64,000 bases of DNA, taken from positions 1 through 64,000 of the forward strand of contig JAQBRV010000003.1 of assembly GCA_028286285.1 (NCBI GenBank). Direction: 5' to 3'. Below, piece after piece: positions 1-64,000 of this stretch (within the stretch, counting starts at the first letter, position 1; each line of letters starts with the position of its first letter). Below the pieces are notes generated by a model. The model was not told where the DNA came from, made no database searches, and saw nothing but the letters and a program-made list of their open reading frames with translations. The translations under genes were made by a program, and so were the position numbers. The stretch is from Candidatus Saccharimonadota bacterium. GTDB lineage: Bacteria; Patescibacteriota; Saccharimonadia; Saccharimonadales; Saccharimonadaceae.

Positions 1-495
1 AAGAACATAAAGCAACAAGGTTTCACCATCGTTGAACTTTTGATTGTGATTGTGGTCATCGGTATCTTGGCAGCGATTACAATTGTGGCTTATAACGGTA
101 TCCAGAACCGTGGTAAGACGGCGGCCGCACAGGCGGCGGCAAATGGAGCTGACAAGAAGGCCGAAGCGTACAACGCCGATGTTAGCACTGGCTACCCGAC
201 AGGTTCAGCTATACTCACGGGAGCGGCTAGTACAACAACCTATCAGCTAACGGGAGTAACCTTCCCGGGTAGCGCCATCGCTGCTGCTCCGACGAGCCCT
301 GCCACACTTAATTTTTGGCGCTGTGGTACCAATACCTCTGCAGCAGCAACCACTCTCTTGACGACAACGGTTGTCACTGGTACACAATTCAAGTATTGGG
401 ACTACCAAGCTGGTAGTCTTGCTACCGTGTCTGCTGGTCAGACAAGTGGGACATCTACAGGCGGCTACAACATCACTTGCTATCTCGAGAGTTAG
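1..495 (+). CDS. Type IV pilin (major-pilin-like), 5' end outside the window
   Basis: The frame is open from base 1 and reads a class III prepilin leader. A short basic stretch ends in Gly (bases 19-21), followed by the mature N-terminus FTIVELL and a roughly 20-residue hydrophobic helix with the conserved Glu at +5. Prepilin peptidase would cut between that Gly and Phe. The body is rich in Ala, Thr and Ser, and the two Cys near the C-terminus (WRCG and ITCY) could close a pilin D-loop disulfide. Internal ATG or TTG starts inside the hydrophobic helix are not plausible, so the true start lies left of the window. It is presumably assembled by the PilB/C/M/N/O machinery encoded at 20-25.5 kb. 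Pilin assignment is firm; major versus minor pilin is not decidable. Confidence 0.9.
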   Translation, partial: KNIKQQGFTIVELLIVIVVIGILAAITIVAYNGIQNRGKTAAAQAAANGADKKAEAYNADVSTGYPTGSAILTGAASTTTYQLTGVTFPGSAIAAAPTSPATLNFWRCGTNTSAAATTLLTTTVVTGTQFKYWDYQAGSLATVSAGQTSGTSTGGYNITCYLES

Positions 496-515
496 GCTTC
501 TCTAGAAGACATAGT

Positions 516-554
516 GTAATAAATAACCCTAGTTATACTAGGGTTATTTATTAC
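516..554. terminator. Bidirectional terminator between pilin and glyA
   Basis: A nearly perfect inverted repeat with arms of about 17 nt (GTAATAAATAACCCTAG and its complement) around a 5-nt loop. It is A/T-rich at the outer ends, so it has a T-run on either strand. It separates the convergent pilin and glyA genes. Confidence 0.85.
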
Positions 555-572
555 ATTTCACCTCTTATCTCA

Positions 573-1844
573 TTAAAGTGGTAGAGGGAATGATTTTACA
601 AATTCGACAACTTGTTTTCGTATCTCTTGAAGAGCTCGCTCGTCATCTCTTTTATCAACAGCCTGCTTCATCCAGTCAGCTAGTTGCGACATATGTTCTT
701 CCTTAAAGCCACGCGTCGTGATTGCTGGCGTACCTAGTCGAATGCCACTCGGTCGAAACGGTGGCAGTGTGTCGTCGGCAACAGCATTTTTATTCAGAGT
801 TAATCCAATCGCGTCCAGGGCGGTTTCGGCCACCCCGCCATCAATTCCAAAACTTTTGTATACATCGGCTAAAATCAGGTGGTTACTCGTCCCACCAGTC
901 ACCAGGTTAAATCCGTGTTTCTTGAGCTCCTCAGCCAGTACAGCAGCGTTTTTAACGATCTGGGCAGCATAACCTTTAAACTCTGGCTGCAGTGCTTCAC
1001 GGAAGGCCACGGCCTTGGCCGCAATGACGTGCATATGGGGCCCGCCCTGCATACCAGGGAAGATAGAGCGGTCGATCAGGGTTGGGATGTTTTCGAGCGT
1101 CTTCTCGGGCTTCTTTAGTGGATTACCCACGATACCTTTACTGAGAATGAGTCCGCCGCGAGGCCCACGAAGGGTCTTGTGAGTCGTTGTCGTGATCACG
1201 TGGAAGCCATAGTCGAATGGGTTTTTAGCCACACCACCGACGATTAGACCGGCAATATGTGCCATGTCGGCCATTAGTAGCGCACCAACCTCTTTGCCAA
1301 TGGCGGCAAACTTTTCATAGTCTAATTCTCGAGGGTAGGCGCTGAACCCGGCGAGGATAATCTTTGGTTTGTGTTTTAACGCCAGTTCTCGCAGGTGATC
1401 GTAATCAATCTCGCCCGTCTCAATGTTCTTCATGCCGTAGCGGATGAAGTTGTAGAGCTGGGCACTGCGCGTCACTGGAGCGCCGTGGGTGAGGTGTCCG
1501 CCGTGTGAGAGCTCCATAGCCAGCACGGTGTCGCCTGGTTCGAGCCAAGCGCTGTAGACGGCTTCGTTGGCTGGTGCTCCAGAATGCGGCTGGACATTGG
1601 CGTGATCGGCCTTGAACAGCTGTTTAGCACGATCTATCGCCAGTTGCTCGAGTGGATCGGTGTTCTCTTGACCGCCATAGTAGCGGCGTCCCGGGTAGCC
1701 TTCAGAATACTTGTTGGTAAACACGCTGCCCAGTGCGGTCAGTACATCTTTTGATACGTAGTTTTCGCTCGGAATTAATTCGAGCCCTTCACGCTGGCGT
1801 TTTTCTTCAGCCGCTATTAAATCTGCAATTTGTGTATCTTGCAT
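573..1844 (-). CDS. glyA: Serine hydroxymethyltransferase
   Basis: PLP enzyme interconverting serine + tetrahydrofolate and glycine + 5,10-methylene-THF, the main source of one-carbon units. The 423-residue length is standard for bacterial GlyA. Visible landmarks are LIPSENYVS near the N-terminus, the YPGRRYYGG loop, and the PLP-lysine motif TTTTHKTLRGPRGG with the Schiff-base Lys at about residue 223. The start is supported by an AGGAGAGG Shine-Dalgarno just upstream. It is a single gene between a convergent pilin and divergent murA. In a reduced genome it probably feeds thymidylate synthesis and glycine supply. Identification is certain from motif content. Confidence 0.97.
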   Translation of the reverse strand: MQDTQIADLIAAEEKRQREGLELIPSENYVSKDVLTALGSVFTNKYSEGYPGRRYYGGQENTDPLEQLAIDRAKQLFKADHANVQPHSGAPANEAVYSAWLEPGDTVLAMELSHGGHLTHGAPVTRSAQLYNFIRYGMKNIETGEIDYDHLRELALKHKPKIILAGFSAYPRELDYEKFAAIGKEVGALLMADMAHIAGLIVGGVAKNPFDYGFHVITTTTHKTLRGPRGGLILSKGIVGNPLKKPEKTLENIPTLIDRSIFPGMQGGPHMHVIAAKAVAFREALQPEFKGYAAQIVKNAAVLAEELKKHGFNLVTGGTSNHLILADVYKSFGIDGGVAETALDAIGLTLNKNAVADDTLPPFRPSGIRLGTPAITTRGFKEEHMSQLADWMKQAVDKRDDERALQEIRKQVVEFVKSFPLPL

Positions 1845-1879
1845 ATCGCCTCTCCTCTTTAGTTAGCTCTATTATAGCA

Positions 1880-1910
1880 TTGTCATAAATTATATCGTAT
1901 GTGATATAAT
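1880..1910 (+). promoter_or_regulatory. murA promoter (leaderless type)
   Basis: TTGTCA (1880-1885) and TATAAT (1905-1910), spacer 19 nt. The -10 box overlaps an upstream ATG at 1909. The next in-frame ATG at 1918 is 7 nt after the box, where transcription should begin, so the mRNA would be leaderless and 1918 is the better start. Confidence 0.7.
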
Positions 1911-1917
1911 GGACTTC

Positions 1918-3444
1918 ATGGCGAATGAAGATTACAAGCTCAAGATTGGTAAATTAATCCAGGAAACTCGCACCAGTCAGGGTCATACCCAGGCCTATCT
2001 GGCCGACAAGCTTGGCACCTCTCAGAGTGCTATCAACCGTATTGAAAAAGGTGGACAAAACATCAGTCTCGAGATGCTGGCGCGTATTAGCGACGTCCTG
2101 TCGACAAACATCGTGACACTCAATCAAAACGGGAGGATCAATTTCAAAGTACATGGTGGCAAAAAGCTCAGCGGCAGTATTGAGGTAAAGACCAGCAAGA
2201 ACGCCGCAGTTGGCCTGCTGTGTGCAGCGCTGCTTAATAAAGGTAAGACGACGCTCAAGCGCGTCGCTCGTATCGAAGAAGTGAACCGCATCATTGAGGT
2301 GCTCAATAGCATCGGCGTCAAGACTCGTTGGCTTGATAACAACGATCTCGAAATTATCCCTCCTGCCCGACTCAAACTTGAGGCTATGGACATCAAGGCC
2401 GCCAAACGTACTCGCACCGTCATCATGTTCCTCGGTCCACTACTCCACCAATATAAAGAGTTTAAACTGCCCTTCGCCGGCGGCTGTGATCTCGGCACCC
2501 GCACGGTTGAGCCTCATATGACTGGTCTGTCGGCTTTTGGGTTAACGGTCAAAGCCACTAATGATTACTATTACGCCACGTCGCACAAGCAGACGGTAGA
2601 TCGAGTGATTCTGTTGACCGAACGTGGCGATACCGTGACCGAAAATGTCATTATGGCGGCCGCACTGCACGAAGGCACGACAGTTATCCGTAATGCCAGC
2701 CCGAACTATATGGTACAAGACGTCTGTTACTTCCTCCGCAAACTCGGCGTTAAAGTCGAAGGAATCGGCACGACGACGTTGACTATTACTGGTCTCCACA
2801 CGATCAATAAAGATGTCGAATATTACCCCAGTGAAGACCCTATCGAAGCAATGAGTTTCATCGCCGCCGCTGCCGTGACCGATTCCGAACTCACTATCAC
2901 CCGCGTGCCAATTGAATTCGTCGAAATCGAGCTTGCCGTCCTAGAGGGCATGGGGCTCGAATACACTACTGGCAAAGAGTACTTGGCACGTAATGGCGCC
3001 ACACGACTCGTTGATCTGACCATCAAACCATCACGACTAACTGCCGCGAAAGACAAGCTTCACAGCATGCCATTTCCAGGAGTCAATATGGATAATCTTC
3101 CCTTTCTTGGTCTGATTGCCACTGTTGCCAAAGGCCGCACACTGGTGCACGACTGGTCCTACGAGAACCGTGCAATTTACTTCACCGAACTTTCCAAACT
3201 CAACGCCCGGATCGAGCTGGTTGACACCCACCGCGTCTATATTTCTGGTCCAACCAAGTGGAAACCCGCCGACTTGATTGCCCCCCCTGCCCTCCGACCA
3301 TCGGTAGTCATTCTGTTGGCGATGCTCGCCGCACCAGGCACGTCTATCCTGCGTGACGTCTACTCGATTAACCGCGGCTACGAAGATTTTTCCAATCGAC
3401 TCAACTCAATCGGCGCCGAGATCGAAACCGTCCAAGAAATCTAA
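1918..3444 (+). CDS. murA: UDP-N-acetylglucosamine 1-carboxyvinyltransferase with N-terminal XRE-type HTH domain
   Basis: First committed step of peptidoglycan synthesis: enolpyruvyl transfer from PEP to UDP-GlcNAc. Residues about 75-508 are a complete EPSP-synthase-fold MurA. The substrate-binding Lys-Asn pair (SKNAA, about 94-95) and the PEP-binding Cys in the loop AGGCDLGTRTVEPH (Cys at about 190) are both retained. Fused in front, residues 5-68 form a Cro/C1-type helix-turn-helix (GKLIQETRTSQGHTQAYLA, then TSQSAINRIEKG), a domain E. coli MurA (419 aa) lacks. The start at 1918 is chosen because 1909 lies inside the -10 box. The HTH suggests DNA binding, perhaps autoregulation, but that is inference. 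No other cell-wall gene is adjacent; murT-gatD are 9 kb away. Confidence 0.93.
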   Translation: MANEDYKLKIGKLIQETRTSQGHTQAYLADKLGTSQSAINRIEKGGQNISLEMLARISDVLSTNIVTLNQNGRINFKVHGGKKLSGSIEVKTSKNAAVGLLCAALLNKGKTTLKRVARIEEVNRIIEVLNSIGVKTRWLDNNDLEIIPPARLKLEAMDIKAAKRTRTVIMFLGPLLHQYKEFKLPFAGGCDLGTRTVEPHMTGLSAFGLTVKATNDYYYATSHKQTVDRVILLTERGDTVTENVIMAAALHEGTTVIRNASPNYMVQDVCYFLRKLGVKVEGIGTTTLTITGLHTINKDVEYYPSEDPIEAMSFIAAAAVTDSELTITRVPIEFVEIELAVLEGMGLEYTTGKEYLARNGATRLVDLTIKPSRLTAAKDKLHSMPFPGVNMDNLPFLGLIATVAKGRTLVHDWSYENRAIYFTELSKLNARIELVDTHRVYISGPTKWKPADLIAPPALRPSVVILLAMLAAPGTSILRDVYSINRGYEDFSNRLNSIGAEIETVQEI

Positions 3445-3499
3445 TCTTCATCTGTTAATCAGCTGTCAATTGTGGTACTATAGGTCGTGCACAACATAT

Positions 3500-3577
3500 G
3501 GCGGATGTAGCTCATCTGGTTAGAGCGTCGGGTTGTGGTTCCGAAGGTAGTGGGTTCAATCCCCATCATTCGCCCCA
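3500..3577 (+). tRNA. tRNA-His (GTG)
   Basis: Cloverleaf with 7-bp acceptor GCGGATG/CATTCGC, anticodon loop TTGTGGT (anticodon GTG), T-arm GTGGG-TTCAATC-CCCAT and encoded CCA. The extra G at 3500 pairs with C73, the G-1 identity element of tRNA-His. A TACTAT -10-like box lies at 3476-3481. Confidence 0.95.
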
Positions 3578-3580
3578 TAG

Positions 3581-3610
3581 AAAAAACCGGTCATAGTGAC
3601 CGGTTTTTTC
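3581..3610 (+). terminator. Terminator after tRNA-His
   Basis: AAAAAACCGGTCA-TAG-TGACCGGTTTTTT: a perfect stem with T-tail starting 3 nt after the CCA end. It forms the centre of a much longer imperfect inverted repeat (see 3611-3767). Confidence 0.9.
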
Positions 3611-3767
3611 CTATGGGCTATATAGATCGGGTTGAACCCGCTACTCGGCAGCTTTAGCTGGCGATAGTAGTGGGTTCGCAAAGTGCAGCGAAATTCTGGG
3701 AAAGCTGGCTTTCACCAGAATGAGCAAACGGAGGAGTCCTGACTCGTCGGGACGATATCCCCATCAT
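3611..3767. repeat. tRNA-His-derived composite repeat (antisense 3' half plus split direct copy)
   Basis: Bases 3611-3644 are an imperfect reverse complement of the tRNA-His T-arm and acceptor strand (3547-3580), so tRNA 3' half, terminator and this copy make one long inverted repeat. A direct copy follows in two pieces. GTAGTGGGTTC (3667-3677) matches the 5' side of the T-arm and ATCCCCATCAT (3757-3767) matches the 3' side. A 79-nt insert that itself folds (ATTCTGG/CCAGAAT stem) separates them. The break falls in the T-loop. No protein-coding sense was seen here. Confidence 0.65.
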
Positions 3768-3770
3768 CCA

Positions 3771-4106
3771 TTATGAATACGGATTAAATCCACGAGTTGG
3801 TGGCTCTTTGAAGTTCTGAGGTGGTGGGGCAGGGGCGTCTGAGACTGCATTCTGCTGTTGGCGCGAAGGATCAGGTGATTGAGAGTTTTCGGGTGTAACT
3901 GGACGCTGCGGTGACGTAATCCGCCCCCTATCGCCACCAAAGTTTGCCCCCAGAAGTGAATGGCGATAGCCCTTGATGATACGCCGCTGCTGCTCTATCT
4001 TTCGTCGCTCAGTATATGACTGAGCCGCTGGAGCAGTATCGCCTGCTAACCCACTGCTGTGCAAAGGCGTGCCGTCGGGATCGTTTACAAAGCTACTTAC
4101 TTTCAT
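3771..4106 (-). CDS. Hypothetical small soluble protein, Pro/Gln-rich C-terminus
   Basis: 111 residues, no signal peptide or membrane segment. The middle is basic (YTERRKIEQQRRIIKGYRH, possibly helical). The C-terminal half is a low-complexity Pro/Gln/Ser-rich tail ending in RGFNPYS. A TATAAT box at 4119-4124 lies 12 nt before the ATG on this strand, which supports a real transcription unit. I do not recognise the family. A similar basic-helix plus disordered-tail layout occurs in small CPR proteins of unknown role, but no function can be inferred. It sits between tRNA-His and tRNA-Gly, and its stop abuts the tRNA-His-derived repeat. Confidence 0.6.
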   Translation of the reverse strand: MKVSSFVNDPDGTPLHSSGLAGDTAPAAQSYTERRKIEQQRRIIKGYRHSLLGANFGGDRGRITSPQRPVTPENSQSPDPSRQQQNAVSDAPAPPPQNFKEPPTRGFNPYS

Positions 4107-4184
4107 AGTTATGCTTTTATTATAACATCGACGAAGCGAGAAGAGCGATGAGTGACAATACTCGTTTTATACGGTAAAAACTGG

Positions 4185-4190
4185 TATAAT
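4185..4190 (+). promoter_or_regulatory. tRNA-Gly -10 box
   Basis: TATAAT ending 11 nt before the tRNA-Gly 5' end. Confidence 0.7.
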
Positions 4191-4201
4191 CTGTAAAGTC
4201 C

Positions 4202-4276
4202 GCGGGCGTCGTATAATGGCTAATATGTCTGCCTTCCAAGCAAACGATGAGAGTTCGATTCTCTCCGCCCGCACCA
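4202..4276 (+). tRNA. tRNA-Gly (TCC)
   Basis: Acceptor GCGGGCG/CGCCCGC, anticodon loop CTTCCAA (anticodon TCC), T-arm GAGAG-TTCGATT-CTCTC, encoded CCA. The anticodon stem has one weak C-A position. Confidence 0.93.
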
Positions 4277-4312
4277 AATAAAACAGCTCAGCTTACCTGG
4301 GCTTTTTTATTT
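4277..4312 (+). terminator. Terminator after tRNA-Gly
   Basis: AAATAAAACAGC pairs with GCTTTTTTATTT around a short loop, with a run of six T. It begins directly at the CCA end. Confidence 0.8.
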
Positions 4313-4377
4313 GGTATGAGTTGGGTAGAGCAAGCTCTCATTAGCAGAGCAAGGCGATCGCCTTCTCTCTCCGCCCA
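4309..4377. repeat. tRNA-Gly-derived composite repeat
   Basis: Bases 4309-4342 are an imperfect reverse complement of the tRNA-Gly 3' half (rev-comp reads ATGAGAG, then a short divergent stretch, then ACTCATACCAAAT). Bases 4363-4376 repeat the 3' T-arm strand and acceptor in direct orientation (TTCTCTCTCCGCCC). Between them lies the palindrome AAGGCGATCGCCTT. Same order as the units after tRNA-His and tRNA-Arg. Confidence 0.6.
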
Positions 4378-4414
4378 TACAATAATACTGCTTATGTATA
4401 AACGGATATTTTGA

Positions 4415-4510
4415 TATAATCTAAAATGTTCTTCAGCGAACTAACCAAGGCCGTAGGGATAACCATACGGTCTCGTTCATTCACAATTTGAGAGATTAGA
4501 GGAAGAAGCT
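4415..4510 (+). promoter_or_regulatory. Promoter and structured leader of the SGNH hydrolase gene
   Basis: TATAAT at 4415-4420, then an 80-nt leader with a hairpin (CCGTA 4451-4455 / TACGG 4466-4470) and an AGAGGAAGAAG Shine-Dalgarno before the ATG at 4511. The leader contrasts with the leaderless genes around it. Confidence 0.6.
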
Positions 4511-6058
4511 ATGAAATCTACACGCCGCTGGGTGCTTACATTGTCCTTTCTGGTATCGCTGACGGTATTGTCGACTAAAGCCAATGCTATTTCAGACTTC
4601 GACGATAATGTGCGGACGGCACCCGACTTCGACATGGCCTGTGCTGGGAGTAGCCAAACGGAGGACTGGGAGGAGACCTGGTTCTCTAAGCTCAAGCAGG
4701 CTGAGACTGATCGAAAGCTCACTGATCCGACGTTTGAAACGCCTGCCATGGACTACCACGAGTCACACGACACGAACATCATGCTCGAAATGTGGCCGTC
4801 CACATCGCCCTATGGCGCTGTCACGATGTTCATCGCAAACCCCGAGGCGACACTGAGCTTCGGAGGGCATGGCGCATACACCAAGGGGATGATCTTTCAC
4901 GACCTGACGGATCTGCGAAGAGTAGTGTTGTTCACTAACTCACAGAGCGGCAGCTCGAGCCAGAGCGGCTGTGCACCAATAAACCTTGCCCGTGCAATCG
5001 GCGATGACACCCTTGTGGAAGATGGCGTTATCGTTGGAGGTGGCGGCTCGTTCCAGTCTATGAGTGACGGGAACATTTTCTACCCGAACAATCCCGTCTA
5101 CCAATTCATCAACTTGCCGATCACTTACCCCGTGGACTACGTGGGAGACATCATCCCTACGCACTCCCATTTGATTAAGTATGTTGCCCTAGGTGACTCG
5201 TTTTCAAGCGGCGAGGGCAATCCGCCCTTCGAAACAGGGACAGATAGCACGAACCTGTGTCACCGTAGCGTTCAGAGCTGGCCACGCCTGGTTCAGAAGA
5301 GCCTGAATCTTGGACCCGTCACCTCTAGAGCGTGTTCGGGTGCCGTGACAGACTACATCATCGATAGCTACAACATCGAGAACATTGAGTTGCCGCAAGC
5401 AGCTTACATCTCGGAAGACACGGAGCTTGTCACCATCACTACTGGAGGCAATGACGTGGGATTCGGTGATGTATTGAGAACATGCACGAAGGCATACAAG
5501 CCAGGAGAGAACGAGGAGCTCAGCACGGAGGATCGCCACAACATCGAACATGAAGCCTGCATTAATGCGATAGAGGACGCTCGGCTTACGGCCACAGGGA
5601 TAGCATTCCAGGAGGAGCTTGAGGATGTCTTCTCGGGTCTACGCGATCTCGGAAGTTCGAGTCTTCAGGTGGTTGTCGCGGGTTATCCGAACCTCTTTCC
5701 TGCTTATGTGAACATTGTGGGCACGTGCAAGTGGGAAGGCGACTGGGTTACCAACGCTATCAACGAAACCTCAGGTCGTAACGTTGCAAGTGATGAGATC
5801 ACGAAGGCGCGCCTGCTTCACGACGAGCTCAACGGTGTGATTGAAGATGCGGTCGACGCGACCAACGACAGCAACATTCACTTCGTGGATCCGTCGGCTA
5901 CATTTGCAGGACATGAGCTTTGTCGTCCCAACCCCTGGTTCCACGGCGTCGTCTCGTCGATCGACGAGACAGAGCAGGCGATGTCCTATCACCCGAACTC
6001 TGACGGACAAGCAGCATACGCATCTGTCCTAGAATCGGAGATTGACGGCCTGTTGTAG
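4511..6058 (+). CDS. Secreted SGNH/GDSL-family hydrolase
   Basis: 515 residues with a classical Sec signal peptide (basic MKSTRR, hydrophobic core, cleavage after TKANA, about residue 26). A roughly 190-residue N-terminal region of unknown fold is followed by an SGNH esterase/lipase domain. Block I is GDSFSSGEG (nucleophile Ser about 230), block III GGNDVGF (Gly313, Asn314), and the catalytic His about 494 is in YHPNSDG. The usual Asp three residues before the His is absent (AMSYH), as in Ser-His dyad esterases of Streptomyces type. Several Cys could form disulfides outside the cell. Many codons end in C or G compared with neighbours, and the architecture resembles actinobacterial secreted lipases. 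That fits transfer from an actinobacterial host, but this is inference. The substrate is unknown. Confidence 0.85.
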   Translation: MKSTRRWVLTLSFLVSLTVLSTKANAISDFDDNVRTAPDFDMACAGSSQTEDWEETWFSKLKQAETDRKLTDPTFETPAMDYHESHDTNIMLEMWPSTSPYGAVTMFIANPEATLSFGGHGAYTKGMIFHDLTDLRRVVLFTNSQSGSSSQSGCAPINLARAIGDDTLVEDGVIVGGGGSFQSMSDGNIFYPNNPVYQFINLPITYPVDYVGDIIPTHSHLIKYVALGDSFSSGEGNPPFETGTDSTNLCHRSVQSWPRLVQKSLNLGPVTSRACSGAVTDYIIDSYNIENIELPQAAYISEDTELVTITTGGNDVGFGDVLRTCTKAYKPGENEELSTEDRHNIEHEACINAIEDARLTATGIAFQEELEDVFSGLRDLGSSSLQVVVAGYPNLFPAYVNIVGTCKWEGDWVTNAINETSGRNVASDEITKARLLHDELNGVIEDAVDATNDSNIHFVDPSATFAGHELCRPNPWFHGVVSSIDETEQAMSYHPNSDGQAAYASVLESEIDGLL

Positions 6059-6084
6059 CGGGTAGCGACATGCTGAAGAGCACT

Positions 6085-6108
6085 GCCCCGTACGATTCTG
6101 TGCGGGGC
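6085..6108 (+). terminator. Terminator after the SGNH hydrolase gene
   Basis: GCCCCG/CGGGGC stem with 12-nt loop. The T-tail is weak (ATCTTCATGTT). Confidence 0.55.
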
Positions 6109-6118
6109 ATCTTCATGT

Positions 6119-6124
6119 TATACT
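6119..6124 (+). promoter_or_regulatory. -10 box, leaderless type
   Basis: TATACT, 8 nt before the ATG at 6133. Confidence 0.65.
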
Positions 6125-6132
6125 AATAACAT

Positions 6133-6330
6133 ATGGAACCATTCATGAGTGGAGGCGACCTACTAGAGGGCCTCATCAAATTATTTGCCCCTCCCTTCTT
6201 ATTGATTTGTATTGCAGTCGCTGCATTCGCTTATTATGTGAGTGTCGGGAAAAAGAGATTAGGGATCGTCTTAGGTGTAGTATTTGTTCTTGCGGCGGGT
6301 GCCTATTTCGGATCATTCTTCTTAAATTAA
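6133..6330 (+). CDS. Small two-TM membrane protein
   Basis: 65 residues with two hydrophobic segments (about 14-35 and 43-63) separated by a short positive loop (SVGKKRLG), predicting a hairpin with the loop in the cytoplasm. A TATACT box 8 nt upstream of the ATG and no Shine-Dalgarno predict a leaderless mRNA, the same layout as many certain genes here. No family recognised. It is convergent with the ATP-grasp gene downstream. Confidence 0.55.
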   Translation: MEPFMSGGDLLEGLIKLFAPPFLLICIAVAAFAYYVSVGKKRLGIVLGVVFVLAAGAYFGSFFLN

Positions 6331-6368
6331 AAGTTTCGAAGTGTGTTGGCGAAGAACGCCAAAATCTC

Positions 6369-7148
6369 TTATTCCATCATCGCATCAATAATGCGCGCAT
6401 AAACCATTTCAGCTCGCTGCTTATTCTCGGGCGAGAAGCGCGCATAGTACTCCATCATAATACTGTCGTTGATTTCTAGTACCTGGCTCTCACCCGCCCT
6501 ATTCTCGACGATGTCGATGGTTGAAAGCCGCAGGCCAAGCTCTTTTTGAGCGCTAACTGCTAATTGCAACAGATCGTCATTGATTTCAATATCCTTTGGT
6601 GTTGCACCGAGCCCAAGATTGAACATGTTAAGCCCACGAATCATGACCGGTTGTTTCTCGTATATAAGTAGCGGCATGCTGTCCAGTAAGACCACACGAA
6701 TCTCCCGTGCAATGTCGATAAATGGCGCTGCTGCCCATGCGGCGATGGGAGATTGTTCAATATGAGCGACGGCCGCGTCAATATCATTAAACAGATGCAC
6801 GCCGTGGCCGCTAGTGCCGACGAGAGGCTTAATCACGACCTGCTGCCAGCCGTTCATGACATGCCGATCGGCGTGTGACACTTTGGTTCGAACCAACACA
6901 TGCGGCACTACCGGAATTCTAGCCTTCGCAAGCACTTGGTAGGTCGCGACTTTGTCTTGAGCGATACTAGCAGACACGGAATCATTCAGATCAAAACGAT
7001 AGCCAAATACCCAGTGGACTGCATCTTTAGACGTCATTTCGATCAACCAATCATCAGAGTAAACATCAAACGAAATGCCACGCTCGGCGCATATATCACG
7101 CAGCATCTGCACCATCCACCTGTCGACAATATATTCTCCATCTAACAT
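6369..7148 (-). CDS. RimK-like ATP-grasp ligase
   Basis: 259 residues with the ATP-grasp layout of the RimK/glutathione-synthetase group. Landmarks are a pre-grasp helix with DKVATYQVLAKARIPVVPHV, the nucleotide-binding lysine strand QQVVIKPLVGTSGHGVH, REIRVVLLD, and a C-terminal metal-binding strand QVLEINDSIMMEYY. These enzymes activate a carboxylate as acyl-phosphate and join it to an amine, often adding amino acids to a protein or peptide. The usual RimK N-terminal domain is shortened. A TAGAAT box 6 nt before the ATG (7155-7160) predicts a leaderless transcript. The substrate cannot be deduced, and it is unlinked to the RimK island at 40-44 kb. Sequence differs clearly from that RimK. 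Confidence 0.75.
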   Translation of the reverse strand: MLDGEYIVDRWMVQMLRDICAERGISFDVYSDDWLIEMTSKDAVHWVFGYRFDLNDSVSASIAQDKVATYQVLAKARIPVVPHVLVRTKVSHADRHVMNGWQQVVIKPLVGTSGHGVHLFNDIDAAVAHIEQSPIAAWAAAPFIDIAREIRVVLLDSMPLLIYEKQPVMIRGLNMFNLGLGATPKDIEINDDLLQLAVSAQKELGLRLSTIDIVENRAGESQVLEINDSIMMEYYARFSPENKQRAEMVYARIIDAMME

Positions 7149-7154
7149 TACATT

Positions 7155-7160
7155 ATTCTA
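7155..7160 (-). promoter_or_regulatory. -10 box, leaderless type
   Basis: TAGAAT on the minus strand, 6 nt before the ATG at 7148. It lies back-to-back with the tRNA-Arg promoter. Confidence 0.6.
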
Positions 7161-7176
7161 TCACTGATAGATTAGG

Positions 7177-7182
7177 TATAAT
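7177..7182 (+). promoter_or_regulatory. tRNA-Arg -10 box
   Basis: TATAAT ending 9 nt before the tRNA-Arg 5' end. Confidence 0.7.
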
Positions 7183-7191
7183 AGAAACTAC

Positions 7192-7267
7192 GCCCCGGTA
7201 GCTCAGTGGATAGAGCAAGAGACTTCTAAGCTTTTGGCCGCTAGTTCGATTCTAGCCCGGGGTACCA
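7192..7267 (+). tRNA. tRNA-Arg (TCT)
   Basis: Acceptor GCCCCGG/CCGGGGT (terminal G-U), anticodon loop CTTCTAA (anticodon TCT), T-arm GCTAG-TTCGATT-CTAGC, encoded CCA. The anticodon stem closes with an A-G mismatch, which is slightly unusual. Confidence 0.9.
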
Positions 7268-7307
7268 TAATAAGAACGCGTCCTTCTGGGCGTGTTTTTA
7301 TTATTAT
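7267..7307 (+). terminator. Terminator after tRNA-Arg
   Basis: ATAATAAGAACGCG pairs with CGTGTTTTTATTAT around a 10-nt loop, with a T-run in the descending arm. Confidence 0.8.
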
Positions 7308-7419
7308 GCTGGGCTGGATTGAACTAGCGGGTTTTGCAAAACAAAACAAACCGCTAGTTCGTGAAGCGACTAGAAGGAGCGGAAACAGGGAGCCGAGCGA
7401 CCACCCTCTAGCCCGGGGT
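7308..7419. repeat. tRNA-Arg-derived composite repeat (antisense 3' half plus split direct copy)
   Basis: Bases 7308-7330 are an imperfect reverse complement of the tRNA-Arg T-arm/acceptor strand. After a GTTTTGCAAAAC palindrome comes a direct copy in two pieces: CCGCTAGTTCG (7351-7361) and TCTAGCCCGGGGT (7407-7419). Both pieces are identical to the tRNA and are separated by a 45-nt purine-rich insert. The break is at the T-loop, as in the tRNA-His unit. The insert shares a GAGC-R-AAAC-GGAG-like core with the tRNA-His insert. Confidence 0.65.
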
Positions 7420-7456
7420 CATCACAATTATGCTTTTTACAATGACGATATTGCAT

Positions 7457-7462
7457 TATAGT
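7457..7462 (+). promoter_or_regulatory. purM -10 box, leaderless type
   Basis: TATAGT 6 nt before the ATG at 7469. Confidence 0.55.
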
Positions 7463-7468
7463 TAATTT

Positions 7469-8638
7469 ATGACAGAACTATCTCGCGAAAAACCAGAAGA
7501 TATAAATATTAAAGCTGGCGACGATGCTTCGAAATCATTTTACGAAGCGGCAAAGCTAACATACTCAAATCAACCTGATGTGCTTAGAGAAGAGTTTAGC
7601 TCGTTTTCAGGCCTTAGATCTATGAATTTTAGAAAATTAGGCTGGGGTGTTAGAGGGGGTCAAGAATCTGATGGTATCGGAACAAAAGTAGAGATTGCGG
7701 AACGTGTGGGTCGTCACGACACAATCGCTTTTGATCTAATGGCTATGATATGTGACGATGCTGCTATACGGGGCGGTGAGTCCTTGCTTGTACAAACTGT
7801 CCTGGACGTTAATACACTCGGAAAATCAACAGATCCAGAAGCACTTCAAGAATACATACATAGGTCAATGGGTGAAATAGCTACCGGCTATGCCGCAGCA
7901 GCTAATGCGGCAGGCGTCGTAATATCGGGTGGTGAGACTGCAGAATTAGGAGATAGAGTTGGTGGCTACGGTCCGTTCAACTACAACTGGGGCGGAACAG
8001 CCCTATGGGCTGGTCGTAGAAGTAGACTAATAACTGGGAAGAAGCTTCGACCTGGCGATACCCTTATTGGATTTGCCGAGCATGGATTTCGGTCCAATGG
8101 TATTACGAATGTTCGTCAAGCTATGCTTGAGAAGTATGGCGATGACTGGCATAACGTCGTCGACAGATCGCTCGGTGATATCGCACTCGGCGAACTGGCA
8201 CTTGAACCCTCCACTGTATATTCTGGTTTCATGACCAAACTAACCGGCGGCTACCGCAGAAAACAAAAACCACTTGCCAAAATCCATGCTGCTGCTCACA
8301 TTACTGGTGGTGGCCAGCCAAGTAAGATCGGGAGAATGCTTGAACCAACCGGTCTCGGTGTGGAGATTACAAATCCAATTGCACCGCCAAATATTATGCT
8401 TAAAATGCAGGAAATAAATGGATATGATGATCGTACAGCGTATGGAAAGTGGCATATGGGACCGGGTATGGTGATTGCTACTCCAGAACCAGACGCTATT
8501 CTTGAAGCTGCCCAACACTATGGAAATGGTATAGAGTTGTACGTGATTGGTCGAGCTACAGAAAAGCCAGGCATAAGAACAATTAATGTAGGTGCTGGTC
8601 AGGATAGTCGCTGGTTAGAATTTAACCCAGCAGTATAG
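7469..8638 (+). CDS. purM: AIR-synthetase (PurM)-like protein
   Basis: 389 residues of the PurM/ThiL/HypE fold. The PurM signatures ESDGIGTKVE (nucleotide/phosphate loop) and VISGGETAELGD are clear, followed by GDTLIGFAEHGFRSNG and the C-terminal GGGQPSKIGRM region. The classical enzyme closes formylglycinamidine ribonucleotide to aminoimidazole ribonucleotide with ATP in purine synthesis. No other purine gene is in the window and most members of this phylum lack the pathway, so its role here may be salvage-linked or altered. Codons look A/T-richer than neighbours, and it lies directly behind the tRNA-Arg repeat, a typical acquisition site. E. coli PurM is 345 aa; the extra length is at the N-terminus and within loops. 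Confidence 0.8.
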   Translation: MTELSREKPEDINIKAGDDASKSFYEAAKLTYSNQPDVLREEFSSFSGLRSMNFRKLGWGVRGGQESDGIGTKVEIAERVGRHDTIAFDLMAMICDDAAIRGGESLLVQTVLDVNTLGKSTDPEALQEYIHRSMGEIATGYAAAANAAGVVISGGETAELGDRVGGYGPFNYNWGGTALWAGRRSRLITGKKLRPGDTLIGFAEHGFRSNGITNVRQAMLEKYGDDWHNVVDRSLGDIALGELALEPSTVYSGFMTKLTGGYRRKQKPLAKIHAAAHITGGGQPSKIGRMLEPTGLGVEITNPIAPPNIMLKMQEINGYDDRTAYGKWHMGPGMVIATPEPDAILEAAQHYGNGIELYVIGRATEKPGIRTINVGAGQDSRWLEFNPAV

Positions 8639-8719
8639 TTCCGATCTCACGCAACCTGGTACACAAGACAAAAATGATGAATCATTGTACTTATCTTTTT
8701 TCTTTCCCGCCAAATGATA

Positions 8720-8725
8720 TATACT
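8720..8725 (+). promoter_or_regulatory. -10 box of the EEP-family gene
   Basis: TATACT ending 11 nt before the ATG at 8737. It argues against an upstream ATG at 8674, which would lie before the promoter. Confidence 0.6.
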
Positions 8726-8736
8726 CAAACGCAACC

Positions 8737-9513
8737 ATGGCTACTCCATCACCCGAGCAATCACCGACAACCCGACGGGCAGCTGTGTGGAATATATTCC
8801 TCGATAAACATTACCTGCAGGATGAACGCCTTCCATCCATCATAGAGACCCTTCGCGAGCAGGGCGAGTTTGATGTCGTCGGCATCGTCGAGGCTGGTCA
8901 GGGCAATGGCGAGAAAATAGCCCAAGCTATCAGCGGCACACCGGGATTATGGTATCCCCACTCACGAAAGAAACTAGGTGAACATATCGGCCTATTCGGT
9001 CCGACTATTGAACCAGCCGAGAAGATCGAGCTGGGCTATAACAGACGGGCGGTTGTAACGCGCCTGGGCGACGTCGCGATAACCGCGGTTCACCTGCGTC
9101 GTCCGGATGAGTGGTACCGTTCTGGCCCAGAACAAGTAGAACAAGCGCAGGCTCTGATCGACTATTTTGCAGACGAAGAAAAAGTTATTCTCTTTGGTGA
9201 CTTCAACGGGGTGCGTGCTCAAAAGCCACGTCGGATGCTCAAAGCTGCCGATTATGAACTCGCGACAACTCAATTGGGTCGGCGACCGGTCAGATCATTT
9301 CCGACCGATGAATTTCCCGAAAGACTCAGTCGCCGTGAACAGCTATTGTTGCGGCTCGTTGGCGGGATGATAAGTATCGATGCTATCTACACGAAGGGTG
9401 TCGACGTTATCGATACCGATAGCTTCGGTGGACCAAGTGATCATCGTGGCCTTTGGTTGGAATGGTTAGAATGTGTTGATGAAATGAATGAGGAGCAGGA
9501 TACCCTTAATTAG
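8737..9513 (+). CDS. Endonuclease/exonuclease/phosphatase (EEP)-family hydrolase
   Basis: 258 residues from the chosen start (behind the TATACT box). EEP landmarks appear in order: AVWNIFLDK (Asn), VVGIVEAGQG (metal-binding Glu), AVHLRRPDEWY, LFGDFNGV (Asp/Asn pair) and a C-terminal GGPSDHRGL (Asp-His pair). These residues form the Mg-dependent active site shared by exonuclease III, DNase I and inositol or sphingolipid phosphatases. No signal peptide, so cytosolic. The substrate (DNA, RNA or a phosphoester) is not decidable. It ends 8 nt inside the convergent Clp gene. Confidence 0.8.
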   Translation: MATPSPEQSPTTRRAAVWNIFLDKHYLQDERLPSIIETLREQGEFDVVGIVEAGQGNGEKIAQAISGTPGLWYPHSRKKLGEHIGLFGPTIEPAEKIELGYNRRAVVTRLGDVAITAVHLRRPDEWYRSGPEQVEQAQALIDYFADEEKVILFGDFNGVRAQKPRRMLKAADYELATTQLGRRPVRSFPTDEFPERLSRREQLLLRLVGGMISIDAIYTKGVDVIDTDSFGGPSDHRGLWLEWLECVDEMNEEQDTLN

Positions 9514-11980
9514 AAGGTGTTTCTTGGCTGTTTTCAGGAGACGCCTCAATCGGGTCTTGGGCAGCGTCAGCCGTGATCGCCTGAGCTTGACTTTCGGTGC
9601 CGAGAATCTGCTGTACTTGCTCGAGGCTAATCTCGATCGTGCTGCCCGCCGAGGCCCTGCCTTGGAGCATTTGCGTGGCCACCGTGTTCTCGACCGCCCG
9701 TTGTACGACGCGGCGCATCGGCCGAGCACCAAGCCGTGGATCGTAGCCCTTTTCTACCAAGAATAGTTTGGCGTCCTGGGAAACCGTGACGCTGACTTTC
9801 TGAGTGGCCAGGGTTTTATTGACACCCTTCAAGATAAGATCAACAACTTGTAGCAATTCGCTTTTACCGAGCGGCTGAAAAGTAACGATTTCATCAAACC
9901 TGTTTAAAAATTCTGGACGAAACTGATTGCTGGTAATAAGTTCGTCGACAAACTGCTGCTCGAACTGTTGTAGCTTGTAGCCGCGGTCGATGTATTCCCG
10001 AATCCGGTCAGCTCCAGCATTGCTCGTGGCAATAACGATAGTGTCGCGAAAGCTAATCTCACGGTTTTTAATGTCACGTAGGATGCCTTCGTCGAGCAGC
10101 TGCAGGAGCGTCGTCATAACATTAGGATGCGCCTTTTCAATCTCATCGAGCAGCACCACGCTAAACGGCTGCTTCATGGCTCGTGCTGTCAGACTCGACG
10201 GATCATCGGCACCATCAGCAATCAACCGCACCACATCTTCATTGCGCACGAACTCGTTCATATCCAATCGAATCATGCGGTCTTCGCCGCCAAAGTAGAC
10301 ATCGGCGACTGCCTTAGCCAGCTCGGTCTTGCCTACACCAGTTGGGCCAAGAAACAGGAAAGTACCGATCGGGCGGTTTTGGTTGCGTACACCAGCCCGA
10401 GCACGGCGCAGGGCATCACTCACCACCTGCACTGCCCGCGTTTGATTGATCATACGCTCATGGATCAGTGACTCGAGATTGAGCAGTGTATCTTTCTCCT
10501 GCTCTCCAGTCGCTACACCCACTTTGATATCCATAGTCTGCTCAATGGCACTCTGCACCGAATTCATCGTTACCAGCCCATTCTGACTGTAATTGGCAGC
10601 TGATTCGAGTAACTTCAACGCGCGGCCTGGCATCGCCAGATCATGCACGTAGCGCTCGCTCAGATTGTACGCCTCCCCTAGCGCTTGATACGTATAGGTC
10701 ACCTTTTTCTGAAACTCTGTCACGATGAGCTGGTCTTGCATGACGGTGATGGTCTCAGCTCGAGTGGCAGGCTTTATCATAATGCGATTGAGCGCATTGG
10801 TCAGCGCCGGATTGCGCTGAGAAATCTGTAGATAGCGCTGCTCGTCCATCGTCAGGATGACACGCAGGTTACCGGCTTCCAAAATCGGGAGCAGCACATT
10901 ACCGAGATCGACCGAACCGATTCCCTCTTCGAAAAACAGTTGGGCGTTATCAAGGCAGAGAATGATGTTCTTGGCACTATAGGCCTCGCCCAGTACCTGC
11001 ATGATCAGATTTTCCAGTTCTCCACGACCTGGCGCTGCCGCCACGAGTGAGGCTGCATCAAGAATAAATACCTGGCGAAAACGCAGGCTCTCTGGTAGCT
11101 TTTGCGTGGCATCGAGGAGCCTTTTAGCAAACGCATGAACGATAGTCGTCTTCCCAACACCGGTTGGCCCGACGAGCACCGCGTTTTGTCGACCGCCTGA
11201 GCCGAAAGTATCGATAAGCTGATCAACAGCATCGACGTGCGCTTCCAGATCAACTGTCAATAGGCCACCGCGCTCACTAATATTCTGTCCAAACCGACCA
11301 AGCAGCGGTATGTAGCCAAATGAGAAATCACGGGCGATACCGCCGGTTCGTCCTGGTGTCGTATGGGTAGCAATGAGCTGTTCTAGATGATCTTGCCAGC
11401 GGATGCCATTCATCAGGTCATCCATTTCAAGGTGGAGATGTGCCAGGACGCCATCTCGCTCCGGAAAACTCTTCACCAACGCCGCTACAAGTACCCCGGC
11501 GGTTATTTCGTTGACCCTAGTTTGTTCTCGTATCTCTAGGGCAAGCCGCCAGATACCGACGGTATCGTCGGGACTTTCCGAAGCGATATCTTGCAAAAAA
11601 CTAGCGGTCATACCAAAACGAGCGCCGAAGAACTGACCGCCAAACACACGCCCGACCGCCAGAGCAATGCTTTTAGGCGTTGGATGCTCGGCTAATTGAG
11701 CCAGAATATCTCCCGCTAGCACATCACTAATATTTTGTGGTTTCTTACTCGTTGGCAGTTTTTTGAGTTCACCTCGGTACCATTCCATGCAAATCGCTGG
11801 CAGTGCTGCCAATCCGAGCACCAGCCACCCGATCGAAAAGCCAGCTATCACAAAGATGACACCGCTGAGTGCAAGAACGATCGCGCTGACATTCAGCAGC
11901 TTACCGATGATCCCACCGAGTACGCCACCGACCCGAGCTTTGGAGGCTCGGTCGTGATGATATTGAAATACTACGTCCAT
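9506..11980 (-). CDS. Membrane-anchored Clp/HSP100-type AAA+ ATPase
   Basis: 824 residues. Residues about 28-66 form two hydrophobic segments. Residues about 85-200 resemble a divergent Clp N-terminal repeat region. Then come two AAA+ modules: Walker A GPTGVGKTT (about 269) with Walker B ILCLDNAQ, and Walker A GPTGVGKTE (about 545) with canonical Walker B VVLLDEIEKAH, followed by a ClpB-type C-terminal domain (ARPMRRVVQRAVE). The first Walker B has Asn in place of the catalytic Glu, so module 1 may bind but not hydrolyse ATP. A Clp tethered to the membrane by its N-terminus probably unfolds membrane or secreted clients. No ClpP gene is in the window. Overlaps the upstream membrane gene by 10 nt (translational coupling). 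Confidence 0.85.
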   Translation of the reverse strand: MDVVFQYHHDRASKARVGGVLGGIIGKLLNVSAIVLALSGVIFVIAGFSIGWLVLGLAALPAICMEWYRGELKKLPTSKKPQNISDVLAGDILAQLAEHPTPKSIALAVGRVFGGQFFGARFGMTASFLQDIASESPDDTVGIWRLALEIREQTRVNEITAGVLVAALVKSFPERDGVLAHLHLEMDDLMNGIRWQDHLEQLIATHTTPGRTGGIARDFSFGYIPLLGRFGQNISERGGLLTVDLEAHVDAVDQLIDTFGSGGRQNAVLVGPTGVGKTTIVHAFAKRLLDATQKLPESLRFRQVFILDAASLVAAAPGRGELENLIMQVLGEAYSAKNIILCLDNAQLFFEEGIGSVDLGNVLLPILEAGNLRVILTMDEQRYLQISQRNPALTNALNRIMIKPATRAETITVMQDQLIVTEFQKKVTYTYQALGEAYNLSERYVHDLAMPGRALKLLESAANYSQNGLVTMNSVQSAIEQTMDIKVGVATGEQEKDTLLNLESLIHERMINQTRAVQVVSDALRRARAGVRNQNRPIGTFLFLGPTGVGKTELAKAVADVYFGGEDRMIRLDMNEFVRNEDVVRLIADGADDPSSLTARAMKQPFSVVLLDEIEKAHPNVMTTLLQLLDEGILRDIKNREISFRDTIVIATSNAGADRIREYIDRGYKLQQFEQQFVDELITSNQFRPEFLNRFDEIVTFQPLGKSELLQVVDLILKGVNKTLATQKVSVTVSQDAKLFLVEKGYDPRLGARPMRRVVQRAVENTVATQMLQGRASAGSTIEISLEQVQQILGTESQAQAITADAAQDPIEASPENSQETPSN

Positions 11981-12357
11981 GAAACTGGTGTCCAGCCGCT
12001 AATAAATAGCAAAAAACCAACAAAAGGGAACAGCGGTATAAATGCCCATACAACCAGCGTTACCACGCCCAACAAACAATGAAGAAAGATAGTGACGCAG
12101 CCAATTGCGATGATGACGATTCGCACCAAGGCACCGATAACTCGCGAGATCGTCCGATCGATGAATGCACGCCACTTGACCCCTATTGAGCCGTTTACTT
12201 TACCTGCTGATATTTGGCGAAAAGGTGAAAAAAGTGTCTTTAGCAGCAGGTTGATCGAAAAGTAGTCAACCGTACGGGCAATTCGCTCTTTTATGAGCTT
12301 CGCCCGCTCTATCCAACCAGCGCTATACCACCACGAGAGCATTCCCACTATAAACAT
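11971..12357 (-). CDS. Small membrane protein coupled to the Clp gene
   Basis: 128 residues from the ATG at 12357, chosen because a TACAAT box (12364-12369) lies 6 nt upstream. A longer frame would run into murT. The N-terminal part is amphipathic and basic (GWIERAKLIKERIARTVDYF, SPFRQISAGKVNG). Two to three hydrophobic segments follow from about residue 68 to the end. Overlaps the Clp start by 10 nt, so the two proteins are likely made together and may act as a membrane complex. No family recognised with certainty. Confidence 0.7.
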   Translation of the reverse strand: MFIVGMLSWWYSAGWIERAKLIKERIARTVDYFSINLLLKTLFSPFRQISAGKVNGSIGVKWRAFIDRTISRVIGALVRIVIIAIGCVTIFLHCLLGVVTLVVWAFIPLFPFVGFLLFISGWTPVSWT

Positions 12358-12363
12358 AGCCTT

Positions 12364-12378
12364 ATTGTACGATATACT
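12364..12378. promoter_or_regulatory. Back-to-back divergent -10 boxes for the Clp operon and murT
   Basis: TACAAT on the minus strand (12364-12369) and TATACT on the plus strand (12373-12378), 3 nt apart. They are 6 and 8 nt from the start codons at 12357 and 12387. Both mRNAs would be leaderless. Confidence 0.65.
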
Positions 12379-12386
12379 AGGTACAT

Positions 12387-13658
12387 ATGCCAAAACCTTA
12401 CACCACTCTACTCGGTAAGACTGTCCGTTCAATTGCTCGCCTACGTGGTGGTGGCTCAGCTCTTCCGGGACTTTTCGTCGAAAAAATAGATCCAACGTTC
12501 GTCGCTGAGGCGCTGGCACAATTGCCCCGCGGCGTTGTTATTATCAGCGGCACCAATGGCAAGACGACAACCACCAAAATGGTAACAGAACTTTTAGAAG
12601 CACAGGGTCTCAAAGTCTTTACCAATCGGACTGGTAGTAACTTCGTTCGCGGCGTGGCGGCTGCCCTGCTCGGCGAGGTCGACATGAAAGGGAAGTTAGA
12701 TGCCGATATCGCCGTGCTTGAGCTCGACGAAGCTCATGCGGTACATTTTGTGCGTACGATTGCCCCCCGTTATAGTTTGCTGCTCAATGTCATGCGCGAC
12801 CAGCTCGATCGTTTTGGTGAGATCGATGCCACCGCAAAGATGCTGTCTGCCATCGCACAGCGCACTACCGAAGGCGTCGTGCTCAACCGCGAAGATCCAC
12901 ATGTCGCCTCACTGGCCGACAAGCTTAAAGATAAAAACGTAGCTTTTTTTGGACTCAATCCGACGCTCAGTCACCTGTTTCCAAGTGATGATGAGCTTCG
13001 GAGCGGATCGAAAAGCGCCAAGATCACCCCTATTGCCGATGTGACGTTAGAAGAATTTTCGGATGATGAAGCAACTTTCAAGATTGATATCACCAAGTAC
13101 ACGACACCTCTCAAACTCCAAGGTGTCTACAACATTTTTAATGCTGCAGCAGCGTTGGCTCTGGTGCGACTCATCGTCGGTGAGGCGTGTGATACCGACA
13201 AGCTGATGGCCTCACTTGCCTCTGTCACGCCAGCGTTTGGACGCGGTGAGCGACTGGTGGTTGGCGGTCAGCCACTCGAACTGGTGCTCGTCAAGAATCC
13301 AGCTGGGTTTCGGCTCGGACTCAGTTCCTTTCCGGCCAGCGACTACGCAACAATGATCGCCATTAATGACAATTATGCTGATGGCCGTGATATGAGCTGG
13401 CTGTGGGATGTTGATTTTGATAGCTTGCACAAAGTCGGCGTCAGCCAAGTAGCCGGCATCCGCGCCTACGACATGGCACTGCGTTTGCAGTACGATGAAG
13501 TGGAAATCTCGCAGGTAGAACCCGACCTCAAAAAAGCCCTTCGCCATTTTATCGCCCAGCATCCTGATACCCCAAAGCGTGTCTATTGTACCTACACCGC
13601 CATGCTGACCTTGCGTCGTGAACTCGCCAAAATTACCGACGTGGAGGTTGTATCATGA
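12387..13658 (+). CDS. murT: Lipid II isoglutaminyl synthase, Mur-ligase-like subunit MurT
   Basis: 423 residues. The central Mur-ligase ATPase has P-loop SGTNGKTTTTKM (about residue 55), ELDEAH, and RDQLDRFGEID. The C-terminal domain is the MurT-type domain (DUF1727). With GatD it amidates the alpha-carboxylate of D-Glu in lipid II to D-isoglutamine, using glutamine-derived ammonia. Gram-positive MurT proteins carry a four-Cys zinc ribbon inside the ligase domain. Here the corresponding stretch (NREDPHVASLADKLKDKNV onward) has no Cys, so the ribbon is missing. The stop overlaps the gatD start (ATGA). Start codon 8 nt after a TATACT box. Confidence is high because of the gatD neighbour. Confidence 0.93.
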   Translation: MPKPYTTLLGKTVRSIARLRGGGSALPGLFVEKIDPTFVAEALAQLPRGVVIISGTNGKTTTTKMVTELLEAQGLKVFTNRTGSNFVRGVAAALLGEVDMKGKLDADIAVLELDEAHAVHFVRTIAPRYSLLLNVMRDQLDRFGEIDATAKMLSAIAQRTTEGVVLNREDPHVASLADKLKDKNVAFFGLNPTLSHLFPSDDELRSGSKSAKITPIADVTLEEFSDDEATFKIDITKYTTPLKLQGVYNIFNAAAALALVRLIVGEACDTDKLMASLASVTPAFGRGERLVVGGQPLELVLVKNPAGFRLGLSSFPASDYATMIAINDNYADGRDMSWLWDVDFDSLHKVGVSQVAGIRAYDMALRLQYDEVEISQVEPDLKKALRHFIAQHPDTPKRVYCTYTAMLTLRRELAKITDVEVVS

Positions 13659-14374
13659 GCCACAATATTCACATCTTGCAGCTCTACCCCAACGATATGA
13701 ATATTTATGGCGACTGGGGCAATGTGCTCACGGTAATGCGGCGATTGCAATGGCACGGCTACAATCCGATTCTGACTGAGTACAACCAAGGTGATACATT
13801 CCCGACTGAAGTCGATATCATCATCGGCGGTGGCGGCCAGGATTCCGGCCAAACGGTTATCCAAGATGACCTGCTCAAAATTAGCACCCACCTACATAAG
13901 CTCGCGGATGATGGCACACCAATGCTGATTATTTGTGGTTTGTACCAGCTATTTGGCAACTTTTTTAAAACACTCGATGGTACGGTCATCAAAGGCATCG
14001 GACTCCTCGATCTTGAGACCCACGGTGGTAATGAACGGCTGATTGGTAATATCATCATCAAAAGTCATGAATTCGGCGAGATCATCGGCTACGAGAATCA
14101 TAGTGGTCAGACGTTCCTGGGTAAAAACGTTGTGCCGCTTGGTCTGGTGCAAAAAGGGGCGGGTAATAACGGTCACGACGCCACCGAAGGTGTGCGCTAT
14201 AAAAACATCGTTGGCAGTTATATGCACGGTTCGCTGCTGCCAAAAAATCCCGCTATCGCTGATTTTCTGATCGAACAAGCGGTCACCCGAAAGTACGGTG
14301 AATTCGTTCCGACGGTCATCGACGATCGCTTCGCCGAACTCGCGCGCGACATCGCCGCCAAGCGCCCTCGTTAA
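13655..14374 (+). CDS. gatD: Lipid II isoglutaminyl synthase, glutaminase subunit GatD
   Basis: 239 residues, class I glutamine amidotransferase of the CobB/CobQ type. The nucleophile Cys94 sits in IICGLYQLFG and the catalytic His about 191 in YMHGSLLPKNP. Both positions match S. aureus GatD (Cys94, His189) almost exactly. It hydrolyses glutamine and passes ammonia to MurT. Overlaps murT by 4 nt, so expression is coupled. Its presence implies that this organism makes amidated peptidoglycan. Confidence 0.95.
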   Translation: MSHNIHILQLYPNDMNIYGDWGNVLTVMRRLQWHGYNPILTEYNQGDTFPTEVDIIIGGGGQDSGQTVIQDDLLKISTHLHKLADDGTPMLIICGLYQLFGNFFKTLDGTVIKGIGLLDLETHGGNERLIGNIIIKSHEFGEIIGYENHSGQTFLGKNVVPLGLVQKGAGNNGHDATEGVRYKNIVGSYMHGSLLPKNPAIADFLIEQAVTRKYGEFVPTVIDDRFAELARDIAAKRPR

Positions 14375-14380
14375 CTCAGC

Positions 14381-14842
14381 TTACGCCTTTTGAAGCTTTT
14401 TGAGTTCTTCGATTACTTGCTCACCGTGACCCAGTGGGGTTACGCGGCCATAAATTTTCATTACCACACCTTCGGGATTAATGATAAATGTCTTTCGTAA
14501 AATTCCTTCTTGGCCGAATATCTTCTTACCCCAGGCACCGTAGGCCTCAATCGTTTTACCATCTGGATCACTCAACAGCGTAAAGTTTAGTGAGTGTTTA
14601 GCCTTGAATTTTTCGTGAGAACTGGCTTCGTCTTTACTGACACCAATAATCTCTGCCCCAAGCTCGGCGATGTCGTCACGAGCATCGCGCAGGCTACAAG
14701 CTTCGACAGTACAGCCCGGCGTGTCATCCTTAGGATAAAAATACAACACCACCCATTTTCCGCGGTAGTCATCAAGCGAATGAGCTGCGCCGTCACTACT
14801 GTTTAACATAAAATTTGGGGCAGGGTAGGGAGGTTGTATCAT
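14381..14842 (-). CDS. bcp: Thioredoxin-dependent peroxiredoxin (Bcp/PrxQ)
   Basis: 153 residues, standard for Bcp. The thioredoxin-like fold has YFYPKDDTPGCTVEACSLRD, giving peroxidatic Cys44 and resolving Cys49 five residues later (atypical 2-Cys PrxQ). It reduces peroxides using thioredoxin. A TACAAT box (14850-14855) lies 7 nt before the ATG. The AGGGG between them could act as a Shine-Dalgarno only if transcription began earlier. Monocistronic, convergent with gatD. Confidence 0.95.
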   Translation of the reverse strand: MIQPPYPAPNFMLNSSDGAAHSLDDYRGKWVVLYFYPKDDTPGCTVEACSLRDARDDIAELGAEIIGVSKDEASSHEKFKAKHSLNFTLLSDPDGKTIEAYGAWGKKIFGQEGILRKTFIINPEGVVMKIYGRVTPLGHGEQVIEELKKLQKA

Positions 14843-14849
14843 ATCCCCT

Positions 14850-14855
14850 ATTGTA
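14850..14855 (-). promoter_or_regulatory. bcp -10 box, leaderless type
   Basis: TACAAT on the minus strand, 7 nt before the ATG at 14842. Confidence 0.55.
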
Positions 14856-14928
14856 CCCTACCTCGGCATGTCGTCGCGCGCATCATCTCGCAGTGACCTC
14901 ACTACTAGAAAAACCAGCCGATATACGC

Positions 14929-14934
14929 TATAAT
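14929..14934 (+). promoter_or_regulatory. Promoter of the tRNA-Pro unit
   Basis: TATAAT 124 nt before tRNA-Pro and 19 nt before a truncated copy of the tRNA 5' end. The primary transcript would carry that copy as a leader. Confidence 0.6.
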
Positions 14935-14952
14935 TCCTCAAGGTAACACCAT

Positions 14953-15057
14953 CGGGGTGTGGCGCAGCTCACATGAGACAAACCTACGGTTTTTCTCATC
15001 GCGCCGAGAACGAAATCAATTCGTTCGTCGGGCTGCTCTTTTCCCTAATGAAATTAC
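14953..15057 (+). repeat. Truncated tRNA-Pro copy and structured leader
   Basis: CGGGGTGTGGCGCAG (14953-14967) is identical to the first 15 nt of tRNA-Pro (15058-15072) and then diverges in the D-loop. The remaining 90 nt contain nested complementarity: GGCGC/GCGCC enclosing ATGAGA/TCTCAT with AAACC/GGTTT, and GAACGAA/TTCGTTC. It looks like an independently folded RNA module. No open reading frame of note. Confidence 0.6.
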
Positions 15058-15134
15058 CGGGGTGTGGCGCAGTTGGCTAGCGCGCGCGGTTTGGGACCGT
15101 GAGGTCGAAGGTTCGAGTCCTTTCACCCCGACCA
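15058..15134 (+). tRNA. tRNA-Pro (TGG)
   Basis: Acceptor CGGGGTG/CACCCCG, anticodon loop TTTGGGA (anticodon TGG) on stem CGCGG/CCGTG, T-loop TTCGAGT, encoded CCA. 77 nt. Confidence 0.95.
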
Positions 15135-15169
15135 AGAAAAAACCTGTCCATTTGGGCAGGTTTTTTCTT
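15135..15169 (+). terminator. Terminator after tRNA-Pro
   Basis: AAGAAAAAACCTGTCC-ATTT-GGGCAGGTTTTTTCTT, a strong stem with T-run, directly after the CCA. Confidence 0.9.
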
Positions 15170-15170
15170 G

Positions 15171-15203
15171 CCCGAGCTGGCTGGACTCTCGAACCTTCGA
15201 CCC
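15171..15203. repeat. Antisense copy of the tRNA-Pro 3' half
   Basis: The reverse complement reads GGGTCGAAGGTTCGAGAGTCC then a diverged acceptor, against GGTCGAAGGTTCGAGTCC in tRNA-Pro. As after the His, Gly and Arg genes, tRNA 3' half, terminator and this copy form one long imperfect inverted repeat. No direct split copy follows here. Confidence 0.65.
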
Positions 15204-15237
15204 AAATTTTGCCAAACAGATCTTAAGTCACATGCAT

Positions 15238-15278
15238 TGCAAGCATGAGCCTCATTGATGAACCTGTTCATGCTTGCA
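15238..15278. repeat. Perfect 11-bp inverted repeat
   Basis: TGCAAGCATGA (15238-15248) and TCATGCTTGCA (15268-15278), spacer 19 nt. It lies in the 170-nt gap between the tRNA-Pro unit and the small membrane gene at 15345, just before a CATAAT-like -10 (15297-15302). It could be an operator or a transcript hairpin. Confidence 0.5.
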
Positions 15279-15344
15279 TTCTCCCCTCTCCAATACCATA
15301 ATCTAGACAACGTCTTTCGACTACCACTCTGGAGGTGAAGGGCG

Positions 15345-15584
15345 ATGTCCTTCAAATCACAAGTTACACAAGAGGAACAAGAATATGACCAGCCGCCAGC
15401 TGCCTTCTGGGCGCTCGTGGTTCTGTTCTCGGTCGGCATCGGCTATTGGCCTGCGCCGGACACGTGGCAGTTCTGGGGAATGCTGGGATCTGGCTCTGCC
15501 GCAACCCTGGTTTACGCCTGGGGTTTGTTTACAAAGGCAGGGGGTGATCAAAATGACCCTCAACATGACAACTGTTCTCATTAG
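15345..15584 (+). CDS. Small two-TM membrane protein
   Basis: 79 residues. A polar N-terminus (KSQVTQEEQEYDQPP) is followed by two hydrophobic segments (about 20-34 and 44-63) with a WPAPDTW turn. A strong Shine-Dalgarno (GGAGGTG) lies 8 nt before the ATG. It overlaps the next gene by 32 nt in a different frame, and the second gene's Shine-Dalgarno (GGGGGTGAT) is inside this one, so they are probably co-translated. Base composition is higher in G+C than most of the window. Family not recognised. Confidence 0.6.
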   Translation: MSFKSQVTQEEQEYDQPPAAFWALVVLFSVGIGYWPAPDTWQFWGMLGSGSAATLVYAWGLFTKAGGDQNDPQHDNCSH

Positions 15585-15882
15585 CCTGGCAATGGTGTGC
15601 GTTTGGGTGGCACTGTCCTACGGGGCATACCGCTTTCTCGTATCATTCTCGGTACCTGAGCGAAACTGGATTGATCGCACCTCCATACGTCGTATCGCAT
15701 GGGTTGTTGCCAGCCCGCTGTTCTGGGTATTTGTTATCGCAGCAGCTCTGGTACTCCCACTGTACGGCGCGCTCTCGAGTCCTGTCTTTGAGCGCTGGAA
15801 CGACTCCAGGCCAAGGCGAGAGAAGAGGAAGCACGAGCGACACATGCGCCGTCAACACTTCTTATCCGATCCGTCAGACTGA
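15553..15882 (+). CDS. Small two-TM membrane protein with basic tail
   Basis: 109 residues from the ATG at 15553, chosen for the GGGGGTGATC Shine-Dalgarno just upstream. A longer frame from 15385 overlaps the preceding gene entirely. Hydrophobic segments lie at about 6-30 and 48-70. The C-terminus is strongly basic (RPRREKRKHERHMRRQH) and likely cytoplasmic. Translationally linked to the gene at 15345. No function inferred. Confidence 0.6.
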   Translation: MTLNMTTVLISLAMVCVWVALSYGAYRFLVSFSVPERNWIDRTSIRRIAWVVASPLFWVFVIAAALVLPLYGALSSPVFERWNDSRPRREKRKHERHMRRQHFLSDPSD

Positions 15883-15892
15883 TCGGTAGGTC

Positions 15893-15956
15893 AAGCCCCG
15901 CTTCATCCGCATCGAGCAAAAGAAGAGCTCTGCGTCGATGATGTGGGGCTTTTTGC
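15893..15956 (+). terminator. Terminator after the small membrane gene pair
   Basis: AAGCCCC pairs with GGGGCTT at the base, with an inner GCATCGA/TCGATG stem, followed by TTTTTG. Confidence 0.75.
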
Positions 15957-15977
15957 TTTCTAGATATTTGGTAGTTC

Positions 15978-16736
15978 TTAAGATTGAATCTTTTTTGATA
16001 GTTCAGTTTTTAGCGTTGTGGTGGCAGTTGCGGTTTTTTTTGCGAACTCCGTGTTGGCAGTTTTAATGGCTACACCGCGCGTTTCGGCAAATTGCTTGAT
16101 CGATAATTTATCTTCGTCGGCTTTTTGCGTTCCCTGGAATGTATTACGAGCCGCTTTTACCTCCGTTCTGAGGATTGTGGTCGCCGTGCTCTCTTCGCAA
16201 TTTGCTTGAGCCTTCGTAAATGCTGCGTCAATAGCTCTTTGGAATACCAATGCCGCCTGCAGTAACTTAGCTTGGTGGCCCGTTACTTTCTGGAGTACGT
16301 CCGTTCGATAGTTGCCACGGGCTGTATCGACCGCTGTCGCGCGCGCAGTTTCAGCGTCTTTCATATTCTTTTCATAGATTTCGATAGCAGCGAGTTGCAC
16401 AGGCGTCACGCCGGTTTCGTTTTTTAGCTCACTGACTTTGGAATCAAATTTATCAGTCAGAGACATACGAGAAGTAGCGACCTTTTGGTCAACGACATCG
16501 ATCCGACTGGCAAGGTTGGATAGTCGTTTTTGGAAATCGAGCTGCATGGCATCAAGCCGCTGGTTTATCTTGGCAGCATTCGTGGCGGCGAGTGTTGGCA
16601 AGCGCGTACACACTGCACTCGTCGCCGCTGGCGTAATAGCTATAGCTACCGATGAAGTACTAAACAGGCCGACACACGCCACAACGCCGACCACGCCGAG
16701 GCCGATTCGCTGAATTGGTTTAAAGATTGTTTTCAT
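15978..16736 (-). CDS. Secreted/anchored coiled-coil protein
   Basis: 252 residues from the ATG at 16736 (a GGAG lies 9 nt upstream; the GTG two codons earlier is too close to it). The N-terminal hydrophobic segment (about 10-34) ends at an Ala-rich site, probably a Sec signal. The rest is almost all predicted helix with heptad-like spacing (INQRLDAMQLDFQKRLSNL, VDQKVATSRMSL). Two Cys (about 42 and 180) could pair. The upstream gene overlaps its start by 17 nt, so both are one operon. It looks like an extracytoplasmic structural or stalk protein; no known family is claimed. Confidence 0.65.
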   Translation of the reverse strand: MKTIFKPIQRIGLGVVGVVACVGLFSTSSVAIAITPAATSAVCTRLPTLAATNAAKINQRLDAMQLDFQKRLSNLASRIDVVDQKVATSRMSLTDKFDSKVSELKNETGVTPVQLAAIEIYEKNMKDAETARATAVDTARGNYRTDVLQKVTGHQAKLLQAALVFQRAIDAAFTKAQANCEESTATTILRTEVKAARNTFQGTQKADEDKLSIKQFAETRGVAIKTANTEFAKKTATATTTLKTELSKKIQS

Positions 16737-17124
16737 TGACACTGTCTCCTACGTTACCGGCTGCTGTATTGGCATCGTCAACTTCCGAACCATCGTCGGT
16801 GTCAATGATAGTACTTTCGCTGCTCGTACCCTCAGTCATGAGTTTGGTCGCAGCGTCCGGCGACGTAGCGGCCGAAGACGCACTCGTCGTCGACTGCGAA
16901 GTCTGGACTTTCTTAGTTGCTCTGTTCATCTGAGTGTAGACGACAAAGCCGATCACTGCCGCGACGATCACTAGGAGTACGATAACCCCACCGATGATCA
17001 TTTTCGTATGACTCTTCTTCTCGGCCATTGGTTGCATAGTGGCCTGAGTCGGTTCCTCCACTGTAGTTAATGATAAAATCTCTTCCTCGGGTGGCTCTGG
17101 TTGACTATATTGTTGTGAATCCAT
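16720..17124 (-). CDS. Single-pass membrane protein with acidic outer tail
   Basis: 134 residues from the ATG at 17124 (an upstream in-frame start would add 13 residues without a better signal). Residues 1-40 are acidic/Pro-rich, then a basic patch (EKKSHTK), one strong TM helix (about 42-65) and a Ser/Thr/Asp-rich tail. Topology by charge: N-terminus in, tail out. Overlaps the coiled-coil protein gene by 17 nt. A stalk-like surface role is plausible but unproven. Confidence 0.6.
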   Translation of the reverse strand: MDSQQYSQPEPPEEEILSLTTVEEPTQATMQPMAEKKSHTKMIIGGVIVLLVIVAAVIGFVVYTQMNRATKKVQTSQSTTSASSAATSPDAATKLMTEGTSSESTIIDTDDGSEVDDANTAAGNVGDSVNENNL

Positions 17125-17243
17125 GAATGCCCTTAACGTGATTACGCTTATTACTGATCGCAATTATGCTCTAGTCGTTCTATTTTGTAAACGCTAAGAC
17201 ATATGTATACTAAGAGTAGTTAACGTAAGCGGAAAGAATATCA

Positions 17244-17534
17244 ATGCTCTCACTCGTATTATCACTCCATATTATCCTGATGATTATCTCGCTCGTGACC
17301 ACAATTAGCGCTGTGGTGATCACTGTGAGTGGCCGTCGAATCCATTCAGCCATTATGCGCAGCGACCTAGCTGTCACCGCCGTTGGCCTAACTGCCGGCA
17401 CCGTATTACTTCTGAGTGCGCCACTCAGCGTTCGCTGCTTGATGCTCGTGAGCTACTTAGCCGCCTTCGCCTATGCGTACCGCCTTGTGACGCACGCACA
17501 AGCAGCACTCACCCAAGATTTCCTCGACAACTAA
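17244..17534 (+). CDS. Small three-TM membrane protein
   Basis: 96 residues with hydrophobic segments at about 2-27, 42-58 and 62-82. Preceded by TATACT (17206-17211) and a GCGGAAAGA ribosome-site-like stretch 6 nt before the ATG. Divergent from the single-pass membrane gene. No conserved motif recognised. Confidence 0.6.
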   Translation: MLSLVLSLHIILMIISLVTTISAVVITVSGRRIHSAIMRSDLAVTAVGLTAGTVLLLSAPLSVRCLMLVSYLAAFAYAYRLVTHAQAALTQDFLDN

Positions 17535-17564
17535 AATAGCTACCCATGAATAGGTAGCTACCTT
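17533..17564. terminator. Bidirectional terminator between small membrane gene and rny
   Basis: TAGCTACC (17537-17544) and GGTAGCTA (17553-17560), with TTTT after the stem when read on the minus strand. It would end the rny transcript, including the structured element at 17585-17689. Confidence 0.75.
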
Positions 17565-17584
17565 GTCGTGCTTATGCTATATTG

Positions 17585-17689
17585 AAACTACGAACGCGAG
17601 GAGGAGGTGCTCCAGAGTCGTTCTGCCCGCAGACTGGTGACCCGTATGAGGTCTCGCCAGCCTGCGGGCATATTCATGCCTCCCTCCCC
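17585..17689. ncRNA. Structured RNA candidate (orphan ncRNA or rny 3'-UTR element)
   Basis: A long interrupted hairpin. The outer stem is GAGGAGGAGG (from 17598) with CCTCCCTCCCC (to 17689). A large asymmetric internal loop follows (about 15 nt on one side, 8 on the other). An 8-bp GC-rich stem GCCCGCAG (17625-17632)/CTGCGGGC (17662-17669) is capped by CTGG/CCAG and ACC/GGT pairs. TATATT at 17578-17583 could drive it on the plus strand. On the minus strand it would be the rny 3' end before the terminator. Stem - bubble - stem topology recalls 6S RNA, but it is shorter (about 105 nt). It lacks the SRP RNA tetraloop and bulge. Confidence 0.5.
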
Positions 17690-19179
17690 TACTTGGCGAA
17701 CTCGATAGCGCGGGTTTCGCGAATCACATTAACCTTGATGGTACCTGGATACTGCATAGTACTCTCGATCTTAGTCGCGATATCACGAGCCAGTTTGATA
17801 GCCGACAGATCGTCAATCGACTTATTGTTGACGATAATGCGGATCTCACGCCCAGCACTGATAGCGTAGGCCTTATCAATACCGTTGAAACTTGTGGCAA
17901 CGTTCTCGAGGTCACGCATACGTTCACCAAAGTTCTCGGCACTAATATTGCGGGCACCTGGTCGAGCGGCTGAAGCGGCGTCAACCACGCGGACAACGAG
18001 TGCTTCTGGGGTTGTGGCCTCAATGTCATCGTGGTGGGCTTCAATGGCGTGGACGATATCTTCAGCCATACCGTATTTACGAGCGAGTTCAGCACCAATG
18101 TGGTGGTGCTTCCCTTCTATCTTGTGCGTGACAGCCTTGCCGACATCGTGCAGCAGAGTCGCAATCTTGGCGACACGGACGTTGGCGCCAATCTCTTCAG
18201 CAATCAGCCCAGCAATATGAGCCATTTCAGTACTGTGCAGGAGTACATTCTGCCCATAACTGGTGCGGAATTTAAGTTCGCCCAGTAGTTGCAACATCTC
18301 GCGGGGGATACCAACCACTCCGACTTCACGAGCAGCATCCTCACCGGCTCGAGTGATCTCTTTTTCGATTTGCTTTTCGCTCTTAGCCACCACCTCTTCG
18401 ATGCGTCCCGGGTGGATGCGGCCATCTTTCATGAGAGATTCGAGGGTCAGGCGCGCCACCTGGCGACGAATAGGATCGAACGAGCTCAGGATAATCATGC
18501 CCGGTGTGTCGTCAACCAAGATATCAACGCCGGTAGCGCGTTGCAGCGCCTGGATATTGCGACCTTCCTTGCCGATGATACGACCTTTCATTTCTTCGTC
18601 AGTCAGCTTAACGGCTGTGACAGTGCGCTCAGCGGTGACTTCGGAGCTCATTCGTTCCATCGCCGTGACGAGGATAGTCTGCGCCCGTTCCTCGGCGTCA
18701 TCCATAGCATCCTTTTGTAGTTTATTCACGAGTCCAAGCAAGTCTTGTTTGATATCTCGCTCGGTCATCTGCATGAGTTTGTCGGCGGCATCACTCTTGC
18801 TCAGTTTGGCAATTTTTTCGAGCTTTTCCTGCTGCTTGGTGCGAATGTCGCGGATTTCGGTCTTGAGCTCCTCGACTTCGTCCTCATTCCCGCGTAATTT
18901 TTCAGTTCGTTTGTCGAGTTCATCTATTTTGCGATCAAGCGTGGTTTCGCGATCGGCCAGGCGGTCTTCGGTTTTTTTCCATTCTTTGCGACGTTCACTT
19001 TCAAGTGCTAATGCTTCGTCTTTAGCTTTTAAGACAATGTCACTCGCCTTGCTCTTAGCCGAGGCCAGCTCTTTTTCGGCTTTATGTTTACCATTTGCTT
19101 GTTGCTGACGACTGTAGACGACAGTACCCCCGGCACCAGCTAACAGACCGATAATCGCGGCAATAATTCCCTCTATCAT
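17689..19179 (-). CDS. rny: Ribonuclease Y
   Basis: Endoribonuclease that starts mRNA decay at the membrane. The 496-residue domain order is typical: N-terminal TM (about 2-20), long coiled coil (20-170), KH domain with the GRIIGKEGRNIQALQ loop (about 205), HD domain with LLHDVGKAVTHKIEGKHHHIGAE (His-Asp metal site), and C-terminal KVNVIRETRAIEFAK. Shine-Dalgarno AGGAAGGAA lies before the ATG, and the leader has a TGCCAAG/CTTGGCA hairpin. Its 3' end runs into the structured element at 17585-17689, which could be an RNase Y substrate for self-control (inference). Confidence 0.97.
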   Translation of the reverse strand: MIEGIIAAIIGLLAGAGGTVVYSRQQQANGKHKAEKELASAKSKASDIVLKAKDEALALESERRKEWKKTEDRLADRETTLDRKIDELDKRTEKLRGNEDEVEELKTEIRDIRTKQQEKLEKIAKLSKSDAADKLMQMTERDIKQDLLGLVNKLQKDAMDDAEERAQTILVTAMERMSSEVTAERTVTAVKLTDEEMKGRIIGKEGRNIQALQRATGVDILVDDTPGMIILSSFDPIRRQVARLTLESLMKDGRIHPGRIEEVVAKSEKQIEKEITRAGEDAAREVGVVGIPREMLQLLGELKFRTSYGQNVLLHSTEMAHIAGLIAEEIGANVRVAKIATLLHDVGKAVTHKIEGKHHHIGAELARKYGMAEDIVHAIEAHHDDIEATTPEALVVRVVDAASAARPGARNISAENFGERMRDLENVATSFNGIDKAYAISAGREIRIIVNNKSIDDLSAIKLARDIATKIESTMQYPGTIKVNVIRETRAIEFAK

Positions 19180-19205
19180 GATGGGTTCCTTCCTCGAGCC
19201 ACCTC

Positions 19206-19226
19206 TGCCAAGTGTTCATCTTGGCA
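19206..19226 (-). promoter_or_regulatory. Leader hairpin of rny
   Basis: TGCCAAG (19206-19212)/CTTGGCA (19220-19226), 27 nt upstream of the start codon and downstream of a GATAAT -10-like box (19234-19239, minus strand). Confidence 0.45.
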
Positions 19227-19330
19227 TATCTGTATTATCAAAAGTGGATCGAATGTTTCAAAAAGTTTAATTCTCTAAAGTCTCAATAAGACTACTCTTA
19301 CTATATCGCTTTTTGCGGTTCCGCCGCAAG

Positions 19331-19717
19331 TTATTTGCGTGGCTTGGTGATATTTGCTTCGCTGCCATAAAACGGCAGTGCCAGTTGGTCATTTTCGCCG
19401 GCTAGTAGTCGGCTTTCGGCGGTTTCTCGCCAATTTTCACCGGTGGTTGTGACGATCGGGATAGAAAGAGCGTCAGCCATAGTATTGAGCACCGTCATGC
19501 CAATGCGCAGACCGGTAAAGCTGCCTGGACCCTGGAATACCCCAAGACCGGTCAGATCCTGCCAGGTCTTGCCTACAGTCGCAAGCTCCTGTTCCAAAAA
19601 CCCAAGGAGTCCTTTTGCAAGTGTCCGTCCCGCATCCCACTCTCTCGCCTGGCGCCAATCGCCATCAATCAAGGTTATTTTACATAAAGGCGTTGAGGTG
19701 TCGAGCAGCAGAATCAT
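19331..19717 (-). CDS. tsaB: tRNA threonylcarbamoyladenosine protein TsaB, short form
   Basis: 128 residues against about 230 in E. coli. The N-terminal ASKHA half is complete: LLLDTSTPLCKITLIDG (phosphate loop), FQGPGSFTGLRIGMTVLNTMA (conserved PGSFTGLR motif). The C-terminal half is absent. TsaB scaffolds TsaD (Kae1) for t6A37 synthesis in ANN-decoding tRNAs. The gene ends cleanly and is coupled to tsaE by a 4-nt overlap, so this looks like a real short form rather than a frameshift. TsaD is not in the window. Confidence 0.88.
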   Translation of the reverse strand: MILLLDTSTPLCKITLIDGDWRQAREWDAGRTLAKGLLGFLEQELATVGKTWQDLTGLGVFQGPGSFTGLRIGMTVLNTMADALSIPIVTTTGENWRETAESRLLAGENDQLALPFYGSEANITKPRK

Positions 19718-20169
19718 GCCAGGGCTCCTACAAGCGTTTTGTAGCGCTCACCGAGTGGCGTGATCTCGAGTGTACGATCAGCAATCGACGGCGACACCAG
19801 ACGAATCTGTAGCCGCTCTTTTGGCAACACATGAGCCACCGCATCAGCCCACTCTACCACTGTAATCATCTGTGGGTCGTGGATTGACTCGCTCAGTTCA
19901 TGCGCCATAATGCCGGCATCACTCAGTCGATAAAAATCATAGTGAGCCAGGCGCAGGTCGTCGCGTGCCTCGTACAGGCGACTAATCGTAAAGCTGGGGC
20001 TCTGGACATCTTCGTCGATTGTAAGACCTGTCGCGAGGCCTTTTGTGAAGGTTGTTTTACCAGCGCCAACATCGCCAATCAGCTCAATTAATTCGCCGCC
20101 ATGAAGTAGCTGGCCAATGCGACCGCCGAGAAGTTTCATGGCTTCCTCTGAATGCACCTCTATAATCAT
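19714..20169 (-). CDS. tsaE: tRNA threonylcarbamoyladenosine ATPase TsaE
   Basis: 151 residues, normal length. P-loop GDVGAGKTTFTKGLA (about 36-50), the QSPSFTISRLYEA switch region, LAHYDFYRL and VEWADAVAHVLP. It couples ATP hydrolysis to the TsaBD cycle that makes t6A. TATACT (20177-20182) 7 nt before the ATG predicts a leaderless mRNA. Stop overlaps the tsaB start. Confidence 0.94.
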   Translation of the reverse strand: MIIEVHSEEAMKLLGGRIGQLLHGGELIELIGDVGAGKTTFTKGLATGLTIDEDVQSPSFTISRLYEARDDLRLAHYDFYRLSDAGIMAHELSESIHDPQMITVVEWADAVAHVLPKERLQIRLVSPSIADRTLEITPLGERYKTLVGALA

Positions 20170-20176
20170 GCTTCTT

Positions 20177-20216
20177 AGTATACCATCTGGTGGTTTTTGC
20201 CTAAGTCATCTACAAT
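20177..20216. promoter_or_regulatory. Divergent promoters for tsaE and the pil operon
   Basis: TATACT on the minus strand (20177-20182, 7 nt from tsaE ATG) and TACAAT on the plus strand (20211-20216, 14 nt from pilB ATG). Confidence 0.6.
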
Positions 20217-20230
20217 AGAGCGTAAGCAGT

Positions 20231-22012
20231 ATGCGTATTTCCGATGTTACCATGGAAAAATTGCTCGAGCGCAGTGGTGTGGCTACTCCGGAGCAAATTA
20301 CCGCTCTCAAAAATGAGAGTGCTCATTCAAGACGCCCGTTGCAAGACGAGGTCATCCAACAAAAACTCATGGATGACGTGGGGCTTGCCAAAGTATTCGC
20401 CGATTACGCCAAGATTCCGTTTATCAGACTTGAGCCGGCCGATATCACTAGTGACGTCCTCGAAAAAATACCTGAACGAATTGCCAAGCAATACAATGTT
20501 GTCCTATTTAAAATTGATGCGGACGGCACCATGCATCTGGCCATGGACGACCCAGACGACGTGCAAGCGCTCGACTTTATCCAGAAAGAAATTGGCGGGA
20601 ACACCATCGTTTACGTCGCCACTCACGAGAACATTCTAGCCTGCCTTGAAAACTACCGTGGTGATGTTAACAAAGAGCTCAACGAGGTCATCGATATTCA
20701 ACGAGAAGACGCCGGCGTCAATCAGGCAGTAACTGAAGAGGATATTGCCGAAGATTCGCCGATTGCCCAGACCGTCAATCTGCTTCTCGAATATGCGATT
20801 AAAAGCGACGCCAGCGACATCCACATTGAACCTCGCGAGACTTTCATTCAAGTCCGCTACCGTATTGATGGTGTCTTAAAAGAGGTCAATCAACTACCAA
20901 AGAATGTTATGAGCGCGCTAGTCAGCCGTATTAAGATCCTGGCTAATCTGAAAATTGATGAACGTCGTGTATCGCAGGATGGTCGGTTCAAGATCCGTCT
21001 GTCTGGGCGGCAATTCGCCTTCCGTGTCAGCACCCTCCCTGTGACTGATGGTGAAAAGGTAGTTATGCGTATTCTGAACGAGAGTACCGATGCCCTCACC
21101 CTGCCCCAGCTTGGCTACTGGGGACGGTCACTCGAAGTTATTAACACTGCACTGACCGAGCCAAATGGTATGATTCTCATCACCGGGCCGACCGGTTCAG
21201 GTAAATCCACCAGCTTGTTTAGTATTCTCTCGCGCATGAATACCCCTGATGTTAATATCTCGACGATTGAGGATCCAGTTGAATATAAGATACCCGGCGT
21301 GAACCAAACCCAGACCAATAGTAAGGCAGGTATGACATTTGCCTCCGGCCTGCGCTCTATGCTGCGCCAAGACCCGAATATTATCATGGTAGGGGAGATT
21401 CGTGACGGTGAGACGGCCAACTTGGCTGTGCAGGCTGCTCTGACGGGTCACCTGGTATTCTCGACCCTCCACACCAACAACGCCGCCACCAGCCTGCCTC
21501 GTTTGCTTGATATGAAAATTGAGCCATTCTTGATTGCTAGCACCGTCAAAGCAGTCGTCGGGCAACGACTGGTGCGCCGACTCTGTATGAATTGTCGACA
21601 ACAATATACCCCAGCCGCGGAAGAGATTACCGCTATCACTCACCTCTTCAGTCTGAAGGAGGGTCAAGAATTTAGTCACATTCATCAACTGGAACTGCAG
21701 GCGATTGAACAAAAAGTTGGTGGCGAGACACCCGAGGGTACGAGCTCGACGACCGTCCTGTCTCTATGGAAAGCCAATCCTGAAGGTTGCGAAGAATGCA
21801 GTCACACTGGTTTTCGAGGCCGAATTGGTATTTATGAGGCGCTCTCTAATACGATTCCTATCCAAAAGTTAATCGCGGCCAATGGCACCAGTAATGACAT
21901 CCAGGTTCAAGCGATCGCCGAAGGCATGGTCACCATGCAAACCGACGGGCTGATAAAAGCGCTGCGCGGCAACACTACGATTGATGAAGTCTTACGGGCG
22001 ACGAAGGAATAA
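20231..22012 (+). CDS. pilB: Type IV pilus assembly ATPase PilB (GspE family)
   Basis: 593 residues. The N-terminal T2SSE/MshEN-like domain spans about 5-160. A traffic ATPase domain follows with SDIHIEPRE, Walker A GPTGSGKST (319-327), Asp box and Walker B (NIIMVGEIRDGETA), and HLVFSTLHTN. A four-Cys zinc site is complete (Cys452, Cys455, Cys520, Cys523). PilB powers pilus extension from the cytoplasmic face. First gene of a pilB-C-M-N-O run; pilC starts 3 nt after its stop. No PilT retraction ATPase is in the window. Confidence 0.97.
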   Translation: MRISDVTMEKLLERSGVATPEQITALKNESAHSRRPLQDEVIQQKLMDDVGLAKVFADYAKIPFIRLEPADITSDVLEKIPERIAKQYNVVLFKIDADGTMHLAMDDPDDVQALDFIQKEIGGNTIVYVATHENILACLENYRGDVNKELNEVIDIQREDAGVNQAVTEEDIAEDSPIAQTVNLLLEYAIKSDASDIHIEPRETFIQVRYRIDGVLKEVNQLPKNVMSALVSRIKILANLKIDERRVSQDGRFKIRLSGRQFAFRVSTLPVTDGEKVVMRILNESTDALTLPQLGYWGRSLEVINTALTEPNGMILITGPTGSGKSTSLFSILSRMNTPDVNISTIEDPVEYKIPGVNQTQTNSKAGMTFASGLRSMLRQDPNIIMVGEIRDGETANLAVQAALTGHLVFSTLHTNNAATSLPRLLDMKIEPFLIASTVKAVVGQRLVRRLCMNCRQQYTPAAEEITAITHLFSLKEGQEFSHIHQLELQAIEQKVGGETPEGTSSTTVLSLWKANPEGCEECSHTGFRGRIGIYEALSNTIPIQKLIAANGTSNDIQVQAIAEGMVTMQTDGLIKALRGNTTIDEVLRATKE

Positions 22013-22015
22013 TCT

Positions 22016-23245
22016 ATGCCTAATTTTAAATATGTTGCCATCAATGGCCAAGGTAAAACAATCCAAGGAACGATCGATACGACTGATCGGGCAGCTGCGC
22101 TCGTAGCGATTTCGAAACAAGCACTGCGGCCAATTAGCGTCAAAGAAACCTCGAGCAAGGACGGATCATTCAATTTCAAAACGCTCCTCGGGGGCAACAA
22201 GGTTAAATCTGATGAACTCGTCATCTTTACTCGCCAGCTCAGCACTATGATCAGCGCTGGGGTGCCTATTCTGCGCGGGCTTGGGTCACTTGGTAAACAC
22301 GCCGAGAGTCCTGCGCTCAAAAAGATCATCGACAGTATCATTAAGGATATTGAGGCCGGCGCTCCCTTTGGCGATGCACTAGCCAAGTACCCTAATACGT
22401 TTGGCGACGTATACGTGAATATGGTTCGTGCAGGTGAAGCAGCTGGTATCCTCGACGAGATTCTCAAGCGCCTAGCCCTGCAACAAGAAAAGAATGCCAC
22501 CATTCGCAAGAAGATAAAAAGTGCGATGGCGTACCCGACCGTTCTGATCGTTATTATGACCATCGCATTTTTCGGTCTGATGTTATTTGTAATTCCACAA
22601 ATCGGTAAAATTCTAAAGGATCTGGGCGGTGAAGATGCGCAGCTCCCCGTCCTGACACAATTTATGTTGGGGCTGAGCGCCGTGCTCATTGGCTATTGGT
22701 TCATCATTATCCCGGCTATTGTTGGTGCTATCTTCTTGACACTACGCTACATTAAAACACCACGTGGCAAATCACAGTTCCATCATTTAATCCTCAAGAT
22801 CCCGGCCGTCAAAGGAATTATCCGCAAAGTTGCCGTGGCGCGTTTTGCCCGTACCTTCTCGGCACTCATGGGTGCTGGCGTAGCAGTACTAGAAGCGCTC
22901 AATGTCACTGGACACGCAATCGGTAATGTCGTCTACGAGGAGGCTCTCATGAACGCTGCAGAAGAGGTCAAGAACGGTAAGCAACTTTCCCAGGTAATTG
23001 AAGGCTACGAAGAGCTCTTCCCGTCGATTGTGGCTCAAATGCTTTCAGTTGGTGAAGAGACGGGCCAAACAGACACCGTTCTTGTCAAAGTAGCAGATTT
23101 TTATGAAGAGGAAGTCGATGTCGCAATCGACGGACTGAGCGCCATTATCGAGCCAGTTATGATCGTCATCATGGGTAGTATGGTAGGCTTAATTGCCGCC
23201 AGCGTCATGGGGCCAATCGCCAGCTTATCGCAAAACATTAAATAG
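22016..23245 (+). CDS. pilC: Type IV pilus inner-membrane platform protein PilC (GspF family)
   Basis: 409 residues with two T2SSF domains (about 72-195 and 275-398) and three hydrophobic helices (about 172-195, 222-245, 375-398). Motifs include FTRQLSTMISAGVPILRGL and the mirrored second copy with ARTFSALMGAGVAVLEAL. It connects PilB to the growing fibre. Starts 3 nt after pilB. Confidence 0.96.
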   Translation: MPNFKYVAINGQGKTIQGTIDTTDRAAALVAISKQALRPISVKETSSKDGSFNFKTLLGGNKVKSDELVIFTRQLSTMISAGVPILRGLGSLGKHAESPALKKIIDSIIKDIEAGAPFGDALAKYPNTFGDVYVNMVRAGEAAGILDEILKRLALQQEKNATIRKKIKSAMAYPTVLIVIMTIAFFGLMLFVIPQIGKILKDLGGEDAQLPVLTQFMLGLSAVLIGYWFIIIPAIVGAIFLTLRYIKTPRGKSQFHHLILKIPAVKGIIRKVAVARFARTFSALMGAGVAVLEALNVTGHAIGNVVYEEALMNAAEEVKNGKQLSQVIEGYEELFPSIVAQMLSVGEETGQTDTVLVKVADFYEEEVDVAIDGLSAIIEPVMIVIMGSMVGLIAASVMGPIASLSQNIK

Positions 23246-23250
23246 GCAAA

Positions 23251-23284
23251 AGCATACCCAGCACTATGGTGCTCATGCTATAAT
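23251..23284 (+). promoter_or_regulatory. Hairpin and -10 box between pilC and pilM
   Basis: AGCAT...AGCAC-TATG-GTGCT...ATGCT (23251-23279) ends inside TATAAT (23279-23284). A terminator-like or RNA-processing hairpin is fused to a second promoter, giving pilMNO its own start about 25 nt before pilM. Confidence 0.6.
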
Positions 23285-23312
23285 GACAACAAGATTCTAC
23301 TAGTGGGCATCA

Positions 23313-24365
23313 ATGGCAAAATTATTTTATACAGACAAACCAGTTATCGGACTTGATATTAGCCAAACGGGTATCAAGGTAATGGCCGTCAACCCTAAAA
23401 AGTGGCTTGTGACGGGCTATGGTTCAATCGATCTTGACCCCTTGAAAGTCCAGGCTTCACTCGACAAAGAAAGTGATTACCTGACCGAGAATCTGCAAAA
23501 CCTACTTAAAAACAATCTCGTTGGTTCGCTCCCCAGCACGCATACCGTGCTTGGTATCCCCACTGGACGAACGTTTTCGCGAACCTTTACCATCCCTGCC
23601 TCGGCTGAGAAAACGCTGCGCGACGCAGTTGAGATCGAAGTTGATCAGTATATCCCTATTCCGATTAACCTTTTATATGTCGATTACGAAATTATCCAAC
23701 GTACCAAGGACGAACTAACGATCCTGATGAGTGCTGTTCCCCAAAGTCTCATCGACAATTGTCTACTGGCTACGAAACAAGCCGGCCTGGAAGTAGTGCT
23801 GATCGAACCGGGTATTAGTGCGGTCGCTCGAGTACTAGAAGCCACCGAAGAAGCGCATCTGCCAACGGTCATTATCGATATCGGACCTGCTAGTACCGAT
23901 ATCGCTGTCCTCGATGGCTCGATACGCGTGACGGGTGGTATTGGGGTTGGCGGCAACACCTTTACCCTTTCTATCGCCAAGAAGCTCAACGTGCCCCTTG
24001 AAAACGCCCACCAGCTCAAGGTGCTTAATGGCCTCAGTACTGGACCGCGGCAAGCCAAGATACTGACTGCCCTCAAACCAAACCTCGATCGAATCCTGAC
24101 CGAAACACGCAAGGTAATCCGGTATTACAACGAGCGTATGACGAAAGAGCAGAAAATTGAACAAGTCTTGGTTGTCGGTGGCGGTAGCAACGTCCCTGGT
24201 ATCGGTGATTACTTCACTAGTGAGCTTATCTTACCCGCCCGTGTGGCGAATCCTTGGCAGAAACTTGATTTTGGCAAGCTGCCGCAGCCTGCCAAGCAAT
24301 TCCGTCCACGATATATCACCGTAGCTGGTCTGGCTAGCGTTACCCCGGGAAGGATCTGGAAATGA
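23313..24365 (+). CDS. pilM: Type IV pilus assembly protein PilM
   Basis: 350 residues, actin-like ATPase fold: phosphate-1 GLDISQTGIKVMAV, phosphate-2 VIDIGPASTDIAVLDG, adenosine motif VVGGGSNVPGIGDYF. PilM is the cytoplasmic ring component binding the PilN N-terminus. Its stop overlaps pilN by 4 nt (ATGA). Confidence 0.95.
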   Translation: MAKLFYTDKPVIGLDISQTGIKVMAVNPKKWLVTGYGSIDLDPLKVQASLDKESDYLTENLQNLLKNNLVGSLPSTHTVLGIPTGRTFSRTFTIPASAEKTLRDAVEIEVDQYIPIPINLLYVDYEIIQRTKDELTILMSAVPQSLIDNCLLATKQAGLEVVLIEPGISAVARVLEATEEAHLPTVIIDIGPASTDIAVLDGSIRVTGGIGVGGNTFTLSIAKKLNVPLENAHQLKVLNGLSTGPRQAKILTALKPNLDRILTETRKVIRYYNERMTKEQKIEQVLVVGGGSNVPGIGDYFTSELILPARVANPWQKLDFGKLPQPAKQFRPRYITVAGLASVTPGRIWK

Positions 24366-24910
24366 TCAATCTACTACCGGGTGAACATAAAAAGCAAATC
24401 CGAGCTGCGCGGACCAATGTCTTGCTCGTCCGCTACAACCTCCTGATTATTTTCTCGGTGGCATTTATAGCAGGGGCGATTGGCTTCTCCTTTCTCTATC
24501 TCGCTAGTGCTCGACAGGTGGCCACGGATGCGATCGAAGGAAACGTAAACAAAGAGGGATCGTATGCTGCTGTCAAAACTGAGGCCGATAGTTTTCGAGG
24601 CGAACTAGCCAACGCGAAGGTTATCTTAGATGGACAGACAAGCTACGCCAAAGCTGCTCTTAATATCGCCAAATTACTCCCTCCCGGTACAGCTCTGGGT
24701 GAGCTCAAACTCGACCAGCAGAGTTTCGTAGCTCCGCTCATCCTTAGTGTCAACGTCACCAATGAACAAGCCGCTTCTCAGCTGATCAAAAACTTCAAAG
24801 AGTCACCATACTTTTCGGCCGTCACCAAAAACAAAATTAGCATCGGCACTGGTGCGTACCCCTACACGATGGAGATATCTGTGATGATGAATAAGGCGGC
24901 CGCACAATGA
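24362..24910 (+). CDS. pilN: Type IV pilus assembly protein PilN
   Basis: 182 residues. The N-terminal INLLPGEHKK is the PilM-binding INLLP motif. One TM helix (about 27-48) is followed by an extracytoplasmic ferredoxin-like domain. Forms the alignment complex with PilM and PilO. Overlaps both neighbours by 4 nt. Confidence 0.93.
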   Translation: MINLLPGEHKKQIRAARTNVLLVRYNLLIIFSVAFIAGAIGFSFLYLASARQVATDAIEGNVNKEGSYAAVKTEADSFRGELANAKVILDGQTSYAKAALNIAKLLPPGTALGELKLDQQSFVAPLILSVNVTNEQAASQLIKNFKESPYFSAVTKNKISIGTGAYPYTMEISVMMNKAAAQ

Positions 24911-25506
24911 GTAAACGCAAAAAAATGACGCTCAACGCGCGCTCTCTTCGTATCATTCTCCTCATTGCTATGCTGGTTATCTTTGCCGGTAGTGCATTCA
25001 GCCTGGGGTTTGCACTTAAAAGTATGAAGACTTACGCTATCGAAGTAAGCCACGAAAAGATTGATGCCACAGCGAGTAACGGCAACATCCAGGCGTTGGA
25101 GAAAACCCAGGAATACCTCGACAATAACAAAGATGTCCTCGAAAAAATCGGACTACTCAAATCGACGAGCGAATTCCCCGAGTTTACCGTGGTCGATGAA
25201 GTCCGGAGTATTGCTGCTCGGAACAACATTCAAATTCAGAACTTTAGCTATGGCACCGAATCCGCTACTGCTCAAGCCCCAGCCTCGGCAGCAGCTCCAA
25301 CCACACCCGCGCCTGCAGCCAGCACGTCAGGTAAGGTGATCGCTCTGACAGTGACGCTGAGCGCCTCAAACTATCTTGATTTTATGCAATTTACCTACGA
25401 TCTTGAGCAACATCTTCCAAAGATGAAGATCAACGGTATTAGCATAACTGGTAGTGATACTGGTGTTAACATTGCTCCCCTAACTGTAGAAATGTATATA
25501 AATTAA
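24907..25506 (+). CDS. pilO: Type IV pilus assembly protein PilO
   Basis: 199 residues: basic N-terminus, TM helix (about 17-37), coiled-coil stretch (about 45-80), an Ala/Pro/Thr-rich linker (about 118-138) and a C-terminal beta/alpha domain (LTVTLSASNYLDFMQFTYD...). Alignment-complex partner of PilN. The low-complexity linker in the middle of the periplasmic part is unusual for PilO. Confidence 0.88.
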   Translation: MSKRKKMTLNARSLRIILLIAMLVIFAGSAFSLGFALKSMKTYAIEVSHEKIDATASNGNIQALEKTQEYLDNNKDVLEKIGLLKSTSEFPEFTVVDEVRSIAARNNIQIQNFSYGTESATAQAPASAAAPTTPAPAASTSGKVIALTVTLSASNYLDFMQFTYDLEQHLPKMKINGISITGSDTGVNIAPLTVEMYIN

Positions 25507-25517
25507 GGAAGGCTGCT

Positions 25518-25799
25518 ATGAATATATCTCAATTATTTACTTTAATCATAAAACGCATCTCATCTTTCTTTGGACGATACCACTTCATTATAATGCTCGT
25601 CTACCTTGTCGGAAGCGCCAGCTACGCCATTTTGCTCATTGCCGACACAGTCGCACTTTCGGACGAGCCCAACGGCTACGTTTCTCAAGCCAATGACACG
25701 ACCTTCGACGAAGACACCATTAGCCGCCTCCGTCAGCTGAAATCTAATAACCAAGAGACAGACAAACTACCAGTTGCTGGACGTACCTCTCCCTTCTAG
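25518..25799 (+). CDS. Small single-TM protein at the end of the pil operon
   Basis: 93 residues: amphipathic N-terminus, TM helix (about 24-47), then an acidic tail. AAGGAAGG Shine-Dalgarno 7 nt before the ATG, 11 nt after pilO, so clearly operonic. In other Patescibacteria pil operons a small protein of this shape often follows PilO; a role like PilP is possible but not shown by the sequence. Confidence 0.7.
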   Translation: MNISQLFTLIIKRISSFFGRYHFIIMLVYLVGSASYAILLIADTVALSDEPNGYVSQANDTTFDEDTISRLRQLKSNNQETDKLPVAGRTSPF

Positions 25800-25830
25800 T
25801 AGTCGGCTATGCAATCGTCGACGAACCGTT

Positions 25831-25836
25831 TATACT
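25831..25836 (+). promoter_or_regulatory. -10 box, leaderless type
   Basis: TATACT 6 nt before the ATG at 25843. Confidence 0.65.
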
Positions 25837-25842
25837 AGAACT

Positions 25843-26430
25843 ATGCTTGTGCTTGGATCCCAGCTACTCAATACTTCTGTGATGAGCCTTCAGACAGGCG
25901 CTGAACTGGCGCGCATCAAAATCCCGGTGATTGACCCGCGGACACTGACAATTGTGGCCTACGAGCTTGACGGAGCGCTGCTCGACCAACACCCCTCATT
26001 GCTACGAATCGCCGATGTGCGCGAACTCAGTGATATCGGCATGATTGTCGACTCCAGTGACGAATTTATCGGTGTCGACGACGTGATTAAGCTCAAAGAA
26101 ACCTATGAACTTCATTTTCCCTTGCTGGGTCTCGCCGTGGTTGACGATAAGAAACATAAGCTCGGCAAGGTCGAAGATTATTCCGTGGAAGTTGGTGGCT
26201 TCGTTATCCAACAACTCAGCGTCCATCGCCCGATTTTGAAAAGTCTTGGTGATAGCGAGCTGCTTATCCACCGATCACAGATCATCGAGATCAACGACAC
26301 GACCATTACGGTAAAGTCTGGCTCTCATGAAGCAATGGATCCTATCCCTCACGCTGTCAAAGCCTACGTCAATCCCTTTAGGCAACCCGGCAGCGCCCAA
26401 CCCGAAGCAATTCAAATCGACAAAGATTGA
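25843..26430 (+). CDS. PRC-barrel domain protein
   Basis: 195 residues from 25843, the ATG 6 nt behind TATACT; a longer frame overlaps the preceding gene. Two PRC-barrel-like beta units are visible: MSLQTGAELARIKIPVIDP near the N-terminus and KKHKLGKVEDYSVEVGGFVIQQLSV from about residue 103, the form used by RimM and photosynthetic reaction-centre H subunits. The C-terminal tail is Pro-rich. Probably a soluble adaptor that binds RNA or protein; partner unknown. Ends 19 nt inside the convergent recX. Confidence 0.75.
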   Translation: MLVLGSQLLNTSVMSLQTGAELARIKIPVIDPRTLTIVAYELDGALLDQHPSLLRIADVRELSDIGMIVDSSDEFIGVDDVIKLKETYELHFPLLGLAVVDDKKHKLGKVEDYSVEVGGFVIQQLSVHRPILKSLGDSELLIHRSQIIEINDTTITVKSGSHEAMDPIPHAVKAYVNPFRQPGSAQPEAIQIDKD

Positions 26431-27077
26431 TCGTTGTCTGCCAGCGCGGCCTTGATGTCATCGTAGCTAAAGCCTTGGCGCGCCAGGTATTGCATAAGTT
26501 TCTGTTCATCCGGGTAGCGATTACGTTTCTTAATAATGATTTTCATAATTTCGTCGTCGTCGCTCCGCTCGGATTCGGCGAGAAATTTCTCGATAATCGA
26601 TTGTTCCACGCCTTTCGATCGTAACTCTGAGGTCAGTTTGCGTTTACTGGCGCCTTTGGTCAGACTACGATTTTCTACCCAGTAGCGCGTAAATTTTTCA
26701 TCGTCGATGTAGCCTTTTTCAGTAAGTCGATCAAATACTCGTTGTGTTAATTCCTGGCTGACACCCGGCTTATCATACAATTCCCCCGTCTTCTTGCTTC
26801 TAAGTTTGGTCGTCCGCGTCTTTCGATACAGATAGTCGCGCACTTCCTTAGCGCTATGCGGCCGCATCAGGCAATATTCAAGTGTACGTGCGTAGAGCTT
26901 ACCGAATTGGCTTTCGGTCTCAAGCTCAGTTAGTTCTTTCTCGTCGTAATCTTTCCCGATTCGGATACCGAGATCGGCCAGCTGAAAGACATCAAGCGAA
27001 AAGCGATACGAGCCATCGACTATAACATTAACGCGATTGGCATTCTTTTGCTGAGAAGTAATGGCTGTAATTTTCAC
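26412..27077 (-). CDS. recX: Regulatory protein RecX
   Basis: 221 residues from a GTG at 27077 that overlaps the preceding stop as GTGA. The frame is open further upstream but would sit inside the hydrolase gene. The helical-repeat RecX fold shows RTLEYCLMRPHSAKEVRDYL, FDRLTEKGYIDDEKFTRYWVENR and KGVEQSIIEKFL. RecX blocks RecA filament growth. Third gene of a recA - hydrolase - recX operon, the usual recA linkage. Confidence 0.9.
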   Translation of the reverse strand: MKITAITSQQKNANRVNVIVDGSYRFSLDVFQLADLGIRIGKDYDEKELTELETESQFGKLYARTLEYCLMRPHSAKEVRDYLYRKTRTTKLRSKKTGELYDKPGVSQELTQRVFDRLTEKGYIDDEKFTRYWVENRSLTKGASKRKLTSELRSKGVEQSIIEKFLAESERSDDDEIMKIIIKKRNRYPDEQKLMQYLARQGFSYDDIKAALADNDQSLSI

Positions 27078-27643
27078 GATGTTTTGCAAATACTTAGTAG
27101 TTCCGGAAACTCCCTCGTTTTCATATCTCGTAAACAAAAGTGCCCGTAGTCCTTAAACTCATGATATCGGGCAGATGGAGTCTCTTGACGTAAGAATTCG
27201 AGGCTTGTTTGCATCGGCGCATCGTCATTTGTCGAATAAAGCACGTCTATCCCCACTGCTGTTTTTTCGACTAGTCTATCGTCGATAGTAAACTCAAAGA
27301 GTTCTCCGTACTCATGTTCTCTGTCAAGCCATGGTGCTACCAAAATCAGTTGCTTAATCTTTATCGATGTTTCACTCAGCCATCGAACAATAAACCCGCC
27401 ACCGAGACTATGACCGACAAGTATTGTATCTTCGTCGACTTCCTGTCTTTCAAACTCAGCTTTCCATTCCAGATAGTCGGGATCGTAAGGCCTTGGCATC
27501 TCTGGAGTTTGGGTCAAAACATCCTTTATGCAAAGTTGTTTTTGGAGCCATGGTAACCAGTGTGCATTACTCTCACTATTGCGATCGCTTTCGTAATACC
27601 CTTCTTTCGAAGGCATTCCGTGTAGAATAACGGCTCGCGTCAT
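27074..27643 (-). CDS. RBBP9/YdeN-like alpha/beta hydrolase
   Basis: 189 residues from the ATG at 27643 (7 nt after recA). An upstream extension would lie antisense-free inside recA and is rejected. Features: RAVILHGMPSKEGYY (oxyanion strand), nucleophile Ser in LVGHSLGGGF, Asp in LYSTNDDAPM, His in DYGHFCL. Small serine hydrolase of the RBBP9 group; substrate unknown. Sits between recA and recX, coupled to recX by a 4-nt overlap. The location is odd and suggests operon insertion or a DNA-damage link. Confidence 0.8.
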   Translation of the reverse strand: MTRAVILHGMPSKEGYYESDRNSESNAHWLPWLQKQLCIKDVLTQTPEMPRPYDPDYLEWKAEFERQEVDEDTILVGHSLGGGFIVRWLSETSIKIKQLILVAPWLDREHEYGELFEFTIDDRLVEKTAVGIDVLYSTNDDAPMQTSLEFLRQETPSARYHEFKDYGHFCLRDMKTREFPELLSICKTS

Positions 27644-27650
27644 AATTGTC

Positions 27651-28688
27651 TTACGCCGCTTCTTCAACAACCTTGGCGCGGACTTTCTTTTCGATCTCTT
27701 CGAGCACTTTTGGATTTTCTTTGAGGTAGACTTTGACGGCTTCACGGCCTTGGCCGATTTTGGCGTCCTTGTAGTCAAACCACGCGCCAGATTTACCGAC
27801 AATGCCATGTTCAGTCGCGAGATCGAGAACATCACCAGTCTTCGAGATACCTTCGTTGTACATAATGTCGAATTCGGCGATTCTAAATGGCGGTGCAATT
27901 TTGTTTTTGACCACTTTTACCTTCGTGCGGTTACCGACAATCTCTTCACCCACCTTTATCTGGCCGGTGCGGCGAATATCGATGCGGACCGAAGCGTAAA
28001 ACTTCAGCGCATTACCACCAGTAGTCGTCTCTGGGTTACCGAACATGACACCGATCTTCATACGAATCTGGTTGATAAAGATGACGGTAGTCTTACTCTT
28101 GTTGATAATACCCGTTAGCTTACGAAGCGCCTGGCTCATCAGTCGAGCTTGCAGACCCATGTGGCTATCGCCCATGTCACCGTCGATTTCAGCTTGTGGC
28201 ACCAATGCCGCAACTGAGTCAACCACCACGAGGTCAACCGCACTAGAGCGCACGAGGGTTTCGGCGATTTCAAGTGCTTGCTCGCCGTTGTCTGGCTGTG
28301 AGACAAGTAAGTTATCGGTATCGACACCCAAGCGGCGCGCATAGGCTGGGTCGAGGGCGTGCTCGGCATCGATGAATGCGGCTGTACCGCCAGCACGTTG
28401 CACTTCGGCAATCGCATGCAGCGTCAGTGTGGTCTTACCGGAACTCTCCGGTCCATACACTTCGATAATGCGACCTTTCGGATAGCCACCACCCAGTGCC
28501 AGGTCGACACTGAGTGAGCCACTGGAGATTAACTCCACGTCAACACGCTGGGTATCGCCAAGTCGACGGATGGAACCATCGCCGAATTGTTTAGTAATCT
28601 GATCCATTGCCAGGCCGAGCGCCTTTAATTTGCCCTCATTGTCTGGGTTTGTCCGTGAGACTGCCGGTTTTTCTGCCTTTTTTGCCAT
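27651..28688 (-). CDS. recA: Recombinase A
   Basis: 345 residues, standard. Walker [14 protein letters not shown], Walker [16 protein letters not shown]1/L2 loops and the [20 protein letters not shown] stretch are all canonical. Homologous recombination, repair and (with ComEC and pili) DNA uptake. TATAAT at 28714-28719 on the minus strand, then a short leader with AGAGGGAAG Shine-Dalgarno; no LexA-type palindrome was noticed. Confidence 0.98.
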
Positions 28689-28713
28689 ATCTTCCCTCTC
28701 TTTATCTGTTGCT

Positions 28714-28719
28714 ATTATA
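28714..28719 (-). promoter_or_regulatory. recA -10 box
   Basis: TATAAT, 25 nt before the recA ATG; leader carries a Shine-Dalgarno. Confidence 0.65.
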
Positions 28720-28778
28720 CCATGACAGCGCGCGAGAAAATGTAAAGCAAGCTTTCGTATACTCTCGCCTCGTCGTGC

Positions 28779-28784
28779 TATAAT
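28779..28784 (+). promoter_or_regulatory. -10 box of the pilin-like gene, leaderless type
   Basis: TATAAT 8 nt before the ATG at 28793. Confidence 0.65.
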
Positions 28785-28792
28785 TAATCCTA

Positions 28793-29215
28793 ATGAGACA
28801 GCGCGGATTTACGGTTATCGAACTACTGGTGGTTACAGCCTTCTTGATTTTTGCTGGCGTGCTGTTCTTTATCCAAAAGAATAATCTGGAGACTTCGGCA
28901 CGTGACGACAAACGAAAAACCGCAATTAACGCTATGTATTACGGTTTGGAAGAAAGCTTCTTTAAACAAAACGCTTACTACCCTGCAGAACTAGATGAAA
29001 AAAATCTCACCACAATCGACAGCGCATTATTTACTGATCCAAACGGGGTGAAACTTGGTCAAACCATTCAGAAAGTCAACGAAGTGGATGTGCCTGTCCA
29101 GTCCGACTATCGCTATGAACCGACCAACTGTACCGATGGTAAATGTAAGAGCTATTCCTTGCGCGCTGATCTAGAAGCCGAAGCAGATTACATCAAGAAA
29201 AGTCGCAACAACTAG
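28793..29215 (+). CDS. Type IV pilin-like protein (minor pilin/pseudopilin)
   Basis: 140 residues. Very short leader MRQRG then FTVIELLVV, with Glu at +5 of the mature protein and a hydrophobic helix to about residue 28. The globular part has a Cys pair (TNCTDGKCK) near the C-terminus and a tyrosine-rich [11 protein letters not shown] segment typical of pseudopilins. Unlinked to the pil operon and transcribed alone from a leaderless promoter. Likely a minor pilin, possibly for DNA uptake given recA nearby (inference). Confidence 0.88.
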
Positions 29216-30046
29216 CTAGTTCATATCGTCGTCAACAGGACGACCGTTTTTGAATGCCTCAATCGCATTGTTGAGTTTTGCCACCTGCTCTTTTGGATGG
29301 CTCACATACTGAAAACGGTAGGTTGTCTCATCACCTTCGGTCGAAAGCCGAATCGTTCCATAGTTGAAGAGTGTTTGGATGAAGCTGGTTTGGGCAAAGC
29401 TAGCGTCTTCGATACTGCCGAGACTGACAGTCTGTTCACGTTTGGCAAATAGCGAATGTTGAACCTCCTGAATGACACTTTCATTGGTCAGGAAAAATTT
29501 GTTCTGAAGATATATCCACGTCGCAAAGTAGCCGAAGATCGTCACCAACAATGCCAGTAGGATAGCGATCAATATCACATCACCGCCTGATGGCGTACCG
29601 GCCGGACTGACGGCCACCGTGTTGGAATATACGGCGGTGAGGCCAAATATCAGAATCAGAGCTAGGATCGTACTTCCGATCGGGAAAACCAACCCAATCG
29701 GATGGCGTCGCACTGCCAATATGACATACTCACCCTCACTCAGGTTGAGATGCGGATATTTTCGTCGCGACTCCTCATGTTTCTGCTGCAGATCATCACT
29801 AACTGGCAATCGAGATGGCTCCATCGGCCGAGTAATATGACGAACGCCAGGCTCATTGCCGTATTGAACCCGTGTGCGGGGATCGAAATTATTGCCAGGT
29901 TGAATCGCTGGAGCCTCACTAACATGCGACGGCTGGTCGGTTTTTAGCGGCGCTGGCTGCACGGGTGGATGTGCATAGAGCGGTCGACCGTCGGCGTCGT
30001 AGGCGACAGGTTGGGTATATTCGTTTGGCGTTTGATCATTATTCAT
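29216..30046 (-). CDS. Bacterial PH-domain (bPH2/YdbS-like) membrane protein
   Basis: 276 residues. The N-terminal 75 residues are Pro/Gln-rich and disordered, followed by a soluble segment with GEYVILAVRRHPIGLVFPIG, two TM helices (about 120-142 and 156-180) and a bPH_2 domain (NKFFLTNESVIQEVQHSLFA, VSLGSIEDASFAQT). Such proteins are common in CPR and Gram-positives; function is poorly known. TATAAT (30056-30061) lies 9 nt before the ATG. Downstream of ruvAB on the same strand. Confidence 0.8.
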   Translation of the reverse strand: MNNDQTPNEYTQPVAYDADGRPLYAHPPVQPAPLKTDQPSHVSEAPAIQPGNNFDPRTRVQYGNEPGVRHITRPMEPSRLPVSDDLQQKHEESRRKYPHLNLSEGEYVILAVRRHPIGLVFPIGSTILALILIFGLTAVYSNTVAVSPAGTPSGGDVILIAILLALLVTIFGYFATWIYLQNKFFLTNESVIQEVQHSLFAKREQTVSLGSIEDASFAQTSFIQTLFNYGTIRLSTEGDETTYRFQYVSHPKEQVAKLNNAIEAFKNGRPVDDDMN

Positions 30047-30055
30047 GTAATCCCT

Positions 30056-30061
30056 ATTATA
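30056..30061 (-). promoter_or_regulatory. -10 box of the PH-domain gene
   Basis: TATAAT 9 nt before the ATG at 30046. It overlaps the ruvB stop. Confidence 0.6.
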
Positions 30062-31088
30062 CCAACTTCTGTTGGTTATCGTCCTTTACAGATTTACCGA
30101 GATGCTTGTAGGCGCGTGCCGTCACTCGTCGGCCTCGTGGCGTACGCTCAATAAAGCCGATTTGGAGCAAATATGGTTCGTAGAAATCTTCGATGGTGGT
30201 CATTTCGTCACCTGTCAGCGCGGCTATGGTATTGAGACCCACTGGGTTGTCACCATAGGTATCGATGATACTGGTCAGCAGATTACGATCGGCAGCATCG
30301 AGGCCAAGCTCGTCAATCTCAAGTAGCTCCAAGGCCTTGGTCGTCGTGACCATATCGATAATGCCATCGCCGTTGACGTCGGCAAAGTCACGCACCCGTT
30401 TTAGTAAGCGGTTGGCAATACGCGGTGTCAGCCGCGCCCGAGTCGAGATCAGATCAGCCGATACAGGGTGAATGTCCGTCTCTAATATCTTGGCGGCTCG
30501 CATTACAATCCGAGAAATCTCATCCGGTGTATAAAACTCAAGTCGATGGATATGGCCGAAACGATCACGCAGTGGTGCCGCCAGGCTTCCCGTCCGAGTC
30601 GTTGCACCAATCACGGTGAATTTCGGCAGGTCGAGTCGTACGCTACGGGCTGCCGGACCTTTGCCGATGACGATGTCGAGTTTGAAGTCTTCCATGGCAC
30701 TGTAGAGTACCTCTTCGACAGTGCGACTCAACCGGTGAATCTCATCGATAAACAAAATGTCACCATCAGCTAGATTCGTCAAAATACTGGCTAGGTCACC
30801 AGCTCGCTCGATCGCTGGCCCAGCAGTAACGCGAATATGCGTACCCATTTCATTGGCGATCACACTGGCCATGGTTGTTTTACCGAGTCCAGGTGGCCCA
30901 TACAGAAGCACGTGGTCGATTGGCTCGCCGCGTTTTTTAGCCGCATCAATCGCAAGCTTGATATTTTTCTTCAGTCGGACTTGGCCGATATAATCATTAA
31001 ATGTCTGCGGACGGAGCGTGACTTCAATCAACTGCTCGTTGGCGTCGTCGTCGGGAATACTGGTATTAACGATTCTCTCGACTGCCAT
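30057..31088 (-). CDS. ruvB: Holliday junction helicase RuvB
   Basis: 343 residues. Walker [19 protein letters not shown], Walker [16 protein letters not shown], sensor 1 [20 protein letters not shown] and the winged-helix end [17 protein letters not shown]+ motor of branch migration. Starts 1 nt after ruvA. Confidence 0.97.
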
Positions 31089-31089
31089 A

Positions 31090-31665
31090 TTAGCCCTTTA
31101 ATGCCTGTGTTACGCGCTCGGCGGTGGATAATTCAGTTGAGACACCCTCCAGTGATCTAGTGGCATCGGCGAGGTTATAGCCGAGTGCCATTAGCGCCTC
31201 AAGTGCTTCATCGCTGTGGCCGATCGACTCCGAAAGCCCGGTCAGGCCGACGTTAGTGCGGATCGGTAGCCCGACTTTATCAGCCAGGTCAACCACGACG
31301 CGCTCGGCGATACGCTTCCCGACGCCGGAAGCTCGGGTGATAAAGGCGCTGTCACTGCTAGCGATTGAATTGCGCACCGTTTCGCTATCGCTCAGCGATA
31401 AAATTGAAAGCGCTGCTTTTGGCCCAACTCCTTGCACAGTAATGAGCATTTCAAATAATTTCTTAGCCGCCAGACTCGTGAAACCAAATAGTTCCTGCGA
31501 TTGTTCACGGATATGGTGATGCGTATAAAACTTGACCGGCTCCCCAAGTAAAGCTTTTTCATAATCGCCAAGCGCCACGGCCACTTCATAACCGACGCCG
31601 TGTACATCGACAATTATTGCCCCGTTAAATTTTTCGGCCACTACTCCAGAAACATGCGCAATCAT
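31090..31665 (-). CDS. ruvA: Holliday junction protein RuvA
   Basis: 191 residues: OB domain ([19 protein letters not shown]), two HhH motifs ([32 protein letters not shown]) and a C-terminal RuvB-binding domain ([17 protein letters not shown]). Binds the four-way junction and loads RuvB. TATAAT 6 nt before the ATG, so leaderless. Confidence 0.96.
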
Positions 31666-31671
31666 ATGTTT

Positions 31672-31677
31672 ATTATA
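31672..31677 (-). promoter_or_regulatory. ruvAB -10 box, leaderless type
   Basis: TATAAT on the minus strand, 6 nt before the ruvA ATG. Confidence 0.7.
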
Positions 31678-31711
31678 ACAGGCTTAGTGTCAAGACTTGG
31701 CTCTTTAGTGT

Positions 31712-33904
31712 TTAGGGAGTGGTCGGTGGTGTCGTTGGCGGAGTCGTCGGTGGGGTACCACTTCCGGGAGAGCCAGTGTCTGTCGTCGGTGGGGTGGTCG
31801 TGCTGGGCGCGGTAGCCGGTGGGGTAGTCGGTTGCGTCGGTGTCGTATTCTGTTCTGGTTCAGGTTGTTTCACCGCAGGGGTTTTCGATGTATCTGCACA
31901 TGTGCTCGCTGGGATGGCGCTCGTCAGAAAGACATCCGTAAGTGTGCCAACTGATGTACATACCGTGGCTTTCGTGATGCCGGCCGGCTGCGTAAATGAC
32001 GGCTCTGACGAGCCGATCGCTGCCTTCATGACCGCTCGCCAGATCGGCCCTGCCATGTCGGCGCCACCACTGCTCATAATCGTGTTATCGTTATTGCCTA
32101 CCCACACGCCGACGGCGATTTGCGGTGTATAGCCAATTGTCCAAGCGTCGCGCGAATCGTCGGTGGTACCAGTTTTTACGGCGACAGTCTTCAGCTTGTA
32201 ATCAGTCCCGGTAACTGAGAGGGTGCTGCCGAAGAAGCTACTCCTAGTAGCGGTGTCCGACAAAATGTTTGAGATGAGATAGGCACCTTCAGCGCTGATC
32301 GCTTGAGTTGGCTTTTCATCGGCCTTAAAGATGGTCGTATCAAACTTGTCTTGAATCGACACCACGCTCGTTAGTGGATGGTGATCACCCGCGTTGGCAA
32401 ACGTGGCATAGGCATTAGTCATTTCGGTCAGGGGGATTTCGCCAGCACCCAGTGCTAGCGACAGGCCATAGTTGCTTGCACTACCAAGTGAGGTAATCCC
32501 CAGAGCTTTGGCTTGGTCAATCGCCGTACTAATCCCCACGCGCTGCATGACTTTCACAGCCGGGATATTGAGCGACCAGTTGAGCGCTTTTCGGACGGTC
32601 ACATTGCCATAATATTGACGCGTGGCATTCTGCGGTTCATAGCCATTAAAATCAGTCTTTTCATCTTTTAGAATCGTCACTGGTGTAATGTCGCCATCCG
32701 CCAGCGCTTTGGCATAGTAAATCGGCTTGAAGCTGGAGCCTGGCTGGCGCTTACTGGTCGCCATATTCACTTTGCCAAATTGCTCGTTAGCATAATCGGC
32801 ACTGCCGACGAGCGCGCGGATTTCCCCTGTGGCTGGATCGATCGCTACCACACTGGCGTTTGAACCACCGTTGGCTTGGATGTGGGCGATGTTGCTGTTC
32901 ACTCCAGCAATGGCCGTGTTTTGAGTGGTCAGATCAAGCGATGTCGTCACCTGGTAGCCTGAACGTTTCACACGTTCCTCGCCATACTTTTTATAGAGTT
33001 CATTCAGCACCATTTCAGTGAAATGCGGTGCGACGTTACTAATCGCATTGGCGGGCTGGTAGGCCAGTTCCTGCTGGGCAGCCGCATCTTTTTCGGCCTG
33101 GGTGATATAGCCGTTGTCGACCATGCGCTTCAATACGGTATTTTGTCGCTCCTTGGCATAGACCATACTACCATCGATTGGCGAGTAGGCGCTCGGTGCC
33201 GGCAGCACTCCGATCAACATGCTGGATTCGGCCAATGTCAGTTCGCTGGCTTTTTTACCAAAATAATTCTTTGCGGCTTCTTCGATACCGAAAGAGTTAC
33301 TGCCAAAATAAACTGAGTTCAGGTACATCGCCAAGATTTCGTCCTTGGAATAACGCTGTTCAATCGCCATAGCGATTGTCAGCTCTTGGTACTTGCGCAG
33401 GATTGTCTGGTTGGTGCTGAGCAGCGTATTCTTGGCTAGCTGCTGAGTCAGAGTCGAGCCGCCGTAGGCCGTGGCGTCGCCAGCCAGAACGTTTGAGTAG
33501 AGCGAGCGCACGATACTGAAGAATGAGAAGCCGCCGTGTGTGTAAAAATCCTTGTCTTCGGACGCGATCGCCGCTTTTTCAGTGATATCCGATATCTGGT
33601 CAAGACCGAGGACGCTCTTGTGCTCGGCCTGTCCGAGGCTATAAAACGTTTGATTATTTTTATCATTCAGCACGATCCCGGTATTATTTCGGTTCATTAA
33701 CCGTTCTTGGTTAGCAATATCGTTGTAGTAATAGGCGTAGGTCACGACAGGAGTAATAATGAGGAATGCAAAGATTGGACCACCGAGAACGAGTACCTTC
33801 TTGGGCTTCGATAGCTTCCTAAACCAGCGCCAGCGCCGCTTCAGCGCCCAGCGGGCGCGGGCGATTGGTGATTTTCTTTTACTATATACTCCCTGACGGG
33901 TCAT
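31712..33904 (-). CDS. Class A penicillin-binding protein (PBP1A-type)
   Basis: 730 residues: cytoplasmic basic N-terminus (to about 40), TM anchor (about 41-62), GT51 glycosyltransferase domain with ASEDKDFYTHGG (catalytic Glu about 116) and TLTQQLAKN, transpeptidase domain with PGSSFK (acyl Ser about 390), WSLN and KTGTTDDSRDAW. The last 60 residues are a Pro/Thr-rich low-complexity tail, probably reaching through the wall. It polymerises and cross-links peptidoglycan. TACAAT 9 nt before the ATG. Located 21 nt behind ruvC. Confidence 0.95.
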   Translation of the reverse strand: MTRQGVYSKRKSPIARARWALKRRWRWFRKLSKPKKVLVLGGPIFAFLIITPVVTYAYYYNDIANQERLMNRNNTGIVLNDKNNQTFYSLGQAEHKSVLGLDQISDITEKAAIASEDKDFYTHGGFSFFSIVRSLYSNVLAGDATAYGGSTLTQQLAKNTLLSTNQTILRKYQELTIAMAIEQRYSKDEILAMYLNSVYFGSNSFGIEEAAKNYFGKKASELTLAESSMLIGVLPAPSAYSPIDGSMVYAKERQNTVLKRMVDNGYITQAEKDAAAQQELAYQPANAISNVAPHFTEMVLNELYKKYGEERVKRSGYQVTTSLDLTTQNTAIAGVNSNIAHIQANGGSNASVVAIDPATGEIRALVGSADYANEQFGKVNMATSKRQPGSSFKPIYYAKALADGDITPVTILKDEKTDFNGYEPQNATRQYYGNVTVRKALNWSLNIPAVKVMQRVGISTAIDQAKALGITSLGSASNYGLSLALGAGEIPLTEMTNAYATFANAGDHHPLTSVVSIQDKFDTTIFKADEKPTQAISAEGAYLISNILSDTATRSSFFGSTLSVTGTDYKLKTVAVKTGTTDDSRDAWTIGYTPQIAVGVWVGNNDNTIMSSGGADMAGPIWRAVMKAAIGSSEPSFTQPAGITKATVCTSVGTLTDVFLTSAIPASTCADTSKTPAVKQPEPEQNTTPTQPTTPPATAPSTTTPPTTDTGSPGSGTPPTTPPTTPPTTP

Positions 33905-33913
33905 AATACCTAT

Positions 33914-33919
33914 ATTGTA
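33914..33919 (-). promoter_or_regulatory. PBP -10 box
   Basis: TACAAT 9 nt before the ATG at 33904, just before the ruvC stop region. Confidence 0.55.
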
Positions 33920-33925
33920 CCATGG

Positions 33926-34396
33926 TTAGCGGCTCATCAAGCTGTAGGTGATGGCGGTGGCCAGGGCATCGGCACAGTCGTCAGGCTTAGGGATTTCGGT
34001 GAGTCCCAGATGGATTCGTACCATTTCTTGGACTTGCTTCTTGTCCGCCTTGCCGTAGCCGGTCAGCGTCTGTTTAATTTGCAGCGGCGTGTATTCGGCC
34101 AGTAGCAGCTTACCTTTCTTGCCGGCCAACATGGCGACACCACGAGCATGTGACACGCTCATGGCGGTCGTCACGTTACGAGCAAAAAACAACTTTTCAA
34201 TCGACATCACACTCGGTTTGGTTTCGGCGATGATATCCGTCAGGCCATCAAAGATTTCTTCCAACCGCTCATCCAGTGGTGTGTGGGCGGGCGTGGTAAT
34301 CACGCCGGCCGTCACCATAGTCGCTTTGCCTTTGATTACGTCTATGACACCGAAGCCTAAGATACCCGTGCCAGGATCGATACCAATTATTCTCAT
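33926..34396 (-). CDS. ruvC: Holliday junction resolvase RuvC
   Basis: 156 residues from the ATG at 34396, where MRIIGIDPG begins; a longer open frame upstream overlaps the neighbouring gene and has no motif. Catalytic acidic residues: Asp7 (IGIDPG), Glu in MSIEKLFF, and the Asp pair in DDCADALATA. Cuts Holliday junctions symmetrically. TATACT 6 nt before the ATG (leaderless). RuvC is separated from ruvAB by the PBP gene. Confidence 0.96.
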   Translation of the reverse strand: MRIIGIDPGTGILGFGVIDVIKGKATMVTAGVITTPAHTPLDERLEEIFDGLTDIIAETKPSVMSIEKLFFARNVTTAMSVSHARGVAMLAGKKGKLLLAEYTPLQIKQTLTGYGKADKKQVQEMVRIHLGLTEIPKPDDCADALATAITYSLMSR

Positions 34397-34402
34397 GTCA
34401 TT

Positions 34403-34408
34403 AGTATA
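34403..34408 (-). promoter_or_regulatory. ruvC -10 box, leaderless type
   Basis: TATACT on the minus strand, 6 nt before the ATG and 2 nt from the preceding gene's stop. Confidence 0.7.
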
Positions 34409-34410
34409 CG

Positions 34411-36150
34411 TTATCTTTTGGCGCGAAAGAGCATACTTGCCCGGAAGAGCGCACCAACGATCTCCCGTCGCCACTCCCAACCTCCGTAGCCGAATGCCAG
34501 CGCCGCAGCGCCGCCCAGCACCCACCACCACACAAATGCGGTCGCACTGTCTTTGATTGGCTCAACAGCAAATGCTGCCGCCGGGACATCACTGTGCACC
34601 ACATTGCGACAGCGATTGGTTGTCGGATTACGCTCCCGGCCTTCACCACAGTCGGCCACATCGTCGCTACTGGCAATCGCTTTACAACGATTTGTGGCCG
34701 GGTTTCGAAACTGATCATCGGCGCAAGGTTTCAAGACACTAGCCGCGGCCGATGCAATCGATCGACAGCGATTGGTTTCTTCGCTGCGGTATTGACCTTC
34801 CTTACAGGTGACGAGGCTGGTTGCGCCACCAAGCTTGCGGCACATGCCCGTGTCGGCGTTGCGTTCCCACCCCGCCTCACAACTAGCATATTGTTGATAC
34901 AGATTATTCGTCCCCCTCGTCACGCTATAGGTTTGTCGCCAATCACCCTCGCCGAACCACGCCCATGACGTATTTTCTGCAAGGTCAGCATACGACACAG
35001 TTTGGAGTTCCGTCGCACCGTCGGACGATAATAGATAGACCGTTCCAGTCGTTGTTTTTGTCAGGGTTAGACCACTGTCAGCAATGGTGATGATCAAGAA
35101 ACCATGTGGCTCCATGACCTGGTCGGGAAAACTAACTTGTGCATCGCTGCGGTTCGTCTGTAGCTTACAGTTAGTGATCATGAGCGGATCAATACTGGCG
35201 TTATAAAGCTCGATAAATTGTCCACTCATATTTGCGCCGATCTCGGACAGGTTGAGTCCGGGACAGAGATTGACTGGCATGTTCACGCAGTTGCCTGTTG
35301 CACTATCCCTACTCCAGCCACTGGGGATGGTCGCTTGGGATCCATCAATGTTCAGGCAATAGTCGATATCATCACTGAGCGCTCCATAGGTATACGAGCT
35401 GTGCGGCGGAGCCGCTTCAAAATCAGTAGCATTATTATCAGTATCCTGATAGACGCCCGGGCTCACATTTTTTCGCTGCATCAACAATCCAGCCGAAGAG
35501 ATGAAAGGTGCCGTTTCAAATTCAACCGCTGTCGCCCCCCATGCCAATAAATCTTGCTTCTGGTCGAGATGGTTAAAGAGAGCAATCCTACCGCCAGTAT
35601 CAGTCAGTCCTGCCGTAAATTTGAAGTCAAAACCGGCCAGTGAACTAACGGTCGATACGGCGAGTACGTACGAACGCGGCGGGAGCATGACTCTGAATTC
35701 TTTACCCGTCTGTTCGCCCGTAATACATACCAACTTCGTATAAGAGGTTCCAGTGGCCGAGGCTCGCTTCAAACACCAATCCGTGACATCAATAGTACTG
35801 TCAGAGTTGTTGTAGAGTTCAATTAATTCATCACTGGCATTGCCGCCTGCACTTCTGGTTTGCACCAGGCTAATAACAACCCCTGATTGCTGCGACATAA
35901 TGAGCGGAGCCGCAGCGGCCATCGATGTAGAGAAGGTGGCTTCCGCTTCTAGTTCGGAACTTGGCAGCGTTTCTAGTGGTAGGCTCTCGGTAGCCGAAAT
36001 GGTCGATTCATCTGCATCGACAATTGACTCCATAGTTGATGATGACTCGGTGGCAGCCAGTGCCTCATCGAGAGCGTAAGTTGAGGCGGCAGGAAGAATG
36101 GATGAGAGAATAAAACATAGCGAAATACTTGCTACTGCCCAACGTTTCAC
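34411..36150 (-). CDS. Lamin-tail-domain surface protein with C-terminal TNRCR repeats
   Basis: 579 residues from the GTG at 36150, with GCGGAG 5 nt upstream (a GTG two codons earlier is also open). Signal peptide (basic VKRWAV, hydrophobic, cleavage near TYA). Two lamin-tail (LTD) domains: one at about 92-210 (VVISLVQTRSAGGNASDELIELYNNS...) and one at about 300-400 (NLSEIGANMSGQFIELYNAS). Then come four short Cys-pair repeats of the form C-x(4)-R/F-x(3)-TNRCR, a TM helix (about 550-570) and a basic tail that looks like a membrane-retention end. LTDs in bacteria are extracellular and often accompany nucleases or adhesins. Probably a membrane-bound surface protein. Confidence 0.8.
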   Translation of the reverse strand: MKRWAVASISLCFILSSILPAASTYALDEALAATESSSTMESIVDADESTISATESLPLETLPSSELEAEATFSTSMAAAAPLIMSQQSGVVISLVQTRSAGGNASDELIELYNNSDSTIDVTDWCLKRASATGTSYTKLVCITGEQTGKEFRVMLPPRSYVLAVSTVSSLAGFDFKFTAGLTDTGGRIALFNHLDQKQDLLAWGATAVEFETAPFISSAGLLMQRKNVSPGVYQDTDNNATDFEAAPPHSSYTYGALSDDIDYCLNIDGSQATIPSGWSRDSATGNCVNMPVNLCPGLNLSEIGANMSGQFIELYNASIDPLMITNCKLQTNRSDAQVSFPDQVMEPHGFLIITIADSGLTLTKTTTGTVYLLSSDGATELQTVSYADLAENTSWAWFGEGDWRQTYSVTRGTNNLYQQYASCEAGWERNADTGMCRKLGGATSLVTCKEGQYRSEETNRCRSIASAAASVLKPCADDQFRNPATNRCKAIASSDDVADCGEGRERNPTTNRCRNVVHSDVPAAAFAVEPIKDSATAFVWWWVLGGAAALAFGYGGWEWRREIVGALFRASMLFRAKR

Positions 36151-36166
36151 GATCACTCCGCTTAAG

Positions 36167-36181
36167 TGTGATCACAGTATA
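36167..36181 (-). promoter_or_regulatory. -10 box with adjoining palindrome before the lamin-tail gene
   Basis: TATACT on the minus strand (36176-36181) immediately followed by the perfect palindrome TGTGATCACA (36167-36176), placed at the expected transcription start. Possible operator. Confidence 0.45.
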
Positions 36182-36242
36182 TCAAAATCCTTATGGCTAT
36201 TCAAATATTAAACAGGGGGGTCTGGACAGCGAAGCGCTGCAC

Positions 36243-36608
36243 TTACTTCTTCATAAACGGTCGTGTGACGCGTTCAATTTCAACGTGGAATTTGTCGAGC
36301 AGTACTGCCAAGCCAAAATATGCCAATATCAGCACGGTGGCGACGCACCAAAGCGCACTATCTCCTTTGAGATTAAGTACTGAGAATACACCAAATGGTA
36401 CACCTGTTAGCACGATGAAACTTACGAAACTCAGGGCGTATGATTTCGGACGGGTGTCAATCTTCATCTTCATTTCTTCGACAGGCTGTTTGGTTATATA
36501 AGCGTTGAGACGGGCTACTTTACGACGAATATTGCTGACTTCCATGACATTATGTAGAAGTTCTACTGTGGCAAGTGCGAGCACGAGATTGATAAGAAAT
36601 TGGTTCAT
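36243..36608 (-). CDS. Small membrane protein
   Basis: 121 residues from the ATG at 36608, preceded by AAAGGGAGA. Hydrophobic segments at about 3-22, 57-78 and 84-104, with a charged stretch between the first two (IRRKVARLNAYITKQPVEEMKMKID). No family recognised. TATAGT/TACAAT boxes lie about 45-55 nt upstream. Confidence 0.6.
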   Translation of the reverse strand: MNQFLINLVLALATVELLHNVMEVSNIRRKVARLNAYITKQPVEEMKMKIDTRPKSYALSFVSFIVLTGVPFGVFSVLNLKGDSALWCVATVLILAYFGLAVLLDKFHVEIERVTRPFMKK

Positions 36609-36719
36609 TAGATCTCCCTTTAGTTTTGAGTGTACCTCCATCTTACTATACATTGTATATTTAACAAGGTTGCTGAGGTCGACCCCCCCCGCTGGATGAC
36701 TTTCGAAACTTCGATGATG

Positions 36720-37307
36720 TTAAGGCTGATCGTAGTATGTAGATTTACTGTACTGTATAAGCCCTTCAAATATTTCCCGACAATGCATGGATGACTTCTC
36801 AGACAACTCTTTGTATTTGGCGGTGAATTGCTTATATGTTATGTCGATTTCGGCATACGGTCGCCACTTATCCATGTCACCCATAATTAGCTGTTGCATT
36901 TTATCTACAGTCCATACGAAGAGTGATTCTTCGTCTTGTTTTGACTCATACCCCTGCATTGCTGTAACCATGCCATTAAACTCACCGAACTCACTGGATA
37001 ATCTATCGAGGGATTCTTGTTCTCGCTGCACCTTAGTGTTTCGCTCGTCAACACTAGCGAATGTGTTAACGTCACCCGCGTAGCGTTCGACAAAATCATG
37101 GGTAATTGCATATTTAAGAATCTTTGCGATGTCCAAATTGATTTGATACTTATCGTGTACATACCAGCATAAGATCGCTACAGTCATGCTGTGTTCAATG
37201 TCATTCTCACGCCTGTTTGTTTTAGCGAGGTAATGATTACGATCTATTAATGAAAGATCGATGATCATTTGTTGCAAAGAGAAGAAGAGAGGATCTGGCC
37301 TTGACAT
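36720..37307 (-). CDS. HD-domain phosphohydrolase (YfbR/HDDC2-like)
   Basis: 195 residues. HD motif residues in order: His in DIEHSMTVAI, His-Asp in ITHDFVERYAGD, and a late Asp in FVWTVDKMQQL. This is the compact HD_3 layout of 5'-deoxynucleotidases such as YfbR. Likely acts on (deoxy)nucleotides in the cytoplasm. TATACT 6 nt before the ATG (leaderless). Confidence 0.8.
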   Translation of the reverse strand: MSRPDPLFFSLQQMIIDLSLIDRNHYLAKTNRRENDIEHSMTVAILCWYVHDKYQINLDIAKILKYAITHDFVERYAGDVNTFASVDERNTKVQREQESLDRLSSEFGEFNGMVTAMQGYESKQDEESLFVWTVDKMQQLIMGDMDKWRPYAEIDITYKQFTAKYKELSEKSSMHCREIFEGLIQYSKSTYYDQP

Positions 37308-37313
37308 AGAGTA

Positions 37314-37319
37314 AGTATA
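37314..37319 (-). promoter_or_regulatory. -10 box, leaderless type
   Basis: TATACT on the minus strand, 6 nt before the ATG at 37307. Confidence 0.65.
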
Positions 37320-37395
37320 TCAAACAAATCGACTGCCCATGAAACTGTTTGGTCTACGGTGTTTTATAGCTTAGCAGCTCATTGTGTAACTGAAC

Positions 37396-38118
37396 CTACC
37401 TGATATCAACGACAATGTCAGCATTTGTGTGAACATTTACTACATCGTCGAGATCATCGAGTGCATCAAGGATTTTCATCACTTTCCTGGCTGTCTCTTC
37501 GTCGCTAATTTCGACTGGAGTATTTGGAACATATTGTAGCTCAGCATCCTGCACATCGAGACCCGCGTCCACTAACGCTGTTCGGACTTTAGCCAGTTCT
37601 TTTTGCTCGGTGTAGACGATCATTTCACCGTCTTCTTCGACCGCATCTTCGGCACCCGCATCAAGAATAGTCAACAGCGCATCTTCGCCTGTCGCCGTAA
37701 CGCGGATCACACCTTTACGCGTAAATTGAAACGTCACACTACCGGCATCAGCTACGCGACCGCCATTTTTGGTCAGTGCATTTTTTACTTCTGGGAATGT
37801 TCGGTTTTTGTTGTCGGTCGCCGTCTCAATAATGATCCCCACGCCGCCTGGCCCCATAGCCTCATAGGCCGTTTCTTCCAGCACGGCCGCGTTTTTGTCG
37901 CTGGCGCGGTCGATCGCGCGTTGCACATTGACGTTAGGCATATTGGCGCTTTTAGCTTTTTCAATTGCCATAGCCAGTACCGAGTTCATGGTCGGGTCGG
38001 TACCACTACGTGCAGCAATGGCGATTTGATTGCCAATCTTCGTGAAGATAGCACCACGCTTGGCGTCGTTGGCGCCTTTATCACGTTTAATCTTTGACCA
38101 TTTGCTGTGTCCTGACAT
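37396..38118 (-). CDS. yebC: YebC/PmpR (TACO1) family protein
   Basis: 240 residues, starting MSGHSKWSKIKRDKGANDAKRG, the family hallmark, with YEAMGPGGVGIIIETATDNKNRT in the middle. Family members bind nucleic acid; recent work on TACO1/YebC links them to translation of proline-rich or stalled stretches, older annotations call them transcription regulators. TATAAT at 38155-38160, leader with GGAG. Confidence 0.95.
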   Translation of the reverse strand: MSGHSKWSKIKRDKGANDAKRGAIFTKIGNQIAIAARSGTDPTMNSVLAMAIEKAKSANMPNVNVQRAIDRASDKNAAVLEETAYEAMGPGGVGIIIETATDNKNRTFPEVKNALTKNGGRVADAGSVTFQFTRKGVIRVTATGEDALLTILDAGAEDAVEEDGEMIVYTEQKELAKVRTALVDAGLDVQDAELQYVPNTPVEISDEETARKVMKILDALDDLDDVVNVHTNADIVVDIR

Positions 38119-38189
38119 ATAGGAGACTCCGTATTATTCGGTATTACTTTCTCTATTATAACAGATGAGGATCCCGACCGTAGACTGCT

Positions 38190-39647
38190 CTACTCCACAA
38201 GATTACTATCTCGCAGATTGTATTTCGTTTTCCTCCACATATAGATACACGCCGCGGCGATGGCGCTATACATTACCACGATCTGCCACCACGAGATCAC
38301 CAGATCGGTCTGTGCCCAGCTCAAACTTGAAAGATACCGAGCGACTGTAATCATATACTCGAGTAACCACGAAGCCGGATAGCCGATGAATGCGGCAAAT
38401 GACGGCAGTATCAGACTGCCAATTCCAGCAATAAATGTCAGCAACATCGCCAGAGGCACCAGCGGCAGGACGAGAATATTGGCGAGGACGGCGATATTAC
38501 TAAATTGACCAAACACCAGCACCAGAATAGGAAAGGTAACAATTTGAGCGGCCATCGTCTCACCCAAAATCTGACGGATGTTACCTGGCTTTTTATCACC
38601 GAAAAAGTAGCGCTGCGCCAGTGGCGCCACGATCATCACCCCGGCAAAGGCCGTGAAACTCAGCTGCCAGCCAAGATCATTCCAGCCAAAGCTTGGATTA
38701 ATAACCAATGTCACGGCAGCAGCGAAAAGGAGTAGCACAATGGGATGAAATTTCCGCCCGTAATACCAGGCAAGCAAGCTCAGCCCGGCCACCAGTCCGG
38801 CTCGACTCATACTCGGGCTCAGACCCGTAATGGCCACGAAGCTGGCGATCATCGTAGCCGCACTCAGCGCTGAAAGATACTTTGATACCTTCTCAAAACC
38901 ACGGCGCGCAAACCGCACCAAGATCGTCAGATTGTAGCCACTGGCCACCACGATGTGCGTCAGGCCAGCAATGCGCAGGGCGTCATCGAGTTCAGGTGGC
39001 AGAGCCCGGCGCTGTCCCACCAAATAGCCAATTCCTAAACTAGCTTGCGGCTCGGGGATGGCGGTGCGGATCGCATCAGCGAACCAGTCACGCACCTGGC
39101 GAGCTATATCACCCGGTTCTGGTCGCTGAACCTGAACGACGTGTGCTTGATATATCGTGGCTGGAAAGGTACCGAATCCGTCCGCAACTTTTCCTTTCAT
39201 TCTCACCCTGTCACCTCGTTTTATGTCAGCTGTTGATTTGGTAGTAACATATATCGTCCCCGGCAGCGCATGCCCTTTGGCACTTAGTTCACTCAGTCGC
39301 ACTACCGACTCGTTCCGACTATTCAGATCGACATCTTCTGCTACCCTACCCTCAATCGTCATTGTGACACCAATGAGTCGTTCGTACACCGTCAGTTTGA
39401 CTTGATCAATCGAGCCTCGCCATAACCCCATCATCGTACCAGCCATAATGACTACGGGAACAAACCCAACATATGGCTTCCATGCGGTAAAACAAAAGAC
39501 TGTAACGCCGCAGAATAACCAAGCAGCCGAAAAGAGTATAACGCCTGATATGTATCGAACTGCAACCACCCCAATAACTACCCCTAGGCAGAGTAGCGCA
39601 ATCATCCACGAGATATGAACTCTCTTACGGAGGCGAAGGCCGTACAT
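38190..39647 (-). CDS. comEC: ComEC/Rec2 DNA-uptake channel, without metallo-beta-lactamase domain
   Basis: 485 residues from the ATG at 39647, 6 nt behind TATACT. Several N-terminal TM helices, an OB-like DUF4131 region (about 100-175) and the competence domain with GIGYLVGQRRALPPELDDAL and GLTHIVVASGYNLTILV, followed by multiple TM helices. The protein stops after the membrane domain; the C-terminal metallo-beta-lactamase nuclease of B. subtilis ComEC (776 aa) is absent. With pili and RecA this gives a DNA-uptake route. Confidence 0.93.
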   Translation of the reverse strand: MYGLRLRKRVHISWMIALLCLGVVIGVVAVRYISGVILFSAAWLFCGVTVFCFTAWKPYVGFVPVVIMAGTMMGLWRGSIDQVKLTVYERLIGVTMTIEGRVAEDVDLNSRNESVVRLSELSAKGHALPGTIYVTTKSTADIKRGDRVRMKGKVADGFGTFPATIYQAHVVQVQRPEPGDIARQVRDWFADAIRTAIPEPQASLGIGYLVGQRRALPPELDDALRIAGLTHIVVASGYNLTILVRFARRGFEKVSKYLSALSAATMIASFVAITGLSPSMSRAGLVAGLSLLAWYYGRKFHPIVLLLFAAAVTLVINPSFGWNDLGWQLSFTAFAGVMIVAPLAQRYFFGDKKPGNIRQILGETMAAQIVTFPILVLVFGQFSNIAVLANILVLPLVPLAMLLTFIAGIGSLILPSFAAFIGYPASWLLEYMITVARYLSSLSWAQTDLVISWWQIVVMYSAIAAACIYMWRKTKYNLRDSNLVE

Positions 39648-39653
39648 GTTTGT

Positions 39654-39695
39654 AGTATACAAGAAAATACACCCACAAATGTGAGTGTATTTTCT
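39654..39695 (-). terminator. tRNA-Lys terminator overlapping the comEC promoter
   Basis: On the minus strand a long hairpin (AAGAAAATACAC...GTGTATTTTCTT, 39661-39695) begins right after the tRNA CCA. It is directly followed by TATACT (39654-39659), 6 nt before the comEC ATG. The T-run of the terminator forms the spacer region of the promoter. Confidence 0.75.
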
Positions 39696-39772
39696 TGGAG
39701 GGCCCAGTGAGACTTGAACCCACGACACCCTGCTTAAAAGGCAGGTGCTCTAACCAGCTGAGCTATGGGCCC
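39696..39772 (-). tRNA. tRNA-Lys (TTT)
   Basis: Acceptor GGGCCCA/TGGGCCC (one strand TGGGCCC at 39766-39772), anticodon loop CTTTTAA (anticodon TTT), T-loop TTCAAGT, encoded CCA. Unlike the four other tRNA genes, no antisense copy follows its terminator. Confidence 0.95.
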
Positions 39773-39845
39773 ATACGTTCCGCGAACCCATGCATATAGC
39801 ATTCATTCCGAACTATACAAAGATATCATTTTACAGGGGTATCTG

Positions 39846-40322
39846 TCAATGTTTCGTGCGGCCACTCGAGGTTTTGGCGAACAAGAGATCGACCAGGGCG
39901 GCGATCAGTCCGGCAGTCACAAGATAGACGCGATTCTCGAAGAACCAGTCGTATACCTGCTTGCTATCTCCTTGAAGGATCAAGCCGGAGCCGAGTGGCT
40001 CAATGAGCAGTGCGACAGCCAAGGTGGCGAACAGCAGTGCGCCAATGACTTGCTCAACTTTTTTGTGGTAGGTCGGGCCACTCGTGAGTAGTAGCACCGC
40101 GGGCAACAATACCAAAATCACAGCCACAACGGTTGCTAGTGGCGGCACGGCAATGTCGATGCCAGTGCTTTTTACGAGTGGCGTCAGCTGCTGTGCCCAC
40201 AGGCTACTGAGCATTGCGCCAGCAGCGAGAGCCAGACCCAGCACGCCAAAGCGGCGCTTGGTGAAATACGCGAGTCCGAATAACAAGAGAAGAGTGACGC
40301 CATAGACGATAGCAACGTTCAT
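39846..40322 (-). CDS. Membrane protein with about five TM segments
   Basis: 158 residues, hydrophobic throughout (segments near 2-18, 25-43, 60-80, 90-110, 128-148) with a short basic end SSGRTKH. TATACT 6 nt before the ATG (40329-40334) gives a leaderless mRNA. Family not recognised. It lies just downstream of rimK on the same strand but has its own promoter. Confidence 0.65.
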   Translation of the reverse strand: MNVAIVYGVTLLLLFGLAYFTKRRFGVLGLALAAGAMLSSLWAQQLTPLVKSTGIDIAVPPLATVVAVILVLLPAVLLLTSGPTYHKKVEQVIGALLFATLAVALLIEPLGSGLILQGDSKQVYDWFFENRVYLVTAGLIAALVDLLFAKTSSGRTKH

Positions 40323-40343
40323 GCTAATAGTATACCAAAATTA

Positions 40344-41249
40344 CTACGCGCCGACGCGGTCTTTTTTGTTGTTGCGCTTGGCATTAATTTCGATGTACTC
40401 AATAATCTTGGTAGCGACATCACGACCGGTCACAAGCTCTGGTGTCTTGAGACTCGCCGATGAATTTACCTCGAGGACGAGCGGACCATTGGCGCTGCGC
40501 ATCATGTCGACACCACAGATCGGGAGTCCCATTGCCTTGGCCGCTTTGACGGCGGTTTTCTTTTCTTCATCAGTAAGCTTAACGGCCGTACCAACACCAC
40601 CCTGGTGCGTATTACTCCGAAAATCATCGTCCAAACTTTGACGTTTGATACTGGTCACCACTCGACTGCCGACTACAAGCGCACGGATGTCTTCACCGGC
40701 TGACTCTTGGATGAATTCTTGCACCAAAAAGTTCACACCTTCAACATAGAAGGCCTGCATTACTGCTTTAGCAGCTTTTGGAGTTTCCGCAAGCACAACA
40801 CCATTGCCATGAGTTCCTCGGGCGACTTTGATAATAAGCGGGGTGCCGCCAGCCAGGCTGACAACGTCCTCGAAGTTAGCGGTTTCTCTAGCGAAAACTG
40901 TCTTTGGAATTCCTACACCAGCTTTAGCAAGCACCTGGTAGGCGCGTAATTTATCCCGTGATCGATTAATAGCGAGGGAGCTGGCTGTAGTATACGAACC
41001 TTGGCTCTCAAATTGCCGAACGATTGCTGTCCCATACTTGGTGTAGCTCTGGGCAATTCGGGGGATAATTGCGTCGAAATGATCGAGCGATTCACCTTTG
41101 TAGCGAATCACTGGCTGGTTTTTCTCGATCGCCACGTAACATTTCGCATAATTAATCACCCGAACTTCATGTCCACGAGCTTTTGCAACCTCCTTGAGGC
41201 GCTTGGTGGAATAGTTGGCCCCACCTTTAGACAAGATAGCTATTTTCAT
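40344..41249 (-). CDS. rimK: RimK-type ATP-grasp amino-acid ligase
   Basis: 301 residues, the length of E. coli RimK (300), with the same start pattern MKIAILSKGGANYSTKRLKEVA. ATP-grasp landmarks: RDKLRAYQVLAKAGVGIPKT, PLIIKVARGTHGNGVVLAET, FLVQEFIQES, RALVVGSRVVTSIKR and the metal strand GPLVLEVNSSASL. RimK adds glutamates to the C-terminus of ribosomal protein S6 in other bacteria. The start overlaps the RimB-like protease by 4 nt. It is the last gene of the island 43208-40344. Confidence 0.9.
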   Translation of the reverse strand: MKIAILSKGGANYSTKRLKEVAKARGHEVRVINYAKCYVAIEKNQPVIRYKGESLDHFDAIIPRIAQSYTKYGTAIVRQFESQGSYTTASSLAINRSRDKLRAYQVLAKAGVGIPKTVFARETANFEDVVSLAGGTPLIIKVARGTHGNGVVLAETPKAAKAVMQAFYVEGVNFLVQEFIQESAGEDIRALVVGSRVVTSIKRQSLDDDFRSNTHQGGVGTAVKLTDEEKKTAVKAAKAMGLPICGVDMMRSANGPLVLEVNSSASLKTPELVTGRDVATKIIEYIEINAKRNNKKDRVGA

Positions 41250-41725
41250 ATTTGTTCTCCATTCTCTAGTTCAGTTTTCAGCCTCTGGGCTCGCTTTCGT
41301 TCTTCGGTAATAAGGGGGTTACCCTTTGATACGTCCACTAGAAATTTATTTCTCAGCAGCGATCGTCCTATCAGAATCGGATATAATTTTTTAGATCGAT
41401 CCGACAGCGTAAATGATCCCCTAATGGTTCGATCCTTTACGGTAATCTTGAGCTTTACTTTATAGCGCAACTCCTTGTGGCCAAATGAGTTGGCAACTCG
41501 AGTAAGGCTATAGTCTCTAGGATTAAAGACGTGCTCCTTCCCATCATAATACTTACTATCCGGACCGAAAAAAATAACATGCAACTTTCCATTCTTCTCT
41601 TCTGTCATGTGAGCCCATATCGAACAAGCGTCCGCACCAGTATCAATTTTAACCGGTATCCGCTTTGTACTCAATTCTGGCAGTATGGCCCGCTCTGCGC
41701 GACCGATAATAGTCAGGCTACTCAT
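41246..41725 (-). CDS. RimB-like retropepsin-fold protease (PF05618 family)
   Basis: 159 residues. The active-site motif VKIDTGADACS is the Asp-Thr-Gly of retropepsin-like aspartyl proteases; the family is often annotated as ATP-dependent zinc protease. Closing strand YPILIGRSLLRNKFLVDV. In Pseudomonas, RimB trims the glutamate tail made by RimK. The gene overlaps rimK by 4 nt, and its start codon lies next to the stop of the Mur ligase gene, so maker and trimmer are encoded together. Confidence 0.88.
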   Translation of the reverse strand: MSSLTIIGRAERAILPELSTKRIPVKIDTGADACSIWAHMTEEKNGKLHVIFFGPDSKYYDGKEHVFNPRDYSLTRVANSFGHKELRYKVKLKITVKDRTIRGSFTLSDRSKKLYPILIGRSLLRNKFLVDVSKGNPLITEERKRAQRLKTELENGEQI

Positions 41726-43008
41726 TATATAAACTCCGCCTTAAAGCTATCTTGGATAAATGCTATCGAACGCTCAATATCATCATTTACGATGATGACA
41801 ACGACGTCACCTGGCTTTGCGATACTTGCCGCGTATCTAATTGCTTCGTCCTCCCTGATAATACGGGTAGTTTGAGGCATTGTCGATTTTATAGCATCGT
41901 ATAGCACTTGGGAGGTTCGGCCTTCCACTTCGATAAAACGACCCGTTTTCCGAGTAGCTTTTCTCAGATGACCGTCGATTTTATCGTAAACGATCAGCTC
42001 GTCATACTCGGGAGCAATGGCTTTCCCTGTATCAATAATCAGATCATCGGTACGATCATGGGCAAGTCGTACCACCCCGATCACCCGTCCATCCCCCTCT
42101 AGCTGAGTACGGGCAAGACGTGCCACGGAAGTTAACGAGATTTTCTCATGTGCATAATCAGCGATAATTTTGATGTTGTTGTCAGTCTTGAGCACTGTCA
42201 AGCGACCACCATACCGATCAAGTCGCACCTGCTCGACTGCCTCTTTAAAACCTTGCGGCAGCTGACCCTTGTAGTAACCATAGAGAGCACCGATTGCTGA
42301 TAGAATATTCCATACCGATGGCGTAAAATTACCGTCAAATGTCCATGGGATCACCGTAAGATCCGCCACAACAGCGTCTCCTTTGGCAGTTCTGATAACC
42401 GCCTGCTTTTGTTCGTTCATCGTAATCGCGATCCCGCCCTTGTTAAGATGAGCCTCGAGGTCGTAGATATCAAACATCAATCCAACAGGAATATGCGTCA
42501 CCCCACCATTCTCACCGGGAATGGCGCCCAGCGCGCTGATGACAAAACTATCATCGGCGTTGAAAACAGCATAAGAGTTCTCTTTTTGTAGACGACTAAA
42601 AATAAACTCCTTCGCCTTTACGATATCTGCTTTGCTTTGAATCCGTTCGGAGGATCCGATATGGTCTTCGAACACATTCAGAAAGACACCGACATCGTGG
42701 TAACGATAGCCTAGCCCAGAGATAGCACTGGAACCAAGAGCACATTCGAGAACTGCAACCCCGCGTTCACATAGTTCAGGATGAGCATGAAACTCCCACA
42801 GATAGCGGCCGGGGCAGACACTTGGAACCAAATGCCATATAGCCTTCGAGTCATCAAGCGTGCTTTTGCGTTGGCCATTTACAAAGTGGCCAGTTGTATC
42901 GACTTTCATCACCTGTTGATCAAGGCGTCTCAAGACATCATCAATAATGGCAACCGTCGTTGTCTTCCCTTTGGTACCCGTGACTGATATGATTGGTACT
43001 TTTCCCAT
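41725..43008 (-). CDS. CphA-like Mur ligase (cyanophycin-synthetase C-terminal half, stand-alone)
   Basis: 427 residues that begin directly with the ATPase P-loop ISVTGTKGKTTTVAI, lacking the UDP-binding Mur N-terminal domain. FEDHIGSSERIQSKADIVKAK and AVFNADDSFV correspond to the DHLG and NADDPLV stretches of cyanophycin synthetase. The C-terminal domain has IADYAHEKISLTSVARLA and AHDRTDDLIIDTGK. Predicted to form amide bonds between amino acids. CphA joins an ATP-grasp and a Mur ligase in one chain; here a CphA-like ATP-grasp (43279-44238) is a separate gene just upstream. Starts 5 nt after the small HhH-like gene. Confidence 0.82.
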   Translation of the reverse strand: MGKVPIISVTGTKGKTTTVAIIDDVLRRLDQQVMKVDTTGHFVNGQRKSTLDDSKAIWHLVPSVCPGRYLWEFHAHPELCERGVAVLECALGSSAISGLGYRYHDVGVFLNVFEDHIGSSERIQSKADIVKAKEFIFSRLQKENSYAVFNADDSFVISALGAIPGENGGVTHIPVGLMFDIYDLEAHLNKGGIAITMNEQKQAVIRTAKGDAVVADLTVIPWTFDGNFTPSVWNILSAIGALYGYYKGQLPQGFKEAVEQVRLDRYGGRLTVLKTDNNIKIIADYAHEKISLTSVARLARTQLEGDGRVIGVVRLAHDRTDDLIIDTGKAIAPEYDELIVYDKIDGHLRKATRKTGRFIEVEGRTSQVLYDAIKSTMPQTTRIIREDEAIRYAASIAKPGDVVVIIVNDDIERSIAFIQDSFKAEFI

Positions 43009-43013
43009 AATGC

Positions 43014-43208
43014 TTATCCTACTAACTTAACGCAATCCTGCTTATTTGGATAGCCATCTTTTGGTGATGGCGACGACCGACGTTGTGATTCTCGTATTTT
43101 TTCAATCAAGTATGGTCGAGACCGACTAAGAAGTCCTATCTCTTCGGCCGAACCTTCCTTTATGCCTGGCAATGCGAGAAGTGCGGTTTTATTATACTCA
43201 GCAGTCAT
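43014..43208 (-). CDS. Small HhH-like protein heading the ligase operon
   Basis: 64 residues from the ATG at 43208; TATAAT (43215-43220) 6 nt upstream marks the start and rules out a longer form. ALLALPGIKEGSAEEIGLLS reads as a helix-hairpin-helix (LPGI...SAEEI), followed by a basic helix and a Ser/Pro/Lys tail with one Cys. First gene of the Mur ligase - RimB - RimK operon. It may be a regulator, a nucleic-acid-binding adaptor or a substrate of the ligases; the sequence does not decide. Confidence 0.6.
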   Translation of the reverse strand: MTAEYNKTALLALPGIKEGSAEEIGLLSRSRPYLIEKIRESQRRSSPSPKDGYPNKQDCVKLVG

Positions 43209-43214
43209 GTGATG

Positions 43215-43220
43215 ATTATA
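43215..43220 (-). promoter_or_regulatory. Promoter of the ligase operon, leaderless type
   Basis: TATAAT on the minus strand, 6 nt before the ATG at 43208. Confidence 0.65.
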
Positions 43221-43278
43221 CCATAAACATAATAATATTGCAATAGTCTTACCTCTGCAATACACGCTTCTTCACGTT

Positions 43279-44238
43279 TTACTTCAATGCGTATGCGTCG
43301 ACCATATCAGCCAACATTCGAATGATATCAGGTTGATCGCCGGAGCGTAGTAAAGAATAAATTTCAAGATGCGGCGCAGTGTTGAATTCAAGGAATATGT
43401 AATTGTTATCAGATGCCTGGTGGGTGTAGTCCTTCACCATAAGATCAACGACAAGCATAGGAGCGTTTAGCTGCGAGACGAGATGTTCTGCAATCTGGAC
43501 ATAGCTCGGGTGCACCTGATCCGTGACGCCGTAAAATGAAGCGCCATGTCGAATCATTGTCGTTTTACTCAGTTCAATAATCTCACCATGAGCAGGAATT
43601 TGTTTGCTTCGGAGAAGATGCTCGGGGATGTTGACGGCATCAAGTTGAGGGTAGGATATAAACGGAAATTGAAGATTTTGACGATCCTCATTCTCAACTG
43701 CGATAAGCTCTGAGATACTACTGCTTCCATCGCCAACAACACGGGGAGTTTGCCGCAATATAACCGACCGCACCACGCCGTCTAGAGCGGTGAGTCTGAT
43801 CTCTTCACCGATGAATTGCTCTTGCACCAAGGGGGCTTTGTCATCAAATGTAGCCGCATGCAAAGCTTGCTCGAGTTGTATATCTGTTGTCACATCAACA
43901 GTAAGCCCTTTACTGGCGGATCCGTCGAATGGCTTTACGACAACACGTTTATGCCTCGCAAGGAATGGCTTTGCCCTATCCAGATCTGAAGTATGGAGAG
44001 TGGCAGGTATAGCAACGTCGTGCAGCTGAGCGAATTCGTAGCTGCGTAGCTTATCTTTACTCATTTCATATACATCCCGCGAAATAAATGGATAGTTATA
44101 ATGAGCACCCTTCGTAAAAAGAAATTTCCCATTGGGTGAAAGGTACTGCTTGTAACGCCTTTCAAGTATCAACTCACTGTATATATACCCGCGTTGTAAA
44201 AGTTCGCCACTAAGTGTTGTGGCATTCAATCGAGGCAT
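43279..44238 (-). CDS. CphA-like ATP-grasp ligase (stand-alone)
   Basis: 319 residues of ATP-grasp fold. The order DKLRSYEFAQLHDVAIPAT, VVVKPFDGSASKGLTVDV, LVQEQFIGEEIRLTALDG, PRVVGDGSSSISELIAVEN and IFLEFNTAPHLEIYSL matches cyanophycin synthetase and GshAB rather than RimK. The VIGDGxSTIxELI element is especially typical of CphA. It would phosphorylate a carboxylate and ligate an amino acid. Starts 5 nt after dnaJ, so it is probably transcribed from the dnaJ promoters, including the CIRCE-controlled one. The Mur ligase half is 270 nt downstream. Confidence 0.82.
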   Translation of the reverse strand: MPRLNATTLSGELLQRGYIYSELILERRYKQYLSPNGKFLFTKGAHYNYPFISRDVYEMSKDKLRSYEFAQLHDVAIPATLHTSDLDRAKPFLARHKRVVVKPFDGSASKGLTVDVTTDIQLEQALHAATFDDKAPLVQEQFIGEEIRLTALDGVVRSVILRQTPRVVGDGSSSISELIAVENEDRQNLQFPFISYPQLDAVNIPEHLLRSKQIPAHGEIIELSKTTMIRHGASFYGVTDQVHPSYVQIAEHLVSQLNAPMLVVDLMVKDYTHQASDNNYIFLEFNTAPHLEIYSLLRSGDQPDIIRMLADMVDAYALK

Positions 44239-44243
44239 AATTA

Positions 44244-45341
44244 TCAGAACAACTTTCGCTTGCCAACGTCGAATTGCGCGAGCAGCTCTTTTTGCTTCTT
44301 GGTGAGTTTGGTCGGCGTATCGACAATAATGCTGACGATGTGGGCACCGCGCTTATCAGATTGGAGGTGTGGCACACCGTGGTTTGAAAGCTTAAAATCG
44401 GTTCCGCTCTGCGTTCCAGCTGGGATCTTCATACGCACCGTGCCATCGACCGTCTCGACATCGATCTCCGTGCCCAGCGTCGCGTCTATCATGCCGATAT
44501 GTTCTTCGGAGAGAATGAGGTCACCTTCACGCGTGAATTTCTTGTGGGCTTTCACCCGAATATGTACGTAGAGATCGCCGCGGGCTCCATCGCCAATGGC
44601 TTCACCGCGCTCTTTCAGACGTATGGTTGAGCCATCATCAATTCCCGCTGGCACTTTCAATGTGACCGATTGTTTGCGGCGTTCGGTTCCCTTGCCATGA
44701 CAGACCGTGCAAACTTTTTCAGGGACTTTGCCTTTGCCATTGCACGTTTCGCAGACCACCGCTTGTTGAATAGCGCCAAACATCGTGTTCATGACCCGCG
44801 TTCGCTGACCGGCACCCTTACAGGTATCACAGACTTTCATACTATAGCCAGGCTCAACGGTCGTACCCTTGCAGTGACTACATTCGTCGTCCATGTCGAG
44901 ACTGATCGTCTCTTCGACACCAAAGATTGCCTCTTCAAAGGTCAGCTGGACACGGGCTTCAACATCGCGGCCGCGCCGTGGACCCTGTGAACGCTGTTGA
45001 CCACCACCAAAGAACTGTCCAAAAATATCGCCGAGACCACCATCACCGAAATCGAAATGAACATTCTGGCCGCCAAAGCCCTCAAATGGATTGCCGCCGC
45101 CGTAGCCACCACCCGATGCGCCTCCAACGCCGGCGTGACCGAATTGGTCGTAGCGTTGGCGTTTTTGCTGGTCTTTTAATACCTCGTAAGCCTCGTTGAT
45201 CTCCTTGAACTTCGTCTCGTCACCGCCCTCTTTATCGGGGTGATGTTGAACGGCAGCCTTGCGGAAGGCTTTCTTGATTTCATCGGCTGAGGCGCCTTTA
45301 CTCACCCCAAGAACTTCATAATAATCTCGTTTAGAGCTCAC
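44244..45341 (-). CDS. dnaJ: Chaperone protein DnaJ
   Basis: 365 residues from a GTG with AAAGGAGG upstream. J domain (YYEVLGVSKGASADEIKKAF, HHPDKEGG), Gly/Phe-rich linker (about 72-110), zinc domain with four CxxCxGxG-type repeats (CSHCKGTT, CDTCKGAG, CETCNGKG, CTVCHGKG) and the two C-terminal beta domains. Co-chaperone of DnaK. Two promoters are likely: TATAAT at 45365-45370 and the CIRCE-controlled TATACT at 45510-45515. Confidence 0.97.
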   Translation of the reverse strand: MSSKRDYYEVLGVSKGASADEIKKAFRKAAVQHHPDKEGGDETKFKEINEAYEVLKDQQKRQRYDQFGHAGVGGASGGGYGGGNPFEGFGGQNVHFDFGDGGLGDIFGQFFGGGQQRSQGPRRGRDVEARVQLTFEEAIFGVEETISLDMDDECSHCKGTTVEPGYSMKVCDTCKGAGQRTRVMNTMFGAIQQAVVCETCNGKGKVPEKVCTVCHGKGTERRKQSVTLKVPAGIDDGSTIRLKERGEAIGDGARGDLYVHIRVKAHKKFTREGDLILSEEHIGMIDATLGTEIDVETVDGTVRMKIPAGTQSGTDFKLSNHGVPHLQSDKRGAHIVSIIVDTPTKLTKKQKELLAQFDVGKRKLF

Positions 45342-45501
45342 TTCGCGCCTCCTTTCGAGGCCAAATTATACCATTTGCGAGCGAAAAGTTTGAACCGCAA
45401 GGGAACATAGCCGGGGCTACGTTGACGAGTGCTGAAAGCTTTGCAGCCGCAAATAATTGGTTTGGATCCGGAAGAGAGGCATCAAATGAGTTCTTTTTCA
45501 T
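45331..45501 (-). CDS. Possible 56-residue small protein between CIRCE promoter and dnaJ
   Basis: The first ATG after the CIRCE-controlled TATACT is 8 nt away (45501), the local leaderless spacing. It opens a 56-codon frame (MKKNSFDASLPDPNQLFAAA...) that ends in TAA at 45331, overlapping the dnaJ start by 11 nt. No TM, no recognised domain; one Cys. Translation through it would end on the dnaJ ribosome site, so it may be a heat-shock leader peptide that couples dnaJ translation. Coding status is unproven. Confidence 0.4.
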   Translation of the reverse strand: MKKNSFDASLPDPNQLFAAAKLSALVNVAPAMFPCGSNFSLANGIIWPRKEARSEL

Positions 45502-45509
45502 CTGTTACT

Positions 45510-45547
45510 AGTATAAAAAATTAGCACTCAAAATACAAGAGTGCTAG
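45510..45547 (-). promoter_or_regulatory. CIRCE operator and promoter for dnaJ
   Basis: TTAGCACTC-N9-GAGTGCTAG at 45521-45547, one mismatch from the CIRCE consensus. The -10 box TATACT (45510-45515) lies 5 nt downstream on the minus strand. HrcA bound here would cover the -35 region. Confidence 0.88.
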
Positions 45548-45556
45548 AAGCTGCGT

Positions 45557-46195
45557 CTATTTCCTGTCAATGTATTTTTGTAATTGCTCTTGGTATAACG
45601 TATACCTCTTTCTCGTGTGAGAAACGAGATGAAGGGCTTCGAGTTTCTTTAACTCGATACTCGTTGTTTCGCGACTTAATCCTAGAGAGTTTGCAATCTC
45701 CTGTTGCGTGACCGATATTTCAAGCTTTGCTTTATACGGCCTCAATATCACCCCAACTTGGCTTGCCATGTAGAACAGCGTATGAGCAATTTTGTCAGCT
45801 GCTGTCGACTGTTCAAGAGCGTGTACTCTAGAGAGCGTCGAAAGTAACAAATTCGTCATCCGAATGTGATGCCTGTACATGCTTTCCACATTACTGTGGA
45901 GATGTGTGAGGAATTTATCTTGTGGAATAATACGAACACTGCAACGAGTGTAAGCATTGTAAAAAAACTGTGACTTGTCAATCAAGCCAAAAGCAAACCC
46001 GATTGGAAAATCTTCACCCCGTCGATCAATTGCCACCAGCCGTTCATAACCAGTACCTGTGATACTGTACATTTTAATCAGTCCAGACTCAACAATAAGT
46101 ACGCCCTTTGGCTTCTCGCCTTTAAGGAGAATGGTCTCACCCTTCTTGTAAGATTGTAGCGGATATTTCTCCGTGAACTGCCTAAAAGAATCCAT
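45557..46195 (-). CDS. Crp/Fnr-family transcription regulator
   Basis: 212 residues from the ATG at 46195; an upstream TTG-initiated extension of 19 residues is less likely. Residues about 8-115 form a cyclic-nucleotide-binding-like beta roll (KGETILLKGEKPKGVLIVESGLIKM). Then comes a dimer helix and a winged HTH with SVTQQEIANSLGLSRETTSIELKKL, the recognition helix carrying the Ser-Arg-Glu-Thr pattern of Crp/Fnr. There are no Fnr-type N-terminal Cys, and the cAMP-contact residues of E. coli Crp are not evident, so the ligand is unknown. Next to a surface-protein cluster with a perfect Crp-type site. Confidence 0.88.
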   Translation of the reverse strand: MDSFRQFTEKYPLQSYKKGETILLKGEKPKGVLIVESGLIKMYSITGTGYERLVAIDRRGEDFPIGFAFGLIDKSQFFYNAYTRCSVRIIPQDKFLTHLHSNVESMYRHHIRMTNLLLSTLSRVHALEQSTAADKIAHTLFYMASQVGVILRPYKAKLEISVTQQEIANSLGLSRETTSIELKKLEALHLVSHTRKRYTLYQEQLQKYIDRK

Positions 46196-46288
46196 ATGTG
46201 GTGCCCACTCCCATATTCTCCTACATTCGTTTGTAGGGACGCGCCAAGGCAAAGCGTCTCTGTCTTCGTTATACGCTCCTTTTCTGAA

Positions 46289-48106
46289 TTAGGCAAGTTT
46301 GGCACTATAGCGACGTCGCGCGATTTCCAACATGACCCCAACCATACTAATAACTAGGCCGGCTATTGTGGTGGGGCTGGTCAATAGATTTATTTCAGGA
46401 CTTTTCTCTCCGTTAAACACTCCTAAGAGAGAACTTTTGCCCGTCAGGTCGGTTGAGGCAAATCTTACCGCACCACCGCTGTCCCCACCGTTCCCGTTTT
46501 GTTGATTGATGAAATACTCTTGTGCCCGATCGAGAGTATCAGTCGATAGCGTGCGGGGTGTAAAGCCAACTTTAAATAGCAATGGTGCCGCTGGCATTTG
46601 TGGCGGTGGAAGCGTCACAGCATCGAGCGGAATGACTTCGCCACTGACGGTATTAATGCCAAAGCTCCCGTACCACGAACCAAAGACATTAATGAAAAGG
46701 ACGCCGAACCAATCTGAGATGCTAAAACTGCTCATCGATATATTCAGAACATTCGCAGAAGCAGTTGCGTTTCCACTCGTTGCGTTGCCGGCACTGGTAT
46801 TGCCGACCACATTAGCATTTCCCGACTGAGAATTCAGGGTGAGGTTATTGGTAATACTAGCAGTACTGGCAACATCAATATTTTGATTCAATGATCCACT
46901 AGCGCTATTATTATTTATGACCCCACTTCCTAGCGCAGCAGATGTCGCTCCAATTGGTGCGTCCACGATTACACCAACCCACTTGCCCAGCACATTGACG
47001 AATACTAGCAGACTATTCTTCGCCGTGACTTGGCGACCTGTAAGATTCAGAACCGTGAGATTAGTTGCTGCCGTACCGGTCGTTGCATTTCCTGCACTCG
47101 TGTTATGATCGACTGTTGCCTGGCCACTCCCTGCGTTCAAAGCAATGTTATTAATGATGGATTGAGAATCATTAAGGCTACCTGCCAGTGAATTACTCGA
47201 ACTGTCAGGTACATTGTATGCAAGAAGCTGCGGAATAAATTCTGGTGAAACCAGAATATCGCCATTAAGATTTCCGTAAATGTTGATCGTACCAATAAAT
47301 GATTTGTTGGCAGCAATAATTGAATTGATTAAATTGATTACATTCGCGACCGCATTGGCGCTACCCGAAGTGGCGTCACCTGCCTGCCCATTATGTGTGA
47401 CATTCGCATTACCGCTGGCGGCACTGAGGCTAATGTCGTTTATAATCTGGTTGTTATCATTCAGTTGCAGCGTCGTATCAGCAGGGGCGCCCGATGAGGA
47501 CTTTACTGCGCCATCTATCGCCGGCGATAGGGTAATATCACCAGTCACATTTCCGTATATGTCCGACTGAAAGTACGCTATACCAGCCGTATCGCCCTGA
47601 ACGGTCGAGTGGAGCGCATTAATAATCGTGGTGTCGGCATTGGCATTACCCGACCTAGCGCTCCCCGCTTTGGTATTATTATTCACATGAGCATCACCTG
47701 AAATTGCTTTTGATTTTAGTTCGTTGAGGATAGTCGCGTTTGTATGTACGGTTGTATCAGTAAGCGTAGAGAGCTTTTCACGAATAGCCTCGTCTTTTTG
47801 AGTCGTCTCGGGGGGTTGACTCTCTACGGCAGCCGTCTCGGGTGGCAGGGAAGAGGACACTACCGGCTCTGGTGTTTTATACTGCCCCGAATCAGGATCA
47901 TATTGCCATTTTTCACCATCCCAGCGGCCGGTTTCGGGATTATATGTATAGATTGGCTTAGACGGCGGAGGAGTCTCGGCCGGAGCTGCAACCGTATCAG
48001 ACTCGGGAGCTGTTTCAGCCATAGCCGCAACTGGATAGCTCCCCACCATCATCAGACTAAGTAGATAGATCAGAGCAATGCGCACGGTCTGTTTAAACTT
48101 TTGCAT
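46289..48106 (-). CDS. Large secreted SG-repeat surface protein
   Basis: 605 residues: signal peptide (ends near AMAE, about 31), Pro/Glu-rich stretch with TYNPETGRWDGEKWQYDP, then four repeats of about 90 residues. Each is built around S-G-x-A-x-V-x(2)-N-T/G-x-A-G-x-A-x-S/T-G-x-A, followed by a hydrophobic beta stretch and (I/V)-x-G-x-(Y/W)-x-G. The end has a TM helix (about 578-596) and RRRYSAKLA, a membrane-retention or sorting-like end without a clear LPxTG. GGGGAG Shine-Dalgarno. Asn/Ser-rich beta-repeat style suggests a beta-solenoid adhesin. Confidence 0.75.
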   Translation of the reverse strand: MQKFKQTVRIALIYLLSLMMVGSYPVAAMAETAPESDTVAAPAETPPPSKPIYTYNPETGRWDGEKWQYDPDSGQYKTPEPVVSSSLPPETAAVESQPPETTQKDEAIREKLSTLTDTTVHTNATILNELKSKAISGDAHVNNNTKAGSARSGNANADTTIINALHSTVQGDTAGIAYFQSDIYGNVTGDITLSPAIDGAVKSSSGAPADTTLQLNDNNQIINDISLSAASGNANVTHNGQAGDATSGSANAVANVINLINSIIAANKSFIGTINIYGNLNGDILVSPEFIPQLLAYNVPDSSSNSLAGSLNDSQSIINNIALNAGSGQATVDHNTSAGNATTGTAATNLTVLNLTGRQVTAKNSLLVFVNVLGKWVGVIVDAPIGATSAALGSGVINNNSASGSLNQNIDVASTASITNNLTLNSQSGNANVVGNTSAGNATSGNATASANVLNISMSSFSISDWFGVLFINVFGSWYGSFGINTVSGEVIPLDAVTLPPPQMPAAPLLFKVGFTPRTLSTDTLDRAQEYFINQQNGNGGDSGGAVRFASTDLTGKSSLLGVFNGEKSPEINLLTSPTTIAGLVISMVGVMLEIARRRYSAKLA

Positions 48107-48154
48107 ATAAAACTCCCCTGCTAACTATTAATTTATGTAGAATAATTTCATGGT

Positions 48155-48183
48155 CGGGAGAACGCCGTAGTTCCATTCTCCCG
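48155..48183 (-). terminator. Hairpin between two SG-repeat genes
   Basis: CGGGAGAA (48155-48162)/TTCTCCCG (48176-48183), 13-nt loop, no long T-run. Likely an RNA-processing or partial-termination site between 48222 and 48106. Confidence 0.5.
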
Positions 48184-48221
48184 CTACTTACACCAGTAAT
48201 AACGAACCGCCCGCTATACCC

Positions 48222-48827
48222 TTAGTTAGTAACATCCATCGTGACTGTTGTATTGTTAGTATTCGAAGCTTCACCACTTGTGGCTGAGCCACCCGTCGTA
48301 TTGTCGATTACTTTTGCATCGCCCGATGTGGCACTTTGACTGTTCGTATTGGCAACATTGAGATTATTGTTGTTGACGACATCCACCTCGGTCTTACTCT
48401 TGAATCGTACGACATTGACGGAGTCAGGACCAGTTTGTGTGATCGATCCTGTATTACTTCCGCTGCCGCCACTTGCTACACCTGCCCATGCAGAAGAAGA
48501 ACCTGCATTATTGACTGATGCAGAGACATTCAAGCTGTTTGAGTTCTTAGCAGCTCCACTTGTAGCTGAGCCGCCAGTAGTATTGTGAATGACTTTAGCA
48601 GAACCAGACGATGCACTCTGGCTATTGCTATTAGTGAGCGAGAGATTGTTGTTGTTCTTCACGTCAACTGACTTATACCAACTATCCTTCACTTTGTTGT
48701 ATGAATCGGGACCAGTGTTAGTAATTGTTCCCGTCATTGCCCCAGCGTATCCACTCAGACCAACTACAAGCCCGAGCGACAACACGGAAGCAGTAGTGAC
48801 TCTCCCGATCTTTTGTAAGATTTTCAT
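48222..48827 (-). CDS. Secreted SG-repeat protein
   Basis: 201 residues with signal peptide (hydrophobic core about 10-26, cleavage near GAMT). Two long repeats share NNNNL-x(2)-T/A-N-x-NSQSA-S/T-SG-x-AKVI-x-NTTGGSATSG-x-A (about 57-100 and 150-192), the same motif family as the 605-residue neighbour but without its hydrophobic inserts or TM end. Strong AAAGGAGG Shine-Dalgarno. Predicted extracellular; probably binds to or assembles with the other SG-repeat proteins. Confidence 0.72.
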   Translation of the reverse strand: MKILQKIGRVTTASVLSLGLVVGLSGYAGAMTGTITNTGPDSYNKVKDSWYKSVDVKNNNNLSLTNSNSQSASSGSAKVIHNTTGGSATSGAAKNSNSLNVSASVNNAGSSSAWAGVASGGSGSNTGSITQTGPDSVNVVRFKSKTEVDVVNNNNLNVANTNSQSATSGDAKVIDNTTGGSATSGEASNTNNTTVTMDVTN

Positions 48828-48872
48828 CTTAACCTCCTTTTATTTATATAATTATTGATTCGGGTGTTCGCC

Positions 48873-48906
48873 CGACCTAGAGAGATAGTGCTACCTCCCT
48901 AGGTCG
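48873..48906 (-). terminator. Hairpin after the 165-residue secreted protein gene
   Basis: CGACCTAG (48873-48880)/CTAGGTCG (48899-48906), extended inside by GAG/CTC and TAG/CTA pairs. Confidence 0.55.
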
Positions 48907-48939
48907 CGTCGACCACTTGCTAAAAAATTTATAAATGTA

Positions 48940-49437
48940 CTACTCAGACCCAGAGCTACTGCTACTCTGGGATTCGGACGTCGTGTTGAGTTGAATATTT
49001 GTAGAAGAGTAGGTGTGGGATGATTCAGTCGATTCCGCATTAACCGAAACGTCGATCTTCGTCGTGCCATTACTGTCCGTTATGGTTTTACTCACCGAAC
49101 CATTGTTCGGAATGTCTACTCTTTGATTATTGACTTCTAGTTGTGTCGTCGTGTTCGGGCTGCTACTGTTTGCGTGAGCATCAATACTCGTCTGGGTTGT
49201 CACTGACGAGGCAGCCTCGGGTACTAGCGCATCCAGAGGAGAGAGAGATTTTTGATTAGTAGACTCAGGGGTGTTCTGATAGTCCGGGGAAAAGAAATCG
49301 TAGGCACCAAGCACGGTAGCCGGAACAGTGAGCAATGCCAAAGTGCTCAGCAGTAAGAAGCGCCTGCCGTCGCCACTGGCAATATTTGTACTACCCATTT
49401 TAGAATAATTCTTGGTTGGCAAAAAATAGTTCCACAT
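48940..49437 (-). CDS. Secreted Ser/Thr/Asn-rich protein
   Basis: 165 residues. N-terminal TM or signal segment (about 26-45) after a 25-residue basic/polar head. The rest is low-complexity Ser/Thr/Asn, ending in a Ser-run. GGGAGG Shine-Dalgarno 8 nt before the ATG. Divergent from the LPNTA protein with a Crp-type palindrome between them. Extracellular spacer or mucin-like role is a guess. Confidence 0.6.
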   Translation of the reverse strand: MWNYFLPTKNYSKMGSTNIASGDGRRFLLLSTLALLTVPATVLGAYDFFSPDYQNTPESTNQKSLSPLDALVPEAASSVTTQTSIDAHANSSSPNTTTQLEVNNQRVDIPNNGSVSKTITDSNGTTKIDVSVNAESTESSHTYSSTNIQLNTTSESQSSSSSGSE

Positions 49438-49502
49438 TTTCTTTTCCTCCCACTCAAACTCACCGAACTACTTTAAGCATATACGCAAAAAAACGATCGG
49501 TA

Positions 49503-49518
49503 TGTGAAAATTCTCACA
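49503..49518. promoter_or_regulatory. Perfect Crp-type operator between divergent surface genes
   Basis: TGTGA-AAATTC-TCACA, exact match to the TGTGA-N6-TCACA consensus, extended to TATGTGA/TCACATA (49501-49520). Its centre is about 40 nt before the transcription start predicted from CATAAT (49538-49543) of the plus-strand gene, the class II activator distance. Confidence 0.7.
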
Positions 49519-49651
49519 TAAAAACGATTTCGTATAGCATAATCCTCTTCTAGTGGACTACTGTTTTTGCTCTGTATTTCTTACTATTGCTATATCAAAA
49601 TATTGGGAGTATAACGAAAATATATCAACTTTAATACGGGAGGGTATTAAA

Positions 49652-50209
49652 ATGAAATGGTACATGCGAGGTATAATGGCGTTATTAATGGGTATTGGTA
49701 TGGTTGCATCGGGAGGGGCAGACAGGGCATCGGCAATTGACTGCAGCGGAGCAATTATCAATCCCGGTCCTGGCTCCACGAACACAATAGAATGTGTGAA
49801 TGCCAGTACCGTGCACGTAACCTGCACAAATAATATCAACGTTGTAACAAGTAGTACTCAGACTGCTGGGTCGGGAGGTGGCATAAGCTCGGGTAATACC
49901 AACGCTGGCAATGTCATTACCGGTAATGCTACTAACGAAAATGGACAAGTCGTTCAAATCGGTGCTGCCTGCGTGACACAGCCCGCATCACAGACAACAA
50001 GCCCCAACATGCCCACTACATCGTCGGTGGCAGCAACTCCAGGTCCTAGTACTGTGATGCCGACTTCAAGAGTAGTAGCCGCACTTCCAAACACAGCCAG
50101 TAATTCGCTAACTGATGTTATCCTGCTTGGAGTGATATCTCTAGCTGGCATGCTTGGTATTTCACGAGTTGGTGTTGAACTATATCATCGGTTAGCGCTC
50201 AAGTGGTGA
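49652..50209 (+). CDS. Secreted SG-repeat protein with LPNTA sorting signal
   Basis: 185 residues from the ATG at 49652 (GGGAGG upstream; a longer frame has no ribosome site). Signal peptide (about 1-28, cleavage near ASA). One SG-type stretch GGGISSGNTNAGNVITGNAT, Thr/Ser/Pro linker, then LPNTA (145-149), a hydrophobic helix (about 155-175) and a short tail with Arg/His/Lys. That is a cell-wall sorting signal with Ala at the last position. The sortase gene begins 4 nt after its stop. Four Cys. Confidence 0.8.
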   Translation: MKWYMRGIMALLMGIGMVASGGADRASAIDCSGAIINPGPGSTNTIECVNASTVHVTCTNNINVVTSSTQTAGSGGGISSGNTNAGNVITGNATNENGQVVQIGAACVTQPASQTTSPNMPTTSSVAATPGPSTVMPTSRVVAALPNTASNSLTDVILLGVISLAGMLGISRVGVELYHRLALKW

Positions 50210-50213
50210 GCGT

Positions 50214-50822
50214 ATGCAAAACGAACACACACTAATCCGTCAGGTTCGTTTTACTGTAAGTATTGGTGTACTGTATATCTTAACTCTTGGAATAGGCTGG
50301 TACGCATTACGCCCACCGTCATTTGTTCAGCATACAGCCTACGCAAGTACAGTTACGAAAGCTATGGAAGCAGCAGCCGATCTTTCAGAGCCTCGTATGA
50401 TATCGGGTCAGCCTATCCGGGTTGTTATTGCCGAATCTGGTATCGATTTACCGGTTGATGAGGGCGTCTATAACAGTACTGATGGTTCATGGACACTCAG
50501 TGAAAGTCACGCCCAATATGCTACGTTGACAAGCTTAGCTAACGACCACTCGGGTAATACGTTTATCTACGGCCACGGGACCGATCAAGTACTTGGTGCG
50601 CTCGCAAACGTGCCACCTGCTGTCGGCAGTAGCGCGCTTATTTACACAAGTAACGGTCATGTCTTCTCGTATAGCTTCCGGGATCTCGTTGCGATATTGC
50701 CCGAAGACACTTCTATTTTTGACTACCAAGGACCGCCAATGCTTACCATTCAAACCTGCACCGGCGCCGTGAGTGAATGGCGAACGATGTTTCATTTTAC
50801 GTTTAATGAGGTGGTGCAATGA
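50214..50822 (+). CDS. Sortase (class E/F-like)
   Basis: 202 residues: N-terminal TM anchor (about 15-33), sortase beta barrel with His121 (IYGHGTD), Cys182 (LTIQTCTG) and Arg190 (SEWRTMF), the complete catalytic triad. It cleaves between Thr and the next residue of the sorting signal and links the protein to peptidoglycan or pilin. Directly downstream of its probable substrate (LPNTA) and overlapping the glycosyltransferase gene by 4 nt. Sortases are uncommon in Patescibacteria but known in Saccharibacteria. Confidence 0.88.
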   Translation: MQNEHTLIRQVRFTVSIGVLYILTLGIGWYALRPPSFVQHTAYASTVTKAMEAAADLSEPRMISGQPIRVVIAESGIDLPVDEGVYNSTDGSWTLSESHAQYATLTSLANDHSGNTFIYGHGTDQVLGALANVPPAVGSSALIYTSNGHVFSYSFRDLVAILPEDTSIFDYQGPPMLTIQTCTGAVSEWRTMFHFTFNEVVQ

Positions 50823-51970
50823 TATTCGGATATTTGCTCATTCTTAGTGTTGTTGGAGGGGGGCTTTTCGCGCTCATTATCATCATTGGTGTTGCTCTGT
50901 TTGATATACAAAAAATTAGGAAACAACGGGTCGTAAACCGACATCCATACAGACGGCGCTATCGAGAGCGGCCGCTCGTGTCCGTCTTGGTCATGGCAAC
51001 GAGCAATCAACAAGCTATGAAGGACTGTCTAGTCAGCCTCGTGAAGAGTAAATATAAAAAGATCGAAATCATCATTGTTGATACGCTACCCCGCAGTAAG
51101 GTAAGGAGATTGGTTGAAGAGTACGTCCAGGCTGGCTTAACGGAAAGAATAGTTACCTTTACGACAAAGCGTTCCGAAGGAATGGCAGTGGTAGCCGCCT
51201 ATCGTCGCCATGGGAATGGTGAAATTATCACCATTATCGATGGGGTGAGTGTTGTCGAGCCACATATATTTAATCGCATCGTCTGGGAGTTTAATGCCGA
51301 CCAACGTATACGAGCCGTGGGTATCAATGACCAGCTCATACCCTCAATGAGTAGCATTCGGATACTTCAAACCTATGAAAACTTTTTTAGGAAATTATCG
51401 TCAAAAACAAAGAGTGCGTTTAACATTTCGCACGCAACACCTCATGTGAATATCGCGTATCGCAAGGATGCATTATTGACGAGTACATTCGGTCATAAAC
51501 AACACCGAACTGCATACGCCAGTGATGCAATTTTATATAGAGATGCAGCTAGTTCTTTGTATACTTCTTTGAGCGAACGGCTCCACTGGCAACGTATCAC
51601 AATCAACAATCTTATTGCTCATCGTTCACATTTTTTTACACTCGATACAAACTACTCAAAATTTGCAACGTGGGTATACCTGCCTTTTACAATTTACCTT
51701 GGTCTCGTTGCATTATTACTTCCCCTCTTGCTTGGCTACTTCATCTATCTTGTGGTAGAAGTCCGGCAACCATTATTGTTTATCCTCAGTTGGGTTGTCC
51801 TCGGTATTTTTCTGCTATTTGCGGTGTGGTCGGATGAACATCTAGGACGAAGGCGTAAACTCATATACAGCATCCTACTTCCTACTGCATTTGTTGCAGC
51901 ATACCTTCTATCGCTCTTGCAACTATTCGCGACTGTCGGTGTTATAGCCAGTTTACGAAGACACCACTAA
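50819..51970 (+). CDS. Membrane glycosyltransferase-like protein (GT2)
   Basis: 383 residues: N-terminal TM (about 5-25), GT-A-like domain with PLVSVLVMATSNQQAMKDCLVSL and IIIVDTLPRSK, ITIIDGVSVV at the DxD position (only one Asp kept), LHWQR-type C-terminal motif resembling QxxRW, and three C-terminal TM helices. Similar to processive GT2 synthases of chitin/hyaluronan type but with a degenerate DxD. May decorate the surface proteins or make a surface glycan; activity uncertain. Overlaps the sortase stop. Confidence 0.75.
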   Translation: MIFGYLLILSVVGGGLFALIIIIGVALFDIQKIRKQRVVNRHPYRRRYRERPLVSVLVMATSNQQAMKDCLVSLVKSKYKKIEIIIVDTLPRSKVRRLVEEYVQAGLTERIVTFTTKRSEGMAVVAAYRRHGNGEIITIIDGVSVVEPHIFNRIVWEFNADQRIRAVGINDQLIPSMSSIRILQTYENFFRKLSSKTKSAFNISHATPHVNIAYRKDALLTSTFGHKQHRTAYASDAILYRDAASSLYTSLSERLHWQRITINNLIAHRSHFFTLDTNYSKFATWVYLPFTIYLGLVALLLPLLLGYFIYLVVEVRQPLLFILSWVVLGIFLLFAVWSDEHLGRRRKLIYSILLPTAFVAAYLLSLLQLFATVGVIASLRRHH

Positions 51971-52003
51971 AAATGAGCATCCCATACAAGGATGCTCATT
52001 TTT
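51969..52003 (+). terminator. Terminator after the sortase/glycosyltransferase operon
   Basis: AAAATGAGCATCC-CATACA-AGGATGCTCATTTTT, strong stem with T-run. Confidence 0.9.
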
Positions 52004-52022
52004 CTGTGTGAGACACTGACGG

Positions 52023-52292
52023 CTACGCTGGGGTTGAGCTACTTCGACCTGTAATGAGCTTCCATACCCACAGTGCAACAACAGCACCAATCACGGCGAC
52101 GATAAAGCTCCAGATATTGAAGCCGGTGACGCCTTCTGTGCCAAAGAGACTCATGATGAAGCCTCCCAGCAGACCGCCGACGATGCCGACGATGATGTTA
52201 CCGAGCAGCCCTTGCTGCGCGTTGGTACCCGCGATCATGGATGCTATCCACCCTGCGAGTCCACCGAGTACGATCCAACCTATGATTCCCAT
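52023..52292 (-). CDS. GlsB/YeaQ/YmgE-family small membrane protein
   Basis: 89 residues, three TM helices with glycine-rich faces (IGWIVLGGLAGWIASMIAG, NIIVGIVGGLLGGFIM, VAVIGAVVALWVWKLI). The family (transglycosylase-associated) is stress-induced in many bacteria but biochemically undefined. AAAGGAGG Shine-Dalgarno and TATAAT at 52327-52332. Lies just downstream of dnaK. Confidence 0.9.
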   Translation of the reverse strand: MGIIGWIVLGGLAGWIASMIAGTNAQQGLLGNIIVGIVGGLLGGFIMSLFGTEGVTGFNIWSFIVAVIGAVVALWVWKLITGRSSSTPA

Positions 52293-52385
52293 ATTTGTTC
52301 CTCCTTTGGTTAACCTGTGTACTACTATTATAGTCCTTTTTAAAAAAGAAAAATAGATTTTTTTGTAGGCACCCTTACTCGGATT

Positions 52386-54290
52386 TTACTTTTTTTTGTC
52401 TTCGTCGATAACTTCACCCTCGACTGGTTCGTCTGAGCTGTTGTCAGATTGGCCGTCCTCCGCTGAGGTTTCGGCGGTTGAGTCTGCCTGCGCAGACTCA
52501 TACATCTTGGCGCCGATTGGCATGATGGCGTCGTTCAAAGCTTTGGTCGCAGCTTCGAGCTCTTCTTTGTCATCGGCATCTTTATGCTTTTTGGCTTCTT
52601 CAACCGCGTCTTTGATAACCTTAGTATCTTCTTCGGAGATCTTATCCTTATATTCGTCGGGCATCTTTTCGGCTTGGTAAATCGTATTTTCTAACGTATT
52701 ACGAGCATCGACAGCTTCACGCTTTTTCTTGTCTTCGTCGGCGTGGGCTTCGGCCTCTTTTTGGGCTTTTTCGATGTCTTCTTTGCTCATATTACCGCTA
52801 TCTTGGATGGTAACGGAGTTTTCCTTACCAGTTCCCTTGTCTTTGGCAGTCACATTCAGGATACCATTGGCATCCAGACTGAACGTCACTTCAATTTGCG
52901 GAACGCCGCGAGGCGAAGGAGCGATACCGTCAAGGATAAAGCGACCGAGCGACTTGTTGTCGGCGCTCATTTCACGCTCACCTTGCAGGACGTGAATCTC
53001 AACCTGCGGCTGGTTATCGGCGGCCGTACTAAAAGTTTCTGATTTGCTGGTTGGAATGGTACTGTTACGTTCAATCAATTTCGTCGTCACGCCCCCCATG
53101 GTTTCGATACCAAGTGAGAGTGGGGTCACATCGAGAAGGAGCACGTCTTTGACGTCGCCGGCTAGCACGCCACCTTGAATGGCGGCACCAATCGCCACCA
53201 CTTCGTCAGGGTTAACGCCCTTCAGCGGGTCTTTACCAAAAATAGCTTTAACTTTTTCAACGACGGCTGGCATGCGAGTCATGCCGCCGACCAGGACGAT
53301 CTCGTCGATGTCCTTTGCGGTCAGTCCGGCATCCTTTAATGCTTTTTCAACCGGGCCAGCCACGCCGTCGATCAGGTCTTTGACGAGATCCTCTAGCTTA
53401 GAGCGAGTCAGTTTGTACTCAAAGTGTTTTGGACCATCAGCATCGGCAGTAATAAAGGGTAAGTTAATTTCGTACTCTGGCGTGCTGGAAAGCTCTTTTT
53501 TGGCCTTTTCGGCTTCGTCCTTCAGGCGCTGCATAGCCGCTTTGTCACTCTTTAGATCAATACCTTCATTTTGTTTAAAGACATCAATAAAGTGGTTGAC
53601 GATGCGGTTGTCGAAATCTTCACCACCAAGGTGCGTATCACCGTTGGTCGATTTTACCTCAAAGACACCATCTCCTAGCTCAAGAATAGACACGTCAAAG
53701 GTACCGCCACCAAGGTCGAAGACGGCGATCTTTTCGTCTTTTTTACTCTCGAGACCATAGGCAAGTGCTGCCGCAGTCGGTTCGTTGATAATACGCTTAA
53801 CTTCGAGGCCAGCAATTTTACCAGCGTCTTTAGTGGCTTGCCTCTGCGAGTCATCGAAGTACGCAGGCACGGTAATAACCGCTTCGGTGACTGGTTCGCC
53901 GAGGAATGCTTCGGCATCGGCCTTAATCTTTGAAAGAATCATAGCCGAAACTTCTTCTGGTGAGTAATCCGTATCACCCATCTTGACGGCCACACCACCG
54001 TCTTTTTTGACGATCTCGTACGGCATGATGTCGTGATCTTTTTGAACTTCTTTGTCGCCAAATTTACGGCCGATCAGGCGCTTCACACCATAGATAGTGT
54101 TTTTGGCATTCGTGACGCGTTGACGCTGAGCTACTTGCCCGACCAGGCGATCACCTTTTTTGTTGATGGCGACCACACTTGGTGTGGTGCGATTACCTTC
54201 AGCGTTTGCAATCACTTCAGGTTTGCCGGCTACCATGTAGGCCACGGCGCTGTTGGTCGTACCAAGGTCGATGCCAATAATTTTACCCAT
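52386..54290 (-). CDS. dnaK: Chaperone protein DnaK
   Basis: 634 residues. Nucleotide-binding domain starts [19 protein letters not shown], with [14 protein letters not shown] and [15 protein letters not shown]; substrate domain with [17 protein letters not shown]; acidic C-terminal tail ending EDKKK. Main Hsp70. AAAAGGAGAG Shine-Dalgarno. CIRCE-controlled TACAAT promoter 83 nt upstream of the ATG; separate from hrcA-grpE but adjacent. Confidence 0.98.
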
Positions 54291-54372
54291 ATTTTACTCT
54301 CCTTTTGTTAGAAATGTATCAAGTTATATAGTCTTATTCTAGCAGTCTAGCAGGTAGATTGCCAATACCTCC

Positions 54373-54411
54373 ATTGTAATTAAACTAGCACTCTCGTGTC
54401 AAGAGTGCTAG
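54373..54411 (-). promoter_or_regulatory. CIRCE operator and promoter for dnaK
   Basis: CTAGCACTC-N9-GAGTGCTAG (54385-54411), with further pairing outwards (AAA/TTT). TACAAT (54373-54378, minus strand) lies 6 nt downstream. The hairpin also follows the grpE stop, so it may end that transcript. Confidence 0.88.
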
Positions 54412-54427
54412 TTTAATGTTATACCCG

Positions 54428-54892
54428 TTATCGACGGGTGACTTTTACCATTGCGTGGCGGATCGGTTGCCCGCCAAGGATGTAGCCAGCCTGGAGTTCT
54501 TCAGCAATGATTTCCTTGTCGCCTTCAGCGTCTTCGTCAAACTGAATCGCCTCGTGTAAATCGGGATTAAACTCTGCCCCCGGCTTGGCTTCAATGCGTC
54601 GCAGGTTAAGGCCTTCGAGCGATTTTTCAAGATTTTTTACAAGACCTGCAATCCCGAGTGCCCATTTGTTATCTTTGAGCTCCTCGGGTGTATGGACGAT
54701 GGCTCGTTCGATATTATCAATGACCGGCAGAAGCTTTAAAATAGCCGCCGCTTGGCCGTGGGTATAGGTGGCGGCTTTGTCGGCTTCGCTGCGCTTACGA
54801 TAATTCTCAAAGTCAGCGCGCGTGCGCTGAAGGTCGTGGGTTAGTTCACCGACCTGCTGTTCGAGTTCAAGTTGTTTTTTACTCTTGGCCAT
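54428..54892 (-). CDS. grpE: Nucleotide exchange factor GrpE
   Basis: 154 residues: N-terminal coiled coil (KKQLELEQQVGELTHDLQRTR), then the GrpE core with DFENYRKRSEAD, LLPVIDNIERAI and the beta-wing end EELQAGYILGGQPIRHAMVKV. Releases ADP from DnaK. Short N-terminus compared with E. coli (197 aa). Starts 3 nt after hrcA. Confidence 0.96.
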   Translation of the reverse strand: MAKSKKQLELEQQVGELTHDLQRTRADFENYRKRSEADKAATYTHGQAAAILKLLPVIDNIERAIVHTPEELKDNKWALGIAGLVKNLEKSLEGLNLRRIEAKPGAEFNPDLHEAIQFDEDAEGDKEIIAEELQAGYILGGQPIRHAMVKVTRR

Positions 54893-54895
54893 CGA

Positions 54896-55603
54896 TTACA
54901 GTACCTCTTCCAGCATGGCACCAGCGTGGCGCACGAGGCGCATGACACGGCCATAGCTCTGACGAGTTGGACCAAGCACGCCTATGTAGCTTTTGTCCGA
55001 ATATGGCGAGCTAAATCGACTAATGATCAGTGTCGCGCCACTGGTTCGCCCGATTGGGTTTTCGCTGCCGATAAAGACATTGAGTGGTTCGTTGGGTGCT
55101 GCCTCACGCAGCCACGGTTCAAGATTATCGAGCAGTCGCGCCACACCCTGAGCGTGATTACCCTGCATAAACTCTGGCTGGGAAAAAAGATTGCCAATGC
55201 CACCCAGATACAGCTCATCACCAATCGTGGCGAGACCAAGATTTTGGGTAAGGTCGACGAGACTGTCGACGGCACTCCGGATTGCCCGGTCTGCCCTGTC
55301 ACCATGTGTGTTCACCCGGGCATCAATCGCTCTCGCACTGCGATCGAGGAGCATCGGGTTGGCATCGTGTGATTCGGTAAGTGAATTGACATAGCAGCGA
55401 TAACCTTGATCGGTTGGGATACGACCAGCGCTGGTATGCGGCTGAGTAATGAAACCGAGCTCTTCAAGTTTTACCATTTCAGCGCGGATAGTCGCACTCG
55501 ACACATTAAAAAGCTTGGCGAGGGTCACACTACCAACTGGCACGGCGATCTCCGCGTACTGTTCGATAATGGCCGCTAGTATTTGTATCTGACGCTCTGT
55601 CAT
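54896..55603 (-). CDS. hrcA: Heat-inducible transcription repressor HrcA, short form
   Basis: 235 residues from the ATG at 55603, 6 nt behind TATAAT (55610-55615); a 10-residue upstream extension would start before the promoter. Winged HTH TERQIQILAAIIEQYAEIAVPVGSVTLA...SSATIRAEMVKLEELGFI is clear. The GAF-like and dimerisation part is shorter than in B. subtilis (343 aa). It binds CIRCE and is controlled by chaperone availability. First gene of hrcA-grpE, with its own CIRCE. Confidence 0.94.
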   Translation of the reverse strand: MTERQIQILAAIIEQYAEIAVPVGSVTLAKLFNVSSATIRAEMVKLEELGFITQPHTSAGRIPTDQGYRCYVNSLTESHDANPMLLDRSARAIDARVNTHGDRADRAIRSAVDSLVDLTQNLGLATIGDELYLGGIGNLFSQPEFMQGNHAQGVARLLDNLEPWLREAAPNEPLNVFIGSENPIGRTSGATLIISRFSSPYSDKSYIGVLGPTRQSYGRVMRLVRHAGAMLEEVL

Positions 55604-55609
55604 GCTTTC

Positions 55610-55649
55610 ATTATAACAAATTTTGGCACTCATTCAACTCGAGTGCTAA
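55610..55649 (-). promoter_or_regulatory. CIRCE operator and leaderless promoter for hrcA-grpE
   Basis: TTGGCACTC-N9-GAGTGCTAA (55623-55649) and TATAAT (55610-55615, minus strand) 7 nt downstream, 6 nt before the hrcA ATG. The operator overlaps the gmk stop codon. Confidence 0.9.
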
Positions 55650-56362
55650 ATATCGCGGCGGCGAATATCCTCGAGCAAATCACGGGCAGCTAGGCGAGCC
55701 TCATCATCTTGGCGTACAAACGTATTCGGCCGATGGGCAATATCATCGACAGCGCCGATCGCCCGCTCCAGATCGTCATTAATAATAATATGGAAATATG
55801 CGACACCGAGTGCGTGTTCGAGCTCATCGATCGCGATTGCACGGCGCGCCGGCAACTCACGCTCAAAAGCTTCTTCCGACGTATAGCGCGCTTCGAGGCG
55901 CTGACGCCATGATTGGTAATCCGGTGGCACAACAAAGATAGCCCGTACCGCTTCACCGACGACTGCCCGAAATGCAGCGATACCGTTAGTGTCGATATCT
56001 CCGAGAGCGATTTTATTCTCGGCGTAGGCTTTCCTAAACTCCGCCAGACTGGTGCCATAATAATTCTGTCCGAATTTGTTAATCTCAATCAATTCATGGT
56101 TTTCAAGCAGCGCAGCCATCTCAACTTCCGTCACGAAGTGATATTCACGACCGTTTTGTTCGAGCACGCCGTTATTCTCGCGCGGTGGTCGGGTGGTGTG
56201 CGTGATGATGGAATGATAGTCGGGATTTTCAAGCAAGCGAGCCTGGATGGTGTCTTTACCGGCACCGGAAATACCAACGAGCAAGGCAATTTTAGTATCG
56301 TTCAAAAATTCGATGGCTGAAGTGGGCGGCATGTAGGTATCAACGTACTGTTCTAAATTCAT
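55646..56362 (-). CDS. gmk: Guanylate kinase-like protein
   Basis: 238 residues. P-loop GISGAGKDTIQARLL (most GMP kinases have Lys-Ser/Thr where this has Lys-Asp-Thr), GMP-binding TTRPPRENN...REYHFVTEVEM, and a lid region with YTSEEAFERELPARRAIAIDEL. Longer than E. coli Gmk (207) by an N-terminal extension and a C-terminal tail. Phosphorylates GMP to GDP if the P-loop change is tolerated. TAGAAT 5 nt before the ATG (leaderless). Its stop overlaps the hrcA CIRCE. Confidence 0.85.
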   Translation of the reverse strand: MNLEQYVDTYMPPTSAIEFLNDTKIALLVGISGAGKDTIQARLLENPDYHSIITHTTRPPRENNGVLEQNGREYHFVTEVEMAALLENHELIEINKFGQNYYGTSLAEFRKAYAENKIALGDIDTNGIAAFRAVVGEAVRAIFVVPPDYQSWRQRLEARYTSEEAFERELPARRAIAIDELEHALGVAYFHIIINDDLERAIGAVDDIAHRPNTFVRQDDEARLAARDLLEDIRRRDI

Positions 56363-56392
56363 ATCTCATTCTATCATTGTTTGAGCAGATAC

Positions 56393-57526
56393 CTATGCCG
56401 TACGGCGACGTGTCTTCTTGTATGCTTTGGTGATGCCGAATCGTCGATCAAACAGATCTCCCAGCCAAAAACCGAGCGTCAAGGCAACTGCAAGAGAGTA
56501 GAGCGGGATAGGTGTTTCGAACCATGATATCCGAAAAAAGCTATCTCTCAGACCCGCAAAGAACGGCTTTGTCTCACCATTGACCCGCACAGTCGTTTGC
56601 ACATAGGCTGTCTTGCCGTCTTTGTCGGTGAGCTTCAAGGTAATAGTATAAAGACCCGGATTGTCATATTGGAATGGCACCGTCTTATACCCATACGAGG
56701 TGAGGCTCAGGAGCGTATTTTCACTCCCATCACCCCAATCAATATTGAGCGCATAAGGTGGTGACCCGCCCCAGGTAATCACACCGAGGGTGTATTGTTT
56801 CTTTGGTTCAAATGATCGGGACATACATACCACCGCAACTCGTGGCACGTCACCACTCCGCGAAATCGTCGGTGCCTGATAGCTGTCACATGTCAGCAGG
56901 ACAGTCGGCAGCACCGGAGACACCAGAGACTCGGTACGGACGTTAACAGCTGCGCTGGTTGCCTGCTTCTCCTTGTCAACGATAGTAACGGTCACCGCAG
57001 GAGTATCGGGACCCGGCTGATTCAGGTCGTCGTAGTTTTTAGCTGTCAGCACATTAACACCGAGAGAAAGCTGCACCTGCAACACAAAAATACCTGCCGA
57101 TGTACAGATGGTTGAGCCGACGATAGAGGCATTACTGGATACGATTACGAACGTTTGAGGAGCGCAGGTACCACTGATCTGAACCGTTGGTTGGTAAGTC
57201 ATAGTGGCGCCATCTGTCGGTGAGGTAATGGTTGCCCCGACCGTTGGAGCAGCGCCCGGTACGACCGCACTGACAGTCACATCTTGGCTGACGGGCGGAG
57301 GAAGTGCTTGGGTGATATCGCGGCTAATATAGATAACCATGCCGACAATTGCCAGTATAAAAGCCAGGGCTAAATGCGATGTGTGGCGAGGATGAACGAT
57401 TTTACCAGTGTGACGATGGTGCACCAAGCGAAACGAACGCAACTTCGAACGACTGACCGCTAATTCGACTTTTTTAGACCGGCTAGGCTTTTTACTTATT
57501 TTTACGCTTTTTTGTTTTGTTGGCAT
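56393..57526 (-). CDS. Membrane-anchored surface protein with PKD-like domain
   Basis: 377 residues: very basic N-terminus (about 1-48), TM (about 50-70), an Ig-like region with ITSPTDGATMTYQPTVQISG (about 100-185), a PKD domain with NIDWGDGSENT and YDNPGLYTITLKLTDKDG (about 255-320), a second TM (about 340-360) and a basic tail. Both ends cytoplasmic, domains outside. Overlaps the upstream DUF916-like gene by 35 nt, so operonic. Probably a structural partner of the adjacent surface proteins. Confidence 0.78.
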   Translation of the reverse strand: MPTKQKSVKISKKPSRSKKVELAVSRSKLRSFRLVHHRHTGKIVHPRHTSHLALAFILAIVGMVIYISRDITQALPPPVSQDVTVSAVVPGAAPTVGATITSPTDGATMTYQPTVQISGTCAPQTFVIVSSNASIVGSTICTSAGIFVLQVQLSLGVNVLTAKNYDDLNQPGPDTPAVTVTIVDKEKQATSAAVNVRTESLVSPVLPTVLLTCDSYQAPTISRSGDVPRVAVVCMSRSFEPKKQYTLGVITWGGSPPYALNIDWGDGSENTLLSLTSYGYKTVPFQYDNPGLYTITLKLTDKDGKTAYVQTTVRVNGETKPFFAGLRDSFFRISWFETPIPLYSLAVALTLGFWLGDLFDRRFGITKAYKKTRRRTA

Positions 57527-58523
57527 TGGTTTGTTTTGCTTTTTTAATGATGTGTCTATTATACACTCTTATCAGACGACGCAGTATGTAGAATAGTGTC
57601 ACCAAAATGGCCGAACCAGCCAGTAATAATTTGTACGGAATAACCCAGAAGCTTATTTGGCCTGTAATCGCCTGTCCGGTCGTGCCGTAGCCGAGCGTCA
57701 GATTGGCACTGTAGCGACCGATCATCCAGTCTTTATGAAGTTCACTCTCAAACCGTCGAATGCTACCCGGTAGCACATTGGCTGCTGGTTCGTTGACAGG
57801 CAGCGACGCAACGAGGCCGCCAAACATATCGCGAACCTCCACTTTACCGACTGGTTTCACATGAACGTTGCCTTCATTTTTTAAGCGCGACACAAACGTC
57901 ATCGGACTGCTCTCAAAAAAACCATGTTGTTTGTTGTTTCTCTCAGCCGTAAACGATGCCAGTGAGAGCTTCTCTTGAATAGCTCCATCTACGCGAATGA
58001 GTACCAGCAGTCCAGTCCGAGCCGTCACTCCGACACCAGTATCAACGAGTTCAGGTGTTTTGCCCGAAAACGTAATGACACCGTAGTGGCCACCCGGTTC
58101 GGCATTGACGGGAATTTGTACCTGGACATCCAGCTGACGCGTCTCTTGGCCGCGAAGCCTAAACTGCTCAAGCGTCGTAATCCAGCCCCTGACGGATGCG
58201 CTGGCGGGCAGATCACTATCAAATAGGACTTGTGGTGAACCCGTTTCATCTTTGGCGCCAAAATCATTAATTGATGAGTCGTAGATAAGGTCACTATTGG
58301 TCACATTAAGGATCTTTAGCTTGAGCGTGTAGGTTTTGCCCTGTTCGGCGTTGAGCTCGACAAGCGCTGGACTAATCTGTAATCCTTCGGCCGCATTGGG
58401 GTCAAAGCTTTCAGCCGACGCGATACTACGGAGTCCGGCCAGACTGACGAGTAGCGCAATTAGTACGCTCACTCCCAGGATGAGTCGCGCTGTAGCTCGT
58501 CTAGAAGTTTGCAGTCGCAACAT
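57492..58523 (-). CDS. DUF916/WxLIP-like surface protein
   Basis: 343 residues: signal segment (about 12-32), an immunoglobulin-like domain starting LQISPALVELNAEQGKTYTLKLKILN, with PVNAEPGGHYGVITFSG and a second domain (FVSRLKNEGNVHVKPVGKVEVRDMFG), then a TM (about 298-320) and a very basic tail. This layout is that of WxL-interacting proteins (DUF916 + DUF3324), which hold surface proteins on the wall. Overlaps both neighbours (23 and 35 nt). Confidence 0.8.
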   Translation of the reverse strand: MLRLQTSRRATARLILGVSVLIALLVSLAGLRSIASAESFDPNAAEGLQISPALVELNAEQGKTYTLKLKILNVTNSDLIYDSSINDFGAKDETGSPQVLFDSDLPASASVRGWITTLEQFRLRGQETRQLDVQVQIPVNAEPGGHYGVITFSGKTPELVDTGVGVTARTGLLVLIRVDGAIQEKLSLASFTAERNNKQHGFFESSPMTFVSRLKNEGNVHVKPVGKVEVRDMFGGLVASLPVNEPAANVLPGSIRRFESELHKDWMIGRYSANLTLGYGTTGQAITGQISFWVIPYKLLLAGSAILVTLFYILRRLIRVYNRHIIKKAKQTNANKTKKRKNK

Positions 58524-59517
58524 AGGTCAAGACAGTCGAGTAATTTCCTGGCGCGGTCACGCCATCGATGTTAGCGATGTAGCTAGTGGTGAAGGTATTG
58601 CTGTTGGTCGGAGCCGTCGCCGAGGCTACGGTATCACCAGTCACGAATTTGAATAGGTTAGCCGTACTATAGGCAGCCGTTGGGACGCCCGATCCAGAAC
58701 CCGAAACTCCCGTACCAACCGCAGGCGTGGTGTTGCTCATCAAATTAATACCAAATTGCTTATTGTTAGTGCTCGACGCTGTTGGCGTCGCCAGCGCAGT
58801 GATGGTATTCGCACCAGACGTTAAGGTGGTTCCAGCTACGGTAATCGAGTAGCCATTGGTGGCGTTGGTTGATGCGGTCATGCTCGACGTACCAGACCCA
58901 GTCGCACTGGTGGTAAGTGATCCAAGTGGAACGGTCGCGGCGGCGAGTGTGAAGGTTAGTGTTTCATCGACACTAGCGGTCACGGTGATTTGACCTGCAG
59001 TTGATGCAGCAACGGTGCCAGTATCGACTGGTGTCGTCCAGGCGGCTGTAGAATACGTCGTCATGCGCAGGAAGAATGTTGAGTTGGTGGCACTTGGGTT
59101 GACGACATTTGAGAAACTCACTGTTTGACTACCTGTTGGAGCAGCCGCATTACCTGATTTGCTGAGCCGTAGTGATCCTGCGGTTGCCGTACTAACTGTC
59201 CAACCCGACGCGTCACCTAAGTTCGTTGGTTGTCCCGTTAAGGTTGAGCTAGCAACTGAGAAACCTGACGGCATAGTACAGGTGCCACTGGCCGTCGTAC
59301 AAGCCATAAATTCGGCTGACTGCAAGACTGTCGCCGATGGAACGGTAAAAGCGAACGAATAAGTAGTGCTTGCACTAGCGACTGAGCTACCGAGCGTAAC
59401 AGAGCGACTAGTGATTTGAGCGGCAGAAGCCACGTTTGGATAATAGACAAAAAGAAGCGCTATGGCTGATATCCCATAGATGGTTCGTTTTAGAAGTGAT
59501 ATTTTTGTTTGTACCAT
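58501..59517 (-). CDS. Secreted Ser/Thr-rich surface protein
   Basis: 338 residues: signal peptide (cleavage near ASA, about 33), then a Ser/Thr/Ala-rich all-beta protein in two parts. The first has a Cys pair (ACTTASGTCT); the second starts TITVTASVDETLTFTLAAATVPLG and ends APGNYSTVLTYVATANF. The ending pattern G-N/D-Y-x(3)-L/I-x-Y-x-A recurs in the gene at 59599, so both carry the same domain. Likely the main displayed product of the operon, anchored by the DUF916-like protein. Confidence 0.75.
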   Translation of the reverse strand: MVQTKISLLKRTIYGISAIALLFVYYPNVASAAQITSRSVTLGSSVASASTTYSFAFTVPSATVLQSAEFMACTTASGTCTMPSGFSVASSTLTGQPTNLGDASGWTVSTATAGSLRLSKSGNAAAPTGSQTVSFSNVVNPSATNSTFFLRMTTYSTAAWTTPVDTGTVAASTAGQITVTASVDETLTFTLAAATVPLGSLTTSATGSGTSSMTASTNATNGYSITVAGTTLTSGANTITALATPTASSTNNKQFGINLMSNTTPAVGTGVSGSGSGVPTAAYSTANLFKFVTGDTVASATAPTNSNTFTTSYIANIDGVTAPGNYSTVLTYVATANF

Positions 59518-59598
59518 GTAACCTTTTATGTAACCCTTCTGAATCTCTGCCCGTATAGAGATGAACTGGTGGTATTCTCATGTTATAATACCATAAGC

Positions 59599-60144
59599 GT
59601 GAAAAAAACAATATATCCTCTCAGCCTTCTGCTTGTATTCATTCAAGGAATGATTCTCATCCCTGTCAGCCATGCCCAACCCTACGGTAAGGGTCTCTAC
59701 AGTGAAAATGTACCCTACGGTAGCGAAACCGCTCTCTCTATTGCAACGAGTGGCAACGTCAGTATCCCCATCACCCCCACCACGAGCGGCGTCCTCGCAA
59801 CAGGTACGAGTATCGTAACCGTCACCTCGACCGATGTGAAAGGCTATAAGCTGTACATCCGCACCTTGAGTAGTACTGATATGAACAATCTAGGGGCGTT
59901 AATTCCAGCGTCGAGTAACGGCTCGCCAGCCGCACTCTCCACGAATACATGGGGCTACAATACCAACGCATCAAGTAATTTCGTTGGTTTGACTATGGCC
60001 GACACGCTCATCCATTCGATTACGGCACCGGTGTCTGGTGGTGATGCGACAACCGTCACCTACGGGGTGAAGGTTGATCTTGCAAAACCGGCTGGCAATT
60101 ACACGGCAAACATTGTCTACACGGCCGTTCCTCAAACTGACTAG
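59599..60144 (+). CDS. Secreted protein sharing the C-terminal domain of the 58501-59517 product
   Basis: 181 residues from a GTG at 59599, 9 nt behind TATAAT (59584-59589); a longer frame would start before the promoter. Signal peptide (about 1-25, HAQ). Body: ETALSIATSGNVSIPITPTTSGVLATG...KGYKLYIRTLSS, ending PAGNYTANIVYTAVPQTD. Single gene in opposite direction to the two surface operons around it; its end overlaps the convergent gene by 4 nt. Confidence 0.72.
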   Translation: MKKTIYPLSLLLVFIQGMILIPVSHAQPYGKGLYSENVPYGSETALSIATSGNVSIPITPTTSGVLATGTSIVTVTSTDVKGYKLYIRTLSSTDMNNLGALIPASSNGSPAALSTNTWGYNTNASSNFVGLTMADTLIHSITAPVSGGDATTVTYGVKVDLAKPAGNYTANIVYTAVPQTD

Positions 60145-61037
60145 TGTTTGCGTCGTCTCCGAAGTAGGAGTAGACCCACAGCCAATACTATGATAGCGAT
60201 GACAGCGAGAGCCGCCGGCGGCATATATAGCACAAAGCGTGTTTCGGCTTTTGTCGGCGTATCGCCGAGTCCAATTGTGTAGACGACTTTGTAAAGACCT
60301 GGCCACGCTAGTACCGGCAACGTGTCGGATACTGCCCGCACGGTGCCTGGTAATATCAGGGCATCACCTGATGTTTTAGCGACAATGCCATCACCGAATA
60401 GGTGCTGGATGCGAACCTCATACCGACTCTGGAAATGAGTCGTGCCACTGTTCCGAATGGCCATACTCCACTGACTCTGACCACTGACGAACCACGGCGC
60501 TGCCAGCGACACCACACGACCCACTCGCGATACATCACCAAGCACCGTCAGATATATGAGCGAGGCAACTCTTTGTCGCGAGTTGATGCCGTCATTCTCA
60601 GTTCCCGTGTCGGTACTGGCGAATAAACTAATATAGCGGCCGCCGGGCTCGGTAGTAAGTGGCACCCCAATCGTAGCTGTCACATTCTTACGCTCTCCCG
60701 GCGCCAGACTCACTTCTTCGGACGCAAACCATACCCACTTCGCAAGATCTGACTCTGAGCTAAAGGCATAGTCATACTGTTGATTAATTACTCGAAATGC
60801 CTCAGCACTCAAACGAACGACCATCGGTTTGTCGGTTGAGTTCGTGACTCTCAATAAAGTCTCGTGAGAGGTGCCGGGCGCAATACCCAATTCGGTGCGA
60901 AGCGGTGAAAACGTCAAACCTTTTGATGATGTGGCAGCTGTTGTCGCCAAAACCTGCAGGGGAAACGTTAGTGAGGTCAATAAAAGTATCCCCAATAACA
61001 CCGTATGCCGCCAAGACGAGAGGCTATGCCTTCTCAT
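60141..61037 (-). CDS. DUF916/WxLIP-like surface protein (second copy)
   Basis: 298 residues: signal peptide (about 10-32), Ig-like domain LTFSPLRTELGIAPGTSHETLLRVTN, TTEPGGRYISLFAS, a second domain with WSMAIRNSGTTHFQSRYEVRIQHLFG, TM (about 272-292) and RRRRKH tail. Same architecture as the 57492-58523 product. Last gene of the operon 63876-60141, so it may anchor the tail-fibre-like proteins to the cell surface. Confidence 0.78.
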   Translation of the reverse strand: MRRHSLSSWRHTVLLGILLLTSLTFPLQVLATTAATSSKGLTFSPLRTELGIAPGTSHETLLRVTNSTDKPMVVRLSAEAFRVINQQYDYAFSSESDLAKWVWFASEEVSLAPGERKNVTATIGVPLTTEPGGRYISLFASTDTGTENDGINSRQRVASLIYLTVLGDVSRVGRVVSLAAPWFVSGQSQWSMAIRNSGTTHFQSRYEVRIQHLFGDGIVAKTSGDALILPGTVRAVSDTLPVLAWPGLYKVVYTIGLGDTPTKAETRFVLYMPPAALAVIAIIVLAVGLLLLRRRRKH

Positions 61038-61045
61038 GAATCATG

Positions 61046-61549
61046 CTAGCTTTGTGTTACGGTTGTTTGGTAAACAATGCTGACTGCAGATGATTTTGCA
61101 AATGGCCCAATAACAACACGATTGAACATAGTACTCGTACCATTAGTGTTGCCGTTAAATAGCCCGGCTTCATTCCAGCTAAAGTTTGCCACACCTGTCC
61201 CGAATGTAGAAGTAATCGTCACAACCTGACCCGAACGAGCTGTACCGGCATCAGCAGTTTGTATAAGAACAGTTCCCGAAACCGATGGATTGAGCTGCGT
61301 TTGTCCAATAGCGGCAGCTGTTGAATCAGTCCCAACGCCCACGCTGGTAATGGCGACTGCAGAGGCAAGTCCAAATAAACGGTCGAGGGTTAAGTTCTTC
61401 CCATTCGTGACGATCATATTCTTATAAACTGGTGACTTGTATACCTTTTTGTTGACGATCTTGCCGCTTGCATCACGTTTAATATCACCTTGGTAGGCAG
61501 TAAACTGATGTAGACCGATCATATTTCCCGTATTTTCTGTGGTATTCAT
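61046..61549 (-). CDS. Phage structural-like protein
   Basis: 167 residues from the ATG at 61549 (GGAGGAATAG upstream). KNMIVTNGKNLTLDRLFGL and GVANFSWNEAGLFN...TMFNRVVIGPFAKSS resemble minor structural proteins of tailed phages (the WNEAGLF-type element), fairly small and beta-rich. No signal peptide, although the downstream operon partner has one. Eight nt before the DUF916-like gene. Confidence 0.6.
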   Translation of the reverse strand: MNTTENTGNMIGLHQFTAYQGDIKRDASGKIVNKKVYKSPVYKNMIVTNGKNLTLDRLFGLASAVAITSVGVGTDSTAAAIGQTQLNPSVSGTVLIQTADAGTARSGQVVTITSTFGTGVANFSWNEAGLFNGNTNGTSTMFNRVVIGPFAKSSAVSIVYQTTVTQS

Positions 61550-61577
61550 ACTATTCCTCCATTCTATCATAATTATT

Positions 61578-62606
61578 TTACGATGTGGTATAGGTAATTC
61601 TCACCTCACCTCTTGCGCCTCCAGCTCCAGGTGAAGCAGACAATACACCAGAGCCACCACCACCACCACCACCGCCAAGCGCGACGCCAGGTAGTCCAGC
61701 TGTTGGACTACCGCCACCACCGGCGCCACCGGCGCCACCACTGGCGACACCGCCGGTACCACCGACCGCACCCGACCCGGCGCCACCAATGTTGGCGTCA
61801 CCGGCGCCACCACCACCACCACCACCAACAGAAAAGGCTCCGACGCCGGCGGCGCCACCTGTGAATGTAGTTGTACCAATCGTCGTATTCGCCGATCCAC
61901 CGCCCTTTGCCCGAATGGTCGTGGCAGTATTGAACCAACTATCGTTACCGACAGCCGCAGCCGCTGAAGCCGCCCCCACCGTGACCGTATAGCTGGTTGA
62001 CGGGGTGACACTGAGCGTGGAGCGGGCATAGGCACCGCCAATACCACCATTACCACCAAGCCCCAATGTGACGCCAACGGCACCTCCCTGTCCACCGCCC
62101 CAACACTCCACCGTAACCGAAGTGACACCAGCTGGTGCCGTCCAGCTACCTGTGGCGATAAATATCACTTCCGCGGTTGAGGCTGAAGTTTGGACAGGGT
62201 TTGTTTCGGTCGCGAAGTAATTCACAACGCTGTTACTTGTTTCGGTTTGGAGAGGGTTTGTCTCTGAGGAGCCAATACTTGCGCTCAGTGAGGTCGCTTC
62301 GGTTTGGACGGGATTTGTCTCCGCCGCTTGGTAGGTCACTGCGACACTGTTTGTTTCGGTTTGGAGGGGGTTTGTCTCCCCAGTGCCAAGCAATCTGAAT
62401 GAGTGAGCTTCTGCCTGGACGGGATTTGTCTCACTCGCAAAGTAACTAAGAGCGATCAGATAGATTTCAGTTGGCGTTGGATTTGTCTCACTCGAACTGA
62501 TACTAGCGCTCATGGAGCCAACAGAATCAAATATTTCTAGTGAGGTCGATCCACCATGTGCTCCCCCTACCCCTGTGCTGCCGCCACCGAGTACCCGATA
62601 GCCCAT
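61578..62606 (-). CDS. Tail-fibre-like protein with ETNP repeats and glycine-rich C-terminus
   Basis: 342 residues. Residues about 40-155 hold six tandem 18-19-residue repeats starting ETNP(V/L)QTE. Next is a GSWTAPAGVTSVTVECWGGG-type glycine-rich domain known from phage tail fibres and bacterial adhesins. The last 130 residues are dominated by poly-Gly/Ala/Ser with VRITYTTS at the end. No signal peptide. The same repeat gives strong DNA repeats at 62190-62480. Confidence 0.72.
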   Translation of the reverse strand: MGYRVLGGGSTGVGGAHGGSTSLEIFDSVGSMSASISSSETNPTPTEIYLIALSYFASETNPVQAEAHSFRLLGTGETNPLQTETNSVAVTYQAAETNPVQTEATSLSASIGSSETNPLQTETSNSVVNYFATETNPVQTSASTAEVIFIATGSWTAPAGVTSVTVECWGGGQGGAVGVTLGLGGNGGIGGAYARSTLSVTPSTSYTVTVGAASAAAAVGNDSWFNTATTIRAKGGGSANTTIGTTTFTGGAAGVGAFSVGGGGGGGAGDANIGGAGSGAVGGTGGVASGGAGGAGGGGSPTAGLPGVALGGGGGGGGSGVLSASPGAGGARGEVRITYTTS

Positions 62607-62608
62607 AG

Positions 62609-62905
62609 CTAACTCACATACTCAATAAAATACGCCACAATGCCCGCTGAGAAAACAATTGTCGGGTCGGTCAAGTTACCAACTGGGCGAATCTCAATTG
62701 AGGACGAAACTTTATCAGTCGAATTGTATGGCAGGCTGACCGAGTCTCCACCGTTGATCGTAAACGAACCAGCCGCACCCTGTGCCATAGCAGTTATTTG
62801 CAAGACTCGCTTGCTACCGGTCAGCGTTACGGTGCCGTTGACACCCGAAGCGTAGCCCCATGCGCCAGTGACATTATTTATATCGAAGCGTTCAAAGTAC
62901 GCCAT
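62609..62905 (-). CDS. Small beta-rich protein of the tail-fibre-like operon
   Basis: 98 residues without signal peptide; alternating polar/hydrophobic strands (NGTVTLTGSKRVLQITAMAQ, GSFTINGGDSVSLPYNSTDKVSSSIEI) suggest an all-beta fold. Its start codon shares a base with the stop of the preceding gene and its end is 2 nt from the next, so it belongs to the operon. Function unknown; cap or adaptor of a fibre is possible. Confidence 0.62.
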   Translation of the reverse strand: MAYFERFDINNVTGAWGYASGVNGTVTLTGSKRVLQITAMAQGAAGSFTINGGDSVSLPYNSTDKVSSSIEIRPVGNLTDPTIVFSAGIVAYFIEYVS

Positions 62906-63615
62906 TATGCAATCCTCCAGTTGGCGTTATCACTTATTAAGTCTACGCTGGAGTTGGTAAACTGCAAAACGAGCGGTGATGCCTGGCCATCGATGGTCTG
63001 ACTGCTGGTCGTGGCGATGCTCACTGCACCTGAGCCGGCGTTTTTAACCGTATAGAGGTTGGTATTACCGACAGCGGTCGGAAGAGTGAGCGTTGTCGCG
63101 GTGGTGACCTTATATATGTAGTCAGTGAGCGTTGCTGCCCCGGCTGTGGTTGGCGTTGATATTGCACTCACCGAGCGAGTAATACCCCCGGGCGCAGGCG
63201 GTGCCCACGATGGCAAGCCACCCGCAATCGTGAGAACTTGATCGGTCGAACCAGCAGCCAGGCGCACAAAATTTCCACTGGCATCACGATAGTACGTGTC
63301 GCCAGTTGCGCCGGCGCTGTCGTTGTAGGTAGCAATGACTTTACGGGTCGGACCAGACGTCTGGGTAAGATATAGCTTGTCAGTAAGAAATTCAACTGCC
63401 CCTGCTTCGGGCATTGTGGTCAGCGGACCAGATGTAAACTTCAAAGGCGCGGTACCCGACGCTGTGGTTCCGGGTCGAATAGTGATGGTTTGATGACCGC
63501 CATTGGCTGGATCGTCCAGCCCAGTGTCGTAATGCTCTTTGGTTAAGTACTGGTTAAGGATATCACCCCATTGGCCATCGTCACCATTGACCGCTGGAAG
63601 TCGCTGCTGCACCAT
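62905..63615 (-). CDS. Phage tail-fibre-like protein
   Basis: 236 residues. The N-terminus RLPAVNGDDGQWGDILNQYLTKEHYDTG and the middle GAVEFLTDKLYLTQTSGPTRKVIATY are typical of tail-fibre/receptor-binding proteins and related Patescibacteria proteins. The C-terminal third is a beta repeat (TLTLPTAVGNTNLYTVKNAG...). No signal peptide. Operon partner of the Gly-rich and 98-residue proteins. Confidence 0.7.
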   Translation of the reverse strand: MVQQRLPAVNGDDGQWGDILNQYLTKEHYDTGLDDPANGGHQTITIRPGTTASGTAPLKFTSGPLTTMPEAGAVEFLTDKLYLTQTSGPTRKVIATYNDSAGATGDTYYRDASGNFVRLAAGSTDQVLTIAGGLPSWAPPAPGGITRSVSAISTPTTAGAATLTDYIYKVTTATTLTLPTAVGNTNLYTVKNAGSGAVSIATTSSQTIDGQASPLVLQFTNSSVDLISDNANWRIA

Positions 63616-63618
63616 AAC

Positions 63619-63876
63619 CTAAGCTCCGTACTTTCCGCTGCCGAAGCCTCTGGCTGTGGTCTCCTTTTCCTTGGTAGAGACAATCGTTTGATGCCGTAAA
63701 GATGGTTCAAATAACATGATAATACCTTTCAAGCCAAGTAGACTCAGTAGCACGACACCACTGTATTTCAAGAATTCTTTACGATCCATCTCTTGGTCGC
63801 GTATGTGTTGAAGTGTATTTTTATTTATCACAATTTTTACCCCGCTCCGCCCCCGCGGATACTTATCCATAATCAT
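63619..63876 (-). CDS. Small membrane protein with TAT-like segment heading the tail-fibre-like operon
   Basis: 85 residues (start at 63876, or an ATG two codons later). MDRKEFLKYSGVVLLSLLGLKG (from about residue 30) resembles the start of twin-arginine substrates (RREFLK), but only one Arg is present, so export by TAT is doubtful and it may be a simple TM anchor. Basic N-terminal extension, C-terminal RGFGSGKYGA. Three nt before the tail-fibre gene. Confidence 0.6.
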   Translation of the reverse strand: MIMDKYPRGRSGVKIVINKNTLQHIRDQEMDRKEFLKYSGVVLLSLLGLKGIIMLFEPSLRHQTIVSTKEKETTARGFGSGKYGA

Positions 63877-64000
63877 AAGCTAAAAGGGCGAATAAATCAA
63901 ATACTGGTCACGTATTTATCGAGCGATGACAAACCCCTTGTATTATTGCCTTGTTTTGCTTATATTTAAAGGGACTACTTTAGAGAAAGAGAGAGAATAT
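63877..64000. other. Right-edge intergenic sequence
   Basis: A/T-rich 124 nt upstream of the leftward operon; no gene start seen. A purine-rich stretch AGAGAAAGAGAGAGAA at the very end could be the ribosome site of a rightward gene beyond the window. Confidence 0.4.

Follow-up and report, generated by a model that had tools for sequence, protein, structure and literature searches.

The window, i.e. the whole 64,000-nucleotide stretch of Candidatus Saccharimonadota DNA that was analysed, carries an intact tRNA-His(GTG) gene at 3501-3577 (ARAGORN; Rfam RF00005, 59 bits; forward strand, as all features below unless otherwise stated). This gene is followed by a terminator-like hairpin, hereafter named t, recognised from the sequence at 3578-3616, whose stem extends back to the CCA. 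Next come A', a reverse complement of the tRNA-His T-arm (3629-3644, p=0.0017), and h, a small hairpin found by sequence and folding (3645-3664), which separates A' from X5', a direct copy of the 5' half of the T-arm (GTAGTGGGTTCG, 3667-3678). The structured insert E occupies 3679-3758; it is of type I, and has about 40 nt in common with an insert at tRNA-Asn elsewhere in the genome. The last part, X3', is a direct copy of the T-arm 3' half and acceptor; at tRNA-His, a decayed T-arm 3' half is left (CCCCATCAT, 3759-3767, p=0.01). The order of a full unit is tRNA, t, A', h, X5', E, X3'. The p values were obtained by local alignment of the last 38 nt of each tRNA, compared with 600 windows drawn at random from that genome, and 0.0017 is the lowest value that this test can give. 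Upon fold prediction of tRNA-His together with t and the unit, A' pairs with the tRNA; when the unit is folded by itself, A' pairs with X5'.

Each antisense tRNA copy forms one arm of a bigger repeat unit located beside a tRNA gene. A similar arrangement is found at tRNA-Arg(TCT), intact at 7192-7267 (ARAGORN, Rfam): t (7268-7308), A' (7311-7330, p=0.0033), h (7331-7351), X5' (CGCTAGTTCG, 7352-7361), a short E placed at the T-loop position (7362-7406), and X3' (TCTAGCCCGGGGT, 7407-7419, direct p=0.0017). After the intact tRNA-Gly(TCC) (4202-4276, ARAGORN, Rfam) and its t (4277-4314), we recognise a decayed A' and h (AGCGAGCAAAGCGAGCCA, 4328-4362, reverse complement p=0.75) by comparison with two other loci (L086 and L131), h being similar to that of other Gly units, and an X3' (TTCTCTCTCCGCCC, 4363-4376, direct p=0.023). 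Behind tRNA-Pro(TGG), intact at 15058-15134 (ARAGORN, Rfam), t (15135-15170) is followed by A' and the left arm of h (15179-15213; reverse complement p=0.0017 for the core, 15179-15202); the parts beyond this left arm are lost, and the tRNA-Pro of another locus (L110) likewise has A' with the left arm of h. On its 5' side, a direct copy followed by a hairpin lies at 14953-15004 (5' direct p=0.0017; BLAST E-value 0.13), the first 15 nt of the tRNA being copied at 14953-14967. The tRNA-Lys(TTT) gene with its terminator, on the reverse strand (39660-39772), has no unit, and local alignment detects no copy next to it (reverse complement p=1.0, direct p=0.65). Copies of the tRNA tail including CCA are decayed in the window.

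A preliminary description of the window had placed antisense copies after four tRNA genes, and none after tRNA-Lys. The absence at tRNA-Lys is borne out, as are the copies at His, Arg and Pro; the Gly copy taken by itself is weak and no different from chance. Only the T-arm portion of the spans then given is well matched; their other portions are the terminal piece of the terminator stem and acceptor sequence that has diverged. That description did not mention the direct copy of the T-arm, the insert with its structure, the 5' piece ahead of tRNA-Pro, or the units in the rest of the genome.

Gene specificity and distribution of the units

In the whole genome, a significant antisense copy was detected at 9 of the 38 tRNAs, where 0.4 would be expected. 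The earlier claim that chance cannot account for the copies is upheld. Direct copies were found at 12 of the 38 (again 0.4 expected), some of them being neighbouring tRNA genes. The better tRNA-like pieces located outside tRNA genes mostly adjoin their own gene. Gene specificity, also proposed beforehand, was quantified at 57 sites picked by E alone: A' is closer to its own tRNA than to the same isoacceptor of other genomes at 53 sites (p=4e-10), and the direct copy at 55 (p=3e-11).

The anatomy described above is present at about 13 of the 38 tRNAs of this genome, with units beyond the window at Asn, Glu(ctc), Leu(taa), Gln(ttg), Tyr, Arg(gcg) and Ser, and at about 40 tRNAs of other Saccharibacteria. 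We found no description of it in the literature. One family of inserts, type II, occurs in 77 of 295 Saccharimonadia genomes and 45 of 129 genera, with a maximum of at least 13 copies per genome. Two units are present in a genome from another order of the class (G013). Outside Saccharimonadia, no type II match was found in a phylum sample of 287 genomes, and the tRNAs sampled from a small set of other Patescibacteria classes (G302-G304) had no clear unit adjoining them. Among 107 distinct type II matches, 66 follow and 29 precede a tRNA that is encoded on the same strand, one is on the opposite strand, and 11 have no intact tRNA nearby. The type II insert interrupts a partial copy of the adjoining tRNA within its T-, anticodon- or D-arm, at tRNA positions about 55/57 (T-loop), 22-38 (D-arm and anticodon) or 53-67.

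More generally, E is a structured sequence of 45 to 110 nt located in the loop of a tRNA arm. Its families have different sequences, and position was one of the criteria used to group them. For type II, to which our model R1 and the covariation result apply (the tRNA-His insert of the window being type I), covariation is strong: 20 of 35 pairs are altered on both sides and still paired. A G.U pair is conserved in 99 of about 108 sequences, and in the stems G.U outnumbers A.C mismatches 40 to 14, a ratio given without a p value because the sequences are related. These counts lend moderate support to an RNA strand. For A', the ratio of G.U to A.C (109:41) is mostly due to base composition and two positions, and is weak or absent after correction. 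Rfam scans of the window and of eleven loci, with E-values up to 1, returned only tRNA and chance matches, and the R1 family has no Rfam match.

Proposed movement of the insert and possible origins of the units

The pairs of E that are most alike are located at different tRNAs, for example at Gly and Arg in G046 (97%) and at two Gln tRNAs in G061 (99%). As the arms nevertheless match the local tRNA, this indicates that E moves and that arms are made locally. Within a genus, E likeness sorted by tRNA has means of 79% versus 75%; resemblance therefore partly tracks the tRNA, and part of the inheritance is vertical. Gain and loss are visible among close relatives: the tRNA-His unit is present in L131 and missing in its 90% identical relative L086. 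L082 has an additional unit adjoining the tRNA. Absence at the same tRNA in close relatives, which the preliminary description regarded as damaging, thus holds for some loci; we take it to mean that this is a genuine feature, mobile or patchily distributed rather than conserved in place. Tandem units exist at L098, L069 and L049, and none was seen within the window. Unit number varies in step with long direct repeats, and in fresh cases the direct copies are exact tRNA 3' ends of 17 to 21 nt. Units ending in a tRNA 3' tail with CCA are found at the Asn and Leu(taa) genes of this genome, and in many relatives. Gene-bearing segments between tRNA and unit, at L069 and L073, were considered as unit cassettes, and are better described as ordinary integrative elements that arrived later.

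What was observed directly is the anatomy and gene specificity of the units, the covariation within E, the occurrence of one E at different tRNAs, its gain and loss among close relatives, and a unit number that follows the long direct repeats. With middling confidence, we propose that the antisense copies belong to units resembling the RtT repeats of E. coli, in which E moves among tRNA genes and becomes framed by pieces of the local tRNA. Each settled E would be framed by pieces of the neighbouring tRNA while one intact tRNA is left, either with a new 3' tail and terminator set ahead of E, or with a new 5' half set behind it, and the inverted copy of the invaded arm, A', would sit between the framing pieces. 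E might be copied in by a trans-acting enzyme or by the host, the local arms arising at insertion or soon afterwards, and homologous recombination among the repeated 3' tails would expand or delete units. The search for an enzyme gave nothing useful by co-occurrence: among 32 E-rich genomes just 7 have a reverse transcriptase (RVT_1), and most such genomes lack a further tyrosine recombinase, a comparison weakened by the fact that genomes lacking type II E may have other E types. E is probably transcribed, since its E. coli counterpart is annotated as an sRNA. In the transcript, A' would pair with X5', which may stop the pseudo-arm from disturbing tRNA processing. Older units would then decay, and the window would be an instance of such decay. 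The recurrence of A' in two phyla, on the other hand, suggests that it has a role and is not a mere by-product, which counts against the element view. The partly vertical inheritance of E, the grouping of its families in part by position and the failure of co-occurrence to point to an enzyme weigh on the same side.

Three other explanations, each close to an idea of the preliminary description, were weighed against this proposal. An RNA regulatory device appears rather unlikely, although several observations fit it. In this view, A' would either block the T- or D-arm of the real tRNA, or pair with the E-bearing copy and so free the tRNA, and E would sense a signal shifting the balance between these partners. 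A three-part order of copy, A' and tRNA is well suited to a switch; the two alternative pairings are those predicted at tRNA-His; the covariation, conserved G.U pair and G.U excess of E, the tracking of its own tRNA by A', and the sRNA annotation in E. coli point the same way. The sequestration of the tRNA 3' end initially imagined agrees with the predicted A'-tRNA pairing, but a strong terminator stands between tRNA and unit in the 3' form. The device also fits poorly with the patchiness among close relatives and E. coli strains, the unconvincing G.U bias of A' once composition is corrected, the freedom of units to decay, and the different arms occupied by E in different tRNAs.

A purely mutational origin, in which template switching at the terminator hairpin of the tRNA combines with tandem slippage and neither an element nor a function is involved, is less probable still. 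Repeated switching at hairpins would yield an A-t-A'-h-A order, the stem of t does adjoin the CCA, and tandem copies occur, so that such a process could be the origin of the arms alone, the inverted ones included. It leaves unaccounted for why a conserved covarying insert sits at one and the same spot, why this insert is shared by many tRNAs and keeps its strand, and the recurrence in two phyla. We find it very unlikely that the units are attachment-site remnants of ordinary integrative elements using tRNA genes. The exact 17 to 21 nt copies do resemble att sites, true gene-bearing elements reside at some such tRNAs (L069, L073), and tRNA fragments resulting from integration are a common finding (PMC9897764). 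However, the units are 150-200 bp long and gene-free, with inverted as well as direct arms, and integration yields neither an inverted arm nor the 5' half of a T-arm; E is moreover found at D-arm and anticodon sites, as well as 5' of tRNAs, and E-rich genomes mostly have a single, Xer-like tyrosine recombinase, one of them (G154) none.

Comparison with E. coli RtT and other known systems

The closest parallel to our proposal of an insert moving among tRNA genes is RtT (RttR, annotated as an sRNA; RF00391; tyrT-tyrV operon) of E. coli, in which the parts, as read from the sequence, follow the same order: tRNA, spacer or terminator, T-arm reverse complement, short loop, T-arm 5' half, insert, and a tail that is the exact tRNA 3' end with CCA, in tandem. 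At E. coli tyrV, tyrT and proK, as at tRNA-His and tRNA-Arg of the window, a T-arm reverse complement and a T-arm 5' half precede the insert. In E. coli, one insert is common to Tyr and Pro, and partly Arg, with gene-specific arms. Both systems lie directly 3' of tRNAs (66 of the 107 type II matches; His, Gly, Arg and Pro in the window), and both include tandem repetition (proK and tyrV; L098, L069 and L049). The inserts themselves are unrelated in sequence: the best RF00391 score in our genome is 15.8 bits, against a cut-off of 45, away from any tRNA. Saccharibacteria moreover have several insert families, at many more tRNAs, and their copies are also found 5' of tRNAs and within D- or anticodon-arms.

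RtT repeats have so far been regarded as an oddity of a single operon in E. coli. Their layout recurs at many tRNAs of a phylum far removed from it, where the inserts are unrelated and the arms always match the local tRNA; this suggests a shared process, which would copy pieces of tRNA genes and place structured inserts in them. If so, it would be either a new type of mobile element or a widely distributed RNA device that acts on tRNAs. Tentatively, we raise the possibility of a general class of bacterial mobile elements residing in tRNA arms, of which E. coli RtT would be a member; it would occur in two phyla or more, with cores that are not related to each other. Its core would be only a short structured RNA-like insert, and its landing sites would be framed by freshly copied local tRNA pieces, both direct and inverted, one intact tRNA remaining. 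E. coli strains 5444, MG1655 and MLI106K1 naturally have 0, 1 and 2 copies of E at proK, respectively, and one repeat unit is the whole difference between the 0-copy state and MG1655; direct testing is therefore possible in a laboratory organism.

Some features are shared with other known systems. Quasi-palindrome template-switch mutations create local inverted copies at hairpins, as in the units, but would bring no conserved insert. REP/BIME and MITE-type sequences are likewise short structured non-coding repeats without an enzyme of their own, whereas the arms of the units are copied from the local tRNA and not carried along. Finally, integrative elements and phages leave behind tRNA fragments (PMC9897764) that also form exact repeats of the tRNA 3' end beside the gene; the units have this direct repeat with neither integrase nor other genes between its copies, and are set apart by an inverted arm, a structured insert and tandem repetition.

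Antisense tRNA copies as part of a larger unit

The 38 tRNA genes of the whole 774 kb genome, 5 of them in the window, were covered by comparing the last 38 nt of each tRNA with 600 random windows of the same genome. The preliminary description had placed antisense copies after tRNA-His, -Gly, -Arg and -Pro. Reverse-complement copies of their own T-arm are indeed significant at tRNA-His, -Arg(tct) and -Pro; the tRNA-Gly copy, taken alone, is not (p=0.75). The genome scan called for in that description found an antisense copy at p<0.01 for 9/38 tRNAs and a direct copy for 12/38 (expected 0.4 in each case), some of the direct matches being adjacent tRNA genes (Leu(gag), Thr(tgt)). In a genome-wide BLAST, the majority of the better stray tRNA pieces adjoin their own gene. 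Elsewhere in this genome, 18 nt identical to the 3' end of tRNA-Glu(ttc) lie 1.7 kb away from that gene (G000:C4:119504-119521), the kind of trace that ordinary integrative elements leave.

The antisense copy is just one arm of a larger unit. The full order, seen for instance at Asn, His, Arg(tct) and Leu(taa), is tRNA, terminator (t), antisense T-arm (A'), small hairpin (h), direct 5' half of the T-arm terminating in TTCG (X5'), structured insert (E), and direct T-arm 3' half plus acceptor, in some cases with CCA (X3'). In the window, the His and Arg units are complete with a decayed far end, the Gly unit is decayed, Pro is reduced to t, A' and one half of h, and at Lys there is no unit, as had been said. 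The initial observation was mostly right, and it opened onto a larger family resembling the RtT repeat of E. coli (Rfam RF00391).

Upstream of tRNA-Pro, a hairpin (ATGAGACAAACC..GGTTTTTCTCAT, 14968-15004) recurs, reversed, upstream of tRNA-Arg(tct) at the locus L086 (about 13481-13525), and is possibly a further short repeat. The window also holds a murA-like gene (1909-3444) with an N-terminal helix-turn-helix-like extension, present in relatives too, and a putative SGNH-hydrolase-like secreted protein (4511-6058), judged by eye.

Structure and distribution of the insert

Several E families are present, the best conserved being type II. Aligned from ten loci, it has three hairpins within a loop that the T-stem closes, 20 of the 35 pairs being altered on both sides with pairing kept; no Rfam family matched it. 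The mismatches within E tend to favour an RNA strand. A' may be a working part or just a by-product: it recurs in two phyla and could pair with either X5' or the tRNA, but its mismatch pattern gives no proof of RNA pairing.

The type II model, R1, matched 77/295 Saccharimonadia genomes and 45/129 genera, the count in a single genome reaching 13 or more. All 8 matches in a phylum sample of 287 genomes were in Saccharimonadia. Short-read assemblies probably undercount units: N runs and contig ends fall within repeats at the loci L098 (5100-5400, downstream of tRNA-His), L163 and L165.

Among 107 distinct type II sites, the unit lies downstream of a same-strand tRNA in 66 and upstream in 29; one is on the opposite strand, and the remaining 11 lack an intact tRNA close by, most of these still showing a CCA-t-A'-X5'-E-X3' remnant. 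Downstream, E occupies the T-loop of the tRNA copy. Upstream, the tRNA copy is a longer one of the 5' part and holds E in its T-loop, anticodon loop or D-arm; A' comes next and the intact tRNA last. A distinct D-loop insert family shares this mirror layout. At L218 (G137:C3:250400-252300), a whole tRNA-Val-like pseudogene with a damaged D-stem carries type II E in its T-loop.

Probable movement of the insert between tRNAs

Close relatives differ in their units. After tRNA-His, L131 carries a unit that includes a terminator of its own and a promoter-like stretch, and that is missing from its 90% identical relative L086; L082 has an additional unit adjoining tRNA-Gly, absent from L078; and L073 and L075 (94% identical) have E and X3' in common but differ in t-A'-h. 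The closest E pairs are found at different tRNAs: 97% identity between Gly and Arg (genome G046), 99% between two Gln genes (G061), and 94% across genomes at unlike tRNAs. The copies were described as gene-specific; at 53 of 57 sites the local tRNA is indeed a closer match to A' than the corresponding isoacceptor from other genomes, and for the direct copy this holds at 55 of the 57. Near-identical E at unlike tRNAs, together with arms fitting the local tRNA, indicates that E travels and that the arms are not carried along.

Sequence comparison supports a series of steps in which E, found at many tRNAs, shifts between them, is framed by direct and inverted pieces of the local tRNA with one tRNA left intact, and is multiplied or lost via the long direct repeats. 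Neither reverse transcriptase nor extra tyrosine recombinases track E occurrence across genomes. At L069:3006-6980 (4.1 kb) and L073:7634-9200 (1.75 kb), a gene-bearing segment separates the CCA end of a tRNA from an RtT-like unit; these segments are probably integrative elements.

Comparison with the RtT repeats of E. coli

The RtT repeats of E. coli K-12 tyrV and tyrT have the same order of parts as in Saccharibacteria, antisense T-arm included. RtT E is also found at proK, with proline-specific arms, and in part at argV, argZ and argQ; the remaining E. coli tRNAs checked had none. Of 5426 E. coli genomes, 4711 carry RtT-like sequence, with 1 to 14 occurrences apiece. The number of E copies at proK varies by strain: none in 5444, one in MG1655 and two in MLI106K1. 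Exactly one repeat distinguishes the empty version from that in MG1655. In E. coli NZ_CP195351.1, an IS621 (IS110 family) transposase (219449-220921) adjoins the proK repeat region. The saccharibacterial E differs in sequence from RtT. The RtT-like family of Saccharibacteria, new as far as our literature search showed, is more elaborate than its E. coli counterpart.

What the first reader, a model, noticed from the sequence alone, without database searches (positions are those of the whole stretch)
60141..63876. Tail-fibre-like operon without other phage genes, ending in a surface anchor
Six tightly spaced genes: TAT-like membrane protein, tail-fibre-like protein, small beta protein, ETNP-repeat/Gly-rich fibre, phage minor-structural-like protein, then a DUF916-like membrane protein with signal peptide. 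No capsid, terminase, sheath or lysis gene is in the window. A fibre set coupled to a cell-surface anchor suggests domesticated host-recognition or contact apparatus, fitting an epibiont life.
Basis: partly seen in the sequence, partly recalled or inferred. Interest (0 to 1): 0.6.

Follow-up and report, generated by a model that had tools for sequence, protein, structure and literature searches.

The report
Tat-linked phage-fibre surface operon
A tiny epibiotic bacterium carries phage tail-fibre genes, with no other phage genes, in an operon that begins with a small Tat-signal protein beside the Tat protein exporter; across its phylum that small protein, the exporter and the fibres' N-terminal tag occur together, which suggests that folded phage-type fibres are carried out and displayed on the cell surface.

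Summary
The six-gene operon is real and is not a prophage. To its right lie divergent tatA and tatC, then lepA, murJ, ftsH and tilS. Orf1 is a 70-aa Tat-signal membrane protein (here RRs) ending in GFGSGKYGA. Orf2 starts with a 30-aa tag (RLPxxxxDxGxWGxxLNxxL, here NGD). Orf3-5 are phage-type; orf5 is 71% identical to a tailed-phage protein. Orf6 is a DUF916-like membrane anchor.

The tag occurs on about 140 distinct fibre- or tailspike-like proteins without signal peptides, and in tailed phages. In 101 relatives RRs occurs in 37/37 TatC+ and 1/64 TatC- genomes, the tag in 36/37 and 2/64. In 287 phylum-wide genomes RRs and tag occur in the same 14, all TatC+. tatC-RRs-tag genes are often contiguous. 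The RRs tail motif recurs just after the Sec signal peptide of nearby surface proteins, orf7 included.

Best model: RRs carries tagged, folded fibres through Tat by hitchhiking, and a Sec-exported anchor with the same motif displays them. Export and binding are inferred; an AlphaFold test was inconclusive. NCBI names the RRs family 'TatB_1'; I found no report linking it to fibres.

The parts
63619..63876 (-). orf1 (RRs): small Tat-signal, single-helix protein with C-terminal GFGSGKYGA; likely start GTG at 63831 (70 aa); proposed Tat carrier
   Evidence: NCBIfam NF038009 TatB_1 at 3e-9, below cut-off
62905..63615 (-). orf2: NGD tag (residues 3-32) followed by beta-rich phage-fibre or connector-like body, no signal peptide
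63520..63609 (-). NGD tag itself
   Evidence: best match of profile A1 in this genome, E 4e-19
62609..62905 (-). orf3: small protein, weak tail-fibre match
   Evidence: PHROG 12321 at 0.0015; no relative in the fetched loci
61578..62606 (-). orf4: ETNP-repeat and glycine-rich tail-fibre-like protein
   Evidence: Gly_rich_2 3e-11; phrog_863 8.5e-14
61046..61570 (-). orf5: phage structural-module protein
   Evidence: phrog_5417 1e-20; 71% and 63% identity to proteins in tailed-phage contigs L205 and L206
60141..61037 (-). orf6: DUF916/WxLIP-like protein with signal peptide and C-terminal membrane anchor
   Evidence: 2e-4, below cut-off; LPXTG_anchor model just over cut-off; relatives beside orf7 in other genomes
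59509..60144 (+). orf7: Sec-exported surface protein, mature N-terminus PYGKGLYSENVPYG (YG motif); likely start 59569
   Evidence: orthologues with the motif in the genomes that have orf2
56393..59517 (-). Pam-pilus genes: PamR-like 56393-57526, DUF916-like 57492-58523, Pam pilin 58501-59517 (context, possibly same appendage)
   Evidence: NF058581 157 bits, over cut-off 55; PamR 185 bits, below cut-off 300
63999..64000 (+). first bases of tatA; tatA (C3:63999-64178) and tatC (C3:64206-65240) run divergently to the right of the window

Best explanation
A chromosomal surface-fibre system built from phage tail-fibre parts and tied to the Tat exporter. Orf1 (RRs) is a Tat-targeted signal-anchor protein. 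It binds the N-terminal NGD tag of orf2, and of the genome's second tagged protein, in the cytoplasm; its YG tail is the likely binding site. The folded fibre is co-translocated by TatAC (hitchhiking). Outside, the tag is held by or passed to a Sec-exported surface protein with the same YG motif: orf7 with the membrane-anchored orf6 here, small TM/LPxTG-like anchors elsewhere. The fibre is thus displayed, probably for contact with the host cell. Shown: gene content, phage origin, co-occurrence, gene order, lack of signal peptides, recurrence of the motif. Inferred: binding, Tat dependence, hand-over, adhesive role.
For: RRs in 37/37 TatC+ and 1/64 TatC- relatives; tag in 36/37 and 2/64. Phylum-wide, RRs and tag in the same 14 of 287 genomes, all TatC+; ten TatC+ genomes lack both. 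Order tatC-RRs-tag: of 59 distinct RRs genes 35 follow tatC, 26 precede a tagged gene. 142 tagged proteins: tag at the N-terminus, 4 with a TM-like segment, fibre/tailspike bodies. Tag in tailed phages. RRs tail motif recurs after Sec signals near these genes, and in a gene 72 nt upstream of the second tagged gene of this genome. Microbacterium MYb62 holds RRs, a YG/LPPNTGF protein and a tagged ORF in a row. A short unfolded tail alone would hardly need Tat (inference). Hitchhiking is established for PaoABC (PMC4273604).
Against: No export, binding or adhesion was measured. AlphaFold2 of the RRs-tag read-through shows no docking (pLDDT 60). Tag without RRs: G045, G088, Gordonia, Solirubrobacteraceae, one Levyibacteriota and one Nanosynbacter MAG; RRs and orf7 without tag: G024. 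Large elongated fibres, perhaps trimers, may strain Tat. Correlated loss in reduced genomes could mimic part of the association.
Confidence: 0.6

Rival explanations
1. RRs is a TatB-like or accessory subunit of this Tat translocase, as the NCBIfam name TatB_1 implies; tagged proteins merely depend on a working Tat or follow it in the genome.
For: NCBIfam TatB_1 covers the family (139 bits for a G057 member, over cut-off); usually one copy next to tatC; these loci have TatA and TatC.
Against: RRs has a Tat-signal motif, not TatB features (by inspection); ten TatC+ genomes lack it; extra copies sit directly before tagged genes in G100, G302, G008, G013 and G023.
Confidence: 0.16
2. RRs is only a Tat-inserted outer tether; tagged fibres leave by another route (lysis, unknown exporter) and are caught outside by YG motifs.
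For: The YG motif occurs both in RRs and in Sec-exported anchors, all facing outward.
Against: No other exporter or lysis gene in the neighbourhood; Tat would be needless for a short tail.
Confidence: 0.12
3. Shared ecology: larger, less reduced genomes keep Tat, RRs and fibres independently, so the association reflects parallel loss.
For: TatC- relatives tend to be smaller; the statistics ignore relatedness.
Against: Identical 14-genome sets for RRs and tag across the phylum, contiguity, and TatC+ genomes that lack both.
Confidence: 0.09
4. Remnant prophage or tailocin.
For: Phage-type orf2-5.
Against: No capsid, terminase, sheath, tube or lysis gene up to the contig end; RRs, orf2, orf6 and orf7 are conserved in ten or so genera.
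Confidence: 0.03

Closest known systems
Tat hitchhiker export (HybO/HybC, PaoABC; PMC4273604)
   Same: A signal-bearing partner beside signal-less partners that must leave the cytoplasm.
   Different: There enzyme subunits with fixed partners; here one small carrier family, one shared tag, many fibre cargos. Export untested.
NCBIfam NF038009 TatB_1 (twin-arginine translocation system-associated protein)
   Same: Orf1 family, next to tatC.
   Different: The name says only 'associated'; the link to tagged fibres and the YG tail is not in the model's name. Orf1 scores below its cut-off.
Phage tail fibres and tailspikes (N-terminal attachment domains)
   Same: Same tag in tailed phages; same body domains.
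   Different: No virion genes; chromosomal, tied to tatAC and surface anchors.
CPR Pam pilus (NF058578, NF058579, NF058581)
   Same: Pam pilin and PamR-like genes beside the operon here and in relatives; orf7 weakly similar to the pilin domain.
   Different: RRs, tag and fibres are not Pam components; many tagged loci lack Pam genes nearby.
WxL / WxLIP (DUF916) surface complexes of Firmicutes
   Same: Orf6 is DUF916/WxLIP-like with a membrane anchor, paired with a beta-domain surface protein (orf7).
   Different: Pfam match below cut-off; no WxL motif shown.

Membership tests
Tat hitchhiker system | One partner has a Tat signal, the other has no signal peptide | tested here: met
   Orf1 family Tat motif; tag at the N-terminus of 142 proteins. 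By sequence only
Tat hitchhiker system | Partners form a complex in the cytoplasm | tested here: inconclusive
   AlphaFold2 read-through pLDDT 60, no docking seen
Tat hitchhiker system | Export of the signal-less partner needs Tat and the signal-bearing partner | not testable with these tools
   Needs an export assay
TatB_1 (NF038009) | Score over the curated cut-off | tested here: inconclusive
   Orf1 36.9 bits against 100; a close relative 139.5 bits
TatB | TatB model match (TIGR01410) | tested here: not met
   Orf1 has no match; only the neighbouring TatA does, weakly
Prophage or tailocin | Capsid, terminase, sheath, tube or lysis genes next to the fibres | tested here: not met
Phage tail fibre (orf4, orf5) | Relatives inside tailed-phage structural modules | tested here: met
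Pam pilus pilin (gene at 58501-59517) | NF058581 over cut-off | tested here: met
   157 bits against 55
Pam pilus pilin (orf7) | NF058581 over cut-off | tested here: not met
   20 bits against 55
WxLIP / DUF916 (orf6) | Pfam PF06030 over gathering score | tested here: not met
   21.7 bits against 27.3

The most novel reading that the evidence does not exclude
A tag-based Tat export and display system: one small carrier family exports many different folded phage-derived fibres that share a 30-aa N-terminal tag, and a Sec-exported anchor with the same short YG motif takes them over at the surface.
Probability: 0.45. Interest if true: 0.85.

Novelty: new variant of a known kind. Interest (0 to 1): 0.72.

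Why it matters
How Patescibacteria recognise and hold host cells is largely open, type IV pili apart. If true, this gives a large adhesin repertoire with a named exporter, a purpose for Tat in reduced genomes, a role for an NCBI family known only as 'Tat-associated', and a case of phage fibres re-plumbed into a cellular export route. The tag makes such proteins findable in any genome.

Tried and rejected
Prophage to the right: rejected. NGD as a Patescibacteria-only domain: rejected; it is in phages, Gordonia, Microbacterium and Solirubrobacteraceae. Strict pairing of tag classes with RRs tail classes: this genome has one RRs and both tag classes, so dropped. AlphaFold2 of the RRs-NGD read-through: no docking seen. 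The first NGD alignment was too diverse for a collection scan; a narrower one worked. Orf4 by tblastn in named phages: no match. Phage records L205 and L206, which hold the relatives of orf5, gave no NGD match. TIGR01409 found no Tat signal over cut-off in this genome, but it also misses orf1, so this is weak. A loose version of the YG-motif scan gave mostly noise. Five papers in the library hold both 'Saccharibacteria' and 'tail fiber', none on this subject by title or abstract.

Full report
Observation. Six minus-strand genes are present as described, with near-zero spacing. Orf4 and orf5 are clearly phage-type; orf5 is 71% and 63% identical to proteins in two tailed-phage contigs near terminase or portal genes. 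The L206 phage also holds a DSN-PTD repeat protein that resembles the ETNP repeats of orf4 by eye. Orf2 gave a moderate model (pLDDT 63) whose best solved matches, though only at E 1e-3 to 1e-1, are mostly phage baseplate and fibre connectors such as T4 gp9 and gp10; viral predicted folds match better, with 173 at E<=0.001. Orf3 is only weakly fibre-like.

Surroundings. The window is the left part of contig C3 (72,294 bases; genome 774 kb, 98% complete). To the right are tatA, tatC, lepA, murJ, ftsH, tilS and a truncated surface protein (lepA, murJ, ftsH and tilS named from sequence). To the left are orf7 and genes of the CPR Pam pilus. In G067, G036 and G074 a Pam pilin lies beside orf6/orf7; in G008, G013 and G036 a PamR-like gene does, below the curated cut-off.

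Orf1 and its family. Orf1 belongs to a family of about 50-85 aa proteins: a short n-region with [DTS]-R-[RK]-x-F-[LI], one hydrophobic helix, a linker, and a C-terminal [YF]G-xxx-[YF]G motif. Distant Patescibacteria keep the ending (GYGGSGYGV, GYGGSSYGV). NCBI's model NF038009 'TatB_1' covers the family; orf1 itself scores below the cut-off. The stop of orf1 and the start of orf2 are 3 nt apart and in frame, with a GGAG over the end of orf1, so translational coupling is likely.

The tag. Residues 3-32 of orf2 recur at the very N-terminus of many proteins of about 100-1,260 aa. Of 142 distinct ones, 128 have a Met within 12 aa before or at the tag and only 4 have a TM-like segment. Bodies include beta-helix/pectate-lyase, phage tail repeat, BppL_N, GDSL and CBM domains. 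The tag is also in tailed phages: four IMG/VR contigs and Streptomyces phages such as BRock and GiJojo.

Co-occurrence. In 101 relatives: TatC 37, RRs 38, tag 38; RRs in 37/37 TatC+ and 1/64 TatC-, tag in 36/37 and 2/64. In 287 phylum-wide genomes RRs and tag mark the same 14, all within the 24 with TatC. Of 59 distinct RRs genes in fetched loci, 35 follow tatC and 26 precede a tagged gene within 400 nt on the same strand, 47 one or the other; those loci were fetched because of TatC or tag hits. The p-values ignore relatedness. Exceptions: G024, G045, G069 and G088, and the records of L143, L174, L188, L196 and L198.

The motif outside. Just after a Sec-like signal, [YF][GSN]x[GS]x[YF][GSN] was found in 19 proteins within 2 kb of tatC, RRs or tag genes (0.97 Mb), and further away (1.03 Mb) in 3 hits that look like noise plus members of the orf7 family (the pattern was chosen after seeing examples, and at least one of the 19 also looks like noise). 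Orf7 orthologues (E<1e-70) occur in the ten genomes with strong orf2 matches, and in G024. The second tagged gene of this genome has a Sec-signal, YG-motif, TM gene 72 nt upstream.

Mechanism. The simplest account is hitchhiking as in PaoABC (PMC4273604), with RRs as carrier and the tag as docking site, followed by display on a protein with the same motif. A monomer AlphaFold2 test of the RRs-tag read-through did not show docking, and nothing here shows export. Earlier work mentions Tat in Saccharibacteria and a few Tat-motif genes (PMC6031116; PMC9166423), and host-contact work has centred on type IV pili (PMC12206443). I found no report of the fibre link.

Noticed in passing
L211:5668-7610 (G000 C1:210667-212609): Second tagged protein of this genome (482 aa), with a Sec-signal, YG-motif, TM protein gene 72 nt upstream.
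   Followed up: partly
L184:5475-6288 (Microbacterium sp. MYb62): RRs, a YG-motif LPPNTGF protein and a tagged ORF in a row on a 62-64% GC contig: horizontal transfer to an actinobacterium, or an assembly contaminant.
   Followed up: partly
L143, L198 (Gordonia), L174 (Solirubrobacteraceae): Tagged fibre-like proteins in Actinobacteria (the phylum of known Saccharibacteria hosts) without an RRs match in the genome.
   Followed up: partly
L175, L177, L203 ('Chloroflexi' PMG_070): RRs lies at the same contig number and coordinates as in G039, a family member of the window's genome; the record title is probably wrong.
   Followed up: no
(TatC tables): TatC of most RRs+ genomes is long (about 300-400 aa open frames), while TatC+ genomes without RRs have about 240-270 aa.
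   Followed up: no
L208, L209 (Streptomyces phages BRock, GiJojo): Tagged collagen-like or hypothetical proteins lie inside a large tRNA cluster rather than in an obvious tail module.
   Followed up: no
L002:13599-14294 (C3:71598-72293): Another secreted, repeat-type surface protein is cut off by the contig end.
   Followed up: no
window 56393-59517: Pam-pilus genes (PamR-like, DUF916-like, Pam pilin) next to the fibre operon; the fibres could be tip or side parts of that pilus.
   Followed up: partly
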